64,000 nucleotides of DNA from Glycomyces sp. L485. Its GTDB lineage: Bacteria; Actinomycetota; Actinomycetes; Mycobacteriales; Micromonosporaceae. Position 1 is the first letter of the stretch, and each line of letters starts with the position of its first letter. The position numbers were made by a program, and so were the translations under genes. The DNA lies in contig NZ_JAKZEW010000005.1 in NCBI RefSeq assembly GCF_022548875.1, forward strand, positions 1 to 64,000. Direction: 5' to 3'. The notes below the pieces were generated by a model. The model ran no database searches. It had not been told where the DNA came from and saw only the letters and a list, made by a program, of their open reading frames with translations. Positions 1 to 64,000 of the stretch are shown here, one piece after another.

Positions 1-999
1 CACCGCAGGCAGAGACCGAACCGAACACCGGACCCGAACACAGTCCCCGAACGGGAACCGGACCCAAGCGAGACTCCGAACAGGACTCCGAACAGGACTT
101 CGATCCGGGCTCCGGACCGGGCGGATGCTCCCGCCCCGAAGACGAGCACGCCCCCACACCAGCAACACCGCCAGCAGGTGCGGCCTCACCGGCGGCACCG
201 GCTGCGGCGATGCGCCTGGTACATCCGAAGACGAATAAACCGCTGATCCCGGTGCGCTCGAACCTGATCGAAGATCCCATCCCGTTCTTAACCTGCCCGC
301 CGCGGGAGGCCGCGGCGGGGAAGGCGCCTTATACAGCCGCCAGCTCGAAACCGGAAACGGCTTCGAGCCATTCCCCGTGTCCAGGCCAGAACACCACACC
401 CAAAGTGCCCCAAGCCTCCGCACCCGACTGGCCCGAAACCCGCACCCGGCCGCCCCGAACAGGCATCCCCTCACCGCACCCCCGCACAGCCCCCGAAACC
501 CCAGCCACCGCCGCAAGCCGCCGAACCGGACCCGAGAGTCCCGCTCCCGCTCCCGCTCCTGCTCCCCACGACCGAGCTCCGTGGCCGACAGGGCACCCCC
601 GACCTCCACTCAGCTCCTTCGTCGCCGCCTCGTCTGAAGCCTGCGTGAAGCGGACCCTTCTTCGGAGACCCAGCCCGCCCACCTCTGTACCTCGTCATCG
701 CTGCTGCTCTTGGCGCAGAAGGGGCATCCGCCACACACCTACCCCGCCAACGCCCCCGTGGCCATTGCCGGGCTCGACAGGCTTACCGTCCCTCGAAGAT
801 GCGATCTTCATGCTGTTGTCGGGACTGTGACATCGAGGCCAGCATGTTCCGTGCTGCGACGCCATAGCGGACACGGGGTCGGTGATGGCAGTACCGGTGA
901 ATCTGGTTGCCGTTCTCCTGGCCTCGAGGCATGATTGCAGGCGGCGCCTTGCCTGCCGCACGGCTAGGAGACAGGTCGATACCCACCTCGGAGAGCCCA
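1..999. other. Unassigned low-complexity region; one long open frame
   Basis: No recognisable gene. One plus-strand frame is open from the window edge to 830, and from the ATG at 210 would give 206 residues rich in Pro, Thr, Arg and Ala. Before that ATG the same frame reads Glu/Pro/Ser/Gly-rich sequence with short repeats (gactccgaacag twice near 80-100). This could be the tail of a gene starting left of the window or only the chance openness of GC-rich DNA. No domain or ribosome binding site supports it. From 831 to 999 I see only the leader of the following ABC gene. Confidence 0.3.
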
Positions 1000-2817
1000 A
1001 TGACTGACGTTGCCGCACCGCCCTCGGCAGAATCGAGCATCCTCCGCCGGGGACTGCGCAACATCGGGGACATGATCAGGATCGAACCCAAGCTGTTCGC
1101 GATCGGCGCCGTCGGCGCCATGGTCAACACCGCGACCACCCTGTTCGTCTCCGCCGTCGTCGGCTGGGTCGTCGCGCAGGTCGCCGTCCCCGCCTACGAG
1201 AACGGCGAGGTCGCCCTCGGCTCGGTCGCGCTCGGCGTCGGCGCCCTCCTCGGCACCTCCGCGATCCGCTTCTCCAGCATGTGCGCCCGCCGCATCGGCG
1301 CCGGTGCCATGATGTTCCGCGTCCAGGCTCACTGGCGCCGCCAGGTCACCCGCCGCTACCTCGCCCTGCCCGTCTCCTGGCACCAGAAGCACCCCACCGG
1401 CACGCTCCTGTCCAACGCGAACGCCGATGTCGAGGCCGCCACCAGGCCGCTCGCGCCGCTCCCGTTCGCGTGCGGCACCCTGTTCATGCTCGCCGTCTCC
1501 ATGGTCGTGTTCTTCCTCGTCGACTGGGCGATCGCCCTGGTCGCGCTCGGCATGTTCCCGACCTTGTTCGCTCTCAACGCCGTCTTCGCCTCCAAGATGG
1601 CCCCGCGAGCCAAGCGCGCCCAAGAGCTGCGCGCCGAGGTCTCCGCTGTCGGCCACGAGTCCTTCGACGGCGCACTCGTCGTCAAGGCCATGGGCCGTGA
1701 GACCGCCGAGACCGAGCGGTTCACCGGCTCGGCCACCGAGCTGCGGGACGCGATGATCGGCGTCGGGCGCCTGCGGGCCGCGTTCGAGCCCGCCATCGCC
1801 GGGCTCCCCGAACTCGGCACGCTCCTCGCCCTCCTGGTCGGCCTCGCCCGCTACCAGCAGGGAGCCTTGGACCTCGAACAGCTCGTCACCGTCGCGTTCA
1901 TGTTCTCCGTCCTCGCGTTCCCGATCCGGGCGATCGGCTGGGTCCTCGGTGACCTGCCCACCTCCGTGGTGGGGCGCGGCCGTGTCGACCACGTCCTCTC
2001 CGCGACCGGCGACATGGACTACGGCGAGAGGGAGCCGGCGACGCCCGCGGGCCCGGCGAGCCTCGAATTCGACTCGGTCGCCTACTCCTATCCCGACGGC
2101 GGCGAGGCCATCAGCGACGTCACCTTCACCGTCCCCGCCGGGAAGACCGTCGCGCTCGTCGGCGCCACCGGCTCCGGCAAGTCCACACTCGCGCACCTCG
2201 CCGCCCGCCTCATCGACCCAAGCCGCGGCGCCGTCCGCCTCGACGGCGTCGACCTGCGCGAACTCACCCACCCCGCACTCGCCGCCACCACCGCGCTCGT
2301 CCAGCAGATCCCGTTCGTCTTCGACGACACCGTCCGCGCCAACCTCGCGCTGAGCCGCGAGAGCGCCGACGACTCCCGGCTGTGGGAGGCCCTCGCCGCG
2401 GCCGGCGCCGACAAGTTCGTCGCCGACCTCGAGGACGGGCTCGACACCGAGGTCGGCGAGCGGGGCACCACCCTCTCCGGCGGCCAGCGTCAGCGGCTCA
2501 CGCTCGCCAGGGCCCTAGCCGGCTCCCCTCGGCTGCTCGTCCTCGACGACGCCACCAGCGCCATCGACCCCAGAGTGGAGTCCCGGATCCTCTCGGGGCT
2601 CAAGGCCTCCTCCGAGGTCGCCAGCGTCCTCGTCGTCGCCTACCGCAGGGCCACCATCGCCCTTGCCGACGAGGTCGTCTTCCTCGACGGCGGCCGCATC
2701 ACCGCCCGGGGCGCCCACACCGAGCTGCTCGAGACCCACCAGCCGTACGCCGACCTCGTCACCGCCTACGAGCAGGCCGAAGCCGAGCGTGAATTCGACG
2801 AGGAGAACGTCGCGTGA
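1000..2817 (+). CDS. ABC exporter half-transporter, degenerate-site subunit
   Basis: A 605-residue fused membrane plus ATPase subunit of a type IV (ABCB-like) exporter. The N-terminal ~320 residues hold the hydrophobic transmembrane helices. The ATPase domain has Walker A GATGSGKST (about 388-396), signature LSGGQ (about 492) and Walker B ending LVLDDATS. Two catalytic positions are non-canonical: the glutamate after Walker B is Asp (DD instead of DE) and the H-loop histidine is Tyr (VVAYRR, about residue 548). ATG at 1000 is preferred over an upstream in-frame start because GGAGAG lies just upstream and the protein then begins like relatives (MTDVAAP). The stop overlaps the next ABC gene, so the two very likely form a heterodimer. 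The substrate cannot be read from sequence; multidrug, lipid or peptide export are all possible. Confidence 0.93.
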   Translation: MTDVAAPPSAESSILRRGLRNIGDMIRIEPKLFAIGAVGAMVNTATTLFVSAVVGWVVAQVAVPAYENGEVALGSVALGVGALLGTSAIRFSSMCARRIGAGAMMFRVQAHWRRQVTRRYLALPVSWHQKHPTGTLLSNANADVEAATRPLAPLPFACGTLFMLAVSMVVFFLVDWAIALVALGMFPTLFALNAVFASKMAPRAKRAQELRAEVSAVGHESFDGALVVKAMGRETAETERFTGSATELRDAMIGVGRLRAAFEPAIAGLPELGTLLALLVGLARYQQGALDLEQLVTVAFMFSVLAFPIRAIGWVLGDLPTSVVGRGRVDHVLSATGDMDYGEREPATPAGPASLEFDSVAYSYPDGGEAISDVTFTVPAGKTVALVGATGSGKSTLAHLAARLIDPSRGAVRLDGVDLRELTHPALAATTALVQQIPFVFDDTVRANLALSRESADDSRLWEALAAAGADKFVADLEDGLDTEVGERGTTLSGGQRQRLTLARALAGSPRLLVLDDATSAIDPRVESRILSGLKASSEVASVLVVAYRRATIALADEVVFLDGGRITARGAHTELLETHQPYADLVTAYEQAEAEREFDEENVA

Positions 2818-4595
2818 CCACCGAGACGACCGACGCCGAGCCCGGCCCGTTCCACACCCTCAAACGCGGCCTGCGGCTATCGCCCGAGCTGCGCAGGGGA
2901 CTGGCCTTCACCGTCGTCCTCGCCTGCATCACCGCCGTAGGACGCCTCGTGGTGCCCATCGCCGCCCAGCAGGTCCTCGACAACGGCCTGTTCACCGACG
3001 CCGGGCCCGACCTCGGCTTCGTCCTCGGGGTCACCGCCGTCGGCATCACCGTCCTGGCGATCACCACCGCCGCGAACTTCCTGATGAACCGGCGCCTGTT
3101 CATCGTCTCCGAGACCGCCTTGGCGAATCTGCGCCGCCGCACCTTCCGCCACATCCACGACCTGTCGATGCTGCACCAGCAGTCCGAGCGGCGCGGCGCG
3201 CTGACCGCCCGCGTCACGACCGACATCGACCAGGTCAGCCAGTTCCTCCAGCAGGGCGGCATGGTCCTGGTGACCTCGACGGCGCAGATCCTGGTGGCGA
3301 CGGTGGTCATGGCCGTCTACTCCTGGCCGCTGGCGATCGTGGTGTGGGTCGTGTTCATCCCCGTCACCTGGCTGATCAAATGGCTTCAGGCGCACCTGGC
3401 CTCGGCCTACACCGACGTGCGTCGCAGCGTCGCGAAGCTGCTCTCGGCAGTCTCGGAGTCCGTCGTCGGCGCGGGCACCGTGCGCGCCTACGGCGTCGGC
3501 TCGCGCACGAGCGAGCGGCTCGACGCCTCGATCGAGGAGCACCGCAAGGACCAGACGAGGGCGATCAGGCGCTCGGCGTTCTCCTTCGGAGCCGGCGAGC
3601 TCGTCTACTTCGGAGTGAATGCGGTCGTGGTCGTCCTCGGCGCCTTCCTCGTCGCGGGCGGCTCGATGACCGTCGGCGAACTCGCCGCGTTCCTGTTCCT
3701 GGTCGTGCTGTTCACCCAGCCGGTCGTGATCGGCACCGAGACGCTCAACGAGGCTCAGAACGCGGTCTCGGGCTGGCGGCGCGTCCTCGACATCATCGAC
3801 ACCGAGCCCGACGTGGCCGACCCCGTCGACGGGGTCGACCTCCCCGAAGGCCCGCTCGGGGTCCGCTTCGAGGACGTCCGCTTCGCCTATCCGGGAGGCG
3901 AGGAGGTCCTGCACGGCATCGACGTCGACATCCGCCCGAACACCAAGGTCGCCGTGGTGGGGGAGACCGGCTCGGGAAAGACCACCTTCGCGAAGCTGCT
4001 GACGCGGCTGATGGACCCGACTTCGGGGCGGGTGGTGATCGGCGAGACCCCGCTGACCGACGTCAGGTTCTCCTCGCTGCGCGGGCGCGTCACGATGGTC
4101 CCGCAAGAGGGCTTCCTGTTCAACGGCACGCTCGCCCACAACGTCCGCTTCGCGAAGCCCGACATCGGCGAGGCCGAGATCTACGTGGCCTTCTCCGAGC
4201 TCGGCCTCACCGACTGGGTCGAGGCGCTTCCGAACGGACTCGACACCGAGCTGGGCGAGAGCGGCGCGAACCTGAGCGTCGGCGAGCGCCAGCTCGTCTC
4301 GCTCGTGCGCGCCTACGTGGCCGACCCGGACCTGCTGGTCCTCGACGAGGCGACGAGCGCGGTCGACCCCGCCACCGAGCTGCGCCTGTCGTCCGCGTTG
4401 GACGCGGTCACACGCGGCCGGACGACGGTCATCATCGCCCACCGCCTCTCGACGGCCGAGACCTCCGACGAGATCCTCGTCTTTGACGGCGGCGACCTCG
4501 TTCAGCACGGCCGCCACGCCGAACTGGCCGCTAGGAAGGACTCCGTGTACGCGGGGCTCCACGGGTCCTGGATCGAGCAGACCCGCTCGAGCTAG
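2814..4595 (+). CDS. ABC exporter half-transporter, catalytic-site subunit
   Basis: A 593-residue type IV ABC exporter subunit starting with GTG in a GTGA overlap with the previous gene. The membrane domain occupies roughly residues 20-310. The ATPase domain has Walker A GETGSGKTT (383-391), Walker B with the catalytic glutamate (LVLDEATSAVDP, E512) and a canonical H-loop (IIAHRLS, H543). Its signature is LSVGE instead of LSGGQ (about 487). In the ATP sandwich its Walker A, Glu and His pair with the canonical LSGGQ of the upstream subunit (active site), while its own LSVGE pairs with the Asp/Tyr-altered site of that subunit (degenerate site). This is the known asymmetric design of heterodimeric exporters. 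No regulator is adjacent. Confidence 0.93.
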   Translation: MTTETTDAEPGPFHTLKRGLRLSPELRRGLAFTVVLACITAVGRLVVPIAAQQVLDNGLFTDAGPDLGFVLGVTAVGITVLAITTAANFLMNRRLFIVSETALANLRRRTFRHIHDLSMLHQQSERRGALTARVTTDIDQVSQFLQQGGMVLVTSTAQILVATVVMAVYSWPLAIVVWVVFIPVTWLIKWLQAHLASAYTDVRRSVAKLLSAVSESVVGAGTVRAYGVGSRTSERLDASIEEHRKDQTRAIRRSAFSFGAGELVYFGVNAVVVVLGAFLVAGGSMTVGELAAFLFLVVLFTQPVVIGTETLNEAQNAVSGWRRVLDIIDTEPDVADPVDGVDLPEGPLGVRFEDVRFAYPGGEEVLHGIDVDIRPNTKVAVVGETGSGKTTFAKLLTRLMDPTSGRVVIGETPLTDVRFSSLRGRVTMVPQEGFLFNGTLAHNVRFAKPDIGEAEIYVAFSELGLTDWVEALPNGLDTELGESGANLSVGERQLVSLVRAYVADPDLLVLDEATSAVDPATELRLSSALDAVTRGRTTVIIAHRLSTAETSDEILVFDGGDLVQHGRHAELAARKDSVYAGLHGSWIEQTRSS

Positions 4596-4704
4596 TCGAC
4601 GTCGGTCTTAGGGTCATCCGTCACGGAGTCTCGTGGTGCTCCAGGCGGGCGCGGGCCTCGTCCAGCTCGGCATGCACCTAATCGAGCAGCGACGACCCGC
4701 CGCA

Positions 4705-4731
4705 CCGGCGCGCCTTCCTGCGGCGCGCCGG
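4705..4731. terminator. Hairpin after ABC operon
   Basis: A perfect 10-bp inverted repeat (CCGGCGCGCC, 7-base loop, GGCGCGCCGG) about 110 bases past the ABC stop. There is no T-tract, so it is only a terminator candidate. Confidence 0.4.
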
Positions 4732-4754
4732 GCGGCCCGCATGGAGCCACCCAC

Positions 4755-4991
4755 TTGAGCGGACGAATCCACATCTCTCTCGACGGAACCAACGAATACG
4801 AACTGCACTGCGACCGTCGCGGCGGCCGGTTTCGCCCCGGCGACGATTCCTACTACAGTCGGCCGGTGCTGCGCGCGGCCGCAGAATCCGAGGGCCGGCG
4901 GGTCAGCCAGGGTTCGGACGGCGAGCACGAGTGCCCCGGTCGCGGGGATCCGGCAGCCGCAAGACGCGACTGCGGCCTCCTGGCAACGTGA
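4755..4991 (+). CDS. Small hypothetical protein (weak)
   Basis: A TTG-started frame of 78 codons with a mixed composition (begins MSGRIHISLDGTNEYELHC) that looks more protein-like than the surrounding frames at first and turns low-complexity near the end. No family recognised and no good ribosome binding site. It ends two bases before the 3' end of the convergent quinone oxidoreductase gene. It may be spurious. Confidence 0.25.
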   Translation: MSGRIHISLDGTNEYELHCDRRGGRFRPGDDSYYSRPVLRAAAESEGRRVSQGSDGEHECPGRGDPAAARRDCGLLAT

Positions 4992-4993
4992 CC

Positions 4994-5956
4994 CTAGGGA
5001 ATCAGCAGGAGTTTGCCGGTCGTCTTGCGGCTCTCAAGCGCCTGGTGGGCCTCCGCGGCCTCGTCCAGGCGGAACGTGTCGCCGACTCTCACGTGCAGGT
5101 TGTTGTCCTCGATCAACTGGAACACCTCGGCGGTGCGCTGGAGATACTCCTCCCTGGTCGCCGTGAAGTCGCCCAGCTTCGGGCGGGTCAGCGTCAGCGA
5201 ACCGAGGGTGTTGAGCACCTGCGGGTCGAACTTCGGCACCGGGCCGCTCGCCTGGCCGAACAGTGCCATCGTCCCCCTGCGGCCCAGCGACGCCAGACTC
5301 TCGTCGAAGGTGTCCTTGCCGACCCCGTCGAAGACCGCGGCCACGCCCTCGCCGCCGGTGATCTCACGGGCCTTTTCGCCGAAGTCCTCGTAGAACAGGA
5401 CGTGGTCGCAGCCGTTCGAACGGGCAAGCTCCGCCTTCGCGTCCGTGGAGACCGTGCCGATGACCTTGCCGCCCTTGTACTTCACCATCTGCGTCAGCAG
5501 CAGTCCGACGCCTCCTGCGGCGGCGTGGACGATCACCGTCTCGCCCTCGGCCACCGGGTGGACCGTGTTGCACAGGTAGTGCGCCGTCAGACCCTGGAGC
5601 ATCACCGCGGCGGCGGTCTCAAGCGACACCAGCGGCGGTACCGGCACGAAGTCCGACTCCTTGCCCACCACGATGTCCGCATAGGAACCCGGCACCTGCG
5701 CCCAGGCGACCTCGTCGCCCGGCCCGAACTGGTCGACGCCCTCGCCTACGGCCACCACCGTCCCGCCGCCTTCGAGGCCGGGCGTGAACGGCAGGGGCAC
5801 CGGGTAGGCGCCCGAACGGTGATACGTGTCGATGAAGTTCACACCGGCCGCGGCCACGCGCACCGCCACCTGCCCGGGGCGCGGGCCGGGGTCCTCGCCT
5901 TCGAGGAGCCGCATGACCCCCGGGCCGCCGGTCTGCTCCACCACGATCGCCTTCAT
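4994..5956 (-). CDS. Zinc-independent quinone oxidoreductase (MDR superfamily)
   Basis: A 320-residue medium-chain dehydrogenase/reductase of the NADPH:quinone oxidoreductase type. It begins MKAIVVEQTGGPGVM and keeps the family features: the VNFIDTYHRSGAYP segment, the EGGGTVVAVGEGV turn and the nucleotide-binding motif HAAAGGVGLLLTQ. The structural zinc cysteines of true alcohol dehydrogenases are absent, as in Qor proteins. The likely reaction is NADPH-dependent reduction of quinones or reactive enones in the cytoplasm. ATG at 5956 is preceded by GGAAGGA. It is transcribed in the same direction as the reductase gene upstream, with a 33-base gap. Confidence 0.9.
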   Translation of the reverse strand: MKAIVVEQTGGPGVMRLLEGEDPGPRPGQVAVRVAAAGVNFIDTYHRSGAYPVPLPFTPGLEGGGTVVAVGEGVDQFGPGDEVAWAQVPGSYADIVVGKESDFVPVPPLVSLETAAAVMLQGLTAHYLCNTVHPVAEGETVIVHAAAGGVGLLLTQMVKYKGGKVIGTVSTDAKAELARSNGCDHVLFYEDFGEKAREITGGEGVAAVFDGVGKDTFDESLASLGRRGTMALFGQASGPVPKFDPQVLNTLGSLTLTRPKLGDFTATREEYLQRTAEVFQLIEDNNLHVRVGDTFRLDEAAEAHQALESRKTTGKLLLIP

Positions 5957-5989
5957 GAGAAATCCTTCCGCCGCAGGGACACCAACAAC

Positions 5990-6736
5990 CTAGCAGCGCC
6001 GAACCCTCCCGATCGCCCGAGCGGGCGCACCGTATCTCCGGTCGAGTAAGTCATCGGCTCTACGGTAGACCGTCAGCGCTATCTCGCCGATCGCCCTCGT
6101 CTCCACCAGATGAAGCGGCCGCCGCGGCGACTGCGGGAACGGCGCCGGGTGCACGAACCGCGCCCCGCCCCGCTCGCCGAGCAGGAACGGCGCCACCGCC
6201 AGATGGACCTCGTCAACCAGGTCCTCGGCCAGGAACGCCGTATGGACCATGCCCCCGCCCTCGACCAGCAGCCGCTGCACCCCCCGCCCGGCGAGGTCCT
6301 CCAGTGCCATCCGCAGGTCGACCGTGTTCTGATCGGTCGCCACCACCTCCGCGGCCGGGCCGTCGGTCCGGCCGCGGAGCGGGCACAGCCGCGCCCCGAC
6401 CTCGCTGGTGTAGATCACCGGGACCGGCTCCCCGCTGTTGAACAGCCGCGCCCTCGGATCCAGATCACCGGAAGGGGAGAAGACCACCCGCATCGGCGAC
6501 GGCTCCCGGCCCTCGGCCACACGCCGAGCCCGCCGCTCCTGCGAGCGCAGCAGCAGCCGCGGATCGTCCGCCCGGATCGTGCCCGCGCCCACCGCGATCG
6601 CGTCCACCCCCGCCCGCACCTCGTCCACCCGGTCCAGGTCGGCCGCGTTCGACAGCGTCAGCCGCTTGTCGGAGTCGTCGTCGAGGAAGCCGTCGATGCT
6701 CACCGCGGCCGAAACGATCACAAAGGGACGATTCAT
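5990..6736 (-). CDS. Pyrimidine reductase / dihydrofolate reductase-fold protein (RibD C-terminal domain family)
   Basis: A 248-residue stand-alone RibD_C domain. Visible family motifs are the start FVIVSAAVSIDGFLDD, the AGVDAIAVGAGTIRADDPRLLLR block (NADPH and substrate contacts), and GVQRLLVEGGGMVHTAFLAEDLVDEVHLAVAPFLLG split over the second half. The family reduces the ribosyl side chain of the pyrimidine riboflavin precursor, but stand-alone homologues often act on other substrates. No deaminase domain and no rib genes are nearby, so a riboflavin role is uncertain. It is divergent from hisI, leaving a 78-base shared upstream region. Confidence 0.85.
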   Translation of the reverse strand: MNRPFVIVSAAVSIDGFLDDDSDKRLTLSNAADLDRVDEVRAGVDAIAVGAGTIRADDPRLLLRSQERRARRVAEGREPSPMRVVFSPSGDLDPRARLFNSGEPVPVIYTSEVGARLCPLRGRTDGPAAEVVATDQNTVDLRMALEDLAGRGVQRLLVEGGGMVHTAFLAEDLVDEVHLAVAPFLLGERGGARFVHPAPFPQSPRRPLHLVETRAIGEIALTVYRRADDLLDRRYGAPARAIGRVRRC

Positions 6737-6814
6737 GACGCAAGAATCCCATGATCCGCCCCGACCCGGGCCCGGGTGGCGGCCTCGAGGTGAGAGACGT
6801 CAGAATCAGTAGAC

Positions 6815-7159
6815 GTGGAAGGCCAACAGACCAGCGAGGACGCCATCGCGGACCTCAAGTTCAACGCCGAGGGCCTCGTGCCCGCGATCGCGCAGCAGCA
6901 CGACACCGGGGAAGTCCTCATGCTCGCGTGGATGGACGCCGAAGCGCTGCGCCGCACCATCGCCACCCGCAAGGCCACCTACTGGTCGCGCAGCCGCGGC
7001 GAGTACTGGGTGAAAGGCGAGACCTCGGGCCACCACCAGGCCGTCAAGTCGGTGTCCGTCGACTGCGACGGCGACACCGTCCTGCTCGGCGTCGAGCAGA
7101 CCGGCCCGGCCTGCCACACCGGCACCCGGACGTGCTTCACCGGAAGGCAGATCGCATGA
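6815..7159 (+). CDS. hisI: Phosphoribosyl-AMP cyclohydrolase
   Basis: A 114-residue enzyme for the third step of histidine synthesis, opening the purine ring of PR-AMP. The metal and catalytic segment is intact: [16 protein letters not shown] followed by [11 protein letters not shown] with the conserved cysteines and histidine, and [17 protein letters not shown] in the middle. The start is GTG. In related genomes hisI follows hisF and precedes trpE; here hisF is not immediately upstream and trpE is not downstream. The stop overlaps the next gene by ATGA, so it is the first gene of a his-trp-lgt run. Confidence 0.95.
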
Positions 7160-7692
7160 GCGCAGGATCAGAGCGGGCCAGGACCCTCCTGGTCGGGCTC
7201 GCCGCCGTCGGCGCCGCCGCGCTGGCCGCCACCCGCGAATGGGCCTCCGAGACCGTCGAGAACGCCGCCGGAATGGAGACCACAGCCTCCCAGACCGGCA
7301 CCGACCTGGCCGCCTGGGCGCTGCCGTGCGCCCTCGCCGCCGGGGCCGCGTTCCTCGCGATGCTCGCCGTCGGGCGCCGGATGCGGCGCGTCACCGGTGC
7401 GCTCGCGATGCTCGCCGGCCTCGCCGTAGCCCTCGCCGGCGCATTCCACCTCGACAAGGGCGCCGCCCCGATCGGTCTCGCAGCCGCCGGGCTCGTCGTC
7501 GCCGCCGCCGGGGCCGCCGCCATGCTCCGCTCCGGGCGCTGGCCCGAGCCGGAGGCCCGCTACGATTCGAACCCGGTCGACGGCGACGTCGTAGCAGAGG
7601 ATCCGGCAAAGTTGTGGAACGCCCTCGACTCCGGTCAGGACCCCTCGTCGCCTAAAATCACCGCAACGGCGCAGGAGAAGGGACGATCTTAG
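7156..7692 (+). CDS. Trp biosynthesis-associated membrane protein (TIGR02234 / Trp_oprn_chp family)
   Basis: A 178-residue membrane protein. The first TM helix is near residues 8-26, followed by an outer segment ([17 protein letters not shown]) and three further helices packed with Ala, Gly and Leu, ending at about residue 125. The C-terminal signature YDSNPVDGD...[14 protein letters not shown] is typical of the actinobacterial family always found between trpE and trpC. Its biochemical role is unknown. ATG overlaps the hisI stop (ATGA) and its own stop abuts the trpC start, so it is translated with its neighbours. Confidence 0.88.
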
Positions 7693-8499
7693 GTGAACGT
7701 GCTGGAGCAGATCATCACCGAAGTCCGCGCCGACCTCGAGCGGCGCCAGAACGAAGTCCCCATCGAGGCGATCCGCGAGGCCGCCGAGCGCGCCGAGGCC
7801 CCGCTCGACGGCTACGCCGCCCTCAACGGCGGCGGTGTGAGTGTCATCGCAGAGGTCAAGCGCGCCTCCCCCTCCAAAGGCGCGCTCGCCGACATCCCCG
7901 ACCCCGCGGTGCTTGCCGCCGAGTACGCCGCCGGCGGCGCCGCCGTCATCAGCGTCCTCACCGAGCCGAACTACTTCAAAGGCAGCCTCGACGACCTCGA
8001 CGCCGTCCGCAAGAAGGTCCAGGTCCCCCTGCTGCGCAAGGACTTCGTCGTCTCCCCCTACCAGGTGCTGGAGGCGCGGGCCCACGGCGCCGACGTCGTC
8101 CTGCTCATCGTCGCCGCGCTCGACCAGGACACCCTCGTCTCCCTCCACGACCGGGTCACCGGCCTGGGCATGACCGCGCTCGTCGAGGTCCACACCGAGG
8201 CCGAAGCCGACCGCGCGCTCGCCGCCGGGGCGAAGGTCATTGGCGTCAACGCCCGCGACCTGACTACGCTCCAAGTGGACCGCTCGGTGTTCGAGCGCAT
8301 CGCCCCGGGCCTGCCCCGCGACGTCGTCAAGATCGCCGAATCGGGCGTCCGCGGCACCCGCGACCTGATCCGCTACGCCGCGGCGGGCGCCGACGCCGTG
8401 CTCGTCGGCGAGGGCGTGGTCAAGCAGAAGAGCCCGCGCGACGCCGTCGCCGAACTGGTCACCGCCGGGTCGCACCCGGCGACGCCGCGACCGATCTAG
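7693..8499 (+). CDS. trpC: Indole-3-glycerol phosphate synthase
   Basis: A 268-residue (beta/alpha)8 enzyme that closes the pyrrole ring to form indole-3-glycerol phosphate. Diagnostic stretches are [13 protein letters not shown] (catalytic Lys and phosphate contacts), [33 protein letters not shown] and KIAESGVRG. Length matches the single-function enzyme; no TrpF domain is fused. GTG start begins on the base after the previous stop. It is second in the local trp block and 10 bases ahead of trpB. Confidence 0.96.
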
Positions 8500-8509
8500 G
8501 AGGAGAACC

Positions 8510-9708
<1,199 letters not shown>

Positions 9709-9712
<4 letters not shown>

Positions 9713-10497
9713 GAACCGCCGAGGCATTCGCCAAGACCAGAGCCGAAGGACGCGCCGCCCTCGTCGGCTACCTCCCGGCCGGCTTCCCCACCCTGGCCGA
9801 CTCCATCAAGGCCATCGACATCATGATCGAGAACGGCGCCGACATCATCGAGGTCGGCCTGCCCTACTCCGACCCGGTCATGGACGGCCCCGCCATCCAG
9901 AAGGCCGCCGACCGGGCCCTGCACGCCGGATTCCGCACGAGCCAGGTCTTCGAGGTCGTAGAGGCCGTCTCCGGCCGCGTCCCGATCCTCATCATGACCT
10001 ACTGGAACCTCGTCGAGCGCTACGGCACGGGCCGCTTCGCGGCCGACTTCGCAGCGGCCGGCGGCGCCGGCCTCATCACGCCCGACCTCATCCCGGACGA
10101 GGCCGACGAGTGGCTCGCCGCCTCCGACGCGCACGACCTCGACCGGGTCTTCCTGGTCGCGCCCTCGTCCACCGACGAGCGCATCGCCTCCACCGTCGCC
10201 GCCTGCCGCGGCTTCGTCTACGCCCAGTCCGTCATGGGCGTCACCGGCGCCCGCTCCGCGACCTCCACCGCCGCGCCGAAACTCGTCGAGCGCACCCGTG
10301 CCCACACCGACCTGCCCATCGGCGTCGGCCTCGGCGTCCGCGACGGCGACCAGGCCGCCGAGGTCGCCTCCTACGGCGACGCCGTCATCGTCGGGTCCGC
10401 GATCGTCGGCTGCTACCTGGAGACCGACGACGTCCCCTCGGGGCACCAGCGCCTCGCCGAGCTGACAACCGAGCTGGCCGGAGGCGTCCGCCGCTAG
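9709..10497 (+). CDS. trpA: Tryptophan synthase alpha chain
   Basis: A 262-residue TIM barrel that cleaves indole-3-glycerol phosphate and channels indole to TrpB. Visible motifs are GYLPAGFPT, the [17 protein letters not shown] segment with the catalytic Asp, and the phosphate-binding VMGVTGAR and GLGVRDGDQ regions. GTG at 9709 overlaps the trpB stop. Length and gene order are standard. After its stop lies a 22-base gap carrying a candidate -10 for lgt. Confidence 0.96.
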
Positions 10498-10506
10498 AGG
10501 GTCCTA

Positions 10507-10512
10507 TACGGT
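10507..10512 (+). promoter_or_regulatory. Candidate -10 box for leaderless lgt transcript
   Basis: TACGGT (fits TANNNT) lies seven bases before the lgt GTG, where transcription would start at or next to the start codon. No ribosome binding site is present. Seen directly; promoter activity is inferred. Confidence 0.4.
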
Positions 10513-10519
10513 TTTCGAC

Positions 10520-11512
10520 GTGGACCTCGCATTGATACCCAGCCCGAGCGAATCCGTCTGGCATCTCGGACCGATTCCGATCCGAGCCTATGCACTGGCG
10601 CTCATCGCGGGCATCGTCGCCGCCTGCTGGATCACCGAAGCGCGCATGCGCTCCCGGGGCGCCCCCAAGTGGGCCGTGCTCGACATCGCCGTGTGGGCGG
10701 TGCCCTTCGGCATCGTCGGCGGCCGCCTCTACCACGTGTTCACCAGCCCCGACGCCTACTTCGGGGCCGACGGCGACCCGTGGAAGATCGTCGCGGTCTG
10801 GGAGGGCGGCCTGGGCATCCCCGGCGCGATCCTCCTCGGCGGCGTCGGCGTCTGGTTCGCCTCCCGCCAGCTCAAGCTCCCGTTCGCGATGGTGGCCGAC
10901 TCGCTGGCTCCCGGCCTGCCGGTCGCCCAGGCGATCGGGCGGCTCGGCAACTGGTTCAACCAGGAGCTGTACGGCAAGCCGCTGGAGGCGTTCTGGGCCG
11001 TCGAAATCGACCTGGAGCACCGCGTCTCCGGATTCGGCCAGTACTCGACGTTCCACCCGACGTTCCTGTACGAACTCGTGTGGAACCTCGGTGTCGCCCT
11101 GGTCGCGTGGGGTGCCGACCGCAAGTGGAAGTTCGGGGCCGGCCGCGCCTTCGCCCTCTACGTCGCCCTGTACGGCCTCGGCCGCTTCTGGATCGAAGGC
11201 CTGCGCATCGACCCCGCCGAGGCCTTCGGCGGGCTGCGACTGAACCAGTGGATGAGCGTCGTCATCATCGTCGGCGCGATCATCTACCTCCTGCGCGTGC
11301 GCGGCGACCGCCAGGTGTTCGTGCTCGCCGCCGGCGAGCGGGTCACCGTCGACTGGGACTCCGCCGAGGCGAAGCAGGCCGGATACGTCGGCGGCCGCCT
11401 GCCGAAGGGCACCGAGCTGGAGGAGACCGAACCTGAGGCCGAGAAGCCCGACGGTGAACCAGACGGCGAAGCCGAGTCCGCCGAGGCGGGCCCGGGCCGC
11501 GACGACCGCTGA
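10520..11512 (+). CDS. lgt: Prolipoprotein diacylglyceryl transferase
   Basis: A 330-residue integral membrane enzyme that attaches diacylglycerol to the lipobox cysteine of prolipoproteins. The Lgt signature GRLGNWFNQELYG is intact, preceded by AQAI, and there are about seven hydrophobic helices. After about residue 265 comes a charged cytoplasmic tail (ETEPEAEKPDGEPDGEAE), an extension common in actinobacteria. GTG start; a -10-like box sits directly in front. Position after trpA matches the conserved actinobacterial order. Confidence 0.95.
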   Translation: MDLALIPSPSESVWHLGPIPIRAYALALIAGIVAACWITEARMRSRGAPKWAVLDIAVWAVPFGIVGGRLYHVFTSPDAYFGADGDPWKIVAVWEGGLGIPGAILLGGVGVWFASRQLKLPFAMVADSLAPGLPVAQAIGRLGNWFNQELYGKPLEAFWAVEIDLEHRVSGFGQYSTFHPTFLYELVWNLGVALVAWGADRKWKFGAGRAFALYVALYGLGRFWIEGLRIDPAEAFGGLRLNQWMSVVIIVGAIIYLLRVRGDRQVFVLAAGERVTVDWDSAEAKQAGYVGGRLPKGTELEETEPEAEKPDGEPDGEAESAEAGPGRDDR

Positions 11513-11542
11513 TCTCCGCCGCTTTCCCCGGGCAGGTGCAAT

Positions 11543-12733
11543 GTGCATAACCGTAGAGCCGTAGTCGTCGGCGCCGGCGTGGCCGGGCTGGCCAGCGCCA
11601 TCGTCCTGTCGAAGCTCGGCTGGCGGGTGGCGCTGCTGGAGCGGCGGGAGCGGCTGAGGGGTGACAACCTCGGGATGCTCCTGTGGGTCTCGGGTGTCCG
11701 CGCGCTGCGCGCGCTCGGCATCGACGCGACCCTCGACGCCGGCGGCACGCCGGTGAACCGCTTCGAGCTCCGCGCCGAGGAGCGCGTCGAAGGCTCCTTC
11801 ACCTCGGCGGTCCTCGGCGCCGACGACGGCACTCCGTCGGTGATGGTCCACCACGCGGTGCTCTACGAGACGCTCGTCTCGCACCTCGGCCGCGACGTCG
11901 AGGTGTATCCGGCCACGCAGGTGTCCCGGATCGACCTGGTCGACCTTGCGGCCGGGGACGCCACCCGCCGCTGGGACGCCGACCTCGTCATCGCCGCCGA
12001 CGGCATCGACTCGCCGACGCGCGAGGTCGTCGCGAAGGGCGCCCCGACGGTCGACGCCGGGGTGGTGGCCTTCCGCGCCACGATCCCGGCCCATCGCGCC
12101 CCTGAACGCGATTCCGACGCCGTCGAGATGTACGGGCCCGACCGGCGCCGGTTCGGCTACGGCGATCTCGGCCAGGCGGGCGCCTGCTGGTGGGCCACGG
12201 TGCCCGGCGGGATGCGCCCGGAGTCGCCGCAGATCCAGCACGAGCTCATCAACCGCTGGTTCGCCGACTGGCCCTCGCCGGTGGGCAAGTACATCGCCGC
12301 GACCAGGCCCTCGGAGCTGACGCAGCAGGCGGTCAGGTTCGTGTGGCCGATGCCTTCGAGTCTCCACTACTCCGATGGCAACCACGGGGTCGTGCTCATG
12401 GGCGACGCCGCGCATGGCGTGGCGCCGATCCTCGCCCAGGGCGGGAGCCTCGCACTGGAGGACGCGGTGACGCTCGGGTGGGCGCTGCGGCGCAGCCCCG
12501 AGTCGATCCCCGATGCCTTGCACGCCTATGAGCGGGCGAGGCTGGCGCGGATCCGGCGGGTCGCGCGGCTGTCGAGGCGCGCGCATGTGATCGCCTCGGG
12601 CGGCCCCGGGGTCACCAGGGGGCTGCTGCGGGCCGTTCCCGACACCTGGTTGTCGAACCGGGCGACGTCGCTCTCCGACTGGCAGCCTCCGAGGTTATCC
12701 TCGGCCCATGCGGATTCGGGACGCCGAGGCTGA
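11543..12733 (+). CDS. FAD-dependent monooxygenase (PHBH fold)
   Basis: A 396-residue flavoprotein. The N-terminal dinucleotide motif VVVGAGVAGLASAIVLSKLG binds FAD, the middle motif DLVIAADGIDSPTREV is the DG motif contacting FAD and NAD(P)H, and LMGDAAHGVAPILAQGGSLALEDA (GD motif) lies near residue 290. These mark a salicylate hydroxylase-like aromatic or polyketide hydroxylase. The substrate is unknown and no biosynthetic cluster surrounds it. The annotated GTG start has no clear ribosome binding site. The 3' end overlaps the next gene by 26 bases. Confidence 0.88.
   Translation: MHNRRAVVVGAGVAGLASAIVLSKLGWRVALLERRERLRGDNLGMLLWVSGVRALRALGIDATLDAGGTPVNRFELRAEERVEGSFTSAVLGADDGTPSVMVHHAVLYETLVSHLGRDVEVYPATQVSRIDLVDLAAGDATRRWDADLVIAADGIDSPTREVVAKGAPTVDAGVVAFRATIPAHRAPERDSDAVEMYGPDRRRFGYGDLGQAGACWWATVPGGMRPESPQIQHELINRWFADWPSPVGKYIAATRPSELTQQAVRFVWPMPSSLHYSDGNHGVVLMGDAAHGVAPILAQGGSLALEDAVTLGWALRRSPESIPDALHAYERARLARIRRVARLSRRAHVIASGGPGVTRGLLRAVPDTWLSNRATSLSDWQPPRLSSAHADSGRRG
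12696..12701 (+). promoter_or_regulatory. Candidate -10 box for leaderless acetyltransferase transcript
   Basis: TATCCT lies six bases before the ATG at 12708, inside the 3' end of the upstream gene. No Shine-Dalgarno sequence is visible. The arrangement is the same as at lgt, the methyltransferase, the phosphodiesterase and dinB. Confidence 0.45.
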
Positions 12734-13235
12734 TGACTGGCCCCCCATCTGGGCCTTCGCGCGGCCCATCATCGCCGCGGGGGAGACCTATCCGTGGCCC
12801 CGCGACACGTCGGAGGCATGGGCCAGGGCGTATTGGATGGAGCGCGAGCGCCCGGCCTCGCGGCTGGTCGCCGAGACGGAGCCGGGTGACGGCTGCGCAG
12901 GCGTCGCCGAGAGCGGACGGGTCGCCGGGACCGTCGAGATCCATCCCAATCTTCCGGGCCAGGGCTCGCACGTGGCCAACGCCGGGTTCATGGTCGATCC
13001 GGCCTTCCGGGGCCGAGGCGTCGGACGGGCCCTGGGGGAGGCCGCGCTCGACCGCGCTGTGAAGGACGGGTTCCATGCGATGCAGTTCAATGCCGTCGTC
13101 GAGACCAACACCGGCGCTGTGAAGCTCTGGCGCTCACTGGGTTTCGAGACGCTCGCGACCGTCCCCGAGGGTTTCCGGCACCCCGAGCTGGGACTGGTCG
13201 GGATGCACATCATGTATAAGCTGCTGGAATCATGA
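12708..13235 (+). CDS. GNAT-family N-acetyltransferase
   Basis: A 175-residue GNAT protein starting MRIRDAEADDWPPIWAF. The acetyl-CoA loop RGRGVGRALGEAALDRAV (motif A, about residues 103-120) and motif B (NTGAVKLWRSLGFE) are intact. The family acetylates amines of small molecules or protein N-termini; the substrate cannot be predicted. ATG follows a -10-like TATCCT by six bases. The stop overlaps the next gene by ATGA. Confidence 0.88.
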   Translation: MRIRDAEADDWPPIWAFARPIIAAGETYPWPRDTSEAWARAYWMERERPASRLVAETEPGDGCAGVAESGRVAGTVEIHPNLPGQGSHVANAGFMVDPAFRGRGVGRALGEAALDRAVKDGFHAMQFNAVVETNTGAVKLWRSLGFETLATVPEGFRHPELGLVGMHIMYKLLES

Positions 13236-14110
13236 GCGAATTGCGCGATTCCGTCAACGCTCTCGGCATCGCCGATGCCGAGGCCGCCATCAGCGTCCAC
13301 GCACTCGTCGGGTCCGACTCGGACCTGCTCGCCCAGGTCGGCGACTTGCCGGGGACTGTCAAGGAGGTCGCGGGATGGGTCCAGTCGACGTTCCTGAACT
13401 CCGGCAACCCGCTGTTCGGCCGGTGCGAGCACGCCGTGGAGCGATTGCTGGGGGAGCGGCCGGACGAGCAGACCGAGAAGGTCCTCGGCTTGATCACCGT
13501 GCGACCCCGCTTCCTCGAAGACCTGGTGTCCCTGTCAGGTCTCGCCGCGGCCGACCTGCAGACGATGCTGGAGGCCCTCGAGCAGGCCGGGGTCGTGCGC
13601 GCCGACGCCAACCCACTCGAACCAGACAATCCCTTCTGGACCATGAAGGACCGCTTGGCTCGCTTCTACTACGCGATGATGGCCGAGCACCTCGCCAGAT
13701 GGCGGCGCGGTTACATCTCCGACAAGCTCTGGCGCATGATCCACTCGCGCTTCGACCGCTACGTGTGCCGCGCCGAGTACGCGCGCCTCACCCGCGAATG
13801 GGCCCTGGGCTCGCCCGACACCGACCTGACCACCCGCATCGTCGTGCCCGACCCGAGGTTCAGGCAGCTGCGGACCCTTGAGGTCGCCGCCTTCGGCGCG
13901 GACGGAACGATCGTCGGACTCGGCACCATACGCTGGGGATTCCTCATGCGCGAGAAGCAGCTGGCGCGCCTGCGGCACGTCCGGCGGCTCCTCGGCGACC
14001 CGCCCGCGCGCCTGTACTGCATCGCTCCGCGCGTCGACGGCGCCATCGCTGCCGACACCGCCCCGGACCTGTACCGGGTCGGCCCCGCTCATCTGCTCAG
14101 AGGTGATTGA
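13232..14110 (+). CDS. C-terminal half of a DUF234-type AAA ATPase (no P-loop)
   Basis: A 292-residue protein resembling the back half of prokaryotic AAA ATPases with a DUF234 C-terminus. A helical region (NPLFGRCEHAVERLLGE...) and a winged-helix segment (EKVLGLITVRPRFLEDLVSLSG...LEQAGVV) lead into NPFWTMKDRLARFYYAMM, which matches the DUF234 entry point, and then a nuclease-like C-terminal domain. There is no Walker A or B motif: the frame starts in the middle of where the ATPase domain would end. ATG overlaps the acetyltransferase stop. It is therefore either a truncated remnant that kept an open frame or a stand-alone DUF234 protein. Function unknown. Confidence 0.7.
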   Translation: MSELRDSVNALGIADAEAAISVHALVGSDSDLLAQVGDLPGTVKEVAGWVQSTFLNSGNPLFGRCEHAVERLLGERPDEQTEKVLGLITVRPRFLEDLVSLSGLAAADLQTMLEALEQAGVVRADANPLEPDNPFWTMKDRLARFYYAMMAEHLARWRRGYISDKLWRMIHSRFDRYVCRAEYARLTREWALGSPDTDLTTRIVVPDPRFRQLRTLEVAAFGADGTIVGLGTIRWGFLMREKQLARLRHVRRLLGDPPARLYCIAPRVDGAIAADTAPDLYRVGPAHLLRGD

Positions 14111-14197
14111 GACCCTATTTCCCGATTGGTGGGCCCGCGAAGCGTCCAGGTACGCTGAAGGCTCTCTATTCCCCGTACGAATGCATGAGGAGTGACG

Positions 14198-15175
14198 ATG
14201 GCGGTTGACGCGGTAGTTGCGGGAGCAGGCGGATTCATCGGCGGACATCTGGTGTCGGACCTCCTTTCCGAGGGCAAGACCGTGCGCGCCGTCGACGTCA
14301 AGCCGCTCGACCAGTGGTACCAGGTCCACTCCGAGGTCGAGAACCTCCAGCGGGACCTGGCCGACCTGGGCGCGAGCCGCGAGGCCGTCGGCGACGGCGC
14401 CGCCGAGGTCTACAACCTCGCCTGCAACATGGGCGGCATGGGCTTCATCGAGAACAACAAGGCCCTGTGCATGCTCTCGGTCCTGCCCTCCACCCACATG
14501 CTCCAGGCCGCCAAGGACGCCGAGGTCGGCCGCTTCTTCTACTCCTCGTCGGCCTGCGTCTACGCCGGATACAAGCAGACCGAGGCCGACCTGGCCCCCC
14601 TGAAGGAAGAAGACGCCTACCCCGCCGACGCCGAGGACGGGTACGGCTGGGAGAAGCTGTTCTCCGAGCGCATGGCCCGCCACTTCCGTGAGGACTTCGG
14701 CCTCGAGACCCGCATCGCCCGGTACCACAACATCTACGGCCCCGAAGGCACCTGGGACGGCGGCCGCGAGAAGGCCCCCGCCGCCACCTGCCGCAAGATC
14801 GCCGTCGCCGCCCTCACCGGCGAGACCGAGGTCGAGATCTGGGGCGACGGCGAGCAGACCCGCTCGTTCACCTACATCGACGACTGCGTCCAGGGCACCA
14901 AGATGCTCACGCGCGGCGACGTCACCGAGCCGCTCAACCTGGGCTCCTCCGAGATGACCACCATCAACAACCTGTACCACCTCGTCGCCGACATCGCCGG
15001 AATCGACATCACGCTCAAGCACGTCGACGGGGCCCTGGGCGTGCGCGGACGCAACTCCGACAACACGCTCATCCAGAAGTACTACGGCTGGGAGCCCTCG
15101 ATCAGCCTCCGCGAAGGCATGGCCAAGACCTACGAGTGGGTCTACGACCAGGTCAAGGCCAAGTACAACCTCTGA
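14198..15175 (+). CDS. NAD-dependent sugar epimerase/dehydratase (GDP-mannose 3,5-epimerase-like SDR)
   Basis: A 325-residue extended SDR. The NAD motif GAGGFIGGHL is at the N-terminus, YNLACNMGGMGFIENN resembles GDP-mannose 3,5-epimerase, SSSACVYAGYKQ carries the catalytic Ser, and YGWEKLFSERM has the Tyr-x3-Lys pair; NIYGPEGTWDGGREKAPAA is the substrate loop. ATG at 14198 is chosen because GAGGAG ends five bases upstream; a GTG two codons earlier overlaps that site. The stop overlaps the WecG-type gene by one base, so the pair probably builds a cell-surface or secreted glycan. Confidence 0.88.
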   Translation: MAVDAVVAGAGGFIGGHLVSDLLSEGKTVRAVDVKPLDQWYQVHSEVENLQRDLADLGASREAVGDGAAEVYNLACNMGGMGFIENNKALCMLSVLPSTHMLQAAKDAEVGRFFYSSSACVYAGYKQTEADLAPLKEEDAYPADAEDGYGWEKLFSERMARHFREDFGLETRIARYHNIYGPEGTWDGGREKAPAATCRKIAVAALTGETEVEIWGDGEQTRSFTYIDDCVQGTKMLTRGDVTEPLNLGSSEMTTINNLYHLVADIAGIDITLKHVDGALGVRGRNSDNTLIQKYYGWEPSISLREGMAKTYEWVYDQVKAKYNL

Positions 15176-15939
15176 TGGCCGACCCCAAGCTCCGAAGAGT
15201 CGACGTCCTCGGCGTCGGCGTCTCCACGATCAACCAGGCCATGGCGCTCGCCGAGGTCACCCGCTGGGTCGACAACGGCGACCGCCGCTACGTCTGCGTC
15301 ACCGGCGTGCACGGCGTCATGGAATCGCAGAAGGACCCCGAACTCAAGGGCATCCACAACGCCTCCGGGCTGACCACGCCCGACGGCATGCCGATGGTGT
15401 GGGCCGGGCGCAAGGCCGGCGCCGAGTGGATGGACCGCGTCTACGGGCCCGACCTCATGCTGGGCGTCCTCAACCGCGCCGCCGAGCGCGGCTGGTCGTC
15501 GTTCCTTTACGGCGGCAAGGACGGCGTGCCCGAACTGCTCGCCAAGAAGCTCGCCGAGAGGATCCCCGGCGTCAAGATCGCCGGGACCTACTCGCCGCCG
15601 TTCCGGCCCCTCACCGAGGCCGAGGACGACGAGATCGTCGCCCGCATCAACGACTCCGGCGCCCAACTCGTGTGGGTGGGGCTGTCCACTCCCAAACAGG
15701 AGCGGTGGATGGCCGCGCACCGCGACAAGCTCAACGCTCCGGCCCTGTTCGGTGTCGGCGCCGCCTTCGACTTCCACGCCGGTCTCATCCCGCAGGCACC
15801 GCCGTGGATGCAGCGCAACGGCCTGGAATGGTTCTTCCGGCTCACCAAGGAACCGAAGCGCCTGTGGCGCCGCTACCTGGTCAACAACCCGGCGTACCTG
15901 CGCCGGATCCGGCGCAATCCGCCATATCTGCGCGACTAG
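15175..15939 (+). CDS. WecG/TagA/CpsF family glycosyltransferase
   Basis: A 254-residue GT26-family enzyme. Typical features are VSTINQAMAL near the start, YVCVTGVHGVMESQKDPEL, the TTPDGMPMVW catalytic-region segment, YGPDLMLGVLNRAAERGWSSFLYGG, and VWVGLSTPKQERWMA near residue 163. Relatives transfer N-acetylmannosamine(uronate) or related sugars to lipid-linked precursors on the inner face of the membrane. The ATG shares one base with the upstream stop (TGATG). Grouped with an epimerase and a methyltransferase. Confidence 0.9.
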   Translation: MADPKLRRVDVLGVGVSTINQAMALAEVTRWVDNGDRRYVCVTGVHGVMESQKDPELKGIHNASGLTTPDGMPMVWAGRKAGAEWMDRVYGPDLMLGVLNRAAERGWSSFLYGGKDGVPELLAKKLAERIPGVKIAGTYSPPFRPLTEAEDDEIVARINDSGAQLVWVGLSTPKQERWMAAHRDKLNAPALFGVGAAFDFHAGLIPQAPPWMQRNGLEWFFRLTKEPKRLWRRYLVNNPAYLRRIRRNPPYLRD

Positions 15940-15946
15940 CAGAGGA

Positions 15947-15952
15947 TAGGGT
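15947..15952 (+). promoter_or_regulatory. Candidate -10 box for leaderless methyltransferase transcript
   Basis: TAGGGT ends seven bases before the ATG at 15960. This favours 15960 over the in-frame GTG at 15951, which would lie inside the box. Confidence 0.35.
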
Positions 15953-15959
15953 GAGGGCC

Positions 15960-16739
15960 ATGGTCGACATTCCCAAGGAGAGCGCCGAGACCACGCACCA
16001 TCCCCGCGTGGCCGTCGTGTGGTCGGTGCTGTCGGCCGAGATCGAGCGATTCGCCGCAGGCACCGGCGCGCGCATGAACATCATCGACGTCGGCGGCGGC
16101 TCGGGCGGCTTCGCCGTGCCGCTCGCCGAGCTCGGCCACGAGGTCACCGTCGTCGAACCGTCCGCGAACGCGCTCGCCTCGCTGCGTCAGCGAGCCGCCG
16201 ACGCGGGCGTGACCGACCGGGTCACCGCCGTCCAGGCCGACGCCGACGAATTGCCGGACGTCGTCGAGCCCGAATCGGCCGACCTCGTGCTGTGCCATTC
16301 GGTGCTGGAAGTGATCGACGACCCCGACATCGCGCTGGATGCTCTCTCGACCTCCTGCGCGCAGGGCGGGGCGGTGAGCATCCTCGTCGGGAACCGGATC
16401 GCCGCCGTCCTCGGCAAGGCCCTCATGGGGCACTTCTCGACCGCGCTCGATCTGCTCGTCGACGTCGACGGCATCATCGACGGCAAGGACACGATCAAGC
16501 GCCGCTTCGAGACCGCGACGCTCACGGCCCTGATCGGCGCCTCGGGCCTGGTCACCGAGCAGGTCCACGGCGTCGGCGTCGTCGGCGACCTCATCCCCTC
16601 GACCGCGGTCGGCGTCGATGCCGGCTCGGGGGAGGACCTGCGCGAGTTCGAGCTCGCGACGGCCGCCAGGATCCCGTTCCGCGACATGGCCACGCAGATC
16701 CACCTGCTGGCACGCAAGCCCATACGCCCACGGGAGTAG
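15960..16739 (+). CDS. Class I SAM-dependent methyltransferase
   Basis: A 259-residue methyltransferase. Motif I is IIDVGGGSGGFAVPLAE, motif II follows as VTVVEPSANALASLRQRA, and the post-motif LVLCHSVLEVIDDPD is typical of class I enzymes acting on small molecules. The start is ambiguous (GTG 15951 or ATG 15960); ATG is used because a -10-like box ends seven bases upstream. The product and substrate are unknown. It follows the sugar genes after 20 bases and could modify the same glycan, but it may have its own promoter. Confidence 0.82.
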   Translation: MVDIPKESAETTHHPRVAVVWSVLSAEIERFAAGTGARMNIIDVGGGSGGFAVPLAELGHEVTVVEPSANALASLRQRAADAGVTDRVTAVQADADELPDVVEPESADLVLCHSVLEVIDDPDIALDALSTSCAQGGAVSILVGNRIAAVLGKALMGHFSTALDLLVDVDGIIDGKDTIKRRFETATLTALIGASGLVTEQVHGVGVVGDLIPSTAVGVDAGSGEDLREFELATAARIPFRDMATQIHLLARKPIRPRE

Positions 16740-16894
16740 GCGCCTGCACGGTTCCGCGCCGACTCCGGCCGCACCTGGAGCCGCGACCGAGGCGACTCCA
16801 ACCTGGACGCCACCCGCGTGGTCAGTGATGACCTGTCGCGGTCGCCTACCGGGCGGCCGGCTCTGTCTTGTGGCCGATTCCTCACCCGACCGGC

Positions 16895-16900
16895 TAGCCT
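16895..16900 (+). promoter_or_regulatory. Candidate -10 box for leaderless phosphodiesterase transcript
   Basis: TAGCCT lies six bases before the ATG at 16907, with no ribosome binding site between. Confidence 0.4.
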
Positions 16901-16906
16901 CGGGCC

Positions 16907-18073
16907 ATGCGTTCGAACCCGCACTTGGAGCCGCTTCGGCCCGCCTACGGCACCGGCACTCTCGCCGACGTCATGCCCGCCGCTCTTGCGGCCCTGGGCG
17001 TCCCGGGCGGCACGGACGGGGCGCTGCTGGGCCGGAGCGAACTCGAAGGCGTCCGGAGCGTCGCCGTGCTCCTCCTCGACGGCTTCGGCTACCACCTGCT
17101 GCGCCAGGCCGCCCAGGCCAGCGCCACCGTCGAAGCCGTCCACAACGGCGAGATCGGCACCCTCGCCCCCATCACCGCCACCGTCCCCTCCTCCACCCCG
17201 ATCAGCCTCGCCTCCCTCGCCTGCGGCATTCCGCCCGGGCAGCACGGCATCATAGGTTTCACCCTCCGCGTCCCCGACACCGGCGACCTGGTCACCCACA
17301 TCCGCTGGGACGGCAACCCCGAACCCGAGACCTGGCAGCGCGCCCCGACCTGCTTCGAGCGCGCCGCCGCTGACGGCGTCGTCTGCTCGGTCGTCTCCGA
17401 CGGCGCCTTCCGCGACACCGGCCTGACCAGGGCCATCTACCGCGGCGCCGACTGGCTCCCCGCCGCCACGCCCACCGAGGTCGCCGCCGAGACGGTCGGC
17501 GCGCTCGCCCGCGGCGACCGGAACCTCGTATACGCCTACCTGCCGAACGTCGACACCGCCGGGCACTTCTACGGGATCGGCTCGGCGGAGTGGCTCGACG
17601 CCGTCGCCGCTGTCGCCAAGACCGTCGACGACCTGATCGCCTACCTGCCGAAGGACGCGGCGCTCATGGTCACCGCCGACCACGGCATGGTGAACCTCAC
17701 CGAGCGGTTGCACGTCGACGAGCACCCGGAGCTGCTCGCCGGGGTCGAGGCGATCGCCGGAGACGGGCGGATCCGGTACCTGCACACTGAGAACGGCGCG
17801 AGAGAGGACGTGGTCGCCGCCTGGAGCGCCGCCGTCGCCGGCCGGGCCGAGATCATCGGCCGCGACGAGGCGATCGACCGCGGCTGGTTCGGCCCCGAGG
17901 TCACCGATGCCAACCGGGCGAGGGTCGGCGATCTGGTGGTGGCCTGCCGCGACACGTTCGCGATCGTCGGCGTCGAGGGCGAGCCGCCGCACGTCGCCCG
18001 CCTCATCGGCCAGCACGGCGGCCTCACGGCCGCGGAGATGGCGGTCCCCCTGTGGTCGTACCGGACCGGCTGA
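16907..18073 (+). CDS. Type I phosphodiesterase / nucleotide pyrophosphatase (alkaline phosphatase superfamily)
   Basis: A 388-residue metal hydrolase. Metal ligands and nucleophile region are visible in order: VLLLDGFGYHLL (first Asp), ATVPSSTPISLASLACGIPPGQHG (Thr nucleophile region and metal His), LPNVDTAGHFYGIG (Asp and His ligands), and MVTADHGMVN (Asp-His pair), with a final His in LIGQHGGL. No signal peptide is evident, so it is probably cytoplasmic. The substrate class is phosphodiester or pyrophosphate bonds; the exact substrate is unknown. Its 3' end lies 38 bases before the chosen dinB start. Confidence 0.88.
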   Translation: MRSNPHLEPLRPAYGTGTLADVMPAALAALGVPGGTDGALLGRSELEGVRSVAVLLLDGFGYHLLRQAAQASATVEAVHNGEIGTLAPITATVPSSTPISLASLACGIPPGQHGIIGFTLRVPDTGDLVTHIRWDGNPEPETWQRAPTCFERAAADGVVCSVVSDGAFRDTGLTRAIYRGADWLPAATPTEVAAETVGALARGDRNLVYAYLPNVDTAGHFYGIGSAEWLDAVAAVAKTVDDLIAYLPKDAALMVTADHGMVNLTERLHVDEHPELLAGVEAIAGDGRIRYLHTENGAREDVVAAWSAAVAGRAEIIGRDEAIDRGWFGPEVTDANRARVGDLVVACRDTFAIVGVEGEPPHVARLIGQHGGLTAAEMAVPLWSYRTG

Positions 18074-18099
18074 ACCGCCCGGATGTCGGACCCGACGGC

Positions 18100-18105
18100 T
18101 ACGAT
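18100..18105 (+). promoter_or_regulatory. Candidate -10 box for leaderless dinB transcript
   Basis: TACGAT lies six bases before the GTG at 18112. This supports 18112 as start over the GTG at 18052, which lies inside the upstream gene. Confidence 0.45.
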
Positions 18106-18111
18106 TCGGAC

Positions 18112-19323
18112 GTGGCCAATGACCTCGATGAGTACATCGGTCCGCATCTGTCCGATGAAGGCATCGCCATCATGCACGTCGACATGGACGCCTTCTTCGC
18201 GTCCGTGGAGATCGCGCGCGACCCGAGCCTTCGCGGCAAGCCCGTCATCATCGCCGGGCTCGGACCGCGCGGCGTCGTCTCCGCGGCCTCATACGAGGCC
18301 CGCGAGTACGGCGTCCACTCCGCGCTGCCCACCGGCATCGCCCGCCGCCGCTGCCCGAACGGCGTGTTCATGAAGCCCACCGCCCCCTACGGCGAGGTCT
18401 CCCGCGCGGTCATGGCGATCTTCCGCGAGTACACCCCGCACGTCCAGCCGATCTCGGTCGACGAGGCCTTCCTCGACGTCTCCGGCGCCCGCCGCCTCAT
18501 CGGCCCGCCCGCCCGGATCGCCCGCGACATCCGCGCCCGCGTCAACGCCGAGCACGGCATCACCTGCACCGTCGGCATCGCCTCCACCAAATTCATGGCG
18601 AAGCTGGCCTCGGAGGCGGCCAAGCCCGACGGCCTCGGCATCGTGCCGCGGGCGACCGAACTGGAGTTCCTCCACCGACTCCCGATCCGCGCCGTCTGGG
18701 GCATCGGCGAGAAGACCGCCCAGAAGCTCGGGCGCCTAGGCATGCGCACCGTCGGCGACATCGCGCGGCTCTCCACCGACAGCCTCGCCGCCTCCGTCGG
18801 CACCGCCTCCGCCGAACACCTGTACGCGCTCTCGCGCAATATCGACCCCCGACCGGTGCGCCCCGAACGCGTCGAGAAGTCCATCAGCAACGAGACCACC
18901 TTCGGCCACGACGCCCCCGACGCCGCCGCCTGGGGACCCACCCTCCTGGAGCTCTCGCGCAAGGTCGCCTCCCGCGCCCGCGCGGCGGGCTGGGCCGGTC
19001 GCGGCGTGACCGTCAAGATCCGCTTCGGAGACTTCCGCACCATCACCCGCTCCCGCATGCTCCCGGCACCCACCGACGTCGGCCACGAGATCCACGCCGT
19101 CGCCCGCGAGCTCGCCGACGCCGCCGCCACCGCCCCGGTCCGGCTCATCGGTGTGAAGCTCGATCACCTGGTCGAGGCCTCCGCCGTCGGCCGCCAAGTC
19201 GCTCTCGGCGAGCCAGAACACGGCTGGCGCGACATCGAGACCGCCATCGACGTCGCCACCGCCAAATTCGGGAAGGGCGCCGTCCGCTCCGCCGGCCGGC
19301 TGCGCCGCTCCGATAGCGACTAG
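18112..19323 (+). CDS. dinB: DNA polymerase IV (Y-family)
   Basis: A 403-residue translesion polymerase. The palm motifs are intact: MHVDMDAFFASVEIARDP with the first metal Asp, and PISVDEAFLDVSGARR with the catalytic Asp-Glu. The RHADR-like segment, helix-hairpin-helix (IGEKTAQKLGRLGMRTVGDIA) and little-finger domain follow. GTG at 18112 is chosen because it avoids overlap with the upstream gene and follows a -10-like box; a GTG at 18052 would add 20 residues of atypical sequence. No LexA-type box was recognised nearby. Confidence 0.93.
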   Translation: MANDLDEYIGPHLSDEGIAIMHVDMDAFFASVEIARDPSLRGKPVIIAGLGPRGVVSAASYEAREYGVHSALPTGIARRRCPNGVFMKPTAPYGEVSRAVMAIFREYTPHVQPISVDEAFLDVSGARRLIGPPARIARDIRARVNAEHGITCTVGIASTKFMAKLASEAAKPDGLGIVPRATELEFLHRLPIRAVWGIGEKTAQKLGRLGMRTVGDIARLSTDSLAASVGTASAEHLYALSRNIDPRPVRPERVEKSISNETTFGHDAPDAAAWGPTLLELSRKVASRARAAGWAGRGVTVKIRFGDFRTITRSRMLPAPTDVGHEIHAVARELADAAATAPVRLIGVKLDHLVEASAVGRQVALGEPEHGWRDIETAIDVATAKFGKGAVRSAGRLRRSDSD

Positions 19324-19516
19324 AGGCGGCGAGAGCCCCGCGACATAGGTTAGGACCACAGTCCTGCGGGTATCCGGACTCACTAAGGTGAGAACGGACA
19401 GATTCAAGGACGAACTGCCTTCCGCCTTTGGCGAAAGGCTCGTAGACTTAAAACCACAAGCACCAAGGCCCGTCGAGATGCCGCCGGGCCTGCCGAGACT
19501 ATGCAGGAGGAGTGTC

Positions 19517-19921
19517 GTGCCGCTCTCCGACCACGAACAACGCCTGTTCGAAGAAATCGAGCAGTCCTTGTCCGAAGACCCGCAGTTCGCCTCTGTCGTG
19601 CGCGCACACGATCCGGCGCATGTGACGCGGCGCAGGCTCATCCTGGCCGGCATCGTCACCGTCATGGGCATCGGCCTAGTCATCGGCACCGTCATCGCCG
19701 GCGCCGCGAATTGGGGCGCACCGATCGGCGCAGTGCTCATGTTCGGTGGTCTGATCCTCGGTCTGTGGGCACAACGCCGAGCCACCACCGGCACGCTGAA
19801 AGCGGTCGACGGCAAGGCCACCCGCACGACCGGCGGCTCCCAGACCCCCAAACCGGGCGGCTTCACCTCCCGCATGGAAGAGCGCTGGCGCCGCCGCCGC
19901 GACAGCGGCGAGATGTTCTGA
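19517..19921 (+). CDS. DUF3040 membrane protein
   Basis: A 134-residue protein of the actinobacterial DUF3040 family: the start MPLSDHEQRLFEEIEQSLSEDP is diagnostic. Two adjacent TM helices (about residues 42-62 and 66-84) are followed by a basic, flexible tail ending MEERWRRRRDSGEMF. Function unknown; relatives often sit next to the division gene mraZ, but no dcw genes are here. GTG at 19517 follows GGAGGAG, which rules out the longer frame upstream. The leader from 19324 to 19516 contains a hairpin (near 19418-19440) and TAGACT at 19443. Confidence 0.85.
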   Translation: MPLSDHEQRLFEEIEQSLSEDPQFASVVRAHDPAHVTRRRLILAGIVTVMGIGLVIGTVIAGAANWGAPIGAVLMFGGLILGLWAQRRATTGTLKAVDGKATRTTGGSQTPKPGGFTSRMEERWRRRRDSGEMF

Positions 19922-19936
19922 CGAACCGACGACCCC

Positions 19937-19974
19937 ACGACTTGAGAAGACCAGACCCAACGACTTGAGAAGAC
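19937..19974. repeat. Short tandem direct repeat
   Basis: ACGACTTGAGAAGAC occurs at 19937-19951 and again at 19960-19974, a 23-base period, just before the terminator. No role is evident. Confidence 0.5.
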
Positions 19975-20010
19975 GAGACGGGCCGCGCCCCCAGGCGCGG
20001 CCCGTCTCGT
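19973..20010. terminator. Bidirectional terminator between DUF3040 and DUF4191
   Basis: A perfect 17-bp stem (19973-19989 with 19994-20010) and a 4-base loop lies between two convergent genes, followed by GTATGTAGTT. It probably serves both. Confidence 0.75.
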
Positions 20011-20033
20011 ATGTAGTTCAGCCGGTTCTCGGT

Positions 20034-20729
20034 TCAGCGGCCCTTGAGCATCGCGCGCCTCGCCGCCTTGCCGGCGTTCACGCTGGTCGGGACCGGCCCC
20101 TTCGGGATCGCCATGCCCATGCCCATCGCGTCGAGGCGCTTGGCGACATGGTTCGCGGACTTCGCGTCGATGTTCTTCGGCAGCCTCGTCAGCCGCTTGC
20201 GCACCTCGGTCACCGAGACGTCGTCGCCCTGCGTCTCCCCGACCATGAACGTGTAGATCGGCGTCGAGCCGACCACCCGCGAGATCCGCTTCTTCTCCTG
20301 GCCCAGGAGCTTCCGCGCCTTGCCGCCGCCCTCGCCCAGCAGCACCACACCGGCCTTGCCGACCGCGCGGTGCACCATCTGGGTCTCCGAGACCGCCGCG
20401 ACGCCCGGCGTCACGTGCCAGCCGCGCATGCCGTCGATGAGCGCGTAGGCGGCGCCGGGCTTGCCGACCGCCTCCCGGTTCACCACCTTGCTGGTGCGGA
20501 TGTTCAGCACGATCATCCCGGCCAGCAGCGCGATGAACACCGCGCTGGCGTACCACAGCAGCGAGAACCCGGCGAAGATCACCAGGGCGGTTACGGCGAT
20601 GAACGGCAGCAGAATCGCGGCGGCCTCCAGCGGAAGGAACCACTTGTCCCGCTGCGTGGTGAACTTGATGGCCAGACCGATGGTCTTCAGTCTCGACCCG
20701 AAGGACTCTTTCTCCTGCTGCTTTGCCAT
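20034..20729 (-). CDS. DUF4191 membrane protein
   Basis: A 231-residue protein beginning MAKQQEKESFGSRLKTIG, with two TM helices (about residues 33-53 and 55-76) and a C-terminal soluble region containing GSTPIYTFMVGETQGDD. DUF4191 proteins are restricted to actinobacteria and almost always follow lipA, as here (10-base gap, same strand). A role linked to lipoate or envelope metabolism has been suggested only by this neighbourhood; no biochemical function is known. Confidence 0.88.
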   Translation of the reverse strand: MAKQQEKESFGSRLKTIGLAIKFTTQRDKWFLPLEAAAILLPFIAVTALVIFAGFSLLWYASAVFIALLAGMIVLNIRTSKVVNREAVGKPGAAYALIDGMRGWHVTPGVAAVSETQMVHRAVGKAGVVLLGEGGGKARKLLGQEKKRISRVVGSTPIYTFMVGETQGDDVSVTEVRKRLTRLPKNIDAKSANHVAKRLDAMGMGMAIPKGPVPTSVNAGKAARRAMLKGR

Positions 20730-20739
20730 GCTCTTAAGT

Positions 20740-21732
20740 CTAGTGTGCGACCCGCGCCGCTACGGGAGGGGCCGATTCACGGTTCGAAAGCTTCGCCGAG
20801 GGAGTTTCGGCGCGCGCGTCGATCGCCTGCCTGTACAGCCGACCGGCCCGATACGAGGAGCGCACCAGCGGTCCGCTCATGACCCCGGCGAAGCCGATCT
20901 CCTCGGCCTCTACCGACAGCTCCACGAACTCCTCGGGCTTGACCCACCGGTCGACCGGGTGATGGCGCTTCGTCGGGCGCAGGTACTGGGTGATGGTGAC
21001 CAGTTCGCACCCGGCCTCGTGCAGGTCGCGCAGCGCCTGCGAGATCTCCTCACGGGTCTCGCCCATCCCGAGGATGAGGTTCGACTTGGTGACCAGGCCC
21101 TCCTGGCGGGCCGAGGTGATGACGCCGAGCGAGCGCTCGTAGGTGAACGCGGGGCGGATCCGCTTGAAGATGCGCGGCACCGTCTCCACGTTGTGCGCCA
21201 GCACCTCCGGGCGGGAGGAGAAGACCTCGGCGAGCTGGTCGGGCTCGGCGTTGAAGTCGGGGATGAGCAGCTCGACGCCGCACCCGGGGATCGCCGCGTG
21301 GATCTGGCGGACGGTCTCGGCGTAGAGCCAGGCGCCGCCGTCGTCGAGGTCGTCGCGGGCGACGCCGGTGACCGTGGCGTACTTCAGGCCCATCGTCTTG
21401 ACCGACTCGGCGACCTTCGCCGGCTCGGTGCGGTCGAGCGGCGAGGGCCTGCCGGTGTCGATCTGGCAGAAGTCGCAGCGTCGCGTGCACTGCGAGCCGC
21501 CGATGAGGAACGTCGCCTCCCGGTCCTCCCAGCACTCGTAGATGTTGGGACAGCCGGCTTCTTGGCAGACGGTATGCAGGCCTTCGCTCTTGACGAGGCT
21601 GCGCAGTTCGGTGTACTCCGGACCGGTCTTGGCCTTGACCTTGATCCAGGAGGGTTTCTTCTCGATCGGGATTTCGGCATTGCGCGCTTCGAGGCGCAGC
21701 ATCCGGCGTCCCTCGGGCTGTTCGGAAGTCAC
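20740..21732 (-). CDS. lipA: Lipoyl synthase
   Basis: A 330-residue radical SAM enzyme that inserts two sulfurs into octanoyl chains on E2 and GcvH proteins. Both iron-sulfur sites are complete: the auxiliary cluster cysteines in [16 protein letters not shown] (CX4CX5C) and the radical SAM motif [13 protein letters not shown] (CX3CX2C). The C-terminal RSSY serine ligand is present ([11 protein letters not shown]). The octanoyltransferase gene lipB, often upstream, is not in this window. It would supply lipoate for the pyruvate dehydrogenase complex whose E1 (aceE) is encoded at 30-33 kb. Confidence 0.96.
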
Positions 21733-21832
21733 GGCACCAGCCTACGCCGGGACCGGTCCGGACGGCAGGTGTCGCTCGGCACAGCGGTCTCGCCGAAGAG
21801 ACGTCGGATGAATGCCGAGCTGCTGTAATGAC

Positions 21833-22669
21833 GTGGTGGAACTCATTTACCAGGGCAAGGTTCGCGACCTCTACGCCGACGGCGACGACCTGATCATCGT
21901 CGCCTCCAACCGTGTCAGCGTCTACGACGTCGTCCTGCCCACCGAGATCCCCGAGAAGGGCGCGCTCCTTACGGCCTTGAGCCTGTGGTGGTTCCAAGCG
22001 CTCGGCGACCTCGTCCCGAACCACGTGGTGTCCGCCGACGACGTCCCCGCCGAGTTCGCCGGCCGTGCCCTGCGCGTCATGCGCCTCGACATGGTGCCCG
22101 TCGAGGCCATCGCCCGCGGCTACCTGACCGGCTCGGGACTCGCCGACTACCGGGCCACCGGCGCGGTCTGCGGCATCGACCTGCCGGAGGGCCTGGTCGA
22201 CGGCTCGAAGCTGCCTGAGCCGATCTACACGCCCACCACCAAAGCACCCGTGGGCGACCACGACGAGCCCGTCACCTTCGACCAGACGGTCGCCGACCTC
22301 GGCCCCGATCTCGCCGGGCAGGTCCGCGACCTGACATTGGACGTGTACCGGCGCGGCGCCGAGATCGCCGCCGACCGGGGCATCATCATCGCCGACACCA
22401 AGCTCGAGTTCGGCACCGACCGGGACGGCACGCTCCGCCTCGCCGATGAGATCCTCACCTCCGACTCCTCGCGATTCTGGGACGCGGAGCTGTGGAAGCC
22501 GGGCCGGTCGCAGCCGTCGTTCGACAAGCAGTACGTCCGCGACTGGGCCAAGTCCACCGGCTGGAAGCCCGACACCGGAGAGGCGCCGGAGATACCGGCA
22601 GACATCGTCGACGCGACCCGCCTGCGCTACATCGAGGCCTACGAGCGCCTCACCGGGCGGCGCTGGTGA
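21833..22669 (+). CDS. purC: Phosphoribosylaminoimidazole-succinocarboxamide synthase (SAICAR synthase)
   Basis: A 278-residue purine biosynthesis enzyme joining CAIR and aspartate. The opening LIYQGKVRDLYADGDDLIIVASNRVSVYD (ATP-binding), VPVEAIARGYLTGSG, and IIADTKLEFG are intact. GTG at 21833 is used because the protein then begins VVELIYQGKVRDLY like relatives; a GTG one codon later is equally possible. It is divergent from lipA and no other pur genes are adjacent. Its last 20 bases overlap a degenerate histidine-kinase remnant on the other strand. Confidence 0.94.
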   Translation: MVELIYQGKVRDLYADGDDLIIVASNRVSVYDVVLPTEIPEKGALLTALSLWWFQALGDLVPNHVVSADDVPAEFAGRALRVMRLDMVPVEAIARGYLTGSGLADYRATGAVCGIDLPEGLVDGSKLPEPIYTPTTKAPVGDHDEPVTFDQTVADLGPDLAGQVRDLTLDVYRRGAEIAADRGIIIADTKLEFGTDRDGTLRLADEILTSDSSRFWDAELWKPGRSQPSFDKQYVRDWAKSTGWKPDTGEAPEIPADIVDATRLRYIEAYERLTGRRW

Positions 22670-23056
22670 CCTTGAGCGGCACGCGCATCGCCAGCCGCCA
22701 GCCGTCACCGCCGGTCGGGCCGTAGCCGAGGCTCCCTCCCAGCAGCTCGGCGCGCTGGCGCAGGCTCATCAGCCCGAACTGCGAACACCACGTCGTGCAT
22801 CTCGCGCGCCAGCTGGGCCCGCTCGGCGGCCAGCGCCTGCTCGGTCAGCAGCTGCTGCTCGTGTTCGCGCGCCTCTGTGATCTCCTCGAGCCGGCCGGCC
22901 GGCCGGCCAGGTCGTGGCGGGTCCGTTGGAGATAGCCCAGTATCGCGGGGACCGTCGCCATGATCAGGTAGTACAGGTTGTCGCGGATGACGTAGTCGTT
23001 GGCGTACGACCCGTGCACCAGGTCGACCAGGCTCACAGGGTGCTCACCGCCGTACT
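22650..23056 (-). pseudogene. Histidine kinase remnant with internal deletion and frameshift
   Basis: Minus-strand pieces of a two-component sensor kinase. The upstream piece reads membrane-domain sequence (DLVHGSYANDYVIRDNLYY, then a hydrophobic stretch). After a GGCC tandem run at about 22897-22912 the frame shifts, then reads a coiled linker and dimerisation helix ending AERAQLAREMHDVV. The next residues, GLMSLRQRAELLGGSLGYG, belong to the very end of a HATPase_c domain, so almost the whole catalytic domain has been deleted. The phospho-His region is present but cannot work. The N-terminus also appears cut near 23056. Confidence 0.75.
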
Positions 23057-23099
23057 GCAAGTGCGAACGCGACGCCGATGGACCAGAAGAGGAAACAGC

Positions 23100-23408
23100 A
23101 CCCGGACCAAGGTGGCGCTGCGCCGGGCGGTCGAGAAGCTCGTCCCGCCCGCGATCGTCGAGCGGCCCAAGATGGGGTTCCCCACGCCGCACCGCCAATG
23201 GCTGGCCGGGCCGATGTTCGGATGGGTCGACCACCTGGTCGCGGAGGCCCGCTGCGGCCACCTGCTCGACCTCGAATACGCCCGGCGGCTGCTGCGCGAG
23301 CACCGCGAGGGCCACGATCACGCCCGGAAGATCTGGACGATCATGGTCTTCTGCATCTGGTACTCCCAGATCGGTGCCGACTCGAAGCCGTTCAAGGCGC
23401 GGTCGTGA
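23100..23408 (+). pseudogene. Asparagine synthetase (AsnB) C-terminal fragment
   Basis: About 103 codons of plus-strand sequence match the C-terminal end of glutamine-hydrolysing asparagine synthetases: TKVALRRAVEKLVPPAIV, RPKMGFPTPHRQWLAGP, and the final ARKIWTIMVFCIWYSQ. The glutaminase domain and most of the synthetase domain are missing, and the sequence just before 23100 belongs to the opposite-strand kinase remnant. It is a truncated relic, not a functional enzyme. The junction marks a past deletion or rearrangement. Confidence 0.78.
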
Positions 23409-23424
23409 GCCGGCCGCCGAAGGT

Positions 23425-24642
23425 TCAGGTGGTCCGATCACGCCCGTACGTGAGCCGCCTGAGCAGCACCTCGAACGGCCCGCGGACGCCTGCGCGGCTC
23501 ATGGACACTGCGAGTACCACGGTGAGGGCCCAGGTGCCGGCGGCGACGCCGTACGCGGCCAGGTAGCCCATGCCGTCTCCGAGTCCGAGACCCCAGACGG
23601 CCAGGAGCGGCGCCATGATGAACGACTGGCACAGGTAGCACGTGAGCGATCGCTCGCCGACGGCCGCGAGTGCGCCGGGCAGGCCCTTGCGTCCGTAGTC
23701 GCTCAGCCGGTGGGCCAGCAGAGCGAAGCCGCAGATGTAGCCGAGCCCGGCGTACATGCCGCCCAGCACGGTGAGGATCGCCGCGCCCATGTGCATCCCG
23801 TTCGACGGGTGCCAGGCACCGAGTCCGATGAGCGCGAACGGCAGCGAGCTGAGGACGTTGACGACCATCCCGGAGGCGAACGTCTTCTTCAGCTGCGGCA
23901 GGTGATCCCGGGGGTGGTCGATCCATCCGCCGCGCTGGATCATGATGCCGACGATGACCAGCGGGATGAAGAGCGCGAGGAGTACCAGGGTGAGCGTTCC
24001 GGCGATCGAGGCGATCGGACCGAAGAGGAGCTGCTCGACATAGGGCGGCAGACCGAATTCCACCGGCTCGGGGGCGGCGGTGTAGAAGAAGGCGAACACC
24101 GGGAGCGACACGACCACCACGTATATCGAGCTGCCCCACAGCCAGCGCCGCAGGCTCCTGTCGGAGAGGTGGACGAAGAACAGCGCGATGAGGCCGGTGG
24201 CGCCGTACGGGGCGAGGATGTCGCCGTAGAACAGGAACGTGGCGTGCACGAAGCCGAACGCGATGAGCCACCAGCTGCGGCGCCGCAGGATCTTCCGGAC
24301 GCCTTTGGCGTCCATGCCGCGTCCGAACATGCGCGAGGCCATGACGGCCATGCCGAATCCGTAGAGGATCGCGAACATGGGGCGCGAGCGCTCGGCGATG
24401 AGGAGTTGCTCGATGAACAGCGCCACGCGGTCGAAGGCGGCGGCGTCGGCGATGTGGTTGTAGTCGTCGAGCGAATGTCCGTGCAGGTAGATGGCGACGT
24501 TGGCGATGGCGATGAACAGCAGCATCGCCCCGCGGGCGATGTCGGGCGCCAGTGAGCGCTCCGATCGCGGGATGGAGGTGAGCGGGGGCGGCACGGGGGA
24601 GTGGACCGTCGCCTGGGGCGAGGTTGCCATGGGAGGCTCCAA
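23425..24642 (-). CDS. DUF418 integral membrane protein
   Basis: A 405-residue membrane protein with about ten hydrophobic helices. The DUF418 opening LAPDIARGAMLLFIAIANV (about residues 27-45) and the C-terminal DUF418 domain (GERSLTCYLCQSFIMAPLL, about residue 335) are present. The family is widespread and functionally uncharacterised; some members are linked to acyl transfer by fold similarity. The ATG at 24642 lies at the 3' side of a 246-base gap behind fabF. Confidence 0.85.
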   Translation of the reverse strand: MEPPMATSPQATVHSPVPPPLTSIPRSERSLAPDIARGAMLLFIAIANVAIYLHGHSLDDYNHIADAAAFDRVALFIEQLLIAERSRPMFAILYGFGMAVMASRMFGRGMDAKGVRKILRRRSWWLIAFGFVHATFLFYGDILAPYGATGLIALFFVHLSDRSLRRWLWGSSIYVVVVSLPVFAFFYTAAPEPVEFGLPPYVEQLLFGPIASIAGTLTLVLLALFIPLVIVGIMIQRGGWIDHPRDHLPQLKKTFASGMVVNVLSSLPFALIGLGAWHPSNGMHMGAAILTVLGGMYAGLGYICGFALLAHRLSDYGRKGLPGALAAVGERSLTCYLCQSFIMAPLLAVWGLGLGDGMGYLAAYGVAAGTWALTVVLAVSMSRAGVRGPFEVLLRRLTYGRDRTT

Positions 24643-24847
24643 GATCGGTCGGGTTGTCGGGTTTCCTGTTGACAGTCTATGGACTTCCCGTAGTCCGCGC
24701 GGTACCGCGGACCGCCGTTCTGATTCGGGGGTCGGTGGTATTGCGCGAACGACCGGAATGTGCTCGGCTCGTATGAGAACCGATTTAATCTATCGGTGAT
24801 ATATCGAGAACGATGTATGCCTACCGAATCCCCTCGCGCACGACTGA

Positions 24848-24872
24848 GGCCCCACCGCGATGCGATGGGGCC
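24848..24872. terminator. Hairpin downstream of the fab operon
   Basis: GGCCCCA pairs with TGGGGCC around a loop that itself can pair CGC with GCG, 17 bases past the fabF stop. No T-tract. The rest of 24643-24847 is upstream DNA of the DUF418 gene with no identifiable gene. Confidence 0.5.
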
Positions 24873-24888
24873 CCAAAGGTATGGACGC

Positions 24889-26106
24889 CTACGGCTTCGC
24901 GAACAAGACCGCCGCATTGTGGCCGCCGAAACCGAACCCTGTGTTCATGGCGGCGTCGAGGTCCATCTTGCGGGCCTCGTTCGCCGCCACCTCCAGCACG
25001 AGTTCCGGGTCCGGGTTGTCGAGGTTGATCGTCGGCGGGATGACCCCGTCGTGGATCGCCAGGATCGTCGCGATCGACTCGACCGCGCCGGCCCCGCCGA
25101 GCAGGTGCCCGGTCATCGACTTGGTCCCGGTCAGGACCACGTGCTCGCCGATCTCCCGCTTGACGCCCTTGACTTCGGCCATGTCGCCGACCGGAGTCGA
25201 AGTCGCGTGGGCGTTGACGTGCCCGATGCTCTTCGGGTCGATCCCGGCCTGCTTGATGGCGGCGCGCATGGCGCGGCCGCCGCCGTTGCACTCGGGGTCG
25301 GGCTGCACGATGTCGAAGCCGTCCGAGGTCAGACCAGAACCGGCCACGACCGCGTAGATCTTCGCCCCGCGGGCTTCGGCGTGGTCGCGGCGCTCCAGCA
25401 CCAGAGCACCGGCGCCCTCACCCATGACGAAGCCGTCGCGGTCGCGGTCCCAAGGGCGCGAAGCGCGCTCGGGGTCGTCGTTGCGAGTCGACATAGCCTT
25501 CATGGACGCGAACCCGGCCATCGGCAGGCCGCCGATGACCGCCTCCGCGCCGCCGGCGATGGCGACGTCGGCACGGCCGGCGCGGATCATGTCGGCCGCC
25601 CACGAGATCGCCTCGGCCGACGTGGCGCACGCGCTGGTCGGGGCGTGGACCCCGGCCTTGGCGTGGAATTCCAGGCCGACCACGGCCGCGGGGCCGTTGG
25701 GCATGAGCATCGGAACGGTGAACGGGGAGACCCGCCGCGGGCCCTTCTCCTCCAGGATGTCGTCCTGTTCGAGCAGGGTCAGGGCCCCGCCGATGCCGGA
25801 GCCGAACACGACCCCGAGACGTTCCTTTTCGAGGTCGTCGCTCAGGCCCGCGTCGTCCCACGCCTGCTGGGAGGCGATGAGTGCGATCTGCTCGGAGCGG
25901 TCGAGGCGACGCAGCCGGACCCGAGGCAGCACCTCGGAGGGCTCGACGGCCAGTTGGGCCGCGATGCGCACCGGGAGTTCCTGCGCCCACTCCTCTTCGA
26001 GAGCGTTGACGCCGGATCTTCCGGCGACGAGAGCTTCCCAGGTCGACGCCACGTCCCCGCCGAGCGGGGTAGTCGCGCCGAGCCCGGTGACGACTACCTC
26101 AGTCAC
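24889..26106 (-). CDS. fabF: Beta-ketoacyl-ACP synthase II
   Basis: A 405-residue condensing enzyme extending acyl-ACP with malonyl-ACP. The nucleophile lies in APTSACATSAEAISWA, the catalytic histidines in HVNAHATSTPVGD and (later) GFGFGGHNAAVLF, and the start VVVTGLGATTPLGGD is typical. It is the last gene of fabD-fabH-acpP-fabF on the minus strand, one base after acpP. A terminator hairpin follows. The order equals the housekeeping fatty acid synthase cluster of Streptomyces and relatives. Confidence 0.95.
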   Translation of the reverse strand: MTEVVVTGLGATTPLGGDVASTWEALVAGRSGVNALEEEWAQELPVRIAAQLAVEPSEVLPRVRLRRLDRSEQIALIASQQAWDDAGLSDDLEKERLGVVFGSGIGGALTLLEQDDILEEKGPRRVSPFTVPMLMPNGPAAVVGLEFHAKAGVHAPTSACATSAEAISWAADMIRAGRADVAIAGGAEAVIGGLPMAGFASMKAMSTRNDDPERASRPWDRDRDGFVMGEGAGALVLERRDHAEARGAKIYAVVAGSGLTSDGFDIVQPDPECNGGGRAMRAAIKQAGIDPKSIGHVNAHATSTPVGDMAEVKGVKREIGEHVVLTGTKSMTGHLLGGAGAVESIATILAIHDGVIPPTINLDNPDPELVLEVAANEARKMDLDAAMNTGFGFGGHNAAVLFAKP

Positions 26107-26107
26107 A

Positions 26108-26344
26108 TTAACCCTTTTCGATGTAGGAAACGGCGTCGCCGACGGTCTTCAGGTTCGCGACCTCGTCGTCGGGAATCTTCACGCCGAACTTCTCTTCGGC
26201 GGCAACCACGACCTCGACCATCGCCAGCGAGTCGACGTCCAGGTCGTCGGTGAAGGACTTGCCGTCCTCGACGTCGTCGGGGTTCACGCCCGCGACCTCT
26301 TCGAGAATGTCGGACAGTCCTTCGCGGATCTCGTCACGAGACAT
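26108..26344 (-). CDS. acpP: Acyl carrier protein
   Basis: A 78-residue carrier with the 4'-phosphopantetheine serine in DLDVDSLAMVEVV (about residue 39) and the acidic helix II that docks fatty acid synthase enzymes. Charge and length are standard. It lies between fabH and fabF. Confidence 0.96.
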   Translation of the reverse strand: MSRDEIREGLSDILEEVAGVNPDDVEDGKSFTDDLDVDSLAMVEVVVAAEEKFGVKIPDDEVANLKTVGDAVSYIEKG

Positions 26345-26364
26345 GTGTTTGTTCCTCTCGATAA

Positions 26365-27318
26365 TTACGGGCAGCGGATGACTTGCCCGGCATAGGTGAG
26401 CCCGCCGCCGAACCCGAACAGGAGAATCGGGGCGCCGGAGGCGATCTTGCCAGTTTGTACCAGCTTCGACAACGCCAGCGGCACCGATGCCGCGGAGGTG
26501 TTGCCTGAATAGACGATGTCGTCGGCGATGATGCAGTCGTCACCGAAGTCGAGCCGCTTGGCGATGCCCTGGATGATCCGCAGGTTCGCCTGGTGCGGCA
26601 CGAAGGCCGCGAGCTCGGAGATCTTGACGTCGGCCCGCTCGGCGACCTTCTCGACGAGCGGGGCGAGCTGCGTGGTGGCCCAGCGGAACACGGTCTGGCC
26701 GGCCTGCTTGATGAACGGGACGTCCTCCTCGATGCGGATGACGTCGCTCATGGACGGCTCCGAGCCCCACACGACAGGGCTGATCGCCAGGGCCGGGTCG
26801 TCGGTGCCCTCCACGATCACCGCGCCGGCGGCGTCGCCGAAGAGAACGCACGAGGTGCGGTCCTCCCAGTCGGTGACTGCGGTGAGCTTCTCAGCGCCGA
26901 TGACGATGGCGCGCTTGGCACTGCCGACTCTGATGGCCATGTCGGCCTGCGCGAGGGCGTACTCGAAGCCGGAGCAGGCGGTGTTGACGTCGATGGCGGC
27001 CGGGGTGGCGACGCCGAGCGCGTCGGCGACGCGGCAGGCGGTGTTGGGGCAGGTGTCCTTGGCCGAGACGGTGGCGACGACGACCATGTCGATGTCGGCG
27101 GGGCCGTAGCCGGAGTTCGCGAGCGCCTGCTCGGCGGCCTTGATCGCCATGTCGGCGACCTTCTCGTCGTCGGAGGCGATGCGGCGCTCCTTGATGCCGA
27201 CGCGGCTGACGATCCACTCGTCATTGGTGTCGACCATCGCGGCGAGATCGGCGTTGGTGAGGACCTTTTCGGGCTGGTAGTGGCCTACGCTGACGACGCG
27301 TGATCCGTTGGCGCTCAC
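26365..27318 (-). CDS. fabH: Beta-ketoacyl-ACP synthase III
   Basis: A 317-residue initiating synthase that condenses a CoA starter with malonyl-ACP. The triad is visible: Cys in DVNTACSGFEYALA, His in FVPHQANLRIIQ, Asn in YSGNTSAASVPLAL. In actinomycetes FabH selects branched starters for iso/anteiso fatty acids; that preference is an inference here. The start overlaps the fabD stop (ATGA-type, minus strand). Confidence 0.95.
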   Translation of the reverse strand: MSANGSRVVSVGHYQPEKVLTNADLAAMVDTNDEWIVSRVGIKERRIASDDEKVADMAIKAAEQALANSGYGPADIDMVVVATVSAKDTCPNTACRVADALGVATPAAIDVNTACSGFEYALAQADMAIRVGSAKRAIVIGAEKLTAVTDWEDRTSCVLFGDAAGAVIVEGTDDPALAISPVVWGSEPSMSDVIRIEEDVPFIKQAGQTVFRWATTQLAPLVEKVAERADVKISELAAFVPHQANLRIIQGIAKRLDFGDDCIIADDIVYSGNTSAASVPLALSKLVQTGKIASGAPILLFGFGGGLTYAGQVIRCP

Positions 27319-28232
27319 TGGACTCCTTCACTGGCGGCGAGACTGGCGGCGGCCGCCAGGTCCTCGGGGGTGTTGACGTTGAGCCGTTCCACGCCCTTGA
27401 GAGCCCGCTTGGCCAGGCCAGTGAGCGTCCCTGCCGGCGGCAGTTCGATGACGGCCGTGACGCCCAACTCTCCAAGCGTACTCATGCAGGCGTCCCACCT
27501 GACCGGAGAGGTGACCTGGTCCACGAGTTGCCGGAGCGCCTGCGCGCCGGTCTCGACGGGCCTGCCGTCGCGGTTCGAGAGGAAGGTGCGCTCCGGGTCC
27601 GCGGTGGCGATCTCGCCGGCGACGGTTTCGAGCGCGGCGTGGGCTGGCGCCATGTGCGGGGTGTGGAAGGCGCCGGCGACTTTGAGGGGGATGACGCGGG
27701 TGCGCTCGGGGGCTTTCTCGGTGAACTTCTCGATCGCGGCGACCGGGCCCGCGGCGACGATCTGGCCGGCGCCGTTGCGGTTGGCCGGCCAGGCGCCGGC
27801 GGCCTCGATGGCGCTGAGGACGTCGGCCTCGACGCCGCCGAGGACGGCGGCCATGGTGGTGGGCTCGATGTCGCAGGCGGCGGCCATCTCGCGCCCGCGG
27901 ACGGCGGCGAGCTCGATCGCGGCCTCGGGCGTGAGGATGCCGGCGAGCGCGGCGGCTGTGAGTTCGCCGACGGAGTGACCGGCGACCACGCCGGCCGCGT
28001 CGACGGGCAGCTTCTCGGCGGCGAGGAGCCCCGCGGCGACCAGCAGCGGCTGGGTGTTGGCCGTGTCGGTGATCTCGGCTTGGTCGGCTTCGGTGCCCAG
28101 GTGGACGAGGTCGATGCCGATCAGGTCCGACCACGCTCGCAGCTTGGCGGCCGCGGCGGGGTCGGCTTCGATCCATGGCGTGAGGAACCCGGGTTTCTGC
28201 GAACCTTGCCCGGGAGCGAGAATGGCAAGCAC
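27315..28232 (-). CDS. fabD: Malonyl-CoA:ACP transacylase
   Basis: A 305-residue transferase loading malonyl onto ACP. The nucleophile elbow VVAGHSVGELTAAAL and the catalytic His in VAGAFHTPHMAPAH are intact, with LAPGQGSQKPGF near the start. GTG at 28232 gives the usual VLAILAPGQG beginning; an ATG at 28280 would add 16 residues without similarity to relatives. It is the first gene of the fab operon, 93 bases behind a PucR-type regulator in the same direction. Confidence 0.93.
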   Translation of the reverse strand: MLAILAPGQGSQKPGFLTPWIEADPAAAAKLRAWSDLIGIDLVHLGTEADQAEITDTANTQPLLVAAGLLAAEKLPVDAAGVVAGHSVGELTAAALAGILTPEAAIELAAVRGREMAAACDIEPTTMAAVLGGVEADVLSAIEAAGAWPANRNGAGQIVAAGPVAAIEKFTEKAPERTRVIPLKVAGAFHTPHMAPAHAALETVAGEIATADPERTFLSNRDGRPVETGAQALRQLVDQVTSPVRWDACMSTLGELGVTAVIELPPAGTLTGLAKRALKGVERLNVNTPEDLAAAASLAASEGVQ

Positions 28233-28312
28233 ATCTAGACTTTCGCTCAGTGAACATCCGAAACGGGCATGGCTGGACAACCGAAAGCCGGTCCCGTTCT
28301 TGTCAGAATCCT

Positions 28313-28326
28313 ACAACGGTCATTGT
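28313..28326. promoter_or_regulatory. Palindrome between fab regulator and fabD
   Basis: ACAACGGTCATTGT (ACAA-N6-TTGT) sits in the 93-base gap, at the stop codon of the regulator gene. It could be part of an operator for fabD expression; this is unproven. Confidence 0.25.
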
Positions 28327-29495
28327 TAACTGCGGGAACGTCTGCTGGCGGGCGAGTTCTCCAGGCGGCCTATGGTCAACCCCACACGCAGCACGAATGC
28401 CTCGTGCGGTTCGGTAGGTGAGAAACCGGTCACCTCTTGGATGCGGCGCAGCCGGTAGCGGACCGTGTTGGGGTGGACGTACAGCTCACGCGCGGTGCCC
28501 TCGAGGACGCCGCCGGAGGCGATGAACGCGTCCATGGTCTCCAGCAGCTCCCCGCCTGCGCGCCGCAGCGTCACGTAGACGGTCTCGCGCAGCTGGCGTC
28601 GCGCGGCCTCGTCACCCGAGATCGCCCGCTCGGGCAGCAACTGCGTCGCGCTCACCGGACGCGGCGCGTCGGGCCAGGCCGCGGCGGACCGGTGGCCGGC
28701 CACCGCGGCGAGCGCGGAGTCGGAGGCCTCGGCCAGGCCGGTGACGGTGGGGCCCACGACGATCGGTCCCTCGCCGAACTGACCGGTGAGCTTCTCGACG
28801 ATCTCCATCGGGTCGGACACGCCGCCGAGGAGGATCACCAGTCGTGCGCCGTGGACGCCGGCGAGGACGTCGAGGCCGAGGCGTCGCGCGGCCCGCTGCA
28901 CCGAGTGGAGCACCAGCGTCGCCTCGCCGCCGGGCGTGTTGCCGCACACGACGGTGATCGACTGCGTCTCGGACCAGCCGAGCGCGGCGGCGCGGCCGAC
29001 CAGCTCGTCGGAGGACTCGCCGCGCAGCAGCGAGTCGACGAGCATGGCCTGGAGGCGGGCGTCCCAGGCGCCGCGGGTCTCGGCGGCGCGGGCGTAGACC
29101 CTGGCTGCGGCGAAGGCGATCTCACGGGAGAACCGCAGGACCGACTCCCTCAGCTGCTCCTCCTCGCCTTCGGCGGCCAAGGCCGGCACCTGCTCTTCGA
29201 CGACGTCGATGACGACCTGGATGAGCGCCACGGTGTGCTGGAGGCTGATGGCGCGGGCGAGCTCGACGGGGGCGGCCTCGAAGACCATGTCGGAGGAGCC
29301 GAGGTCCTCCCCGCTGGCGCGCAGCCACTCCAGGAACTGCCTCACGCCTGCTTGGGCCACCAGGGTCACCATCGAGCGCTGCTCGGCGGGGAGGTCGCGG
29401 AACCAGGGAAGGCGTTCATCCATTCGGGTGAGCGACTGGGTCGTCAGCGCCGACGAGGAGCGTTCGATGTTCTGAATGGTGGTGGCCAGATCCAT
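28326..29495 (-). CDS. fasR: PucR-family transcription regulator, FasR-like
   Basis: A 389-residue regulator with a GGDEF-like middle region and a C-terminal PucR-type HTH: GVLEGTARELYVHPNTVRYRLRRIQEVTG (about residues 330-358). The same family member, FasR, is encoded directly upstream of fabD in Streptomyces and activates fabD-fabH-acpP-fabF; gene order and orientation here are identical. The symbol rests on that synteny. The N-terminal half has no recognised ligand pocket. Confidence 0.85.
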   Translation of the reverse strand: MDLATTIQNIERSSSALTTQSLTRMDERLPWFRDLPAEQRSMVTLVAQAGVRQFLEWLRASGEDLGSSDMVFEAAPVELARAISLQHTVALIQVVIDVVEEQVPALAAEGEEEQLRESVLRFSREIAFAAARVYARAAETRGAWDARLQAMLVDSLLRGESSDELVGRAAALGWSETQSITVVCGNTPGGEATLVLHSVQRAARRLGLDVLAGVHGARLVILLGGVSDPMEIVEKLTGQFGEGPIVVGPTVTGLAEASDSALAAVAGHRSAAAWPDAPRPVSATQLLPERAISGDEAARRQLRETVYVTLRRAGGELLETMDAFIASGGVLEGTARELYVHPNTVRYRLRRIQEVTGFSPTEPHEAFVLRVGLTIGRLENSPASRRSRS

Positions 29496-29543
29496 GCCCT
29501 ATAGCCTGCCAGACGTGGTGTCCGCCTCGCGCCGACGTCGGGT

Positions 29544-29569
29544 GGAATACCGGGCATGCCACTATCGTT
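29544..29569 (+). promoter_or_regulatory. Sigma-R-type promoter for thioredoxin gene
   Basis: GGAAT at 29544-29548, exactly 18 bases, then GTT at 29567-29569 equals the SigR consensus GGAAT-N18-GTT known from Streptomyces disulfide stress genes. It lies 48 bases before trxA, whose homologues are classical SigR targets. Sequence seen; control inferred. Confidence 0.6.
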
Positions 29570-29617
29570 CCCCGGATAGCACCAGTTTCAAGCTACGACA
29601 GAGAGGCGGCCGCATAT

Positions 29618-30007
29618 ATGGCCACGGTTGCACTGACCAAGGAGACCTTCGAGGAGACCGTCACCAAGAACGACATCGTGCTGGTCGACTGGTGGGCGGA
29701 TTGGTGCGGTCCCTGCAAGCAGTTCGCACCGACCTATGACTCCTCGAGCGAGAAGCACGAGGACGTGGTGTTCGCCAAGATCGACACAGAGGATCAGCAG
29801 GAGCTGGCCGCGGCCGCCGGCATCCAGTCGATTCCGACGCTCATGGCGTTCCGTGACGGCATCCTCCTGTTCAACCAGCCCGGCGCTCTGCCCCGCGAAG
29901 CCCTTGAAGACGTGATCGAGCAGGTCAAGGAGCTCGACATGGACCAGGTCCGCGAGCAGATCGCCAAGGAGGAAGGCGCCGACCACGCCGGACACGACCA
30001 CGGATAG
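29618..30007 (+). CDS. trxA: Thioredoxin
   Basis: A 129-residue thioredoxin with active site WCGPCK (Cys30, Cys33), the cis-proline segment SIPTLMAF and an unusual C-terminal extension (KEEGADHAGHDHG) rich in His and Asp. It reduces protein disulfides in the cytoplasm. ATG follows GAGAGGCGG. A SigR-type promoter precedes it, and a strong hairpin terminator follows. Confidence 0.94.
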   Translation: MATVALTKETFEETVTKNDIVLVDWWADWCGPCKQFAPTYDSSSEKHEDVVFAKIDTEDQQELAAAAGIQSIPTLMAFRDGILLFNQPGALPREALEDVIEQVKELDMDQVREQIAKEEGADHAGHDHG

Positions 30008-30047
30008 GACCTCGGCGAGCCGGGGGACGTCCGCATAGACGCGAGAA

Positions 30048-30077
30048 GGGGCCGGGAAGCTTCTGCTTCCCGGCCCC
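30048..30077. terminator. Bidirectional terminator between trxA and aceE
   Basis: Perfect 13-bp stem GGGGCCGGGAAGC / GCTTCCCGGCCCC with loop TTCT between convergent genes. Confidence 0.75.
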
Positions 30078-30094
30078 GCTCTGTTCGGTGCGGC

Positions 30095-32827
<2,733 letters not shown>

Positions 32828-33130
32828 GGGCGATCCCTCGTTCTTAGACTGCACGTTACGTGGCAGGGCAGAGTGTCATCGATTTCTACCATCCTCCCTC
32901 GAATCTACCGCGCCCATCGCCCGCCCACCCGGCGTGATGCGACGGCGCCCACACTCCCGACGACCTCGAAAGTCGTTCACCTGCGCGATCGTCCGGATGC
33001 AGTGCGCATCCAAGATCACAACCGCATGAACGTGTGCTCACCTTCAATTCATCCGGTGTTGCGTTCGGTTCCGAGCCGGACCGGCATCGTTCCCGACGGT
33101 GCGGGCGTGTCGCAAGCCGCGCAAGCGACC

Positions 33131-33166
33131 CATATGCTGCACCTCATATGCTCTACTTCATATGCT
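33131..33166. repeat. Three CATATGCT repeats at 14-base spacing
   Basis: CATATGCT starts at 33131, 33145 and 33159 in the divergent region between aceE and the DUF3052 gene. Each contains TATGCT, a possible -10 hexamer. Remaining sequence in 32855-33209 shows no gene. Confidence 0.5.
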
Positions 33167-33209
33167 GTGAACAAGCTCAGGATCGAAGCACACGAATGGA
33201 GGCGACTAC

Positions 33210-33626
33210 GTGAACGCTCCGGGGAGCCCGGTGGACGGAAGCAGCGTGGCGCAGAGGCTCGGGCTCGACGGCGTCGAGGCGGTCATGGAGATCGGCTTCG
33301 ACACCGACGTCGACGCCACTTTGCGCACCGCAGTGATCGAGGCGGTCGGCGAACTGCACGGGGAGGACTCCGACGAGATCGTCGACGCCGTCCTGCTGTG
33401 GTGCCGCGAGGAGGACGGTGACCTGGTGGACCTGCTGCTCGACGCCAGGGACCCGCTCGCGGACGGGGGCACGGTGTGGCTCCTGAGCCCCAAGGCCGGA
33501 CGGAACGGCCACATCAATCCGGTCACGATCGAGGAGTCGGCGACACTGGCGGGCCTCCAGTCCACCAAGACGCTGAACGCATCCCCCGACTGGGTGGCCT
33601 CGCGCATGGTCGTCGCCCGTCGTTAG
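33210..33626 (+). CDS. DUF3052 protein
   Basis: A 138-residue soluble protein of the actinobacterial DUF3052 family: SVAQRLGLDGVEAVMEIGFD, EIVDAVLLWCREEDGDLVD and GTVWLLSPKAGRNGHINP are conserved blocks. Function is not known. GTG at 33210 (GGCGACTAC ahead gives a weak ribosome site). It is divergent from aceE and followed after 138 bases by ahpE, the same order as in mycobacteria and streptomycetes. Confidence 0.87.
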   Translation: MNAPGSPVDGSSVAQRLGLDGVEAVMEIGFDTDVDATLRTAVIEAVGELHGEDSDEIVDAVLLWCREEDGDLVDLLLDARDPLADGGTVWLLSPKAGRNGHINPVTIEESATLAGLQSTKTLNASPDWVASRMVVARR

Positions 33627-33723
33627 GTGCGCTGGGGCGCAACGCCGCTGGGCCTCATCCTGACCGGGTCGCCTCGCGGGCGGCCCGGGCCCGACGCTAA
33701 CGTCGAGCCCGTCAGACCATCGA

Positions 33724-33744
33724 CGGCCCTCCCAGCGAGGGCCG
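33724..33744. terminator. Hairpin in front of ahpE
   Basis: CGGCCCTC / GAGGGCCG stem with a 5-base loop ends 12 bases before the ahpE ribosome site (AAGGAG). A TAACGT at 33698-33703 could be a -10 for ahpE, placing the hairpin in its leader. Attenuator or terminator cannot be decided. Confidence 0.35.
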
Positions 33745-33764
33745 CTGCCTCGTAAGGAGCACCC

Positions 33765-34223
33765 ATGCCGATCGAACCCGGAACCGTCGCGCCCGACTTC
33801 TCGCTCAAGGACCAGAACAACCAGGAAGTGACGCTCTCGGACTTCCGCGGTGAGAAGAACGTCCTGCTGGTGTTCTACCCGTTCGCCTTCACCGGGGTGT
33901 GCGAGGGCGAGCTGTGCGGGATCCGCGACAACCTCGACGCCTACCAGTCGGACGACGTCCAGGTGCTCAGCGTCTCGATCGACTCCCCGTTCGCCCACAA
34001 GGTGTGGGCGCAGCGCGAGGGCTTCGAGTTCCCGCTGCTGAGCGACTTCTGGCCGCACGGCGCGGTGGCGCAGGCCTATGGGGTCTTCAACGAGGAGAAG
34101 GGCATGTCCAACCGCGGCACGTTCGTCATCGACAAGACGGGAGTCGTCCGCTTCAGCGAGATGAACATGCCGGGCGAGGCACGCGACCAGGGAGCCTGGA
34201 AGAAGGCCCTGGGCGAACTGTAG
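33765..34223 (+). CDS. ahpE: Thiol peroxidase AhpE (1-Cys peroxiredoxin)
   Basis: A 152-residue peroxiredoxin reducing peroxides and peroxynitrite. The peroxidatic Cys46 lies in FAFTGVCEGELCGIRD, with the conserved PXXXTXXC frame, and the C-terminal part (LLSDFWPHGAVAQAYGVFN) is almost diagnostic of AhpE. Unlike the mycobacterial protein it has a second Cys (Cys51) five residues later. Strong ribosome site AAGGAG. Downstream is a rho-independent terminator. Confidence 0.92.
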   Translation: MPIEPGTVAPDFSLKDQNNQEVTLSDFRGEKNVLLVFYPFAFTGVCEGELCGIRDNLDAYQSDDVQVLSVSIDSPFAHKVWAQREGFEFPLLSDFWPHGAVAQAYGVFNEEKGMSNRGTFVIDKTGVVRFSEMNMPGEARDQGAWKKALGEL

Positions 34224-34238
34224 GAAGCACGGATCGGA

Positions 34239-34266
34239 GCCGCCGGGGGGACCCGGCGGCTTTTTT
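34239..34266 (+). terminator. Rho-independent terminator after ahpE
   Basis: GCCGCCGGG / CCCGGCGGC stem with a 4-base loop followed by TTTTTT. Confidence 0.88.
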
Positions 34267-34280
34267 CATGCTGGCAAATA

Positions 34281-34339
34281 TTGACAACTCAGAATGCATA
34301 CGACAAGCTATAGCAATCGGTTTCCATGCAACCGTTTGC
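34281..34339 (+). promoter_or_regulatory. Promoter and LacI-type operator of pectate lyase gene
   Basis: TTGACA at 34281-34286 matches a -35; the region to 34320 is AT-rich but has no perfect -10. ATGCAACCGTTTGC at 34326-34339 is a near-palindrome around a central CG, the shape of LacI/GalR operators, and a degenerate copy (GCAATCGGTTTC) lies just upstream at 34313-34324. A closely related sequence lies ahead of the pectinesterase gene. Confidence 0.5.
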
Positions 34340-34368
34340 AATCACAACCCCTGAAAGGACGCATTCAC

Positions 34369-35664
34369 ATGCACGGTCCTGCGAAACGACTCCTCACGAC
34401 CGCCGCGATAGCCGCGGTGGCCGCCACCGCACTGACGGGGGCGGCCGAGGCCAAGCCCCCGCGATACGAACGCGACCTCGGACGCGAGACCCTCGCCGCG
34501 AACGACGGCTGGGCCGCCGCAGAGGGCGGCACCACCGGCGGCTCCGCCGCCACCGACGACAATGTCTTCACAGTGGACACCTGGGCCGACCTCCAGGAGG
34601 CGGTCCAGGGCGACCAGCCCAAGATCGTCTACGTCGAAGGCGACATCGACGCCTGGACCGACGCCGAGGGCAACGCCCTCACCTGCGAGGACTTCAATGC
34701 TCCCGGTTACACCTGGGAGAGCTACCTCGAAACCTACGACCCCGAGGTCTGGGGCTGGAACGAGCCCTCCGGCCCGGTCGAGGAGGCTCGCGTACGCTCC
34801 TACGACGACTTCCGGCAGCACGTGATGCTCCGGCCCGGCTCCAACACCACCATCGTCGGCGTCGATGACGCCTCGGTCACCCACGGCTCCTTCTTCCTCA
34901 GCCAGGTCGACAACGTGATCGTCCGCAACCTCGGCGTCCACGACGCCTACGACTGCTTCCCCGCCTGGGAGGGCGACGCCTGGGACGCCGAGTTCGACAA
35001 CTTCGAACTCAGCGGCGCCACCCACGTGTGGCTCGACCACCTCACCATCACCGACGACGGCGTCGAGGACTATGAGGGGCCCGACATCTGGGGCCAGCGC
35101 CTGGAGATCCACGACGGCGCCATCGACATCGTGCGCGGCTCAGACCTCGTCACGGTCTCGTGGAGCCACATCCAGGACCACGACAAGACCATGCTCATCG
35201 GCAACACCAACTCCGACCGTTACGACGAGTGGGAGAAGCTGCGAGTCACCATCCACCACAACTGGTTCGAGAACGCCAGCCAGCGCGCCCCGCGCCTGCG
35301 CTACGGCCAGAACCACGTCTACAACAACTTCTACACCTACGACGGCGACACGTCCTACCCCTACTACTACTCGATGGGCTCCGGCGTCCACTCGGCGATC
35401 TACGCCGAGAACAACGCCTTCCACATGCCCACGATCGCGCCTGAGGACGTGCTGCGCAACTGGGGCGGCGAGGCCATCCACATCGAAGGGTCGCGCTTCA
35501 ACGGGAAGCGGGTCGACCTGCTCGCCGCCTTCAACGAGGCGTACCCCGACGACGCCTTGGCCTCCGAGGTCGACCGGGGCCCCGAACTGCACGGCAGGGT
35601 CCACCCGACCGTGGCCGTCCCCTGGCTGGTGACGGCGAAGGCCGGGGCCGGCAGGATCTGCTGA
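34369..35664 (+). CDS. Secreted pectate lyase, polysaccharide lyase family 1
   Basis: A 431-residue secreted enzyme that cleaves homogalacturonan by beta-elimination. A Sec signal peptide (KRLLTTAAIAAVAATALTG, cut near AEA at 28) leads into a parallel beta-helix. PL1 features: NVIVRNLGVHDAYDCF, HVWLDHLTITDD, DLVTVSWSHIQDHDKTMLIG, and HHNWFENASQRAPRLRYGQ, where the Arg of RAPR is catalytic. ATG at 34369 is chosen over an upstream in-frame ATG because AAAGGA lies ten bases upstream and the signal peptide begins here. It is separated by 378 bases from the pectin esterase gene. Confidence 0.92.
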   Translation: MHGPAKRLLTTAAIAAVAATALTGAAEAKPPRYERDLGRETLAANDGWAAAEGGTTGGSAATDDNVFTVDTWADLQEAVQGDQPKIVYVEGDIDAWTDAEGNALTCEDFNAPGYTWESYLETYDPEVWGWNEPSGPVEEARVRSYDDFRQHVMLRPGSNTTIVGVDDASVTHGSFFLSQVDNVIVRNLGVHDAYDCFPAWEGDAWDAEFDNFELSGATHVWLDHLTITDDGVEDYEGPDIWGQRLEIHDGAIDIVRGSDLVTVSWSHIQDHDKTMLIGNTNSDRYDEWEKLRVTIHHNWFENASQRAPRLRYGQNHVYNNFYTYDGDTSYPYYYSMGSGVHSAIYAENNAFHMPTIAPEDVLRNWGGEAIHIEGSRFNGKRVDLLAAFNEAYPDDALASEVDRGPELHGRVHPTVAVPWLVTAKAGAGRIC

Positions 35665-35965
35665 TGCCCTGAGCGAGAAGGTGCGGTCGGAATCCGGCCG
35701 CACCTTTCCGCTTCCCGGAGGCAACCGTCCGGCCGCCCCGCGGCCTGTAACCGAACGGATCTCCGTCATGCGCGCCTTGACCGCCGCCTTCGTCCCGGCC
35801 TGTGAGGGTGTGGATGGTTCGGCGAGGAGGAGCTCGACTTCTCCGAGCACGAGCACCGGCTGTCCCGGTGACCGGCCGGAGGCCTGCCGTCGCGACATGC
35901 ATTGTCGAACGACCCGTTCACATCCCGGGGCGGGTGGATGGCCCCGCAATCGAGATCGATGAATT

Positions 35966-35998
35966 CAAGCGCTTGCATACGTCAATGCAATCGTTTAC
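35966..35998. promoter_or_regulatory. Two LacI-type operator candidates upstream of pectin esterase
   Basis: CAAGCGCTTG (35966-35975) is a perfect palindrome with central CG. ATGCAATCGTTTAC (35985-35998) matches the pectate lyase operator at 12 of 14 positions. The rest of 35665-35965 shows no gene; a GC-rich inverted pair lies near 35692-35705. Confidence 0.5.
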
Positions 35999-36042
35999 CG
36001 TGAATCGGGTATTCAGCGACACTCTTCGATGAAAGGGTTGAC

Positions 36043-37917
36043 ATGGCCCGTCCTCTCACACGCCGCGCACTGCTCGCGGCCGGAACCGCCGCCGCGGGAG
36101 CGCCACTCCTCGCCGGGGTGCCCGCTCAAGCGAATCCTTGGGCACACAACGTCTTCGGAAACTACGGTGGCCCCCGCAACCGACTCGACCCCGGCACCGT
36201 CTACGTCTCCCAATGCGGCAACGGCGACTACACCCACGTCGCCGCAGCCGCGGAAGCCGCCGCACCCGGCACCACCGTGGTCATCGCCGCCGGCACCTAC
36301 CGAGAACTCGTGCGCGTCACCTCGTCCCAGACCGGCCTGACCTTCATCGGCGCGACCGACGACCCTCACGACGTCACCATCGTCTACGACCTCGCGGCCG
36401 GATCCCCCGACCCGGACGACCCCGAAGGCGGAGCCATCGGCACCAGCGGCTCGACCACCGTGCTGCTCCAAGGCGCCGACTTCACCGCCCACGGCATCAC
36501 TTTCGCCAACGACTTCCTGCGCGCCGAACACCCCGACGTCAGCGGCACACAAGCGCTTGCGGTGAAAGCGCAGGGCGACCGCTCGTCGTTCTACCGCTGC
36601 CGATTCCTCGGGCACCAGGACACGCTCTGCGCAGACAGCTCCGACATGCTGGTTCCAGCCCGCCAGTACTACCGGCGCTGCCACATCGAAGGCGACGTCG
36701 ACTTCATCTTCGGGCGCGCCACGGCGGTGTTCGACCGCTGTGAGATCGAATGCCTGGAACGGGACGTCGACTTCACACCCAAGGGCATGCCGTTCGCGCC
36801 GTCGACCTCGGCCGAGTTCGAGCACGGCTACCTCGCCGTGAACTGCCGCATCACTTCCAGCGCAGGCGACGGAGAGTACAAGATCTCACGGCCGTGGGTC
36901 CCCAGCTCCAACCCGAGCGCTTGGCCGGCGCTCACCGTGCGCGACACGTGGATCGGCCCCGGCATCGACGCCGTCGAACCGTACGTCAACATGCGCGACC
37001 AGTACCCCTGGCAGGAACAGCGGTACTTCGAGTACGACAACATCGGTCCAGGCGCTGAGATCGTCGACCCGGCCGCGCGCCCGCCCCAGCTCACCGAGCA
37101 ACAGGCCGAGAGCCACACCGCCGCGTCCTACCTCGGCGACTGGACCCCGTACGACGAGCCCGACATCGACGCCCCGAAACGGCGCAGCCACACCGTCTTC
37201 GTCACCGGTGACTCCACGGCCTCCACCTATGAGGCGGCCCGCGAGCCGCGGACGGGCTGGGGCCAGGCGCTCCCGGTGTTCTGCAGCCACCGGGTCGAAG
37301 TCGGCAACCGGGCCTGGTCGGGTGCGAGCTCCAAGAGTTTCGCCGACAACGGCGTGCTCGACGACCTCGCCGCCGAGCTGGAGCCCGGAGACTGGCTGCT
37401 GATCTCCTTCGGCCACAACGACCAGAAGACGGCCGACCCGGCAAGGGGGACGGACCCGTACACGACCTATCAGAAGTACCTCCGGACCTACCTCGAAGTC
37501 GCCCGCCTCCGCAGAGCCCATCCGGTACTGGTCACTTCGGTGGAGCGCAGGAGATTCCGTGACGGCCACGCCTACGAGAGCCTGGGGGACTACCCCGAGG
37601 CGATGCGGGCGCTGGCCGAGGAGGAAGGCGTCCCGCTGATCGACCTCCAGGCGATGAGCGTGGCCCTGTGGGACGAGCTGGGCGAGGAGGCGACGAAGGA
37701 CCACTTCCTCTGGGTCGACCCCGGCCACCCGAACTATCCGGACGGTCGGCAGGACAACACCCACTTCCAGGCCAGGGGCGCGATAGAAGTGGCCCGCCTG
37801 ATCGCCGAGGACGCCGACAGCCGATACCTCTTCCCACGAGGCACCTGGGTCGATCTCGGACGAGAGGTGGACCCCTCCGAGATCGAATGGCCGCAGGCCA
37901 TAACCGCACCCGCCTGA
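36043..37917 (+). CDS. Secreted pectin methylesterase (CE8) fused to rhamnogalacturonan acetylesterase-like SGNH domain (CE12)
   Basis: A 624-residue bifunctional esterase. The N-terminus RPLTRRALLAAGTAAAGAP carries a twin-arginine-like signal. Residues ~40-345 form a CE8 beta-helix: FLGHQDTLCAD (GXQDT at 190) and GDVDFIFGRATAVFD (catalytic Asp220) are intact. Residues ~380-610 form an SGNH hydrolase: TGDSTAST (block I, Ser near 391), GASSKSF, FGHNDQ (block III) and DNTHFQARGA (Asp571/His574). It would remove methyl and acetyl groups from pectin so the neighbouring pectate lyase can act. ATG at 36043 follows GAAAGGG. Operators shared with the lyase gene suggest co-regulation. Confidence 0.88.
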   Translation: MARPLTRRALLAAGTAAAGAPLLAGVPAQANPWAHNVFGNYGGPRNRLDPGTVYVSQCGNGDYTHVAAAAEAAAPGTTVVIAAGTYRELVRVTSSQTGLTFIGATDDPHDVTIVYDLAAGSPDPDDPEGGAIGTSGSTTVLLQGADFTAHGITFANDFLRAEHPDVSGTQALAVKAQGDRSSFYRCRFLGHQDTLCADSSDMLVPARQYYRRCHIEGDVDFIFGRATAVFDRCEIECLERDVDFTPKGMPFAPSTSAEFEHGYLAVNCRITSSAGDGEYKISRPWVPSSNPSAWPALTVRDTWIGPGIDAVEPYVNMRDQYPWQEQRYFEYDNIGPGAEIVDPAARPPQLTEQQAESHTAASYLGDWTPYDEPDIDAPKRRSHTVFVTGDSTASTYEAAREPRTGWGQALPVFCSHRVEVGNRAWSGASSKSFADNGVLDDLAAELEPGDWLLISFGHNDQKTADPARGTDPYTTYQKYLRTYLEVARLRRAHPVLVTSVERRRFRDGHAYESLGDYPEAMRALAEEEGVPLIDLQAMSVALWDELGEEATKDHFLWVDPGHPNYPDGRQDNTHFQARGAIEVARLIAEDADSRYLFPRGTWVDLGREVDPSEIEWPQAITAPA

Positions 37918-37935
37918 ACTCGACCGAAGGGACGG

Positions 37936-37967
37936 CGGCAGGGGCCGGACAAGTCCGGCCCCTGCCG
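37936..37967. terminator. Bidirectional terminator
   Basis: Arms CGGCAGGGGCCGGAC and GTCCGGCCCCTGCCG form a perfect 14-15-bp stem between the convergent esterase and ArsR-rhodanese genes. Confidence 0.75.
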
Positions 37968-37982
37968 CGGCCGCGGTTTCCG

Positions 37983-38639
37983 TCAGGCTGTCTCGACGGG
38001 GAGGTCGGCGAGGCGCCATTCGAGGAGGCCGCCTTCGAGGCGGGCGGCGTTGCGGCCGGAGCGGGCGAGCAGTTCGACGGCGTCGTGGGCGAAGACGCAG
38101 TACGTGCCGCGGCAGTAGGCGACGACCCGGGCGTCAGCGGGGATCTCGGTGAGTCGGTCTGCCAGTTCGTCCATCGGGATGCCGATGGCACCGGGCAGGT
38201 GCCCGGCGGCGTATTCCTCGGCGGGACGCACATCCAGGACGGTGTACTCGCCACGTTCGATCCCGGCCAGCAGCGCTTCGCGGGAGACCTGCGCCGGCTG
38301 GTCGCCGAGGTAGTCGGCAGCGGCGCGCTCGACTTCGGCCAGGTGGGTCGAGGCGGTGTCGCGGGCGAGCCGGTAGAGCGCCGCCACATCGTCGTCGGCC
38401 AAGGAGTAATGGATCTTCTGGCCCTCGCGGCGGGTGGTGAGGAGTCCGGCGGCCTTGAGGGTCTGGAGATGGGCCGAGACGGTGGTCAGGCCCATGCCGG
38501 ACGCAGTGGCGAGGCTCTCGACCGACCGTTCGGATTGAGCGAGCAGGTCGAGCAGTTCGAGGCGCTTGCCGTTGCCCAGCGCCTTGCCGACACGTGCGAG
38601 CTGGTCGAACAGCGCCGCTTTCTTCTCGGAGTCCGCCAC
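37983..38639 (-). CDS. ArsR-family repressor fused to rhodanese domain
   Basis: A 218-residue two-domain protein. Residues 1-90 are an ArsR winged helix (LGNGKRLELLDLLAQSERSVESLATASGMGLTTVSAHLQTLKAAGLL), residues ~110-215 a rhodanese domain with active loop VVAYCRGTYCVFA. ArsR-rhodanese regulators respond to sulfide, persulfide or thiosulfate. GTG at 38639 is chosen because GAGAGG lies seven bases upstream; the ATG at 38666 lies inside the operator. It is divergent from a metallo-hydrolase/transporter operon it probably controls. Confidence 0.87.
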   Translation of the reverse strand: MADSEKKAALFDQLARVGKALGNGKRLELLDLLAQSERSVESLATASGMGLTTVSAHLQTLKAAGLLTTRREGQKIHYSLADDDVAALYRLARDTASTHLAEVERAAADYLGDQPAQVSREALLAGIERGEYTVLDVRPAEEYAAGHLPGAIGIPMDELADRLTEIPADARVVAYCRGTYCVFAHDAVELLARSGRNAARLEGGLLEWRLADLPVETA

Positions 38640-38658
38640 GGGGTAACCTCTCGACTTG

Positions 38659-38680
38659 TATTCCATAATTCTTTGGAATA
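38659..38680. promoter_or_regulatory. Operator of the sulfur cassette
   Basis: TATTCCA-N8-TGGAATA is a perfect 7-bp inverted repeat, AT-rich against a GC-rich background, in the 87-base gap between the divergent ArsR gene and the metallo-hydrolase gene. Size and symmetry fit an ArsR dimer site. Confidence 0.65.
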
Positions 38681-38726
38681 GTGTATCACTGTGGTGGGGG
38701 ACCTACTCCCGTGAAGGAGGGCTCTG

Positions 38727-40076
38727 ATGAGCGAGGTCGGCTTGACGACGCTGGTCGACGAGGGGCTGGGCAACGCGAGCTACCTGCTCGACCTGGGCGA
38801 CGGTGGAGCACTGGTGCTCGACCCATCCCGCGACCTGCGAAGCGTCCGGGCCGCTGCCGAACGGCAGGGGCTGCGACCGCGGTTCGTGGCCGAGACACAT
38901 CTGCATGCCGATTTCGTCTCCGGGGCGCTGCAACTGCGCTCGCATGAACCGGTGGAGATACTCGCATCGGCCGCCGGGGACCGCACGTTCGCTCACCGGG
39001 CCCTGGCCGACGGGGACGAGGTAGATCTGGGCGGTCTGACGCTGCGGGCGCTCGGCACCCCGGGGCACACCGACGAGCACCTGTCCTACCTGCTGCTCGA
39101 CGGGGCGAAGCCACTCGGGGTGTTCACCGGCGGGTCGCTCATCGTCGGGGCGGCGGCGCGCACCGACCTGGTCGACCCGGCCCGGACCGAGGAGCTTGCC
39201 CGGGCCCAGTACCGGTCGATCCAGCGGCTGCTGGAGCTGCCCGACACGGTCGCGGTATGGCCGACGCACGGCGCGGGCTCCTTCTGCTCGGCGCCGCCCG
39301 GCGCGGAGAGGACGTCCACCATCGGTGCCGAGAAAATTGGGAACCGGTTGCTGGAAGCCAGGAGCGAAGGCGCGTTCGCCGCTCGCCTGATCTCGGGACT
39401 GGGCACCTTTCCGACGTACTTCGACCGGCTCGGAGAGGTCAACCGGGCCGGCCCGGCCGTGGTCGACGAGCCGCCCGCCCTGCCGCCCTTGAGAACCGAC
39501 CTGGTGCGCCGCCTGCTCGACGCTGGCGCGGTCGTCGTCGACGTCCGCCCGGTCGCCGTCTTCGGCGCATCCCACATCCCTGGCGCGGTGTCGATCCCGC
39601 TGCGCGAACAGTTCGCGACCTGGCTCGGCTGGATCGTCGAATCGGACTCGGTCGTGGTCATCGTCCGCGACCAGGACCAAGACCTCGCGGAGATCGCCTG
39701 GCAGGCTGTGAAGATCGGCTACGACCTCGCCGGAGAACTCGATGGCGGCATGGCCTCCTGGGACGGCCCGACCACTGCGATCCCGGTGCTGGATGCAGCC
39801 GCGGCCGCCAAGTCGGGATCGTCCATCGTGCTCGACGTCCGCCAGGACTCCGAGTACGCGACCGGGCACCTGCCCGGTGCGGTCGGGATCGAACTCGGTG
39901 CCCTCTCCTCCGCGGACCTGCCGCCGGGGCCACTCTTGTCGATGTGCGGACACGGCGAACGGGCCATGACCGGCGCCAGCATCGCCGCCCGGCGCGGCTC
40001 CCGGGTCGCAGTCCTGGCCGACAGCCCTTCCGCGCTCGCCCGTGCCACGGGAACTCGACTGGTGGAAGGCCGATGA
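38727..40076 (+). CDS. Metallo-beta-lactamase-fold hydrolase with two rhodanese domains (persulfide dioxygenase-like)
   Basis: A 449-residue protein. The N-terminal ~240 residues are an MBL fold with ETHLHADFVSG (HXHXD), GTPGHTDEHLSY and WPTHGAGSFC, close to ETHE1/persulfide dioxygenases and glyoxalase II. Two rhodanese domains follow: the first (VVVDVRPVAVFGASHIPG) lacks an active-site Cys at VVIVRDQD, the second (VLDVRQDSEYATGHLPG) has it in LSMCGHGERA. Such fusions oxidise or transfer sulfane sulfur. ATG follows AAGGAGGG. Its stop overlaps the MFS gene. Confidence 0.86.
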   Translation: MSEVGLTTLVDEGLGNASYLLDLGDGGALVLDPSRDLRSVRAAAERQGLRPRFVAETHLHADFVSGALQLRSHEPVEILASAAGDRTFAHRALADGDEVDLGGLTLRALGTPGHTDEHLSYLLLDGAKPLGVFTGGSLIVGAAARTDLVDPARTEELARAQYRSIQRLLELPDTVAVWPTHGAGSFCSAPPGAERTSTIGAEKIGNRLLEARSEGAFAARLISGLGTFPTYFDRLGEVNRAGPAVVDEPPALPPLRTDLVRRLLDAGAVVVDVRPVAVFGASHIPGAVSIPLREQFATWLGWIVESDSVVVIVRDQDQDLAEIAWQAVKIGYDLAGELDGGMASWDGPTTAIPVLDAAAAAKSGSSIVLDVRQDSEYATGHLPGAVGIELGALSSADLPPGPLLSMCGHGERAMTGASIAARRGSRVAVLADSPSALARATGTRLVEGR

Positions 40077-41308
40077 GCGTCAAGGCCCTACCGGTCCGGC
40101 TCGGTTTGGTCGCCAACCTAGGGCAGTTCAGCCTGCTCGTCGTCGTCAACGCGCTCGTCGGCGGGCTGCTGGGGCAAGAGCGGATCCTCACCGTGTTCGG
40201 CGAGGACGTCTTCGGCATCACCAGCTACACGACCGCGCTGGTCTTCATCGCGGTGTTCGGCGCGACCAAGGCCGCGACGAACTTCTTCGCGGGCGGCCTG
40301 TGCGACCGGTACGGGCGCAAACCGGTGCTCATCGCCGGATGGCTGGTCGCCATCCCGGTGCCGCTCATGCTCATGTTCGCCCCCGACTGGACCTGGGTGA
40401 TCGCCGCCAATGTCCTCCTCGGCGTCAATCAGGGCCTGACCTGGTCGACCACGGTGATCATGAAGATCGACCTGGCCGGACCCGCGAGGCGCGGAATGGC
40501 CATGGGACTCAACGAGGCCGCCGGTTACGTCGCAGTCGCCGCAACCTCCATGGCGACCGGGTGGCTCGCGGCCGAGTACGGGTGGCAGCCCGGCGCGTTC
40601 GTCCTCGGTGCGGCCTACGTCGCCGTCGCGTTGGGCCTTTCGGTATTCGCCGTCCGTGAGACGACCGGCCACGTCCACCTCGAAGCCAAGGGGCACACCG
40701 GCGGCGAGGACGGCCTGTCGACACGGCAGGTCTTCGCGCGCACCAGCCTGACCGACCCGACCCTGTCGGCTGTCAGCCAGGCCGGACTGGTCAACAACCT
40801 CAACGACGGGCTCGCCTGGGGCCTGCTGCCCGTCCTGCTCGCCGCCGACGGCGTCAGCCTCGCCGACATCGGACTCATCGCCGCCGTCTACCCCGCCGTC
40901 TGGGGCTTCGGGCAACTCGCGACCGGACCAGCCTCCGATCGCCTTGGCCGCAAGCAGTTCATCGTATGGGGCATGCTCGTCCAAGCCACCGGTCTCGCCT
41001 TGTTCGCCGCAGCGAGCGGCTTCGCGGTCTGGATCGCAGCGGCGGTCCTTCTCGGGATCGGGACTGCGATGGTCTACCCGACACTCTTGGCCGCCATCGG
41101 CGACACCGTCCACCCCACCTGGCGCGCCCGCGCAGTCGGCGTCTACCGGCTGTGGCGCGATGCCGGATTCGCCGCCGGCGCCCTCATGGCAGGCCTGCTC
41201 GCCGATGTCTACGGCCTCGAAACCGCCTTCTGGGCCATCGCGCTGCTCACCGTGGCCTCCGGCCTCTTCGCCGCCCGCCGCATGCGCGAGACACTGCCTG
41301 GCCACTGA
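40073..41308 (+). CDS. MFS transporter
   Basis: A 411-residue major facilitator with 12 predicted helices. The loop 2-3 motif GGLCDRYGRKPVLIAG and its second-half counterpart GPASDRLGRKQFIVWG are intact. ATG overlaps the upstream stop (ATGA), so it is translated with the metallo-hydrolase and under the same operator. In comparable cassettes such transporters move sulfur compounds, but the substrate here is not known. Confidence 0.88.
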   Translation: MSVKALPVRLGLVANLGQFSLLVVVNALVGGLLGQERILTVFGEDVFGITSYTTALVFIAVFGATKAATNFFAGGLCDRYGRKPVLIAGWLVAIPVPLMLMFAPDWTWVIAANVLLGVNQGLTWSTTVIMKIDLAGPARRGMAMGLNEAAGYVAVAATSMATGWLAAEYGWQPGAFVLGAAYVAVALGLSVFAVRETTGHVHLEAKGHTGGEDGLSTRQVFARTSLTDPTLSAVSQAGLVNNLNDGLAWGLLPVLLAADGVSLADIGLIAAVYPAVWGFGQLATGPASDRLGRKQFIVWGMLVQATGLALFAAASGFAVWIAAAVLLGIGTAMVYPTLLAAIGDTVHPTWRARAVGVYRLWRDAGFAAGALMAGLLADVYGLETAFWAIALLTVASGLFAARRMRETLPGH

Positions 41309-41505
41309 CCACAAGAGGCAGTCCCCAGCCCGAGCCTGGCGGGCTCGGGCGATCCGGCCCGCGCGCGACACATATCGATCCCGATACATGATGCCCGAAG
41401 CGGTCCGCGCCGGCGTCTCCAACGGCAGCTTGCGAAGCAAGATGGAATGCGTCTCCGCAGTGTGGATCGACTGCCGATCGGACGGTCCAGTTCCAAGCAC
41501 GCAGG

Positions 41506-41706
41506 CTAGTCGCAGCCCCCACCGCCCCCGGAATCGCTCGGACCGCAGTCACCGCTGCTACCGCTGTCCGACGAACTGCTCCAGCTGCCTCCAGAACCGT
41601 CCGAGTACACCGAAGAACGTGAACCGCGCGACGACCCGCCGCGGACGAGAGCGACGATCATCAAGATGACCAACGCGCCGATGATGAGTGTGAAGACAAG
41701 ACCCAT
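41506..41706 (-). CDS. Small membrane protein with Ser/Gly/Asp tail
   Basis: A 66-residue protein with one TM helix (LVFTLIIGALVILMIVALVR) and a low-complexity tail ending in Gly and Cys-Asp. ATG at 41706 follows GAAGGAG. No known family. The 41309-41505 stretch holds no gene. Confidence 0.6.
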   Translation of the reverse strand: MGLVFTLIIGALVILMIVALVRGGSSRGSRSSVYSDGSGGSWSSSSDSGSSGDCGPSDSGGGGGCD

Positions 41707-41879
41707 GGGCAGGCTCCTTCGAGTGGGCGGACTTCAACCATATGGGATCCCGACCACCCTTGGCGGCGCGAAAATCGGCATGGGAGCCGGGGCCGTCGCC
41801 GTCAGGACCTTCTCGCTGCTGCGCGCCTGGAACAGGCACTGGTGGAAGGGGAATCGAGTTCCGCGAAGGCTTCGTCCGT

Positions 41880-43466
41880 CTATTGTTCCCCTGACCGGTG
41901 CCGGGATGCAGGGCCCAGGGCGCCTCCGTCTTCACCTTCGGCTATGGCGACGATCCGGCGGGCCATACCCGAGAAGACAAGGCCGTGGAACGGCAGCACC
42001 GCAAGCCAATAGAGTCTCCCGGAGAGGCCGCGCGGGAAGAAGATCGCTCTCTGGCGGTACCGTGTCCGCGTATTCGTCTCGCACGACAGGTCCAACCAGG
42101 CAAGGCCGGGAAGTCGCATCTCGGCCCGCAGTCGCAGCAACCGACCCGGCTCGCACACCTCCACCCGCCAGAAATCGATCACGTCGCCGACCCGCAGACT
42201 CGATCGGCTCCGGCGCCCTCGCTTGAGTCCCACCCCGCCGAACATGCGATCGCCCCACCCCCGAAGCGCCCACAGCAGCGGCGTCGAATACCAACCGTTC
42301 TCACCGCCGATACCCGTGATCACTCGCCACAGGGCCTCCGGGCTCGCGGTCGTTTCGATCGCGCGCTCGTCGGTGTAGACCACCCGCCCGGCCCATTCGG
42401 GGTCGCTCGGCAGCGCGTCGCTCGGTGCCTGCGCCACCGCGGCGTCGACCCAGCTCGTCTCGACCTGATCGACCTCGATCCGGCCGAGTGCGAGCCGTAG
42501 CGCTTCGTCATACGGGATGAGGCCGCCGGGCGGCGTTGCGATGAAATCATCGACGCGGTGATCGTGCATCACGCAGTCGTGCTGGAGCGACTCGACGAGC
42601 GGCCGCGCGAGGTTGCTCGGCACCGGCGTCACGAGCCCGACCCAGTGCGACGCGAGGCGAGGCGTGAGCACCGGCAGCGCCCAAATCCGGCGGCGTGGAA
42701 GCCCCGCAAGCCGCGCATAGCCGTTCATCATCTCGTCATATCGCAGCACATCAGGCCCGCCGATGTCGAAGACGCCGCTCACGTCGTCTCCGAGCTCAAG
42801 CGCGTACAGCAGGTAATGCAGCACATCGCGGATCGCGATGGGCTGGATGTGGTTGCGAACCCAGCGCGGAGCGGTCATCACCGGCAGCACCTCGGTCAGG
42901 TGTCGAATCATCTCGAACGACGCCGACCCCGACCCTATGACGACACCCGCCTGAAATACCAGCACAGGCACCCCGGACCGTTCGAGAATCTCACCCACCT
43001 CACGCCGCGACGCCAAGTGAGCGGAAAGCGGTCCCGAGCGCGGCGAGAGGCCTCCGAGGTACACCAGGCGACGCACGCCCGCGGCCGCTGCGGCGCCTGC
43101 GACATTGCGTGCGATCACGCGATCGAGACGCTGAAAATCACGGCGGTCGGTCATCGAGTGGACCAGGTGATACACGTACCGGACGCCATCCATTGCCCGA
43201 CGCACCGCGTCCGCGTCAGCGGCATCGCCCGTCACCGCCTCGACGACATCGGACACCGCGAAGTCGCGCGCCCGCTCCGGCCTCCTGGTGAGCACGCGTA
43301 CCCGGTATCCGGCGTTCAGGAGGCGCGGCAGCAGGCGCCCGCCGACATACCCGGTGGCTCCGAGCAACAGAACGAGCGGGGCGGTCTCCCCCTCATGCAC
43401 CGGCGACCAGCGATACAGCGGCTCAGCACCGCTCGGGGCCGTCACGGCCGATGGCGACTCGCTCAT
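41880..43466 (-). CDS. NAD(P)-binding SDR with DUF2867 domain
   Basis: A 528-residue protein. The first ~330 residues are an atypical SDR with VLLLGATGYVGGRLLPRLL and VEAVTGDAADADAVRRAMDG, lacking a clear Tyr-x3-Lys pair. The last ~170 residues match DUF2867, a START-like lipid pocket (VITGIGGENGWYSTPLLWALRG, DVIDFWRVEVCEPGRLLRLRAEM). Function unknown; membrane-lipid metabolism has been proposed for the family. ATG at 43466 follows GGAGGACAAGG. Confidence 0.8.
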   Translation of the reverse strand: MSESPSAVTAPSGAEPLYRWSPVHEGETAPLVLLLGATGYVGGRLLPRLLNAGYRVRVLTRRPERARDFAVSDVVEAVTGDAADADAVRRAMDGVRYVYHLVHSMTDRRDFQRLDRVIARNVAGAAAAAGVRRLVYLGGLSPRSGPLSAHLASRREVGEILERSGVPVLVFQAGVVIGSGSASFEMIRHLTEVLPVMTAPRWVRNHIQPIAIRDVLHYLLYALELGDDVSGVFDIGGPDVLRYDEMMNGYARLAGLPRRRIWALPVLTPRLASHWVGLVTPVPSNLARPLVESLQHDCVMHDHRVDDFIATPPGGLIPYDEALRLALGRIEVDQVETSWVDAAVAQAPSDALPSDPEWAGRVVYTDERAIETTASPEALWRVITGIGGENGWYSTPLLWALRGWGDRMFGGVGLKRGRRSRSSLRVGDVIDFWRVEVCEPGRLLRLRAEMRLPGLAWLDLSCETNTRTRYRQRAIFFPRGLSGRLYWLAVLPFHGLVFSGMARRIVAIAEGEDGGALGPASRHRSGEQ

Positions 43467-43886
43467 CCTTGTCCTCCATCGTCGGCTTGCTGCGCCGGCA
43501 GAGCTCTCGTGTCGTTCCTGCTATAGAAAGAGCCTCGCACGCAAGTGGGGCACAAGTTCTTGAAACATCCGAAGTCGGCGGCGCACCGCCGGGGCGACGC
43601 CCCGCCGTATACGAACTGCTTTGACGACACCAGCAGGGGCAACTACGGCGGGTACTGCACCTGGCGCAACTATTCGATGGCCGAAGACGCTGCGGTGAGG
43701 ATCCATCTGTGGCTCTCCAAGAGCGGCACCACGTGCTGCAGTGTGTGCGAAGCAAGACCGCCTACGCGTGATCGCAGTAGACGCCAGTCCCCGGCGTGGT
43801 TCCCGTCTGCTTGGTCCAAGCGGGGACGACGCCGGGGCGGGACGCGTAGGTCGCGATCCGAAGCATTATGGGGTTGAATCGGTCCC
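43467..43886. other. Gap without assignable gene
   Basis: About 420 bases. A plus-strand frame (43545-43877) reads CFDDTSRGNYGGYCTWRNYS and IHLWLSKSGTTCC, and a minus frame ends RPGVVPAWTKQTGTTPG; both look like gene relics but neither matches a family I know. Confidence 0.4.
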
Positions 43887-44576
43887 ATGAGCGTTCACTC
43901 CTTCCATCTCGCACAGATGCCGCTTCACAGAGCTGTCGGCGTGTTCTTGCGTCCCCCTTCGGCATCGGGGCTGCACCACATCGAAGTCCTCGCTGAGATG
44001 GAACTGGGCGCACCTGTGGTGTCCTCGCGTCGGATGCGGCTGCGACACCTCGCCGTGTTCGCCGAGTGGGCCGACGAGACGGCGCTTGAGGATTTCCTCA
44101 CCCGGCGGCCGTTCGGGCGAGCGCTAGGGGCCGGATGGCATGTGCGGCTGGAGTTCATGCGCCGCTGGGGCACGATCCGGGAACTGTCACACCTGCCTCC
44201 CGAAGTCGGCCGTACCGATCCGGGAGAACCCGTAGTCGCGGTGACCCTCGCCCGAACGCGACTGCCGGAACTGCCGCGTTTCATCCGCTGGGGCAGGCCT
44301 GTCGAACGCCAGGTCCGAGACCACCCTGAAGTGACACTCGCGCTCGCCGCGATGCGGCCAGTCCGAACGGTCTCGACGTTCTCGGTCTGGACCAGCGCCC
44401 GTGCGATGACAGGCATGGTGTTCGGACGCGACGATGGCGACGCCGCCCATCGCCACAGCGCGGCGATGGTGGAGCGAGACCGACGGGACTTCCATCACGA
44501 GTTCACCACGCTGCGTTTCCGTCCGCTTTCCGAACACGGCTCGTGGAGAGGAAGGTCGAACTTCATCCCGGCCTGA
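43887..44576 (+). CDS. Spheroidene monooxygenase (CrtA)-like protein
   Basis: A 229-residue protein resembling CrtA-like monooxygenases: VVAVTLARTRLPELPRFIRWG, FSVWTSARAMTGMVFG, then HRHSAAMVERDRRDFHHEFTTLRFRP near the end. In carotenoid-making bacteria CrtA oxidises spheroidene, but no other carotenoid genes are here and many members have unknown substrates. No ribosome site is obvious before the ATG. Confidence 0.65.
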   Translation: MSVHSFHLAQMPLHRAVGVFLRPPSASGLHHIEVLAEMELGAPVVSSRRMRLRHLAVFAEWADETALEDFLTRRPFGRALGAGWHVRLEFMRRWGTIRELSHLPPEVGRTDPGEPVVAVTLARTRLPELPRFIRWGRPVERQVRDHPEVTLALAAMRPVRTVSTFSVWTSARAMTGMVFGRDDGDAAHRHSAAMVERDRRDFHHEFTTLRFRPLSEHGSWRGRSNFIPA

Positions 44577-44658
44577 GCGGATGAGGTCCCCGTCGCGTCC
44601 GGGGAGGGCTCCCCGGAGTCCTTGAAATCGACAGGCGAAGGGGTTGAGTACCGACCGG

Positions 44659-45396
44659 TTATAGGCCCGGTGCGCCGAACGCGGCCCGCCGCCTGGCTCC
44701 GCGGCGCAACCGGAAGCGCAGGTAGATCACCCGGAGCACCGTGCCGACCACGAACGCCGCCGCGGCGATGGCGCCGAACAGCGCGAGCGGCGCGCCGATC
44801 GGCGCGCCCGTGCGGAGCGCAGTCCGACCCTCGGGGTCGTAGGTGATCACGACCGACTCGCCCACGTCGAAGCGGCTGTGCGGCTTTGTCCGCATGTTGC
44901 GCTCCCCGGCGGTCGGGCACTCCAATGTGTGTTCGTACCTGGGTTCCCGTTCGCCGCCCTGGCGGATGTAGGTCTTCTCCTGCGAGGTGACCGTGCACGA
45001 CTCGGTGACACCGCGCTCGGCCAGCACCTGCTCGCTGACACCTATGAAGACCAGGATCGGCGTGGCGAACAGCATCAGGTGGACGAAGATCGCCACCGCG
45101 ATGAGCGGCGTAGGGCCCTCCCGGATCACGAAATACCAGACCTGAGCGAGGAACGGCAGGACCGCCCCCGCAAGCAGCGCCACCGGAACCGGCGTCCAGA
45201 ACGCGTCGGCGACGAACATCGAATACCAGGCGGCGGCACCGGTGAAAGCGCTGGCGGCCAGAGCCAGGACCACACCGACTATGATGTCGCGTCCCAGCTT
45301 GATCCGATCCTCGAAGGCGTGCTCGGAGTTTTTTCGGGGCGGGGGCATCGGGTGGCCTGCCTGCGAGTACCGGGGGCCGTAGGGCTGATCAGTCAC
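44659..45396 (-). CDS. DUF3592-like membrane protein
   Basis: A 245-residue membrane protein with a Pro-rich cytoplasmic start, three hydrophobic helices up to about residue 125, an extracytoplasmic domain (CTVTSQEKTYIRQGGE...FDVGESVVITYDPEG) and a last TM helix near residue 215 followed by an Arg-rich tail. The VGESVVITYDPEG strand is typical of DUF3592-like proteins. GTG at 45396 with GAAGGAAA upstream. Function unknown. Similar architecture recurs in the protein at 45776-46873. Confidence 0.65.
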   Translation of the reverse strand: MTDQPYGPRYSQAGHPMPPPRKNSEHAFEDRIKLGRDIIVGVVLALAASAFTGAAAWYSMFVADAFWTPVPVALLAGAVLPFLAQVWYFVIREGPTPLIAVAIFVHLMLFATPILVFIGVSEQVLAERGVTESCTVTSQEKTYIRQGGEREPRYEHTLECPTAGERNMRTKPHSRFDVGESVVITYDPEGRTALRTGAPIGAPLALFGAIAAAAFVVGTVLRVIYLRFRLRRGARRRAAFGAPGL

Positions 45397-45610
45397 GGGG
45401 CATTTCCTTCGGTGCTGGGGCGGGCACGGTACATACTAGCGCCCCAAGGCCACTGGTCAGTCCTGCGACGCAGCCTCATCAGAGGATCGGGGCCTCCGGG
45501 GCGCCGTCGATCGGTCGGCGCAGTCCGATGATCCGGGGCTGCGTCCGCCGTCAGCGAAGGGCGGTGTGCTGGCCGGCATGGCGATGTCGGATCCGCGGCC
45601 GCCCGCCGCC

Positions 45611-45750
45611 TCGCCGAGGATCTCGGCCTGGGCGCTCCAGGCGAGCCTCCTGGTCCGTCACGCCCCCGCGGAGGTCGCCGACGCCTTCTGCGCCACGCGC
45701 CTCGGACCCGACCGGGGCCTGAACTACGGATCGGTGCCCGCCGCGGCGGG
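45611..45750 (+). pseudogene. Acyl-CoA dehydrogenase (AidB-like) C-terminal fragment
   Basis: About 46 codons read ISAWALQASLLVRHAPAEVA then DAFCATRLGPDRGLNYGSVP. This matches the end of AidB-type acyl-CoA dehydrogenases, but no further domain is present on either side and downstream codons overlap the opposite-strand membrane protein. The stretch is a relic with no complete gene. Confidence 0.55.
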
Positions 45751-45775
45751 CTGCAACGGTGAGGTCTGGAGGCGG

Positions 45776-46873
45776 TCAGGGCTGCGGTTGGAACCGCAAA
45801 CCGCCCAGGACCCAGGGAATGTGCTCCCTGCTCGATGTGATCAGGACCTCCTTCTCACCGTCCCTGCATTCCACGAACAGCGGGTCCCGGAGCGAACCGC
45901 TGCGGCAGTCCCTCTTTGGCGCGGGGTGGAGGCGAATGAAAGTCAGGGGCGGGAACGGCAGACTCCGACCGGCCACACCTCGGGGATCGGGGGCGGCCGC
46001 CAGACCGGCCGGGCCGATGATCAGGTAGTTGTCGCCCACCCGGCTGTAGGGGACCTCTCCCATGACCCGTGCGGGTACGACCGTCTCGGAAGTCGCGGGG
46101 CTCACCCAGGTTTCCGACAGCAGGCGTGCGGACCTGCGCTCGGCCTTGCGGTGTTGGCCCCGCCAGAGCAGGATGCCTACTAGCACGGTGCCGACAGTGG
46201 TGCAGGCCAAGGCTATGAGCGATCCTGCCAGGTCGGGTGGGGCGGCCACCGGGATCAGGGCGATGACCCCATAGACGACGGCCGTCACCGACGGCACCGT
46301 CGCAGTCCAGCTTCCTGTGGATTCGATGCTGCGGCCGGAGCGTTTCAGACGCCATTCGAAGCAGGCCATCCACAGCAGGCTGAAGCCGAATGCCAGCAGT
46401 CCGACCGCCCCCATCATCGGCCCCTTGTAGGAGCCGACCGGATAGCCTTTGACCCGCACCAGTTCGCCGTCCTCGGTGACGATCTCCCGGATCTGGTGGC
46501 GCCAGGAGGTCACGGTGACCTGATCGCCCAGGTCGAATTCGTCGATGTCGGATTGACCACTTGCGAGCCGTACGCGGTACCGATCGCCGTCGACGTCGAC
46601 CGTCACGAAGTGACGCTTGTTATCGCCGTCCCCGGTCACCTCCTTGTCGATGACGGTGGTATCCCAGCGTTCGCGGCATTCGCCGGCCTCACTGGGCGCG
46701 GTGACCGAATCGGGACACGACGAAGCAGCAAGGTATGCGCGCTCGTCGGCCAGCGCCGAAGGCAGCGCCACGGGAAGGATGCCCGCTCCGAGCACCGCCA
46801 GGGGGATTCCCAGCAACAGGAGGGCAAGGGGATTGGTGAGTCGGCCCTGCCTGCGGCGGTGGAGCATCGGCAT
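45776..46873 (-). CDS. Membrane protein of unknown family
   Basis: A 365-residue protein: TM helix near residues 14-36, an extracytoplasmic domain with two Cys (SCPDSVTAPSEAGECRERW) and a small beta-rich part (VDVDGDRYRVRLASGQSDID), three further TM helices around 150-260, and a cytoplasmic C-terminal domain ending VLGGLRFQPQP. ATG at 46873 has AAAAGGAG upstream; a second ATG two codons in is also possible. It shares an overall plan with the protein at 44659-45396. No function assigned. Confidence 0.65.
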   Translation of the reverse strand: MPMLHRRRQGRLTNPLALLLLGIPLAVLGAGILPVALPSALADERAYLAASSCPDSVTAPSEAGECRERWDTTVIDKEVTGDGDNKRHFVTVDVDGDRYRVRLASGQSDIDEFDLGDQVTVTSWRHQIREIVTEDGELVRVKGYPVGSYKGPMMGAVGLLAFGFSLLWMACFEWRLKRSGRSIESTGSWTATVPSVTAVVYGVIALIPVAAPPDLAGSLIALACTTVGTVLVGILLWRGQHRKAERRSARLLSETWVSPATSETVVPARVMGEVPYSRVGDNYLIIGPAGLAAAPDPRGVAGRSLPFPPLTFIRLHPAPKRDCRSGSLRDPLFVECRDGEKEVLITSSREHIPWVLGGLRFQPQP

Positions 46874-47743
46874 GGGCGGGGTTCTCCTTTTCGATGGGTG
46901 GACTCTGCCAGCGAAACATGCGGAACGATCGACCGATGTTTTCTGGCCTAGCCTGTTGGGATGCTTGCTGATCGAGTGTCGGGAGCTTGACGGGTTCGTT
47001 CCCTGAGACGGTGGAGGGGATTGGTCTCGGAGGCGAACCGCAAGCGCTTCGGCGGCGGCCCGACCGGCGGCGAGAAACCGTGATGCCGGCCAAGTCCAAG
47101 CTTACGGCCGCCTCATCAAGGACCAGCTGACGGAGCCGCTCTGCCTCGGACTTGGAGGACGCAGCAGAAGGGCCCTCGGGGCGGATGCGGAGATGAGCTG
47201 TTGAGCGGATAGTCGTCTTGGCTGACGGTGGGAGTCGGCGTTCCAGGTCGCCGGGATAGGCTTCTCACCGGTTTGGTTCCGCTCCTTCCGCCTTAACGGC
47301 GGGCTTTTCGGTCTCCTATTCTAACTCAAAACCCCAGGTTAAGGAGCTACTGGCACGCCTGCGGCGGCGGTCGACGCCTGAGACTGGCATGAACCAGTAC
47401 CTCACCCGAAGAAGCCGGTGGTCTTGCGGTGTGAGCGGAGGAGTCCGGCTACTCGGCCCAGGACCGAGGTGGACAGTGGCAGGGCAGAACAGCACGTGAG
47501 CTCCTGGTGGAGAACACGGTCGGTAGCAATCGCCTAGGACCTTCTATGCCCCCCTCGCCCCGTATACCGGCTGAACACGTTGTGCCCTAATGAGAGCCGG
47601 CCATGGTCTGACAAGCTCATTGCAATATGCCGGACGGCTGCCGATATCAGTTCTGTGATCGCCTGGCAGGCAAGGTATTGCTGGGGTGTGAACTGGGGGA
47701 TAGGATCAGATCGCAGGCGCTCCCCACGAGGAAGGTCCCGACA
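46874..47743. other. 870-base gap with a degenerate HTH gene copy
   Basis: No intact gene. Weak terminator-like CCGCC/GGCGG with CTTTT occurs near 47288-47308. The part 47323-47404 is a divergent copy of the small HTH gene at 49889 (separate entry). Confidence 0.5.
47323..47404 (+). pseudogene. Degenerate copy of the small HTH gene
   Basis: The sequence from AACTCAAAACCCCAGG to ACCAGTACCTCA parallels 49913-50003 with several substitutions and a shortened middle; the C-terminal HTH part is missing. Points to an old duplication or repeated insertion. Confidence 0.6.
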
Positions 47744-48103
47744 ATGGCTTCACATGAGGATTTCCCGAACGAGGACACCGCTCCCGAACCGGTGCAGTCG
47801 CTGAGCGATGAGCCCGGTGACGAGGGCGCACAGGTCGACCGGACGCTCGACGGCCTCGTCGAACAGGGACAGGACCTGCTTCAGGCTGTCAAGCCCCGCC
47901 AGGTCATCGTCGCCGCAGTCGCTGTGGGGGCGGTCGCCGCCGCTGCCATCGGCGCTAAGATCGCCTACGATCGCCGGAAGTCCGAGAAGGTCTACACAAC
48001 GGCGGTCCACCAACTGGAAGACGCCAGGGACGCGCTGGTCGCGGCAGCTTCAGAGCTGCCAGAACGCAGCCGGGCGGTGCTGCACCGTGTAACACATCGG
48101 TAG
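47744..48103 (+). CDS. Single-span membrane protein, hypothetical
   Basis: A 119-residue protein with an acidic N-terminal region, one Ala/Val-rich TM helix (VIVAAVAVGAVAAAAIGAKIAY, split around residue 65) and a helical C-terminal half (HQLEDARDALVAAASELPERS). ATG at 47744 has GAGGAAGG upstream. It resembles small actinobacterial envelope proteins but no family is recognised. Confidence 0.6.
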   Translation: MASHEDFPNEDTAPEPVQSLSDEPGDEGAQVDRTLDGLVEQGQDLLQAVKPRQVIVAAVAVGAVAAAAIGAKIAYDRRKSEKVYTTAVHQLEDARDALVAAASELPERSRAVLHRVTHR

Positions 48104-48275
48104 GCACGTCCTCGGCCCATGCGACCACCTGCGCGTTGACGATTTCGCCACGCTCGACATCGTTCGAGCATTCCCAACATCGCCCTCCACGTGACGGAGC
48201 GACGTTTCAACACTTTCAACGAATCAGGTAATCATCTCTTCAACTTCACCACACACCGCTCTACAGGGTCAGATC

Positions 48276-48482
48276 CTGTGGAGACGAGCCGCGGACGGCC
48301 TCTACGCCGCCACACTGGACGAGGAGTTCGCCGGTTTCGTGTCCGTGGCCGATGACAGCTACACGCTGCACGGTTGCCACTCGCAGGTTCTCGGAGTCTA
48401 CGAATCGCTTGAGGACGCGTCCGTCGTCCTGGAGTTCGCGTCGAGCGCGCCCGGTGCGCGCTTCGCCGGTTCCCACGCCTGA
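48276..48482 (+). pseudogene. 5'-truncated hypothetical coding remnant
   Basis: A clear coding-like frame without a start codon: ADGLYAATLDEEFAGFVSVA and HGCHSQVLGVYESLEDASVV, ending at TGA 48480. No ATG, GTG or TTG opens it within the preceding 80 bases. Probably the 3' end of a gene whose 5' part is lost. No family known. Confidence 0.45.
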
Positions 48483-48557
48483 TCCAAGACCATCGCGTCG
48501 GCACCGCCGACGTGCTCAAGGACCGCCCGGCGGTCCACTGCAATGAAGGAGACAGCC

Positions 48558-48761
48558 ATGGCTACTGGCGTCGTGAAATGGTTCAACGCCGACAAGGGCT
48601 TCGGTTTCATCGCCCCCGACGACGGCTCGCGAGACGTGTTCGCGCACTTCTCGGCGATCGACGGTGCCGGACACCGGGATCTGGAGGAGGACCAGCACGT
48701 CGAGTTCGATGTCGAACGCGGGCAGAAGGGCCTCCAGGCCGCGAACATCCGTTCGCTCTGA
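48558..48761 (+). CDS. Cold shock protein (CspA family)
   Basis: A 67-residue single CSD protein: [17 protein letters not shown] contains RNP1 and VFAHFSAI contains RNP2. It binds single-stranded RNA and DNA. ATG at 48558 follows AAGGAG by six bases; an in-frame ATG five codons upstream lies before that site. It sits directly before a broken fatty acid desaturase gene, suggesting an old cold-adaptation pair. Confidence 0.93.
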
Positions 48762-48839
48762 CCGAATCGCGTGGTCGAAGCGGCGAACCGCTCGCCGCTT
48801 CGACCGACCCTCCCGAACGGACACCGCGGCCGTCGTCCC

Positions 48840-49596
48840 GCGCTCGGGGTGCCTCGATCCGTGCGTACACCGAAGTCGCCCAAGCCGTCCGCGACGCCGG
48901 TCTCCTGCGCCGCGCCCCCCTGGCTCTACGCCCTGGTCGCCACGGCGCTCGCGATCGGCTACGCCGCCTGCGTCGCCGAATGATCCTGCTCGGCGACAGT
49001 TGGTTCCAGCTACTGGTCGCCGGAGCGCTCGGCATCCTGTTTGCCCAGACCGCGTTCCTCGCGCGCGAGGCGGCCCACCCAGATCCTCAGCCGCGGCCCC
49101 GCGAACGACCGCCTCGCGATGAGCTAATCCTGGTGGGACAGCAAGCACTCGTGTCACCACGCGAACTCGAACCGGGAGGGCCGCGACATCGACGTCGACA
49201 CGATTGCGTTCCTCGAAGAGGACGCCGCCGAGGCCGCCGGGCTGCGGAAGCTCATCACCGGCCGCCAAGGGTGGCTGTTCTTCCCGCTGCTGACGCTCGA
49301 AGGCGTCAATCTGCACTTCTTGAGAGTGCGGCACCTGTTGTCCCGAGGCCCGGTCAAGGGCCGCTGGACCGAACTGGCCGCGCTGGCGGCGCGCTTCGCG
49401 GTCTTTCCCGACGGTGGTGTTCCTGCTCCTGCCGTTCGAGCTCGCGTGCGCCTTCGTCGGTGTGCAGTTGGCGGTGTTCGGGCTCTACATGGGCACCTCG
49501 TTCGCCCCGAACCACAAGAACATGCCGGTGGTTCGCAGGAATTCGAAGGTACCGGCGGCTATGACCGCGCGGGGCGCCATCGCGACGGCCTGCTGA
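48840..49596 (+). pseudogene. Frameshifted membrane fatty acid desaturase
   Basis: Three consecutive frames each read part of a DesA-like desaturase. First: AYTEVAQAVRDAGLLRR and DSWFQLLVAGALGILFAQTA. After a shift near 49140: NREGRDIDVDTIAFLEEDAA and GRQGWLFFPLLTLEGVNLHF. After another shift near 49410: VFLLLPFELACAF, GTSFAPNHKNMPVV. The first His box is damaged (LAREAAHPD in place of LGHDAGH) and the C-terminal part after FAPNHK is lost. It is a clear pseudogene. Confidence 0.85.
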
Positions 49597-49820
49597 GGCC
49601 ACCGTCCCGCGAGGAGGAGCGCCGTCAGCAGGGTTCGCTCACTCCGGGACCGGAACGCCGTCGCGGGCTGGCGGTTGCGCAGGGCCACGTTGAAGCTCGC
49701 TGTGATGCGTGCGCCGACCCAGTGGAGTGCCCTCACTATACCCAGCACTTGAGACGAGCACGTCCCGAAGACACCGAGGCGGAGACCCCTTGGAGCCGCG
49801 GGTAGACGGGGCGGGGGAGT

Positions 49821-49883
49821 TCTGGTCATAACCAGTGATAACCAGACCCGGATCACTTGATACGAGATGTAACCGACTGAATC
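49821..49883. repeat. Repeat copy B (upstream of HTH gene)
   Basis: TCTGGTCATAACC... through GTAACCGACTGAAT matches 52441-52503 over about 60 bases with a dozen differences; weaker similarity extends left to about 49735, including TATACCCAGC versus GATACCCAGC. Confidence 0.65.
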
Positions 49884-49888
49884 TGGTT

Positions 49889-50188
49889 GTGGACCTTTCA
49901 GTCGCTTATTACAACTCAAGACCCCAGGTCAAGCGGCTATTGACGCGCTTGCAGCGGCTTGTGACGGCCATCGGCGCCCGAAGCTGGCACGAACCAGTAC
50001 CTCAATTGTCCCAACTCGCACGAGACTGCCGCAACGGCAAGCCCCGAACAATCCGTGACCGCCTCGCTCCCGATGAGTACGAGCGGCTGATTGAGGCGAT
50101 TCGCGTCGGCGTGTCCAAACGGCAGCTCGCGCAGGAGTACGGCATGAGCCTGCGGACCGTCTACCGCTTGGCCGACGCCACGAGATGA
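49889..50188 (+). CDS. Small helix-turn-helix protein (resolvase/Hin-like HTH)
   Basis: A 99-residue protein whose C-terminal 50 residues form an HTH of the serine-recombinase type: LAPDEYERLIEAIRVGVSKRQLAQEYGMSLRTVYRLADA. There is no catalytic recombinase domain. GTG at 49889 is the first likely start; no ribosome site is visible and the true N-terminus is uncertain. Genes of this type are common next to actinobacterial mobile elements. Its upstream sequence and part of its coding region occur again at 52441 and at 47323. Confidence 0.65.
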   Translation: MDLSVAYYNSRPQVKRLLTRLQRLVTAIGARSWHEPVPQLSQLARDCRNGKPRTIRDRLAPDEYERLIEAIRVGVSKRQLAQEYGMSLRTVYRLADATR

Positions 50189-50483
50189 GGAAACCTCTCG
50201 TCGGGGGCGTGGTAGCCGGAGCTGACTCTGATTCGCATCTATGTTCAGGAGATGGTGCAGAAGCATCGGAACATCAGGGTCACGCGTGGGTAGCGCGAGC
50301 AGATTGACGTCCATCGGATCGTCGATCTGCTCGTCCGCATGGCCCGCGAGCGAGCACTCTAATGCGGCTCGGAGACCTCCGACCTGGAAGTCAAGGGGAA
50401 GCTCCGCCAGGGGATCGGTTCACGAGCAACCCTGCGTAGCTCAGCTGGTGAGGGTTGTCCCGGGAGTGTTCTTGGGAGTCCGG
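50189..50483. other. Gap without intact gene
   Basis: A plus-strand frame reads LIRIYVQEMVQKHRNIRV, a stop, then EQIDVHRIVDLLVRMARERA, so a small relic may be present (about 50228-50363). A tRNA D-arm-like stretch lies at about 50439-50455 but is not part of a tRNA. Confidence 0.4.
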
Positions 50484-50531
50484 TTGACAGGGTGCGCATG
50501 CAGGATGATTTAATAAATGAACAGTCATTTA
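50484..50531 (+). promoter_or_regulatory. TetR gene promoter with palindromic operator
   Basis: TTGACA at 50484-50489; TTTAAT around 50509-50514 is a possible -10. TAAATGA (50514-50520), ACAG, TCATTTA (50525-50531) form a perfect 7-bp inverted repeat overlapping the transcription start. Autoregulation by the adjacent TetR protein is inferred. Confidence 0.6.
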
Positions 50532-50547
50532 GTAATGGGAGGCAGCT

Positions 50548-51165
50548 GTGACGGGACGTCCTCGTGGGATTGACGATGCGGTGATCTTGCAGCGGGCGGC
50601 CGCTGTCATCGGGCGGGTCGGCCCGGCGAAGTTGACGCTGGCCGCCGTAGCCGCGGAGGCAGGAGTCGTCCCCGCAACGCTGATACAGCGCTTCGGATCC
50701 AAACACGGACTCCTCGTCGCCCTGGCCGAACGGTCCGCTCGGGGCGCCAACGAGGCGTTCGAGCGGCTGCGGGAGCAGCACGCCGCGCCACTGCCGGCGC
50801 TGGAGGCGCTCGCCGTGGAATCGATGGCGCCGATGACCACGCCCGAAATCTTCGCCAACCACTTGGCGTTCCTGTGCATGGACCTCACCGACCCGCGGCT
50901 TCACGAGCATGCGCTGGTGATCCACGAGGCTCAGTGTGCGGCGATCCGATCACTGCTGGACGAAGCGGTCGCTCGAGCAGACCTCCGGGCCGAGACCGAT
51001 ACGGCCGGGCTGGCGGGGTCGATCCAGGCGATCATCGCCGGCACGGGCCTGTCGTGGGCCCTCGATCGGCAGGGCACGCTGCCGCAGCGGCTCCGACACG
51101 AGATCCGGGCCCTCCTGTCATCTCATACCCGGTCCGACGACAACCGCAATTCGGAGGCATCATGA
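50548..51165 (+). CDS. TetR-family transcription regulator
   Basis: A 205-residue repressor. The HTH is at residues ~25-50 (LTLAAVAAEAGVVPATLIQRFGSKHGLL); the rest is the alpha-helical ligand and dimer domain. GTG at 50548 follows GGGAGG. Its stop overlaps the SDR gene by ATGA, so both lie in one operon behind a palindromic operator. The ligand is unknown. Confidence 0.9.
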   Translation: MTGRPRGIDDAVILQRAAAVIGRVGPAKLTLAAVAAEAGVVPATLIQRFGSKHGLLVALAERSARGANEAFERLREQHAAPLPALEALAVESMAPMTTPEIFANHLAFLCMDLTDPRLHEHALVIHEAQCAAIRSLLDEAVARADLRAETDTAGLAGSIQAIIAGTGLSWALDRQGTLPQRLRHEIRALLSSHTRSDDNRNSEAS

Positions 51166-52073
51166 CCAGTCACGAACAGCCGCTCACTGGAAAAGTCGCC
51201 CTTGTCGCCGGTGGCACTCGAGGCGGAGGGAAGGGCATCGCCGTCGAGCTCGGGACCGCGGGCGCCACCGTGTACGTCACCGGCCGCAGCAGCGCCGCGG
51301 GACGGTCCGATATCGACCGACCCGAAACCATCGAAGAGGCCGCCGAACAGGTCACGGCGTCGGGCGGGACCGGCATCCCGGTGCGCACCGACCACAGCCG
51401 ACCGGAGGAAGTCCGGGCCCTGATCGAGCAGGTCGCGGCCGAACAGGGCGGCCGACTCGACGTCCTCGTCAACTCGGTGTGGGGCGGCGATCATCTGACC
51501 GACTGGGAGCACCCCCTGTGGGAGCAGGACTTGGACACGGGTCTGCGCCTGCTGCGGCGGGCGGTGGAGACCCACGTGATCACCAGTAGGTTCGCCCTGC
51601 CGCTCATGGTTGCTCGCAAGAGCGGCCTGGTGGTGGAGGTGACGGACGGCAACACCGATCGATACCGGGGCTCGTTCTTCTACGACCTCGCCAAGTCCGC
51701 TGTCATCCGCCTCGCCGTGGCCCAGGCCGCGGAACTGCGATCCCACAATGTTGCGGCGGTGGCCATCACGCCCGGCTTCCTGCGCTCGGAGGCGATGTTG
51801 GAAGGTTTCGGCGTCACCGAGGACAACTGGCGCGACGGTGCCGCCAAAGACCCGCACTTCGCCCATTCCGAGACTCCTGCTTACCTGGGCCGAGCGGTGG
51901 CCGCCCTGGCCGCTGATCCCGGCGTCATGGCCAAGACCGGACGGGCCCTCGCCACTTGGGGGCTTTACAAGGAGTACGGGTTCACCGATGCGGACGGTAC
52001 GCAGCCGGACTGGGCGGGACATTGGGGCAGCGCACTGGCCGAGGACTACGGGCCACTCGGCGAACCGCTCTGA
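51162..52073 (+). CDS. Short-chain dehydrogenase/reductase
   Basis: A 303-residue classical-type SDR. The NAD(P) motif is GGTRGGGKGIA (variation of TGxxxGxG), the NxxG-like region is VNSVWGGDHL, and the catalytic pair is in FFYDLAKSAV (Tyr-x3-Lys). Long insertions after the active site resemble the DHRS1 subgroup. The ATG overlaps the TetR stop. The substrate is presumably the compound sensed by the TetR protein. Confidence 0.88.
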   Translation: MTSHEQPLTGKVALVAGGTRGGGKGIAVELGTAGATVYVTGRSSAAGRSDIDRPETIEEAAEQVTASGGTGIPVRTDHSRPEEVRALIEQVAAEQGGRLDVLVNSVWGGDHLTDWEHPLWEQDLDTGLRLLRRAVETHVITSRFALPLMVARKSGLVVEVTDGNTDRYRGSFFYDLAKSAVIRLAVAQAAELRSHNVAAVAITPGFLRSEAMLEGFGVTEDNWRDGAAKDPHFAHSETPAYLGRAVAALAADPGVMAKTGRALATWGLYKEYGFTDADGTQPDWAGHWGSALAEDYGPLGEPL

Positions 52074-52519
52074 CGGATGTCGGGATGTCGATCTTGGGCG
52101 TGGGGACCGAGAGCTGTCAGCGTGGTTCGAGATCGTCAGCGGGCGAGGGTGCGGTTGTGGAGGTGAGCGATGCCGGCCATCACCTCGGCGGCGCCGGTCC
52201 CGCGGAGGCGGCAGTCGCGCGACACGTTCGATCTCGATGTGCTCGAACAGGGCGGCGAGACCTCGACGAGGCCGCCGAAGGTGGCGGCGCTGACGGGTTC
52301 GTTCGCGATGAGGGCTGCCTCCAAGACGGTGCAAGTGGAGTGTCCTTACGATACCCAGCGCCAGCGACGGGCGCGTCTCCCGAAACACCGAACCGGAGGC
52401 AGGTTCGCGTCGGTCAAGAAGTGCGGTAGGAGCCGGCGAGTCTTGGTCATAACCTGGAATAACCCGACCCGGATCATTTGACATGGGGTGTAACTGCCTG
52501 AATGTCCTGGTTATTAGGT
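52074..52519. other. Gap containing repeat copy C
   Basis: No reliable gene. A minus-strand frame (52136-52324) reads EAALIANEPVSAATFGGLVE but lacks a convincing start. On the minus strand a TATCGT at about 52341-52346 resembles a -10, matched by TATAGT in the copy at 49.7 kb. Confidence 0.4.
52441..52503. repeat. Repeat copy C (next to tRNA end)
   Basis: Partner of 49821-49883. Here the homology stops just before the tRNA-Val fragment and no HTH gene follows. Confidence 0.65.
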
Positions 52520-52564
52520 TGGTGGGCGCTACTGGGTTCGAACCAGTGACATCTGCCTTGTAAG
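52520..52564 (-). other. 3' half of tRNA-Val(UAC): left attachment site of an integrated element
   Basis: Read on the minus strand this is anticodon loop CTTACAA, anticodon stem 3' side GGCAG, variable loop ATGTC, T-arm ACTGGTTCGAACCCAGT, and acceptor 3' strand AGCGCCC plus ACC(A). The anticodon-stem 5' side, D-arm and acceptor 5' strand are missing: identity to a tRNA ends exactly at the anticodon loop. pSAM2-like elements use att cores that run from the anticodon loop to the tRNA 3' end. The orientation predicts the intact tRNA at the right end of the element, outside the window. Confidence 0.8.
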
Positions 52565-52638
52565 CCCGAACTGGAGGGTGAATCGAGGCAGGTGAAGTGT
52601 CTGAATAGCTGCCCTAACCAGGCATGTGATATCCCTGA

Positions 52639-52693
52639 GTGTCCATTGGTGTCCGCTGGCGTCTCGCGTGTGTGGCCCCGAATGTGGCCCCGA
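52639..52693. repeat. Short direct repeats beside att site
   Basis: GTGTCC at 52639 and 52649 (10-base spacing) and TGTGGCCCCGA at 52671 and 52683 (12-base spacing). Position just inside the element fits arm-type integrase sites, which is an inference. Confidence 0.45.
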
Positions 52694-52769
52694 TTCACAC
52701 CTGGCCCTTGCGGGTCTTGGAGGCTGAAACATTGGGGGTGCCGTCCACTACTGCGGCTAGGCAGAGTGG

Positions 52770-52850
52770 TGAACCCTTCTTGAACCCTTCCGCAAACCCA
52801 CACTGAGCTGCGAAAAGGCCGGGAAAGGGTTCAAAGGGTTCAAAGTTTCA
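52770..52850. repeat. Left GGGTTCA repeat cluster
   Basis: TGAACCC at 52770 and 52781, then GGGTTCA at 52827 and 52836, pointing toward a centre near 52807. Bases 52819-52850 form an exact 32-bp inverted match to 63928-63959. See right cluster. Confidence 0.8.
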
Positions 52851-52871
52851 TATCTCGAAATCCAATAAGAA

Positions 52872-52908
52872 GGCCCTCTTCTTGTAGAACGTCTACAAGA
52901 AGGGGGCC
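52872..52908. terminator. Strong hairpin
   Basis: A 17-bp stem (one G-T pair) with a 3-base loop, CTTCTTGTAGA against TCTACAAGAAG at the core. No T-tract follows on either strand. Probably insulates element genes from the chromosome. From 52909 to 53087 no gene is seen. Confidence 0.6.
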
Positions 52909-53087
52909 CAATCGCGTCGAAACCTGCATTGACGTGGGCAAACGGGGGTGTACCGACATAGGGACAAGCCCTGAAAGTCGCCCAGCGTGGCTCTCAGCGG
53001 GTTATGTTTCCGCAGGTCGGAGGCGTATCGCAGGGAAACTCCCCCTGTTTCAGCCTCCGAGCGCAGTAGCGCAACCGATGTTTACGA

Positions 53088-53927
53088 CTACCCCAGAATC
53101 TTGGACACGAGGGCCTTTGCTTGCCCCAAGAGGGGGACGCTGTTGACTGAGTTGTCAATAACGGCGTGCTCGATCGAAGGTCGGTAATCCAGGTCGATCT
53201 TGCTGAGGTAGTCCTGCCAGTTGTCGAGCTTCGTGGTGTCGCGGGCCGCACCACGTGCCCTCAGGTACGTATGCATGGATTCGGGGTCGCAGTACACCCA
53301 AACGACCGTAAGGCCTGCGCCAGAGCTGTCGCAAAGCGACTGGAGGCGCTGAATCCAAGCGTCGTCGCGCAGCTCCTTGACAAACGGAGCTGTCGCGATG
53401 ACGTTCCCGCCTGAGGTGATGTTCTCAGTGATGGTTGCGACCATCGCTTCATACTCACGTGGGCGGACCTCGGAGAGGTACAGGTCAGATTCCCGGTCGT
53501 TAGGTGAGGAGCCCATGACTTCGAGAGCCTTCTCTACCACAGGTCTGGTAGTGGTGTCCTTGTCGACCATCGCCCACCCTGTCAGGCGAGACAGGGTCCG
53601 TCCAAGTTCTGATTTGCCGCTTCCCGCATAGCCGCCGATGAGGACAAGGTGAGGCACGGGAGTCTTTACCTCGGAGTTCTCAAGTTGGTCGGGTGCGTTC
53701 ACGATGCGACCGGCGCGAGGCTTGGTAACGACTCGACCTTCCTCGGTCAACATCTTCATGGCCTTGGCGACTACCGGAGAGCTGACTCCGAAGCGCTCAG
53801 CCTGTTCGCGGTCGGAGGGCAACTTCTGTTCGTGCCTGAGCTTGCCCGCCTCGATGTCGGTCCTGATGATCCGGGCGATCTGCTCGTGTAGCGACGCCCC
53901 GGTGATCAGCTCACGCTTGTTGGTCAT
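53088..53927 (-). CDS. GntR-type repressor fused to P-loop kinase-like domain
   Basis: A 279-residue two-domain protein. Residues ~10-78 are a GntR winged helix (LPSDREQAERFGVSSPVVAKAMKMLTEEGRVVTKP split across it). Residues ~92-279 are a P-loop NTPase with Walker A GGYAGSGKS (98-106), a VDKDTTTRPVVEKAL segment and later YCDPESMHTYLRARGAARD, which resemble small-molecule kinases of the AAA_33/zeta type. pSAM2-type elements carry the GntR repressor KorSA at this position, divergent from transfer genes, but without a kinase. It likely represses the element and may sense a nucleotide or phosphorylated ligand. ATG at 53927 faces the operator region 53928-54125. Confidence 0.82.
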   Translation of the reverse strand: MTNKRELITGASLHEQIARIIRTDIEAGKLRHEQKLPSDREQAERFGVSSPVVAKAMKMLTEEGRVVTKPRAGRIVNAPDQLENSEVKTPVPHLVLIGGYAGSGKSELGRTLSRLTGWAMVDKDTTTRPVVEKALEVMGSSPNDRESDLYLSEVRPREYEAMVATITENITSGGNVIATAPFVKELRDDAWIQRLQSLCDSSGAGLTVVWVYCDPESMHTYLRARGAARDTTKLDNWQDYLSKIDLDYRPSIEHAVIDNSVNSVPLLGQAKALVSKILG

Positions 53928-54041
53928 GCAAATTCCTCTCAGTTGATCGTCAGAGTATCAGCTAGCTCCGCGAAGTCAATCGCTCTCTACCTGCGCTATT
54001 GATCGCAGTATCTCAGAGTATGGGAAGTTTACGGCTTCCAG

Positions 54042-54071
54042 TTGACTCCGATAGTTATCAACTGATAGCTT
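54042..54071 (+). promoter_or_regulatory. Promoter with overlapping palindromic operators
   Basis: TTGACT (54042-54047), an 18-base spacer and TAGCTT (54066-54071) fit a promoter for the element's gene block. GATAGTTATC (54050-54059) and TATCAACTGATA (54056-54067) are overlapping palindromes in the spacer. Related GTATC/GATCG motifs occur at 53950-54020 toward the repressor gene. Binding by the GntR-kinase protein is inferred. Confidence 0.55.
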
Positions 54072-54125
54072 ACCTGTATTGCCCATCACGGCATGTGATG
54101 GCAACGACAGGCTCAGGAGGTTCTG

Positions 54126-54629
54126 ATGGGTTTTGACGGTTCGCATCCGGTGGCGTCAGCGGCGGCGCGGCTGTGCCGCTCCCGGCATGGTCACTCGCCG
54201 TCGTGGGAGGACGTGGCGTGCCCGGAGTGCTGGGAGGCGACGCTGCTGGCGGACAAGGAAGCCGCGGCAGAGGCGGGTCTTCCTGAGGAGTGCCCGGCTG
54301 ACCCGTATCTGATCGATGAGGTCGCGGTGAATCGCGCGGTCTCCGGTGAGGCGATCGAGTTGACGGTGGCGGAGTGGCAGGCGGCGAAGCGGGCGCTGAT
54401 GCAGCGCCGTCAGGTGTGCCTGCGTCGGGCCCGGTTCTTGCTGGCCCGCAACGTGACCGTGGTCGACGCTCTGGGTTCACCGCTGGAGCCGGGCTTGCTG
54501 GGGCAGGTGTCGGCGGGCCGGGTGGTCAGCCCTGCTCGTGTTGTCACGCTCGCCACTCGAATCCGTGCCCGCCGGCAGGTGGCCCGGCGCGAGGTCTTCA
54601 CCGCTGGTCTGGCGTCAAAGGCCGCTTGA
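54126..54629 (+). CDS. Hypothetical protein of integrative element
   Basis: A 167-residue protein with a possible zinc pair (RLCRSRHGHSP and DVACPECWEA), a central helical region and a basic C-terminal part (VVTLATRIRARRQVARRE). ATG follows AGGAGG at optimal spacing, one of the best ribosome sites in the window. First gene behind the operator/promoter. No family recognised. Confidence 0.6.
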   Translation: MGFDGSHPVASAAARLCRSRHGHSPSWEDVACPECWEATLLADKEAAAEAGLPEECPADPYLIDEVAVNRAVSGEAIELTVAEWQAAKRALMQRRQVCLRRARFLLARNVTVVDALGSPLEPGLLGQVSAGRVVSPARVVTLATRIRARRQVARREVFTAGLASKAA

Positions 54630-54630
54630 C

Positions 54631-54697
54631 GGCGAAACCGGGCCTGTGTGCCTGGTCCATCTCGGGTGGCTTCCGGGGTGCTGATGAGCCAAGCCAA
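54631..54697 (+). ncRNA. Intergenic structured repeat, copy 1
   Basis: Begins GGCGAAAC right after the upstream stop and ends GAGCCAAGCCAA 20 bases before the NUDIX start. Stem 1 pairs ACCGGGC (54637-54643) with GCCTGGT (54650-54656) around 6 bases; stem 2 pairs TCGG with CCGG. Copies at 55165 and 55480. A cis-acting leader RNA is inferred. Confidence 0.5.
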
Positions 54698-54716
54698 CTA
54701 GCAAGGGAGACAGCGT

Positions 54717-55163
54717 ATGTCTGGCACCAACGACACGATCGAGGCCGTCAACTTGACGACCGACATCATCGCGTTCCGTGGTGGTGAGGTGCTGCTGATC
54801 GAGCGCGGCTGGGCTCCGTTCGAGGGCCACCTGGCGCTGCCAGGTGGCTACGTCGACTCCGGTGAGACCTGCCGGACTGCCGCCGCCCGTGAGGCTGCCG
54901 AGGAGACCGGGCTCGACCTCGACCCGGTCCGGCTCTACCAGGTGGGTGTGTACGACGAGCCCGGCCGCGATCCCAGGGGCCGGGTCGTCTCGGTCGCCTA
55001 CGCCGTGACCGTGCCGTTCGGGACGCGGGTGCAGGCCGGGGACGACGCCGCTTCGGCCGCCTGGGTCGACATCCAGGACGCGCTGCAGCGCCCGATGGCC
55101 TTCGACCACAAGCAGGTCCTCGCCGACGCCTACTACCGGTACCTCGACGGGGCCCTCGACTAG
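54717..55163 (+). CDS. NUDIX hydrolase (Pif-like)
   Basis: A 148-residue NUDIX protein. The box GGYVDSGETCRTAAAREAAEETG (residues ~43-65, split here by the rule of length) fits GX5EX7REUXEEXGU with every catalytic residue present. pSAM2 carries the NUDIX protein Pif, which blocks transfer between element-carrying cells; this gene has a similar position, but the function is inferred. ATG follows AAGGGAG. Upstream is intergenic repeat copy 1. Confidence 0.85.
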   Translation: MSGTNDTIEAVNLTTDIIAFRGGEVLLIERGWAPFEGHLALPGGYVDSGETCRTAAAREAAEETGLDLDPVRLYQVGVYDEPGRDPRGRVVSVAYAVTVPFGTRVQAGDDAASAAWVDIQDALQRPMAFDHKQVLADAYYRYLDGALD

Positions 55164-55164
55164 T

Positions 55165-55233
55165 GGCGAAACGCGGCCACAGAGCCGCGTCCGGTGCCGG
55201 GTGGTTCCCGGCCCGCTGACGAGCCAAGCCGAA
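55165..55233 (+). ncRNA. Intergenic structured repeat, copy 2
   Basis: Same frame of motifs as copy 1. Stem 1 is ACGCGGC (55171-55177) with GCCGCGT (55184-55190), same 6-base loop but changed pairs (compensatory). Stem 2 is CCGGG / CCCGG. Ends 19 bases before the next ATG. Confidence 0.5.
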
Positions 55234-55252
55234 CGAAGCGAAGGAGCGCGAC

Positions 55253-55480
55253 ATGGGCGGCAAGAAACTCAACTGGACCAAGACCGAACCGAGCAGCCGT
55301 GTGTCCAAGGCGGAGACAAAGACCCACAAGTTCCTGGTCTCACGAGGTGACAACAAGACCGAGCTGACCGCCTTCAAGAACGACCGCAACGCCACGCACG
55401 GGCGGACCAAGGAGAGCGAGTCCAGCTTCCGCAAGGAGCGGGACGCCAAGGCTGCGGCCCGGCGCCACGGCCGTCGATAG
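55253..55480 (+). CDS. Small basic protein of integrative element
   Basis: A 75-residue Lys/Arg-rich protein (KKLNWTKTEPSSRV; KERDAKAAARRHGRR at the end) with no hydrophobic segment. GAAGGAG precedes the ATG. Likely nucleic-acid binding by charge only. Flanked by repeat copies 2 and 3. Confidence 0.6.
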   Translation: MGGKKLNWTKTEPSSRVSKAETKTHKFLVSRGDNKTELTAFKNDRNATHGRTKESESSFRKERDAKAAARRHGRR

Positions 55481-55547
55481 GCGAAACCGGGCCTTCGGGT
55501 CTGGTCCATTCCGGGTGGCTTCCGGGGTGCTGATGAGCCAAGCCGAA
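55480..55547 (+). ncRNA. Intergenic structured repeat, copy 3
   Basis: Stem 1 ACCGGGC (55486-55492) with GTCTGGT (55499-55505), 6-base loop; stem 2 CCGG / CCGG; ends GAGCCAAGCCGAA. It begins in the last base of the upstream stop codon. Confidence 0.5.
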
Positions 55548-55571
55548 TCAAGCAAGAGGGAGGTGTGGCAG

Positions 55572-56063
55572 GTGAGCGAATACGACGAGGTCGAGCCGCT
55601 GGAGCGGCGCGCTGACCGCCTCTGCGAGGGCGATCAGGTCTTCACGGCCGCTGGCCGCTGGGAGACCGTCAAGACCGTTGAGCGGACCGGACGGTCGGCC
55701 CTGGTCGTGACCACCGAGACCGGCAGGCGGTCCTGCCGCTGGGTGTTGAACCTGTGGAGCCTGCTGCCGGTTTTGCCGGCATGGCGGCGCCGCGCCGAGC
55801 CGAAGGTCCGGTTCTGGTCGAACCGCGAGCAGGTGGGCGCGACCCTGGCCGACTCCGCGCACGACATCCACACCGGATACGGACTGGCCGGAGCGTACGT
55901 CGAGCGCGGGCAGGGATGGAAGGTCTACGACCTCACCACCGCCGAGCCCAACCCGGTCGCCGAGAGCTTGTCAAAGGCCAAGGCGACGGCCCTGGTCAAG
56001 AAGATCGCCCGTACCCGCGCCGCCGAGCTGGGCGCGGCCGTCGACTTCGGGGGCGCGCGATGA
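55572..56063 (+). CDS. Hypothetical protein of integrative element
   Basis: A 163-residue protein; the first ~50 residues read like a small beta domain (LCEGDQVFTAAGRWETVKTV). C-terminal part basic and helical (SKAKATALVKKIARTRAAELG). GTG at 55572 is chosen for GAGGGAGG upstream; GTG 55563 is an alternative and the ATG further upstream lies inside repeat copy 3. No family recognised. Confidence 0.55.
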   Translation: MSEYDEVEPLERRADRLCEGDQVFTAAGRWETVKTVERTGRSALVVTTETGRRSCRWVLNLWSLLPVLPAWRRRAEPKVRFWSNREQVGATLADSAHDIHTGYGLAGAYVERGQGWKVYDLTTAEPNPVAESLSKAKATALVKKIARTRAAELGAAVDFGGAR

Positions 56064-56269
56064 GGGAGAACCTGGCCTACTCCGGCGACGGGGTGCTCAT
56101 CGGCCCCGGCGACCGGGTCTGGCACGGCGGCAAACTGCGCACGATCGAGCACGTCACCAACGGCGCCACCAGGATCTATCTGGAGACGCCTGGCCGTCCC
56201 TTCCCCGACACCGTCGACCCCGGCGAAGTCCGCTACTTCGGTGCCGACGACGAGACCGAGGAGGGCTAG
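56060..56269 (+). CDS. Small hypothetical protein of integrative element
   Basis: A 69-residue beta-rich protein (LIGPGDRVWHGGKLRTIEHV, then TRIYLETPGRPFPD). ATG overlaps the upstream stop. Its start resembles the N-terminal segment of the preceding protein (GDxVxxxGxxxTI/VxxV), suggesting a shared small domain. Confidence 0.55.
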   Translation: MRENLAYSGDGVLIGPGDRVWHGGKLRTIEHVTNGATRIYLETPGRPFPDTVDPGEVRYFGADDETEEG

Positions 56270-56271
56270 CG

Positions 56272-56658
56272 ATGTATCGCGCCGAGTTCGACGACCCCGC
56301 CGCCGAGTGGTTCGGCTTGCCGACGTTCAACTACCGGCACGCGCCCCGTGGCCTGGCTACGCGCCGTCAGCTCGCCGCCAAGGGCCTGACCCCGGGCCGC
56401 CAGGGGATCGCGGCGCAGATCCTGTGGCGGCGCGGCCGGCGCCGGGCGTACCTGTACCGCGAGGACCAGGCGGTGCCCAAGCGCGAGGCCACGCCCGCGC
56501 AGTTGCGGGCGTTGATGAAGGCCTGGGTGACGCTGTCGACGTGCCCGACCTGTGAGCGGGAGTTCGACCACTACATCCCGCGCCGCTTCGGCGAGTGCCT
56601 CGACTGCCACGAAGCCGCGACCAGCTTCACGCCCGCCACCGGGCTGGAGGTGGCCTGA
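56272..56658 (+). CDS. RRQRL-type zinc-binding protein
   Basis: A 128-residue protein. GLPTFNYRHAPRGLATRRQLA carries the RRQL motif typical of a small actinobacterial element-borne family, and the C-terminal half holds two Cys pairs (CPTC and CLDC) for one zinc. Such proteins are common near AICE and plasmid transfer genes; their role is unknown. Ends in a 3-base overlap (ATGA-type) with the next gene. Confidence 0.72.
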   Translation: MYRAEFDDPAAEWFGLPTFNYRHAPRGLATRRQLAAKGLTPGRQGIAAQILWRRGRRRAYLYREDQAVPKREATPAQLRALMKAWVTLSTCPTCEREFDHYIPRRFGECLDCHEAATSFTPATGLEVA

Positions 56659-56879
56659 TGCGCGCCTTCGCCACCGACTTCCCCGCGTTCGCGGCGCTCG
56701 GCGAGTCCGAGCTGCTCGAACTGATCGAAGAGAACAACACCGCCCTCGCTGAGGCCGCACGCGGCCTGGTCGACGCCGCCGAAGCGCGCTTCGGCTCGGT
56801 ATGCATCCGGCTTGGCATCGCCGACGAGGTCGAACCCCTCACTGCCGCCCTGCTGGGCGAGATCGGAGACCAGTCATGA
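56658..56879 (+). CDS. Small hypothetical protein of integrative element
   Basis: A 73-residue acidic, mainly helical protein (ELLELIEENNTALAEAARGL). ATG overlaps the upstream stop; its own stop overlaps the next start. Probably translated as part of the transfer operon. No family recognised. Confidence 0.55.
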   Translation: MRAFATDFPAFAALGESELLELIEENNTALAEAARGLVDAAEARFGSVCIRLGIADEVEPLTAALLGEIGDQS

Positions 56880-58138
56880 CCACTGACAACACCGTGATCG
56901 GGCCGGACGAGCCTGGCGGTGATTGGGCGTCGATCGAGGACGCCGTCCTGGCCGCTACTGGCGTCGAGCCGACTTGCGCCGCCGTGCAGACGCCGGCGGC
57001 GCGTGATCCCCGACCTGTAGCGGCCGTCGAGGTGGACCCGGAGGCCGACTCGTGGCTGTGGCCCTCCGTGTTGGACGTCAAGGGCAGGCCCACCGGTGAG
57101 CTGGCCCGGCCCAACCCGGAGGCGGCGAAAGCGGCCCTGAAGCGGGCGGCGGCGACTTCCGCCGCCGACGTCGAGGTCTTGGCGGCGGCGATCTCCGAGC
57201 CTGAGGCCCGCGAGATCATCGCCCAGGCCGCCGGTCAGCGTGCCGTCGAGCGTGGGCTGGACGGCAAGGTCGCGCGGCTGCGTGCCGAGCTGGCCGCAGA
57301 GGGCGCGCGCAAGCAGGCTGAGCACGAGGCGCGCATGGCCGAAGCGCGCCGGCGTCGGGAGAACCGCGCGGCGGCGGCCCTGGAGCGTCGCGACCGGGCC
57401 CTGGACCCGACCTCGCGGATCGTGCGCCTCGCTGCCGCTGAGCGGCTGGTGCCGTGGATCGCGGTCTTGCCGGCCATCCTGGCCGCCGGCCTGGGCGCGG
57501 TCAATGTGGGCGTGAGCCTCGATGTGCTTTCCCCGGGCACGCAGCTCATCAACTGGATGGTTGAGCCGCTGCTGACGCTCCCGATCGTCGCGATCCTGGT
57601 CGCGCAGATCCTCGGCGCGGTCGGGGAGGGCGAGGCCAACCCGTACCGCCGCCTCGAATGGGCCCTGGTCACCGTGGCCCTGGTGCTGAACGTCGGCCTT
57701 CACGTGGCCGTCGACGGCCTCACCCCTGCGGCGTTCGTGTGGGCGATCGTCCCGGCAGGGCTGGCGATCTCGGCGAACCTGGTGCCGCGCCTGATCCATC
57801 ACTCCCGCCAGGCTCTCACCGAGGCCTCAGTTGAGCCGAAGCCTGGGCCGCAAACCGCTTTCCGCGTCGCGGTGCAGACGGCCCCGGTCCAGTCCGAGTC
57901 CACCTGGACTGCGCCTGGACCGTCGCAGGCCAGCGAGGGTGACTCGCCGGAGTCCAGGTCTGACGCCGAAGTGCTCGGCGAGCTCGCCGAGGCCGTCCAG
58001 ACCGGACGGATCGACCCCGGCACCGGGCGCGCGATCGACCCGGAGAGCGCCGAGTCGATCCGCCGCACCATCCGCATCGGAAGGGACCGCGCCCGGCTCC
58101 TGCGCGACCAGTTCGCCTCGATCGAGGCGCCCGAATAG
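56876..58138 (+). CDS. SpdB-like / DUF2637 membrane spread protein
   Basis: A 420-residue protein. Residues 1-180 are soluble with an Ala/Glu/Arg-rich coiled-coil segment (ARKQAEHEARMAEARRRREN). Four TM helices lie between about 196 and 330 (LVPWIAVLPAILAAGLGAVN and following). The C-terminal ~90 residues are acidic. This is the plan of SpdB/DUF2637 proteins, which help plasmids or AICEs spread within the recipient mycelium. ATG overlaps the upstream stop. Confidence 0.75.
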   Translation: MTTDNTVIGPDEPGGDWASIEDAVLAATGVEPTCAAVQTPAARDPRPVAAVEVDPEADSWLWPSVLDVKGRPTGELARPNPEAAKAALKRAAATSAADVEVLAAAISEPEAREIIAQAAGQRAVERGLDGKVARLRAELAAEGARKQAEHEARMAEARRRRENRAAAALERRDRALDPTSRIVRLAAAERLVPWIAVLPAILAAGLGAVNVGVSLDVLSPGTQLINWMVEPLLTLPIVAILVAQILGAVGEGEANPYRRLEWALVTVALVLNVGLHVAVDGLTPAAFVWAIVPAGLAISANLVPRLIHHSRQALTEASVEPKPGPQTAFRVAVQTAPVQSESTWTAPGPSQASEGDSPESRSDAEVLGELAEAVQTGRIDPGTGRAIDPESAESIRRTIRIGRDRARLLRDQFASIEAPE

Positions 58139-58204
58139 CCAACCCCTGGCGGGGGCCGGGCTCGCTGCTCTCCCGGTCCCCGCCGCCACTGATTGGAGAC
58201 GCCC

Positions 58205-59281
58205 ATGGCGAAGGGACTGTGGACCGGCTTCTGGTCCGAGACCGGTCGCAATGTCGCCCAGCACCAGAAGCGCCGCGTGCAGAACTGGTTCATGCGCCAC
58301 CCGACGACGTTCCTGCTCGCGTGGGGCGGCAAGGGCTTGGTGTGGAACCTGCCCAAGGCCGCCTGGAAAGGCGGCCGCAAGCTCGCCGGCCAGACCACCA
58401 AGACCAAAACCGTCGGCGCAGGCGAAACCGCCACCGTCATCACGAACGCGGGCGCGAAGTCCCCGACCGCGAAGGTCGACTACGGCGGCAAGACCGTCAC
58501 CGTGATCCCGCGCAACATCACTCGCCCCGCTACCGCATTCCAGAGAGGACCGCTGATGCAGACCGGCAGAGAGATGCTCGGCTCCACGCCGATGGGCCAC
58601 CTGTTCGTGGCCGTCGCCGCCGAGTTGGACTACTTCACGCCCGTGCAGGGGAGGGAGGCCACCTCCACTCTGAACCTGATGAGTGACGCCTACCAGGCGT
58701 TCTTGCGCCTGGCAGGCGGGGTCGACATGTTCTCCGACGTCGTCGCCGCCTGCAACATGCACGCGCGCGTCGTCCACCACCTCTACCAGGCGGTCGAGGA
58801 CGCCGAGACGACCGCCGAGCGGATGCGTCAGGCCCGACGCCTGGTCGAGACGATCTACAGCGACCGCCTGACCCAGGAGGACTCGAATGCCGGGGTCGTC
58901 AACACGCTCCCTGCCGTCTCCGACGGGGACGAGGCCGCAGGCCTGGTCCCGCTCGCGACCAAACTCGCGAGCTGCTACATGGCCTTCGAGCCTCGCCTGG
59001 ACGAGGAGGCCACCTCGATCCTGGAGGTCGTCAAGGTCTCCCAGGCAGGCTGGGCGGTCCTCGCCGACTCGCTCACGAACCTGTCGACTCGCCTGGGCGC
59101 CTTCGCAGTCGACCGGCGCGTCCGCACCAAAGTGGGCGCGGCCGGGGACGCCTCGGTCGGCACGGCGGCCGCGTTCGGCGCCGCCCGCCGCGCCGTGACC
59201 AGCCTCTACCGCTCGCAGATGGCGCAGGAGAGCACCGGGACGGCCACGATCCTCACCATCCCGCTCGGTCGCGCCGCCTAG
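58205..59281 (+). CDS. Hypothetical transfer-region protein
   Basis: A 358-residue protein. A basic N-terminal part with a short hydrophobic patch (FLLAWGGKGLVWNLPKAAW) is followed by a helical middle and C-terminal domain (LVETIYSDRLTQEDSNAGVV). ATG at 58205 follows GGAG; a TTG four codons upstream is unlikely. Its place between the SpdB-like and FtsK-like genes suggests a role in conjugation. No family recognised. Confidence 0.6.
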   Translation: MAKGLWTGFWSETGRNVAQHQKRRVQNWFMRHPTTFLLAWGGKGLVWNLPKAAWKGGRKLAGQTTKTKTVGAGETATVITNAGAKSPTAKVDYGGKTVTVIPRNITRPATAFQRGPLMQTGREMLGSTPMGHLFVAVAAELDYFTPVQGREATSTLNLMSDAYQAFLRLAGGVDMFSDVVAACNMHARVVHHLYQAVEDAETTAERMRQARRLVETIYSDRLTQEDSNAGVVNTLPAVSDGDEAAGLVPLATKLASCYMAFEPRLDEEATSILEVVKVSQAGWAVLADSLTNLSTRLGAFAVDRRVRTKVGAAGDASVGTAAAFGAARRAVTSLYRSQMAQESTGTATILTIPLGRAA

Positions 59282-59346
59282 ATCCTCGCACCGCTCGGAG
59301 CGGCGCGTCGCCGCCGCTCCGACCCTCACTCGAAAGGACATCTGAC

Positions 59347-61386
59347 ATGGGTTCCACCAGCGCAAACACCCGCCAGGTCGGGCACGTGGTCGCCCAGACC
59401 GGGCGCGGCGCGGCCAAGGCGACCGAGTTCACGGTCCTGCACTGGCGTGGCCTGCTGCCGTTCCTGTGCATCGGTGCGGCGGCTGCCTTCGCGGGCGGTT
59501 CGACCCTGTTCTCCTGGCTCTACGGGCCGTGGGCGTGGGCCTGGACCGCCGCCGTCGGTGTGGTGCTGTTCGTCTGGGCCGACGGGTGGGTCGGCACGCT
59601 CGGTCGCCCGGCCCGCGCCCCGGGCGTCGCGTTCTTGCTGTTCACGGCCGTCTCGTCGGTGGTGCTGATCCTCGCCGGTGCCTACGCCGAGGCGTACATG
59701 GTCGTCGCCGTCGCCGGGCTCGTCCTGGGCACCTGGTGGTGGAACGGTCAGGCCTACCAGGGGCACAAGGCCGAACGCCGCGCCGAACGGCGCATGGAGA
59801 CCGTGCTGGCCAAGCTCGGTATCTCGACCGGGACCCGCATCACCTCGACCCGGATCGGGCCCGACGGCTCCCGCGAGTGGCGGCTCTACCTCGGCGATGA
59901 GGACCGGCCCGACCAGATCAAGGCCGACGACGTCGCCCACATGCTCAAGACCCACCTGGACCGCGTCGTGGTCCGCAAGGTCGAGAAGGGCTCCTCGCGG
60001 TCGGTCAAGATCGTCCACCTCGCCAAGTCGCCCGACCAGACCGCCGAGAAAGTGCACCCCGCCCTCAAGGCGGACAACCGGGCCTCCGGTGGGGCGTGGG
60101 AGCCGGGCACGCGCTCGGTCACCGAGGGCCTGCCCACCGGTTCGGTCCTCGGCTCCGCTGCCGTGGCGGCCGTGAAGGTCTACAACGAGAACCAGGACTC
60201 TCGTTGCGTGATGCTGCTGGGCAAGTCCGGTATGGGCAAGACGAACACCGCCTCGGCGGTCCTGCTCTCGCTCATCGCCTGCAAGGACGTCGTCGTCGGT
60301 GTCTGCGACATCCCCAAGGCGGGCAACCTCGGGCTGCCGTTCGGCCGTGCCCTGCACCGCATCGCCCGCACCGCCGACGAGCTGGAAGCCGACCTGATCG
60401 GCCTGTACAACCTCGCCTCGGACCGGTGCGCGCGCCTGGCTCGCGGCGAGGTCCGCACCGCAGGCGGCAAGCGGGCCCGCAACTGGGTCCCGAGCCCGGA
60501 CTCCCCGGCCGTCGTCTACCCCATCGACGAACTGGCGAACACGATGCTGCGCATCTCGGCGGCCGACCCCGACCAGGGCGAGAGGATCTGGGACCTGCTG
60601 ATCGGCCTGGGGCAGTTCGTTCGTCAGGCCGGGATCATGCTCGTGCCGATGTCGCAGACCGCCAAGAGGGACATGATCCGCCCCGACTTCACCTCGCAGA
60701 TGGGCACCTACGTTGTCCACCAGCTCAAGAAGGCCGTCGACGCCGGCGACATCTGGCAGGGCATGGACGTGAACTTCCTGGAGGCGGGCCTGCCGAAGGT
60801 CGGCATGAACCTCCTGGGCGACCTCGACGGCGGCGAGCCGGTCAAGACCATGTCCTACGACATGGACTCCCAGATCGCCGACGAGGACGACTGGAACCGC
60901 GTCGTCGACGCCTACGCCGCGCACCGCCCGAACCTCCACCCCGTCGAGGTCGGCACGCTCGGCTGGGGCGACGGACTGTGCGCCGCCGAGGGCACCGAGA
61001 CCGGCCCGGCGGCCGGCCAAGAGGTGGCCACCGGCCTCGCTCCCCGAGCGGCCCTGACCACCGATGAGCAGGGCATGGACGCGGCGACGCTCCTGGCCGA
61101 CGCGCTCGAAGACGACCAGATGCCCTCCGGCGCCGGGATTCTCGCCGGGGACGAGCCGGTCGAAGGCGACGACGAGCGCCAGAGTGCGGTCCTCGCCGCT
61201 CTGGTCCAGGCCGCCGACAAGGGCCTGTCGCGCGCCGAGATCGAACGCGCCGTCGAGGTGTCCACCTCGACCGCCAAGCGCGTCCTGGCCGCCCTCCAGA
61301 CCGGCGAGGCCCCGAAGGTCCGCCGCGAGGGCCAAGGCCGCGCCATCCGCTACTACCTGGCCGACGACCAACTCGTCACCGCCTAA
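59347..61386 (+). CDS. FtsK/SpoIIIE-type conjugal DNA translocase (TraSA/TraB-like)
   Basis: A 679-residue transfer protein. N-terminal TM helices span roughly residues 37-130. The ATPase domain has Walker A GKSGMGKTNT (about 292) and Walker B VVYPIDELANTM (D394-E395). The C-terminal end has a winged helix (SRAEIERAVEVSTSTAKRVL), as in TraB proteins which bind short repeats in the transfer locus. AICEs move double-stranded DNA by this single protein between mycelia. The repeat array at 61630-61835 is a candidate binding site. Confidence 0.9.
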   Translation: MGSTSANTRQVGHVVAQTGRGAAKATEFTVLHWRGLLPFLCIGAAAAFAGGSTLFSWLYGPWAWAWTAAVGVVLFVWADGWVGTLGRPARAPGVAFLLFTAVSSVVLILAGAYAEAYMVVAVAGLVLGTWWWNGQAYQGHKAERRAERRMETVLAKLGISTGTRITSTRIGPDGSREWRLYLGDEDRPDQIKADDVAHMLKTHLDRVVVRKVEKGSSRSVKIVHLAKSPDQTAEKVHPALKADNRASGGAWEPGTRSVTEGLPTGSVLGSAAVAAVKVYNENQDSRCVMLLGKSGMGKTNTASAVLLSLIACKDVVVGVCDIPKAGNLGLPFGRALHRIARTADELEADLIGLYNLASDRCARLARGEVRTAGGKRARNWVPSPDSPAVVYPIDELANTMLRISAADPDQGERIWDLLIGLGQFVRQAGIMLVPMSQTAKRDMIRPDFTSQMGTYVVHQLKKAVDAGDIWQGMDVNFLEAGLPKVGMNLLGDLDGGEPVKTMSYDMDSQIADEDDWNRVVDAYAAHRPNLHPVEVGTLGWGDGLCAAEGTETGPAAGQEVATGLAPRAALTTDEQGMDAATLLADALEDDQMPSGAGILAGDEPVEGDDERQSAVLAALVQAADKGLSRAEIERAVEVSTSTAKRVLAALQTGEAPKVRREGQGRAIRYYLADDQLVTA

Positions 61387-61416
61387 CCAGTGATCACAAC
61401 CGAAAGGCACCACACC

Positions 61417-61626
61417 GTGAAGAAGAAACCAGGCGACCGCTACCAGATCGGCCACAACCCGCTGGAGGGCTACACGCTCGACGAGCTGGTCACCGTCGCA
61501 CTCGGACGCGCCAAGGACCACGCCGAGCTAGGAGAGGAGACCGAATCCGCAGCCTGGTCGGCCATAGCCCAAGCCGCCGCCACCTTCCACCTGTCGCAGA
61601 CCCTCGCCGCACTCAAGCCCGAGTAA
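61417..61626 (+). CDS. Small hypothetical protein of integrative element
   Basis: A 69-residue soluble protein, mostly helical (YTLDELVTVALGRAKDHAEL). GTG at 61417 has GAAAGG upstream; a GTG nine codons earlier precedes that site. Located directly before the repeat array. No family recognised. Confidence 0.55.
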   Translation: MKKKPGDRYQIGHNPLEGYTLDELVTVALGRAKDHAELGEETESAAWSAIAQAAATFHLSQTLAALKPE

Positions 61627-61629
61627 CAG

Positions 61630-61835
61630 CGGCTCACGAGCCGGATTTTCCGGCTCAAGCGAAGAGATTAATACCCGATAGTCCGATTTTCCGGCTCAGT
61701 TTACGGCTCACAGGACTGAACTGCGGCTCACGCTGCGGCGCAAGCTGGTCCGATTCATACCTATAAATCCGGTTTCCGGCTCACCGTGAGCCGGAAACCG
61801 ACCCCCCATAGGGGCCGGGTGACTCGGGTGAGCCG
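61630..61835. repeat. CGGCTCA repeat array with long palindrome (candidate transfer locus or origin)
   Basis: CGGCTCA at 61630, 61651, 61692, 61704, 61724, 61777 and the reverse TGAGCCG at 61787 and 61829: eight copies in 206 bases. The 61770-61800 segment is a perfect 15+1+15 palindrome including CGGCTCAC/GTGAGCCG. AT-rich stretches (GAGATTAATACCCGATAG; CTATAAAT) alternate with the repeats. Located between the translocase and replication genes. Nothing coding is seen from 61627 to 61949. Confidence 0.75.
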
Positions 61836-61949
61836 CAAATCGGTGCCGCCAGCCTTCTACGGACACGCGACATCGACGACCCGACCGCAGACACCACGAT
61901 GCCGGGCCCAGGAAGAGCCGGGCCTGCATCCCAAGGAGGCCTCACCGTC

Positions 61950-62867
61950 ATGACCACCAACGATCTCCTCACCGCCGCCCTGGCCGCCGCCCGTCGCGGC
62001 TGGCCGATCTTCCCGCTCGCCGTCGGCGGCAAGCGGCCCGCGATCAAGCGATGGGAGGAGCGCGCCACCACCGACCCCGAACGTATCGAACGATGCTGGT
62101 CCGCAGGGGAGTGGAACATCGGACTCGCCTGCGGGCCCGCCGGGCTGGTCGTGGTCGACCTCGACCGCCCCAAGGGCGGGCAGGAGCGCTACAACCCGGA
62201 CGGGTCCATCTACACCGGCGCGGTCGGTTACGACGCCCTCGCTGCCGAAGCGGGCGGCGCGAGCGGGTTCGGTGAGACCTTCACCGTCGCCACTCCCTCT
62301 GGCGGCTGGCACCTGTACTTCACCCGCCCTGCCGGGATCGAGCTACGGAACACCGCGAGCGGCCTCGCCTACCTGGTCGATACGCGCGCCGTCGGCGGCT
62401 ACGTCGTCGCACCGGGCTCGCGCACCGATGCCGGCACCTACACCGCCGTCCACACCGGCGAGGTCGCGCCACTGCCCGACTGGCTCGCGCAGCGCCTCAA
62501 GCCCGTCGAGCGGCCCCAGCACAGGGCTGTCGCTGCGGCGGCTCCCGGCTCAGCCCGGCTGCGTCGCGCCGAGCGACGCTCGGCGCGCCTGGAGCGCTAC
62601 CTGGCCGCCGCCATCGACCGCGAGACGGCCGCTGTCGCCGCCGCGCACGAGGGCGGGCGCAACCACCGGCTCTACTGCGCCGCCGTCGCCCTCGGACAAC
62701 TCGTCGCGGGCGGCTACCTCACCGAGCCCGACGCCGCCGGGCCGCTCACCGAGGCCGCCGCCGCAAGCGGGCTCAGCGTCAACGAGATCGCCCGCACCAT
62801 CGCCTCCGGCCTCACCGCCGGAGCCAAGACACCCCGCACCCTGCCCGCCGAGACCACCGACCACTAA
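61950..62867 (+). CDS. Prim-pol domain protein (RepPP-type replication)
   Basis: A 305-residue protein with an N-terminal bifunctional primase-polymerase domain: AARRGWPIFPLAVGGKRP, catalytic VVVDLDRPKGG (Asp70, Asp72) and the SGGWHLYFTRP His motif. It would prime and copy DNA for element replication. AICE replication proteins of the prim-pol type are a described class. ATG at 61950 has AAGGAGG upstream. The next gene follows after 25 bases. Confidence 0.87.
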   Translation: MTTNDLLTAALAAARRGWPIFPLAVGGKRPAIKRWEERATTDPERIERCWSAGEWNIGLACGPAGLVVVDLDRPKGGQERYNPDGSIYTGAVGYDALAAEAGGASGFGETFTVATPSGGWHLYFTRPAGIELRNTASGLAYLVDTRAVGGYVVAPGSRTDAGTYTAVHTGEVAPLPDWLAQRLKPVERPQHRAVAAAAPGSARLRRAERRSARLERYLAAAIDRETAAVAAAHEGGRNHRLYCAAVALGQLVAGGYLTEPDAAGPLTEAAAASGLSVNEIARTIASGLTAGAKTPRTLPAETTDH

Positions 62868-62892
62868 CAGCACCACAGAGAGGAGCCCGATC

Positions 62893-63906
62893 ATGTTCGA
62901 TTCCGCCACCGATCCCGGCCCGGGCAGCGACGCCGAGGACGTCTTCGATCCCGAACCGCGCCAGATCGCCTGGACCGCCGACCAGCTCATGGCCACCGTC
63001 TTCCCCGAGCCGAAGTGGGCCGTACCCGGGATGCTCTGCGAGGGCCTGTCACTGCTGTGCGGGCCGCCGAAGGTCGGCAAGTCCTGGGCCTCCCTGGCTT
63101 TGGCCCTCGCCATCGCCTCCGGTGGCCGGGCGTTCGGCAAGATCCCCGTCGACGCCGGCGCCGTCCTCTACCTCGCCTTGGAGGACACCGCCCGGCGCCT
63201 CCAAGCCCGGATGCGCACCATCCTCGCCGGGCAGGACGCGCCAGAGGGCCTGACGCTGCTGACCGAATGCCCCCGGCTCGACCGGGGCGGCGACGAGTGG
63301 ATCGAGGCCTGGATCCGCAAGCACCCCGACGCCCGCCTGATTGTGGTCGACGTGTTCGCCAAGGTCCGTCCCGCACCCACCCCGGGCGTGGGCGCCTACG
63401 ACGGCGACTACGCCGCCGTGGGCGTTCTCAAGCGCTTGGCCGACAAGCACGGCATCGCCATCGTCGCCGTCCACCACATCCGCAAGGCAGGCTCTGAGGA
63501 CTTCCTGACCGAGGTGTCGGGCACCAACGGCATCGCCGGGGCCGCCGACGCCACGCTCGTGCTCAAGCGCGGCAGAGGCCAGGCGGACGGCATCCTCAAT
63601 ATCACCGGCCGCGACGTCGAAGAGACCGAACACGCCATGGGCTTCAACCCCGCCACCGGCGCCTGGACGCTCCTCGAAGGTGACCCGCGCCAGCTCACCG
63701 CCACCGACAACCAGTCGGTAGTCCACGCATGGCTGCGCGAGCATCCCGACTCCGGCCCTTCTGCCATCGCTGCGGGGACGGGCCTGAGCCCGGATTCGGT
63801 CAAGACCACGCTGCGGCGTGGCGCTCAAGACGGCTGGTTCGTCCAGGCCCGGCGCGGTCAGTGGGCCGTGGCCGACGACGGCGACGAAGCCGAGGAGCTG
63901 TGGTGA
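62893..63906 (+). CDS. RecA/DnaB-like AAA ATPase (RepA-type helicase)
   Basis: A 337-residue ATPase. Walker A is in LLCGPPKVGKSWASLALA (57-65), Walker B LIVVDVFAKV (about 149), then IVAVHHIRKAGSEDF and a sensor segment (EVSGTNGIAGAADATLVLKR), which characterise the RepA/DnaB-like family that pairs with prim-pol proteins. The last ~60 residues are a winged helix (SAIAAGTGLSPDSVKTTLRRG). ATG follows GAGAGGAG. It is followed at once by the right GGGTTCA cluster. Confidence 0.88.
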   Translation: MFDSATDPGPGSDAEDVFDPEPRQIAWTADQLMATVFPEPKWAVPGMLCEGLSLLCGPPKVGKSWASLALALAIASGGRAFGKIPVDAGAVLYLALEDTARRLQARMRTILAGQDAPEGLTLLTECPRLDRGGDEWIEAWIRKHPDARLIVVDVFAKVRPAPTPGVGAYDGDYAAVGVLKRLADKHGIAIVAVHHIRKAGSEDFLTEVSGTNGIAGAADATLVLKRGRGQADGILNITGRDVEETEHAMGFNPATGAWTLLEGDPRQLTATDNQSVVHAWLREHPDSGPSAIAAGTGLSPDSVKTTLRRGAQDGWFVQARRGQWAVADDGDEAEELW

Positions 63907-63918
63907 TCACCCGGGGTC

Positions 63919-63997
63919 TGAACCCTTTGAAACTTTGAACCCTTTGAACCCTTTCCCGGTCTTTCCGCAGGTCAGGCCATGTTTCCGAAAGGGTTCA
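63919..63997. repeat. Right GGGTTCA repeat cluster (truncated by window)
   Basis: TGAACCC at 63919, 63936 and 63945, GGGTTCA at 63991. Bases 63928-63959 are the exact reverse complement of 52819-52850, and similarity continues to 63970 with two mismatches. More boxes may follow past the edge. Confidence 0.8.
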
Positions 63998-64000
63998 CGA

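Follow-up and report, generated by a model that had tools for sequence, protein, structure and literature searches.

Type II hammerhead ribozymes at gene junctions of an AICE-type integrative element in Glycomyces, with relatives in other elements and in Streptomyces phages

Introduction

Why should successive gaps between small genes be filled by copies of one short sequence? The question is raised by a 64,000-nucleotide stretch of Glycomyces sp. L485 (contig NZ_JAKZEW010000005.1, positions 1 to 64,000; hereafter, the window), in which an earlier note had picked out a three-copy intergenic repeat with compensatory changes. The note took the repeat for a possible new family of cis-acting RNA, perhaps a translation control or processing signal that tunes each small gene separately. 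Here, we ask what the repeats are, where else they occur, and what they might do for the genes they separate.

Results

The three repeats belong to a known ribozyme family

Judged by core, predicted fold, and family scores, the three repeats are type II hammerhead ribozymes (Rfam RF02276, Hammerhead_II), a known family. Re-reading the coordinates places the copies at 54631, 55165, and 55480 on the + strand, with the ends originally given, and a three-copy repeat of this kind is far above chance expectation. The features of the surrounding region are as follows.

52520..52564, strand not given: attL, a 45-nt exact repeat of the tRNA-Val 3′ end
53088..53927, − strand: GntR regulator carrying a fused AAA_33 P-loop domain (Pfam GntR 54.2 bits, AAA_33 48.5 bits)
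54126..54629, + strand: 167-aa ORF, backbone gene upstream of copy 1 (77% identical in G. terrestris, L051/L125)
54631..54698, + strand: copy 1 of the type II hammerhead ribozyme, separating the 167-aa ORF from the Nudix gene (predicted to cleave 3′ of C54657)
54717..55163, + strand: Nudix hydrolase gene flanked by copies 1 and 2 (Pfam NUDIX 78.3 bits)
55165..55233, + strand: copy 2 of the type II hammerhead ribozyme, separating the Nudix gene from the 75-aa ORF (predicted to cleave 3′ of C55191)
55253..55480, + strand: 75-aa ORF flanked by copies 2 and 3 (unmatched in Pfam and NCBIfam)
55480..55547, + strand: copy 3 of the type II hammerhead ribozyme, separating the 75-aa ORF from the 163-aa ORF (predicted to cleave 3′ of C55506)
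55572..56063, + strand: 163-aa ORF that starts with GTG and follows copy 3 (its 162-aa translation from 55575 matches neither Pfam nor NCBIfam)
56272..56658, + strand: RRQRL-motif zinc-binding protein, element backbone (NCBIfam NF041638 113.7 bits, cut-off 65)
59347..61386, + strand: 679-aa TraB-like transfer ATPase candidate (weak: 22.6 bits to NCBIfam NF041214, whose cut-off is 800)
61899..62867, + strand: Prim-Pol replication protein (Pfam PF09250 154.3 bits)

In a search of the 64 kb, copies 1 and 3 scored 42.3 and 42.7 bits against RF02276, above the cut-off of 37 (the two E-values being 2.3e-5 and 2.9e-5), and copy 2 reached 34.9 bits, just below it (E-value of 1.2e-4 in 3 kb). Our own covariance model, R1, gave 77.1, 88.4, and 76.9 bits for copies 1, 2, and 3, all of which were used to build it. 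Run as a full model without filters over 52500-64000, R1 returned three matches at 77-88 bits and a next best of at most 13.8 bits, and in the whole source genome it matched the three window copies only. A genome-wide repeat element was excluded as an identity for the sequence, there being just three copies in the source genome.

Read 5′ to 3′, each copy consists of GGC (the 5′ strand of stem II), the GAAA of the core, stem III, GUC with the cleavage site after its C, stem I, the CUGANGA of the core, GCC (the 3′ strand of stem II), and an AAGCC tail. Stems I and III are thus closed by loops and stem II is open, in the order GAAA - III - NUH - I - CUGANGA. Under the core criteria for type II hammerheads set out in the relevant passages of PMC3088659, the catalytic core (CUGANGA, GAAA, A15.1-U16.1, H17) is intact in all three copies. 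Stem III has seven pairs and a six-base loop throughout, as had been claimed for what was then called stem 1; copy 3 could form an eighth pair, leaving a UUCG loop. The compensatory double changes in this stem are real, copy 2 having ACGCGGC/GCCGCGU against ACCGGGC/GCCUGGU. Stem I, between stem III and the tail, has nine pairs and a five-base loop with which the AAGCC tail can form a pseudoknot in each copy. The tail described as invariant, GAGCCAAGCC, is indeed identical in the three copies and resolves into the end of the core, a stem II strand, and the pseudoknot strand. Of the three stems, the earlier note had described a single one, and it had missed the catalytic core (GAAA ... GUC ... 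CUGANGA).

When each copy was folded alone, the fold of lowest energy was the hammerhead secondary structure in 3/3 cases. Fold energies relative to shuffled sequences were ordinary for copies 1 and 3 (z of −0.14 and −0.63) and lower for copy 2 (−1.87). The window copies resemble RF02276 in the core, the permutation open at stem II, the short stem II, the GUC triplet, and the pseudoknot between loop I and the 3′ tail; they differ from the Rfam consensus in a 3-bp stem II and in two inserted bases before AGCC. A new RNA family is ruled out by the RF02276 matches, since that family is already in Rfam and was described in 2011 (PMC3088659). What survives of the original interpretation is a conserved, base-paired, cis-acting RNA that is probably a processing signal for each small gene; the novelty of the family does not.

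The ribozymes lie in an AICE-type element

AICEs are marked by a tyrosine integrase at a tRNA gene with a direct repeat, a replication protein of their own, and a single FtsK/TraB-like translocase. By its predicted gene content, the DNA that carries the ribozymes is an integrative element of this type, about 13.1 kb long and inserted in tRNA-Val of the Glycomyces genome. The integrase gene (Pfam PF00589, 65.8 bits) overlaps tRNA-Val at contig position 65593, past the window end, and the 3′ end of that tRNA is repeated exactly over 45 nt. For replication, the element has a Prim-Pol protein (PF09250, 154.3 bits), and it also encodes an AAA_25 ATPase (PF13481, 118.1 bits). The TraB-like ATPase candidate matched no Pfam family above its cut-off, and no tRNA or tmRNA was found within the 64-kb window.

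The 167-aa protein has relatives in 19/101 genomes of the family. The GntR-AAA_33 gene, divergent from the ribozyme operon, is 76-77% identical in two related elements (L117 and L124; loci are given L numbers throughout), and its Zeta_toxin score of 17.7 bits is below the cut-off of 22.3.

Relatives conserve the core and covary in the stems

A search pattern taken from the window copies (the core plus GCC/AGCC) had 34 matches among viral contigs and 7 among genome contigs; of these 7, five come from Glycomyces or Stackebrandtia. R1 was built from an alignment of 15 copies: 14 found by the pattern, among them the three of the window, and one from the RF02276 search. It returned 179 matches in 50 loci at E-values up to 0.05. 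The earlier note had proposed a covariance search, with a lack of further copies, or extra copies that do not keep the pairing, as what would refute it. Many copies with strong covariation were recovered in the genus Glycomyces and in Streptomyces phages, and the objection therefore falls.

Covariation was measured on the best 150 of the 179 matches (122 distinct rows, with the 29 weakest left out). In the distinct rows, 93.0% of cells were standard pairs, compared to 70.8% in shuffles, and 482 cells were changed on both sides, compared to 142.6; these contrasts are to be read with an alignment that is fitted to R1, and so biased towards its pairing, and with shuffles that do not preserve kinship. 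Two-sided changes occurred in 20/23 pairs. The loop I/tail pseudoknot, which has four pairs, was 92.3% paired with two-sided changes in 4/4. When partner columns were slid by 1-3 positions, pairing fell to 28-52%. The 74 distinct rows lying outside the search pattern all had invariant GAAA, U16.1, and CUGANGA with a variable N7, and their cleavage-site base was C in 68, U in 5, A in 1, and G in none. A cleavage-site base that is never G, a variable N7, and an invariant core are what a hammerhead requires. Conservation of the core and covariation of the predicted stems show selection for the hammerhead fold.

Most of the Glycomyces and Stackebrandtia relatives are below the Rfam cut-off: 9/10 RF02276 matches in L050-L053 scored under 37 bits, and the R1 copies L051:3054 and L054:6114 are absent from the RF02276 matches listed at E-values up to 0.1. 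In a listing of 32 copies, 9 carry one additional base that separates A9 from stem II (CUGANGA-U/A-GCC); these are in L113, L114, L115, L116, L117, L119, and L127, and none is in the window. One of the same 32, L118:3889, departs from the core, with U4 changed to C. Given these extra bases and the core change, activity in every related copy is not required. Such core changes, and the recurrence of similar copies, would also fit nonfunctional remnants or a selfish, hitch-hiking repeat. We consider this most improbable, as all three window copies have an intact core, are on the coding strand, and sit at gene borders, and the genome carries just these three.

When the 32 listed copies were compared by eye, there was no clean pattern of the 5′ half going with the upstream gene and the 3′ half with the downstream one. 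Outside the actinobacteria, a contig from a Candidatus Sumerlaeota MAG (L055) has four type II hammerheads on one strand within 2.7 kb (2224-4954), and this contig may be a phage.

The ribozymes abut stop codons and precede start codons

Copies 1 and 2 begin 1 nt past the upstream stop codon and copy 3 shares the G of its TAG, so the claim that each repeat starts at the upstream stop stands. The next start was said to follow after about 20 bases, and we find 18, 19, and 24 nt from the end of the 69-position model to ATG (copy 1), ATG (copy 2), and GTG 55572 (copy 3, for which GTG 55563 is an alternative). In the three junctions that hold a ribozyme, the genes are 87, 89, and 91 nt apart. Among eight other listed junctions of the element, five are overlapping or 2-3 nt long, and the three long ones (69, 65, and 272 nt) contained no ribozyme. 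Between 53900 and 56700, no sigma-70 promoter-like site and no + strand intrinsic terminator-like site was detected; the − strand has two terminator-like sites, against 1.1 expected.

This placement recurs among the relatives. We compared distinct copies with enough flank with random positions on the same strand, using ORFs of at least 40 codons, which in unannotated loci were called mechanically. The copy start was −1 to 5 nt from an ORF stop in 69/121 copies, compared to 918/24,200 random positions (3.8%), and a start codon followed 12-25 nt downstream in 98/121, compared to 4,166/24,200 (17.2%). A stop within 20 nt and a start 12-25 nt downstream occurred jointly in 87/121 copies and at 538/24,200 random positions (2.2%).

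The abutment raises a further explanation, that of a regulated switch of translation or stability, in which folding is set by ribosomes at the abutting stop, or by a ligand, and tunes the downstream gene. Among the listed copies, 24/32 start −1 to 3 nt from a mechanically called ORF stop. Since the ribozyme starts at the stop codon, a terminating ribosome would, given the size of its footprint, be predicted to cover the GGCGAAAC strand. However, the alignment reveals no conserved extra domain, loop III varies freely, and the Shine-Dalgarno-like stretch is outside the ribozyme, all of which makes such a switch improbable in our view.

Streptomyces phages carry long ribozyme arrays

The right arm of phage Celia (NC_054655; L068) has eleven type II hammerheads at 40805-48527, that of Diane has 9 by R1, and that of Salutena has 12 by R1 and Rfam together; one of these 32 ribozymes was found solely by Rfam. 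No ribozyme annotation is present among the features shown for the three records. All 32 are on the strand of the adjacent genes, and with the deposited gene calls a ribozyme is found in 28/35 gaps of at least 60 nt compared to 2/59 shorter or overlapping junctions (Fisher p 3.6e-15). One Diane ribozyme was left unassigned because it is inside the 5′ part of an annotated gene. Endor1, one of the four annotated phages, had no ribozyme by R1 or Rfam. We note that the 5′ ends of two annotated CDSs overlap a ribozyme, at 45415-45933 in Celia (gene 71) and at 43042-43458 in Diane (L128), and that their true starts are probably the start codons just past it. With 9 to 12 ribozymes each, the arrays of Celia, Diane, and Salutena offer a tractable laboratory model.

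Distribution is patchy

R1 matched 12/22 Glycomyces genomes, the source genome included, and had no match in the other 10. It matched 5/61 sampled genomes of the family, again with the source. RF02276 matched 8/394 genomes of the class including the source, 5 of them above the cut-off, and a pattern scan of 396 genomes of the phylum found the source genome only. A related G. tenuis element whose 167-aa gene is 75% identical (L123) had no R1 match. A distant DNA search for plasmid relatives with 54100-56700 as query returned 82 records, of which none covered 80% at a single place, and the 15 listed were all matches to the Nudix hydrolase. One genome, G763, harbors two closely related elements (L121 and L122); each contains a relative of the 167-aa gene as well as two ribozymes.

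Homology between elements breaks at the ribozymes

In close arrays, in which neighboring ribozymes are less than 600 nt apart (the window, L113, L116, L124, L125, L126, and L127), 11/11 intervals hold one small gene, the same ORF being found after one ribozyme and before the next, with start calls that sometimes differ. The same backbone carries different cargo: the gene that follows the 167-aa gene is Nudix in the window and one of 76 aa in L125. In six elements, members of the Nudix family (grouping at E <1e-4) are preceded by three different partners and followed by four. The order in L117 is Nudix, ribozyme, 75-aa family, and in L124 it is Nudix, ribozyme, 68-aa gene, ribozyme, membrane-like protein, ribozyme, 75-aa family; at the DNA level, the upstream match between the two stops 1-2 nt past the ribozyme and the downstream match begins inside a ribozyme. 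Copy 3 of the window and L124:3895 from G. tenuis are identical over 51/51 nt, with flanks that do not match.

We extended the comparison to 14 ribozyme-bearing elements, 12 from Glycomyces and two (L120 and L121) from other genera of the family, leaving out L122, a close copy of L121, and one opposite-strand ribozyme in L118. For 19 aligned ribozyme pairs (homologous segments of at least 150 nt, with homology of at least 60 nt on at least one side), homology extended to both sides in 2, upstream only in 7, and downstream only in 10, so that 17/19 were one-sided. Both sequences had the segment end inside a ribozyme at 16/148 internal ends, compared to a mean of 0.03 under random rotation. Because the pairs are non-independent and the rotation control is blind to exchange that favors gene borders, these counts place the ribozymes at the joints and do not yet make them the cause of exchange. 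Together, they suggest that type II hammerheads may also be joints at which small genes are exchanged.

These observations bear on an alternative in which the main role of the ribozymes is that of recombination joints. As 65-nt blocks of similar sequence at the borders of genes, they would allow homologous swap, insertion, or deletion of single genes, and cleavage would be secondary or would serve only to keep the joint neutral. The one-sided homology, the segment ends within ribozymes, the changing partners of the Nudix family, and the identity of copy 3 to L124:3895 between unmatched flanks are all as this explanation would have them. A plain repeat would suffice for it, yet the core and the covarying stems are conserved. 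The same breakpoints would also arise from any exchange at gene junctions that keeps the ribozyme, and the non-independence of the pairs and the blindness of the control apply here as well. We regard joints as the main role as rather unlikely.

Discussion

We consider it likely, with a probability of roughly 0.78, that co-transcriptional self-cleavage splits the message of the accessory operon into single-gene mRNAs. The sequence itself gives the family, the intact core, the pairing, the pseudoknot, the strand, the position, the recurrence, and the homology breaks at the ribozymes; from these we infer cleavage in the cell, effects on stability or translation, and selection for independence from neighbors. 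The three ribozymes occupy consecutive junctions of the AICE accessory operon. On the cleavage model, stems I to III and the loop I/tail pseudoknot would fold during transcription, and the RNA would cut itself after the C of GUC. Hammerhead cleavage leaves 2′,3′-cyclic phosphate and 5′-OH ends. The upstream piece would retain the stop codon, the GGCGAAA after it, and the stem III hairpin, and would end in a 2′,3′-cyclic phosphate; the downstream piece would begin with a 5′-OH and the stem I hairpin, and it would have a ribosome binding site of its own. The mRNA ends and the stability of each small gene would thereby be its own, whatever its neighbor. Genes that arrive or depart would leave the mRNA ends of their neighbors unchanged, which may be the reason to keep the punctuation. 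Trimming of a polycistronic message was proposed by Perreault et al. 2011 for prophage arrays (PMC3088659), and the sections of that paper on the Agrobacterium triple array report cleavage in vitro and in E. coli.

Punctuation of the message and exchange at the ribozymes can be combined. We tentatively put forward, as a possibility that we doubt more than we trust, that these are ribozyme-punctuated cassette arrays, in which the hammerhead of AICEs and Streptomyces phages would be an RNA insulator and a DNA joint at once. The ribozyme at each gene's border would free its mRNA from its neighbors, so that genes could be swapped singly without disturbing the operon. If true, this would explain why bacterial hammerheads cluster around the small, inconstant genes of mobile elements.

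That hammerheads cluster around small inconstant genes is already known (PMC3088659; review, PMC6155905), and their role in bacteria is termed open or unknown in passages of PMC6155905 and PMC10085705. Among the matches listed in a literature search of open-licence papers, none reported hammerheads in AICEs, Glycomyces, or Streptomyces phages, and none reported gene exchange or gene-order breaks at hammerheads. The locus and its relatives form a small, regular system, with one gene per close interval, ribozymes that abut stop codons, and breaks in homology. It makes two ideas directly testable, that of mRNA punctuation and that of ribozymes as joints for gene exchange.

In gene cassette arrays of the integron type, single small genes lie between repeated joints in variable order. 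The arrays described here are loosely alike in having small genes between joints and a varying order; here the joint is an RNA enzyme, and we do not claim membership. Closer are the clustered bacterial hammerheads, such as the triple array at Agrobacterium ardA and the prophage arrays, which in the parts of PMC3088659 that describe them are likewise close-set ribozymes bordering single small inconstant genes. The words "Streptomyces," "conjugative," and "integrative" occur 0 times in the main text of that paper. Compared to the clusters as described there, the window system is distinguished by an AICE rather than a prophage as carrier, by the abutment of its ribozymes on stop codons, and by the breaks in homology between elements at the ribozymes.
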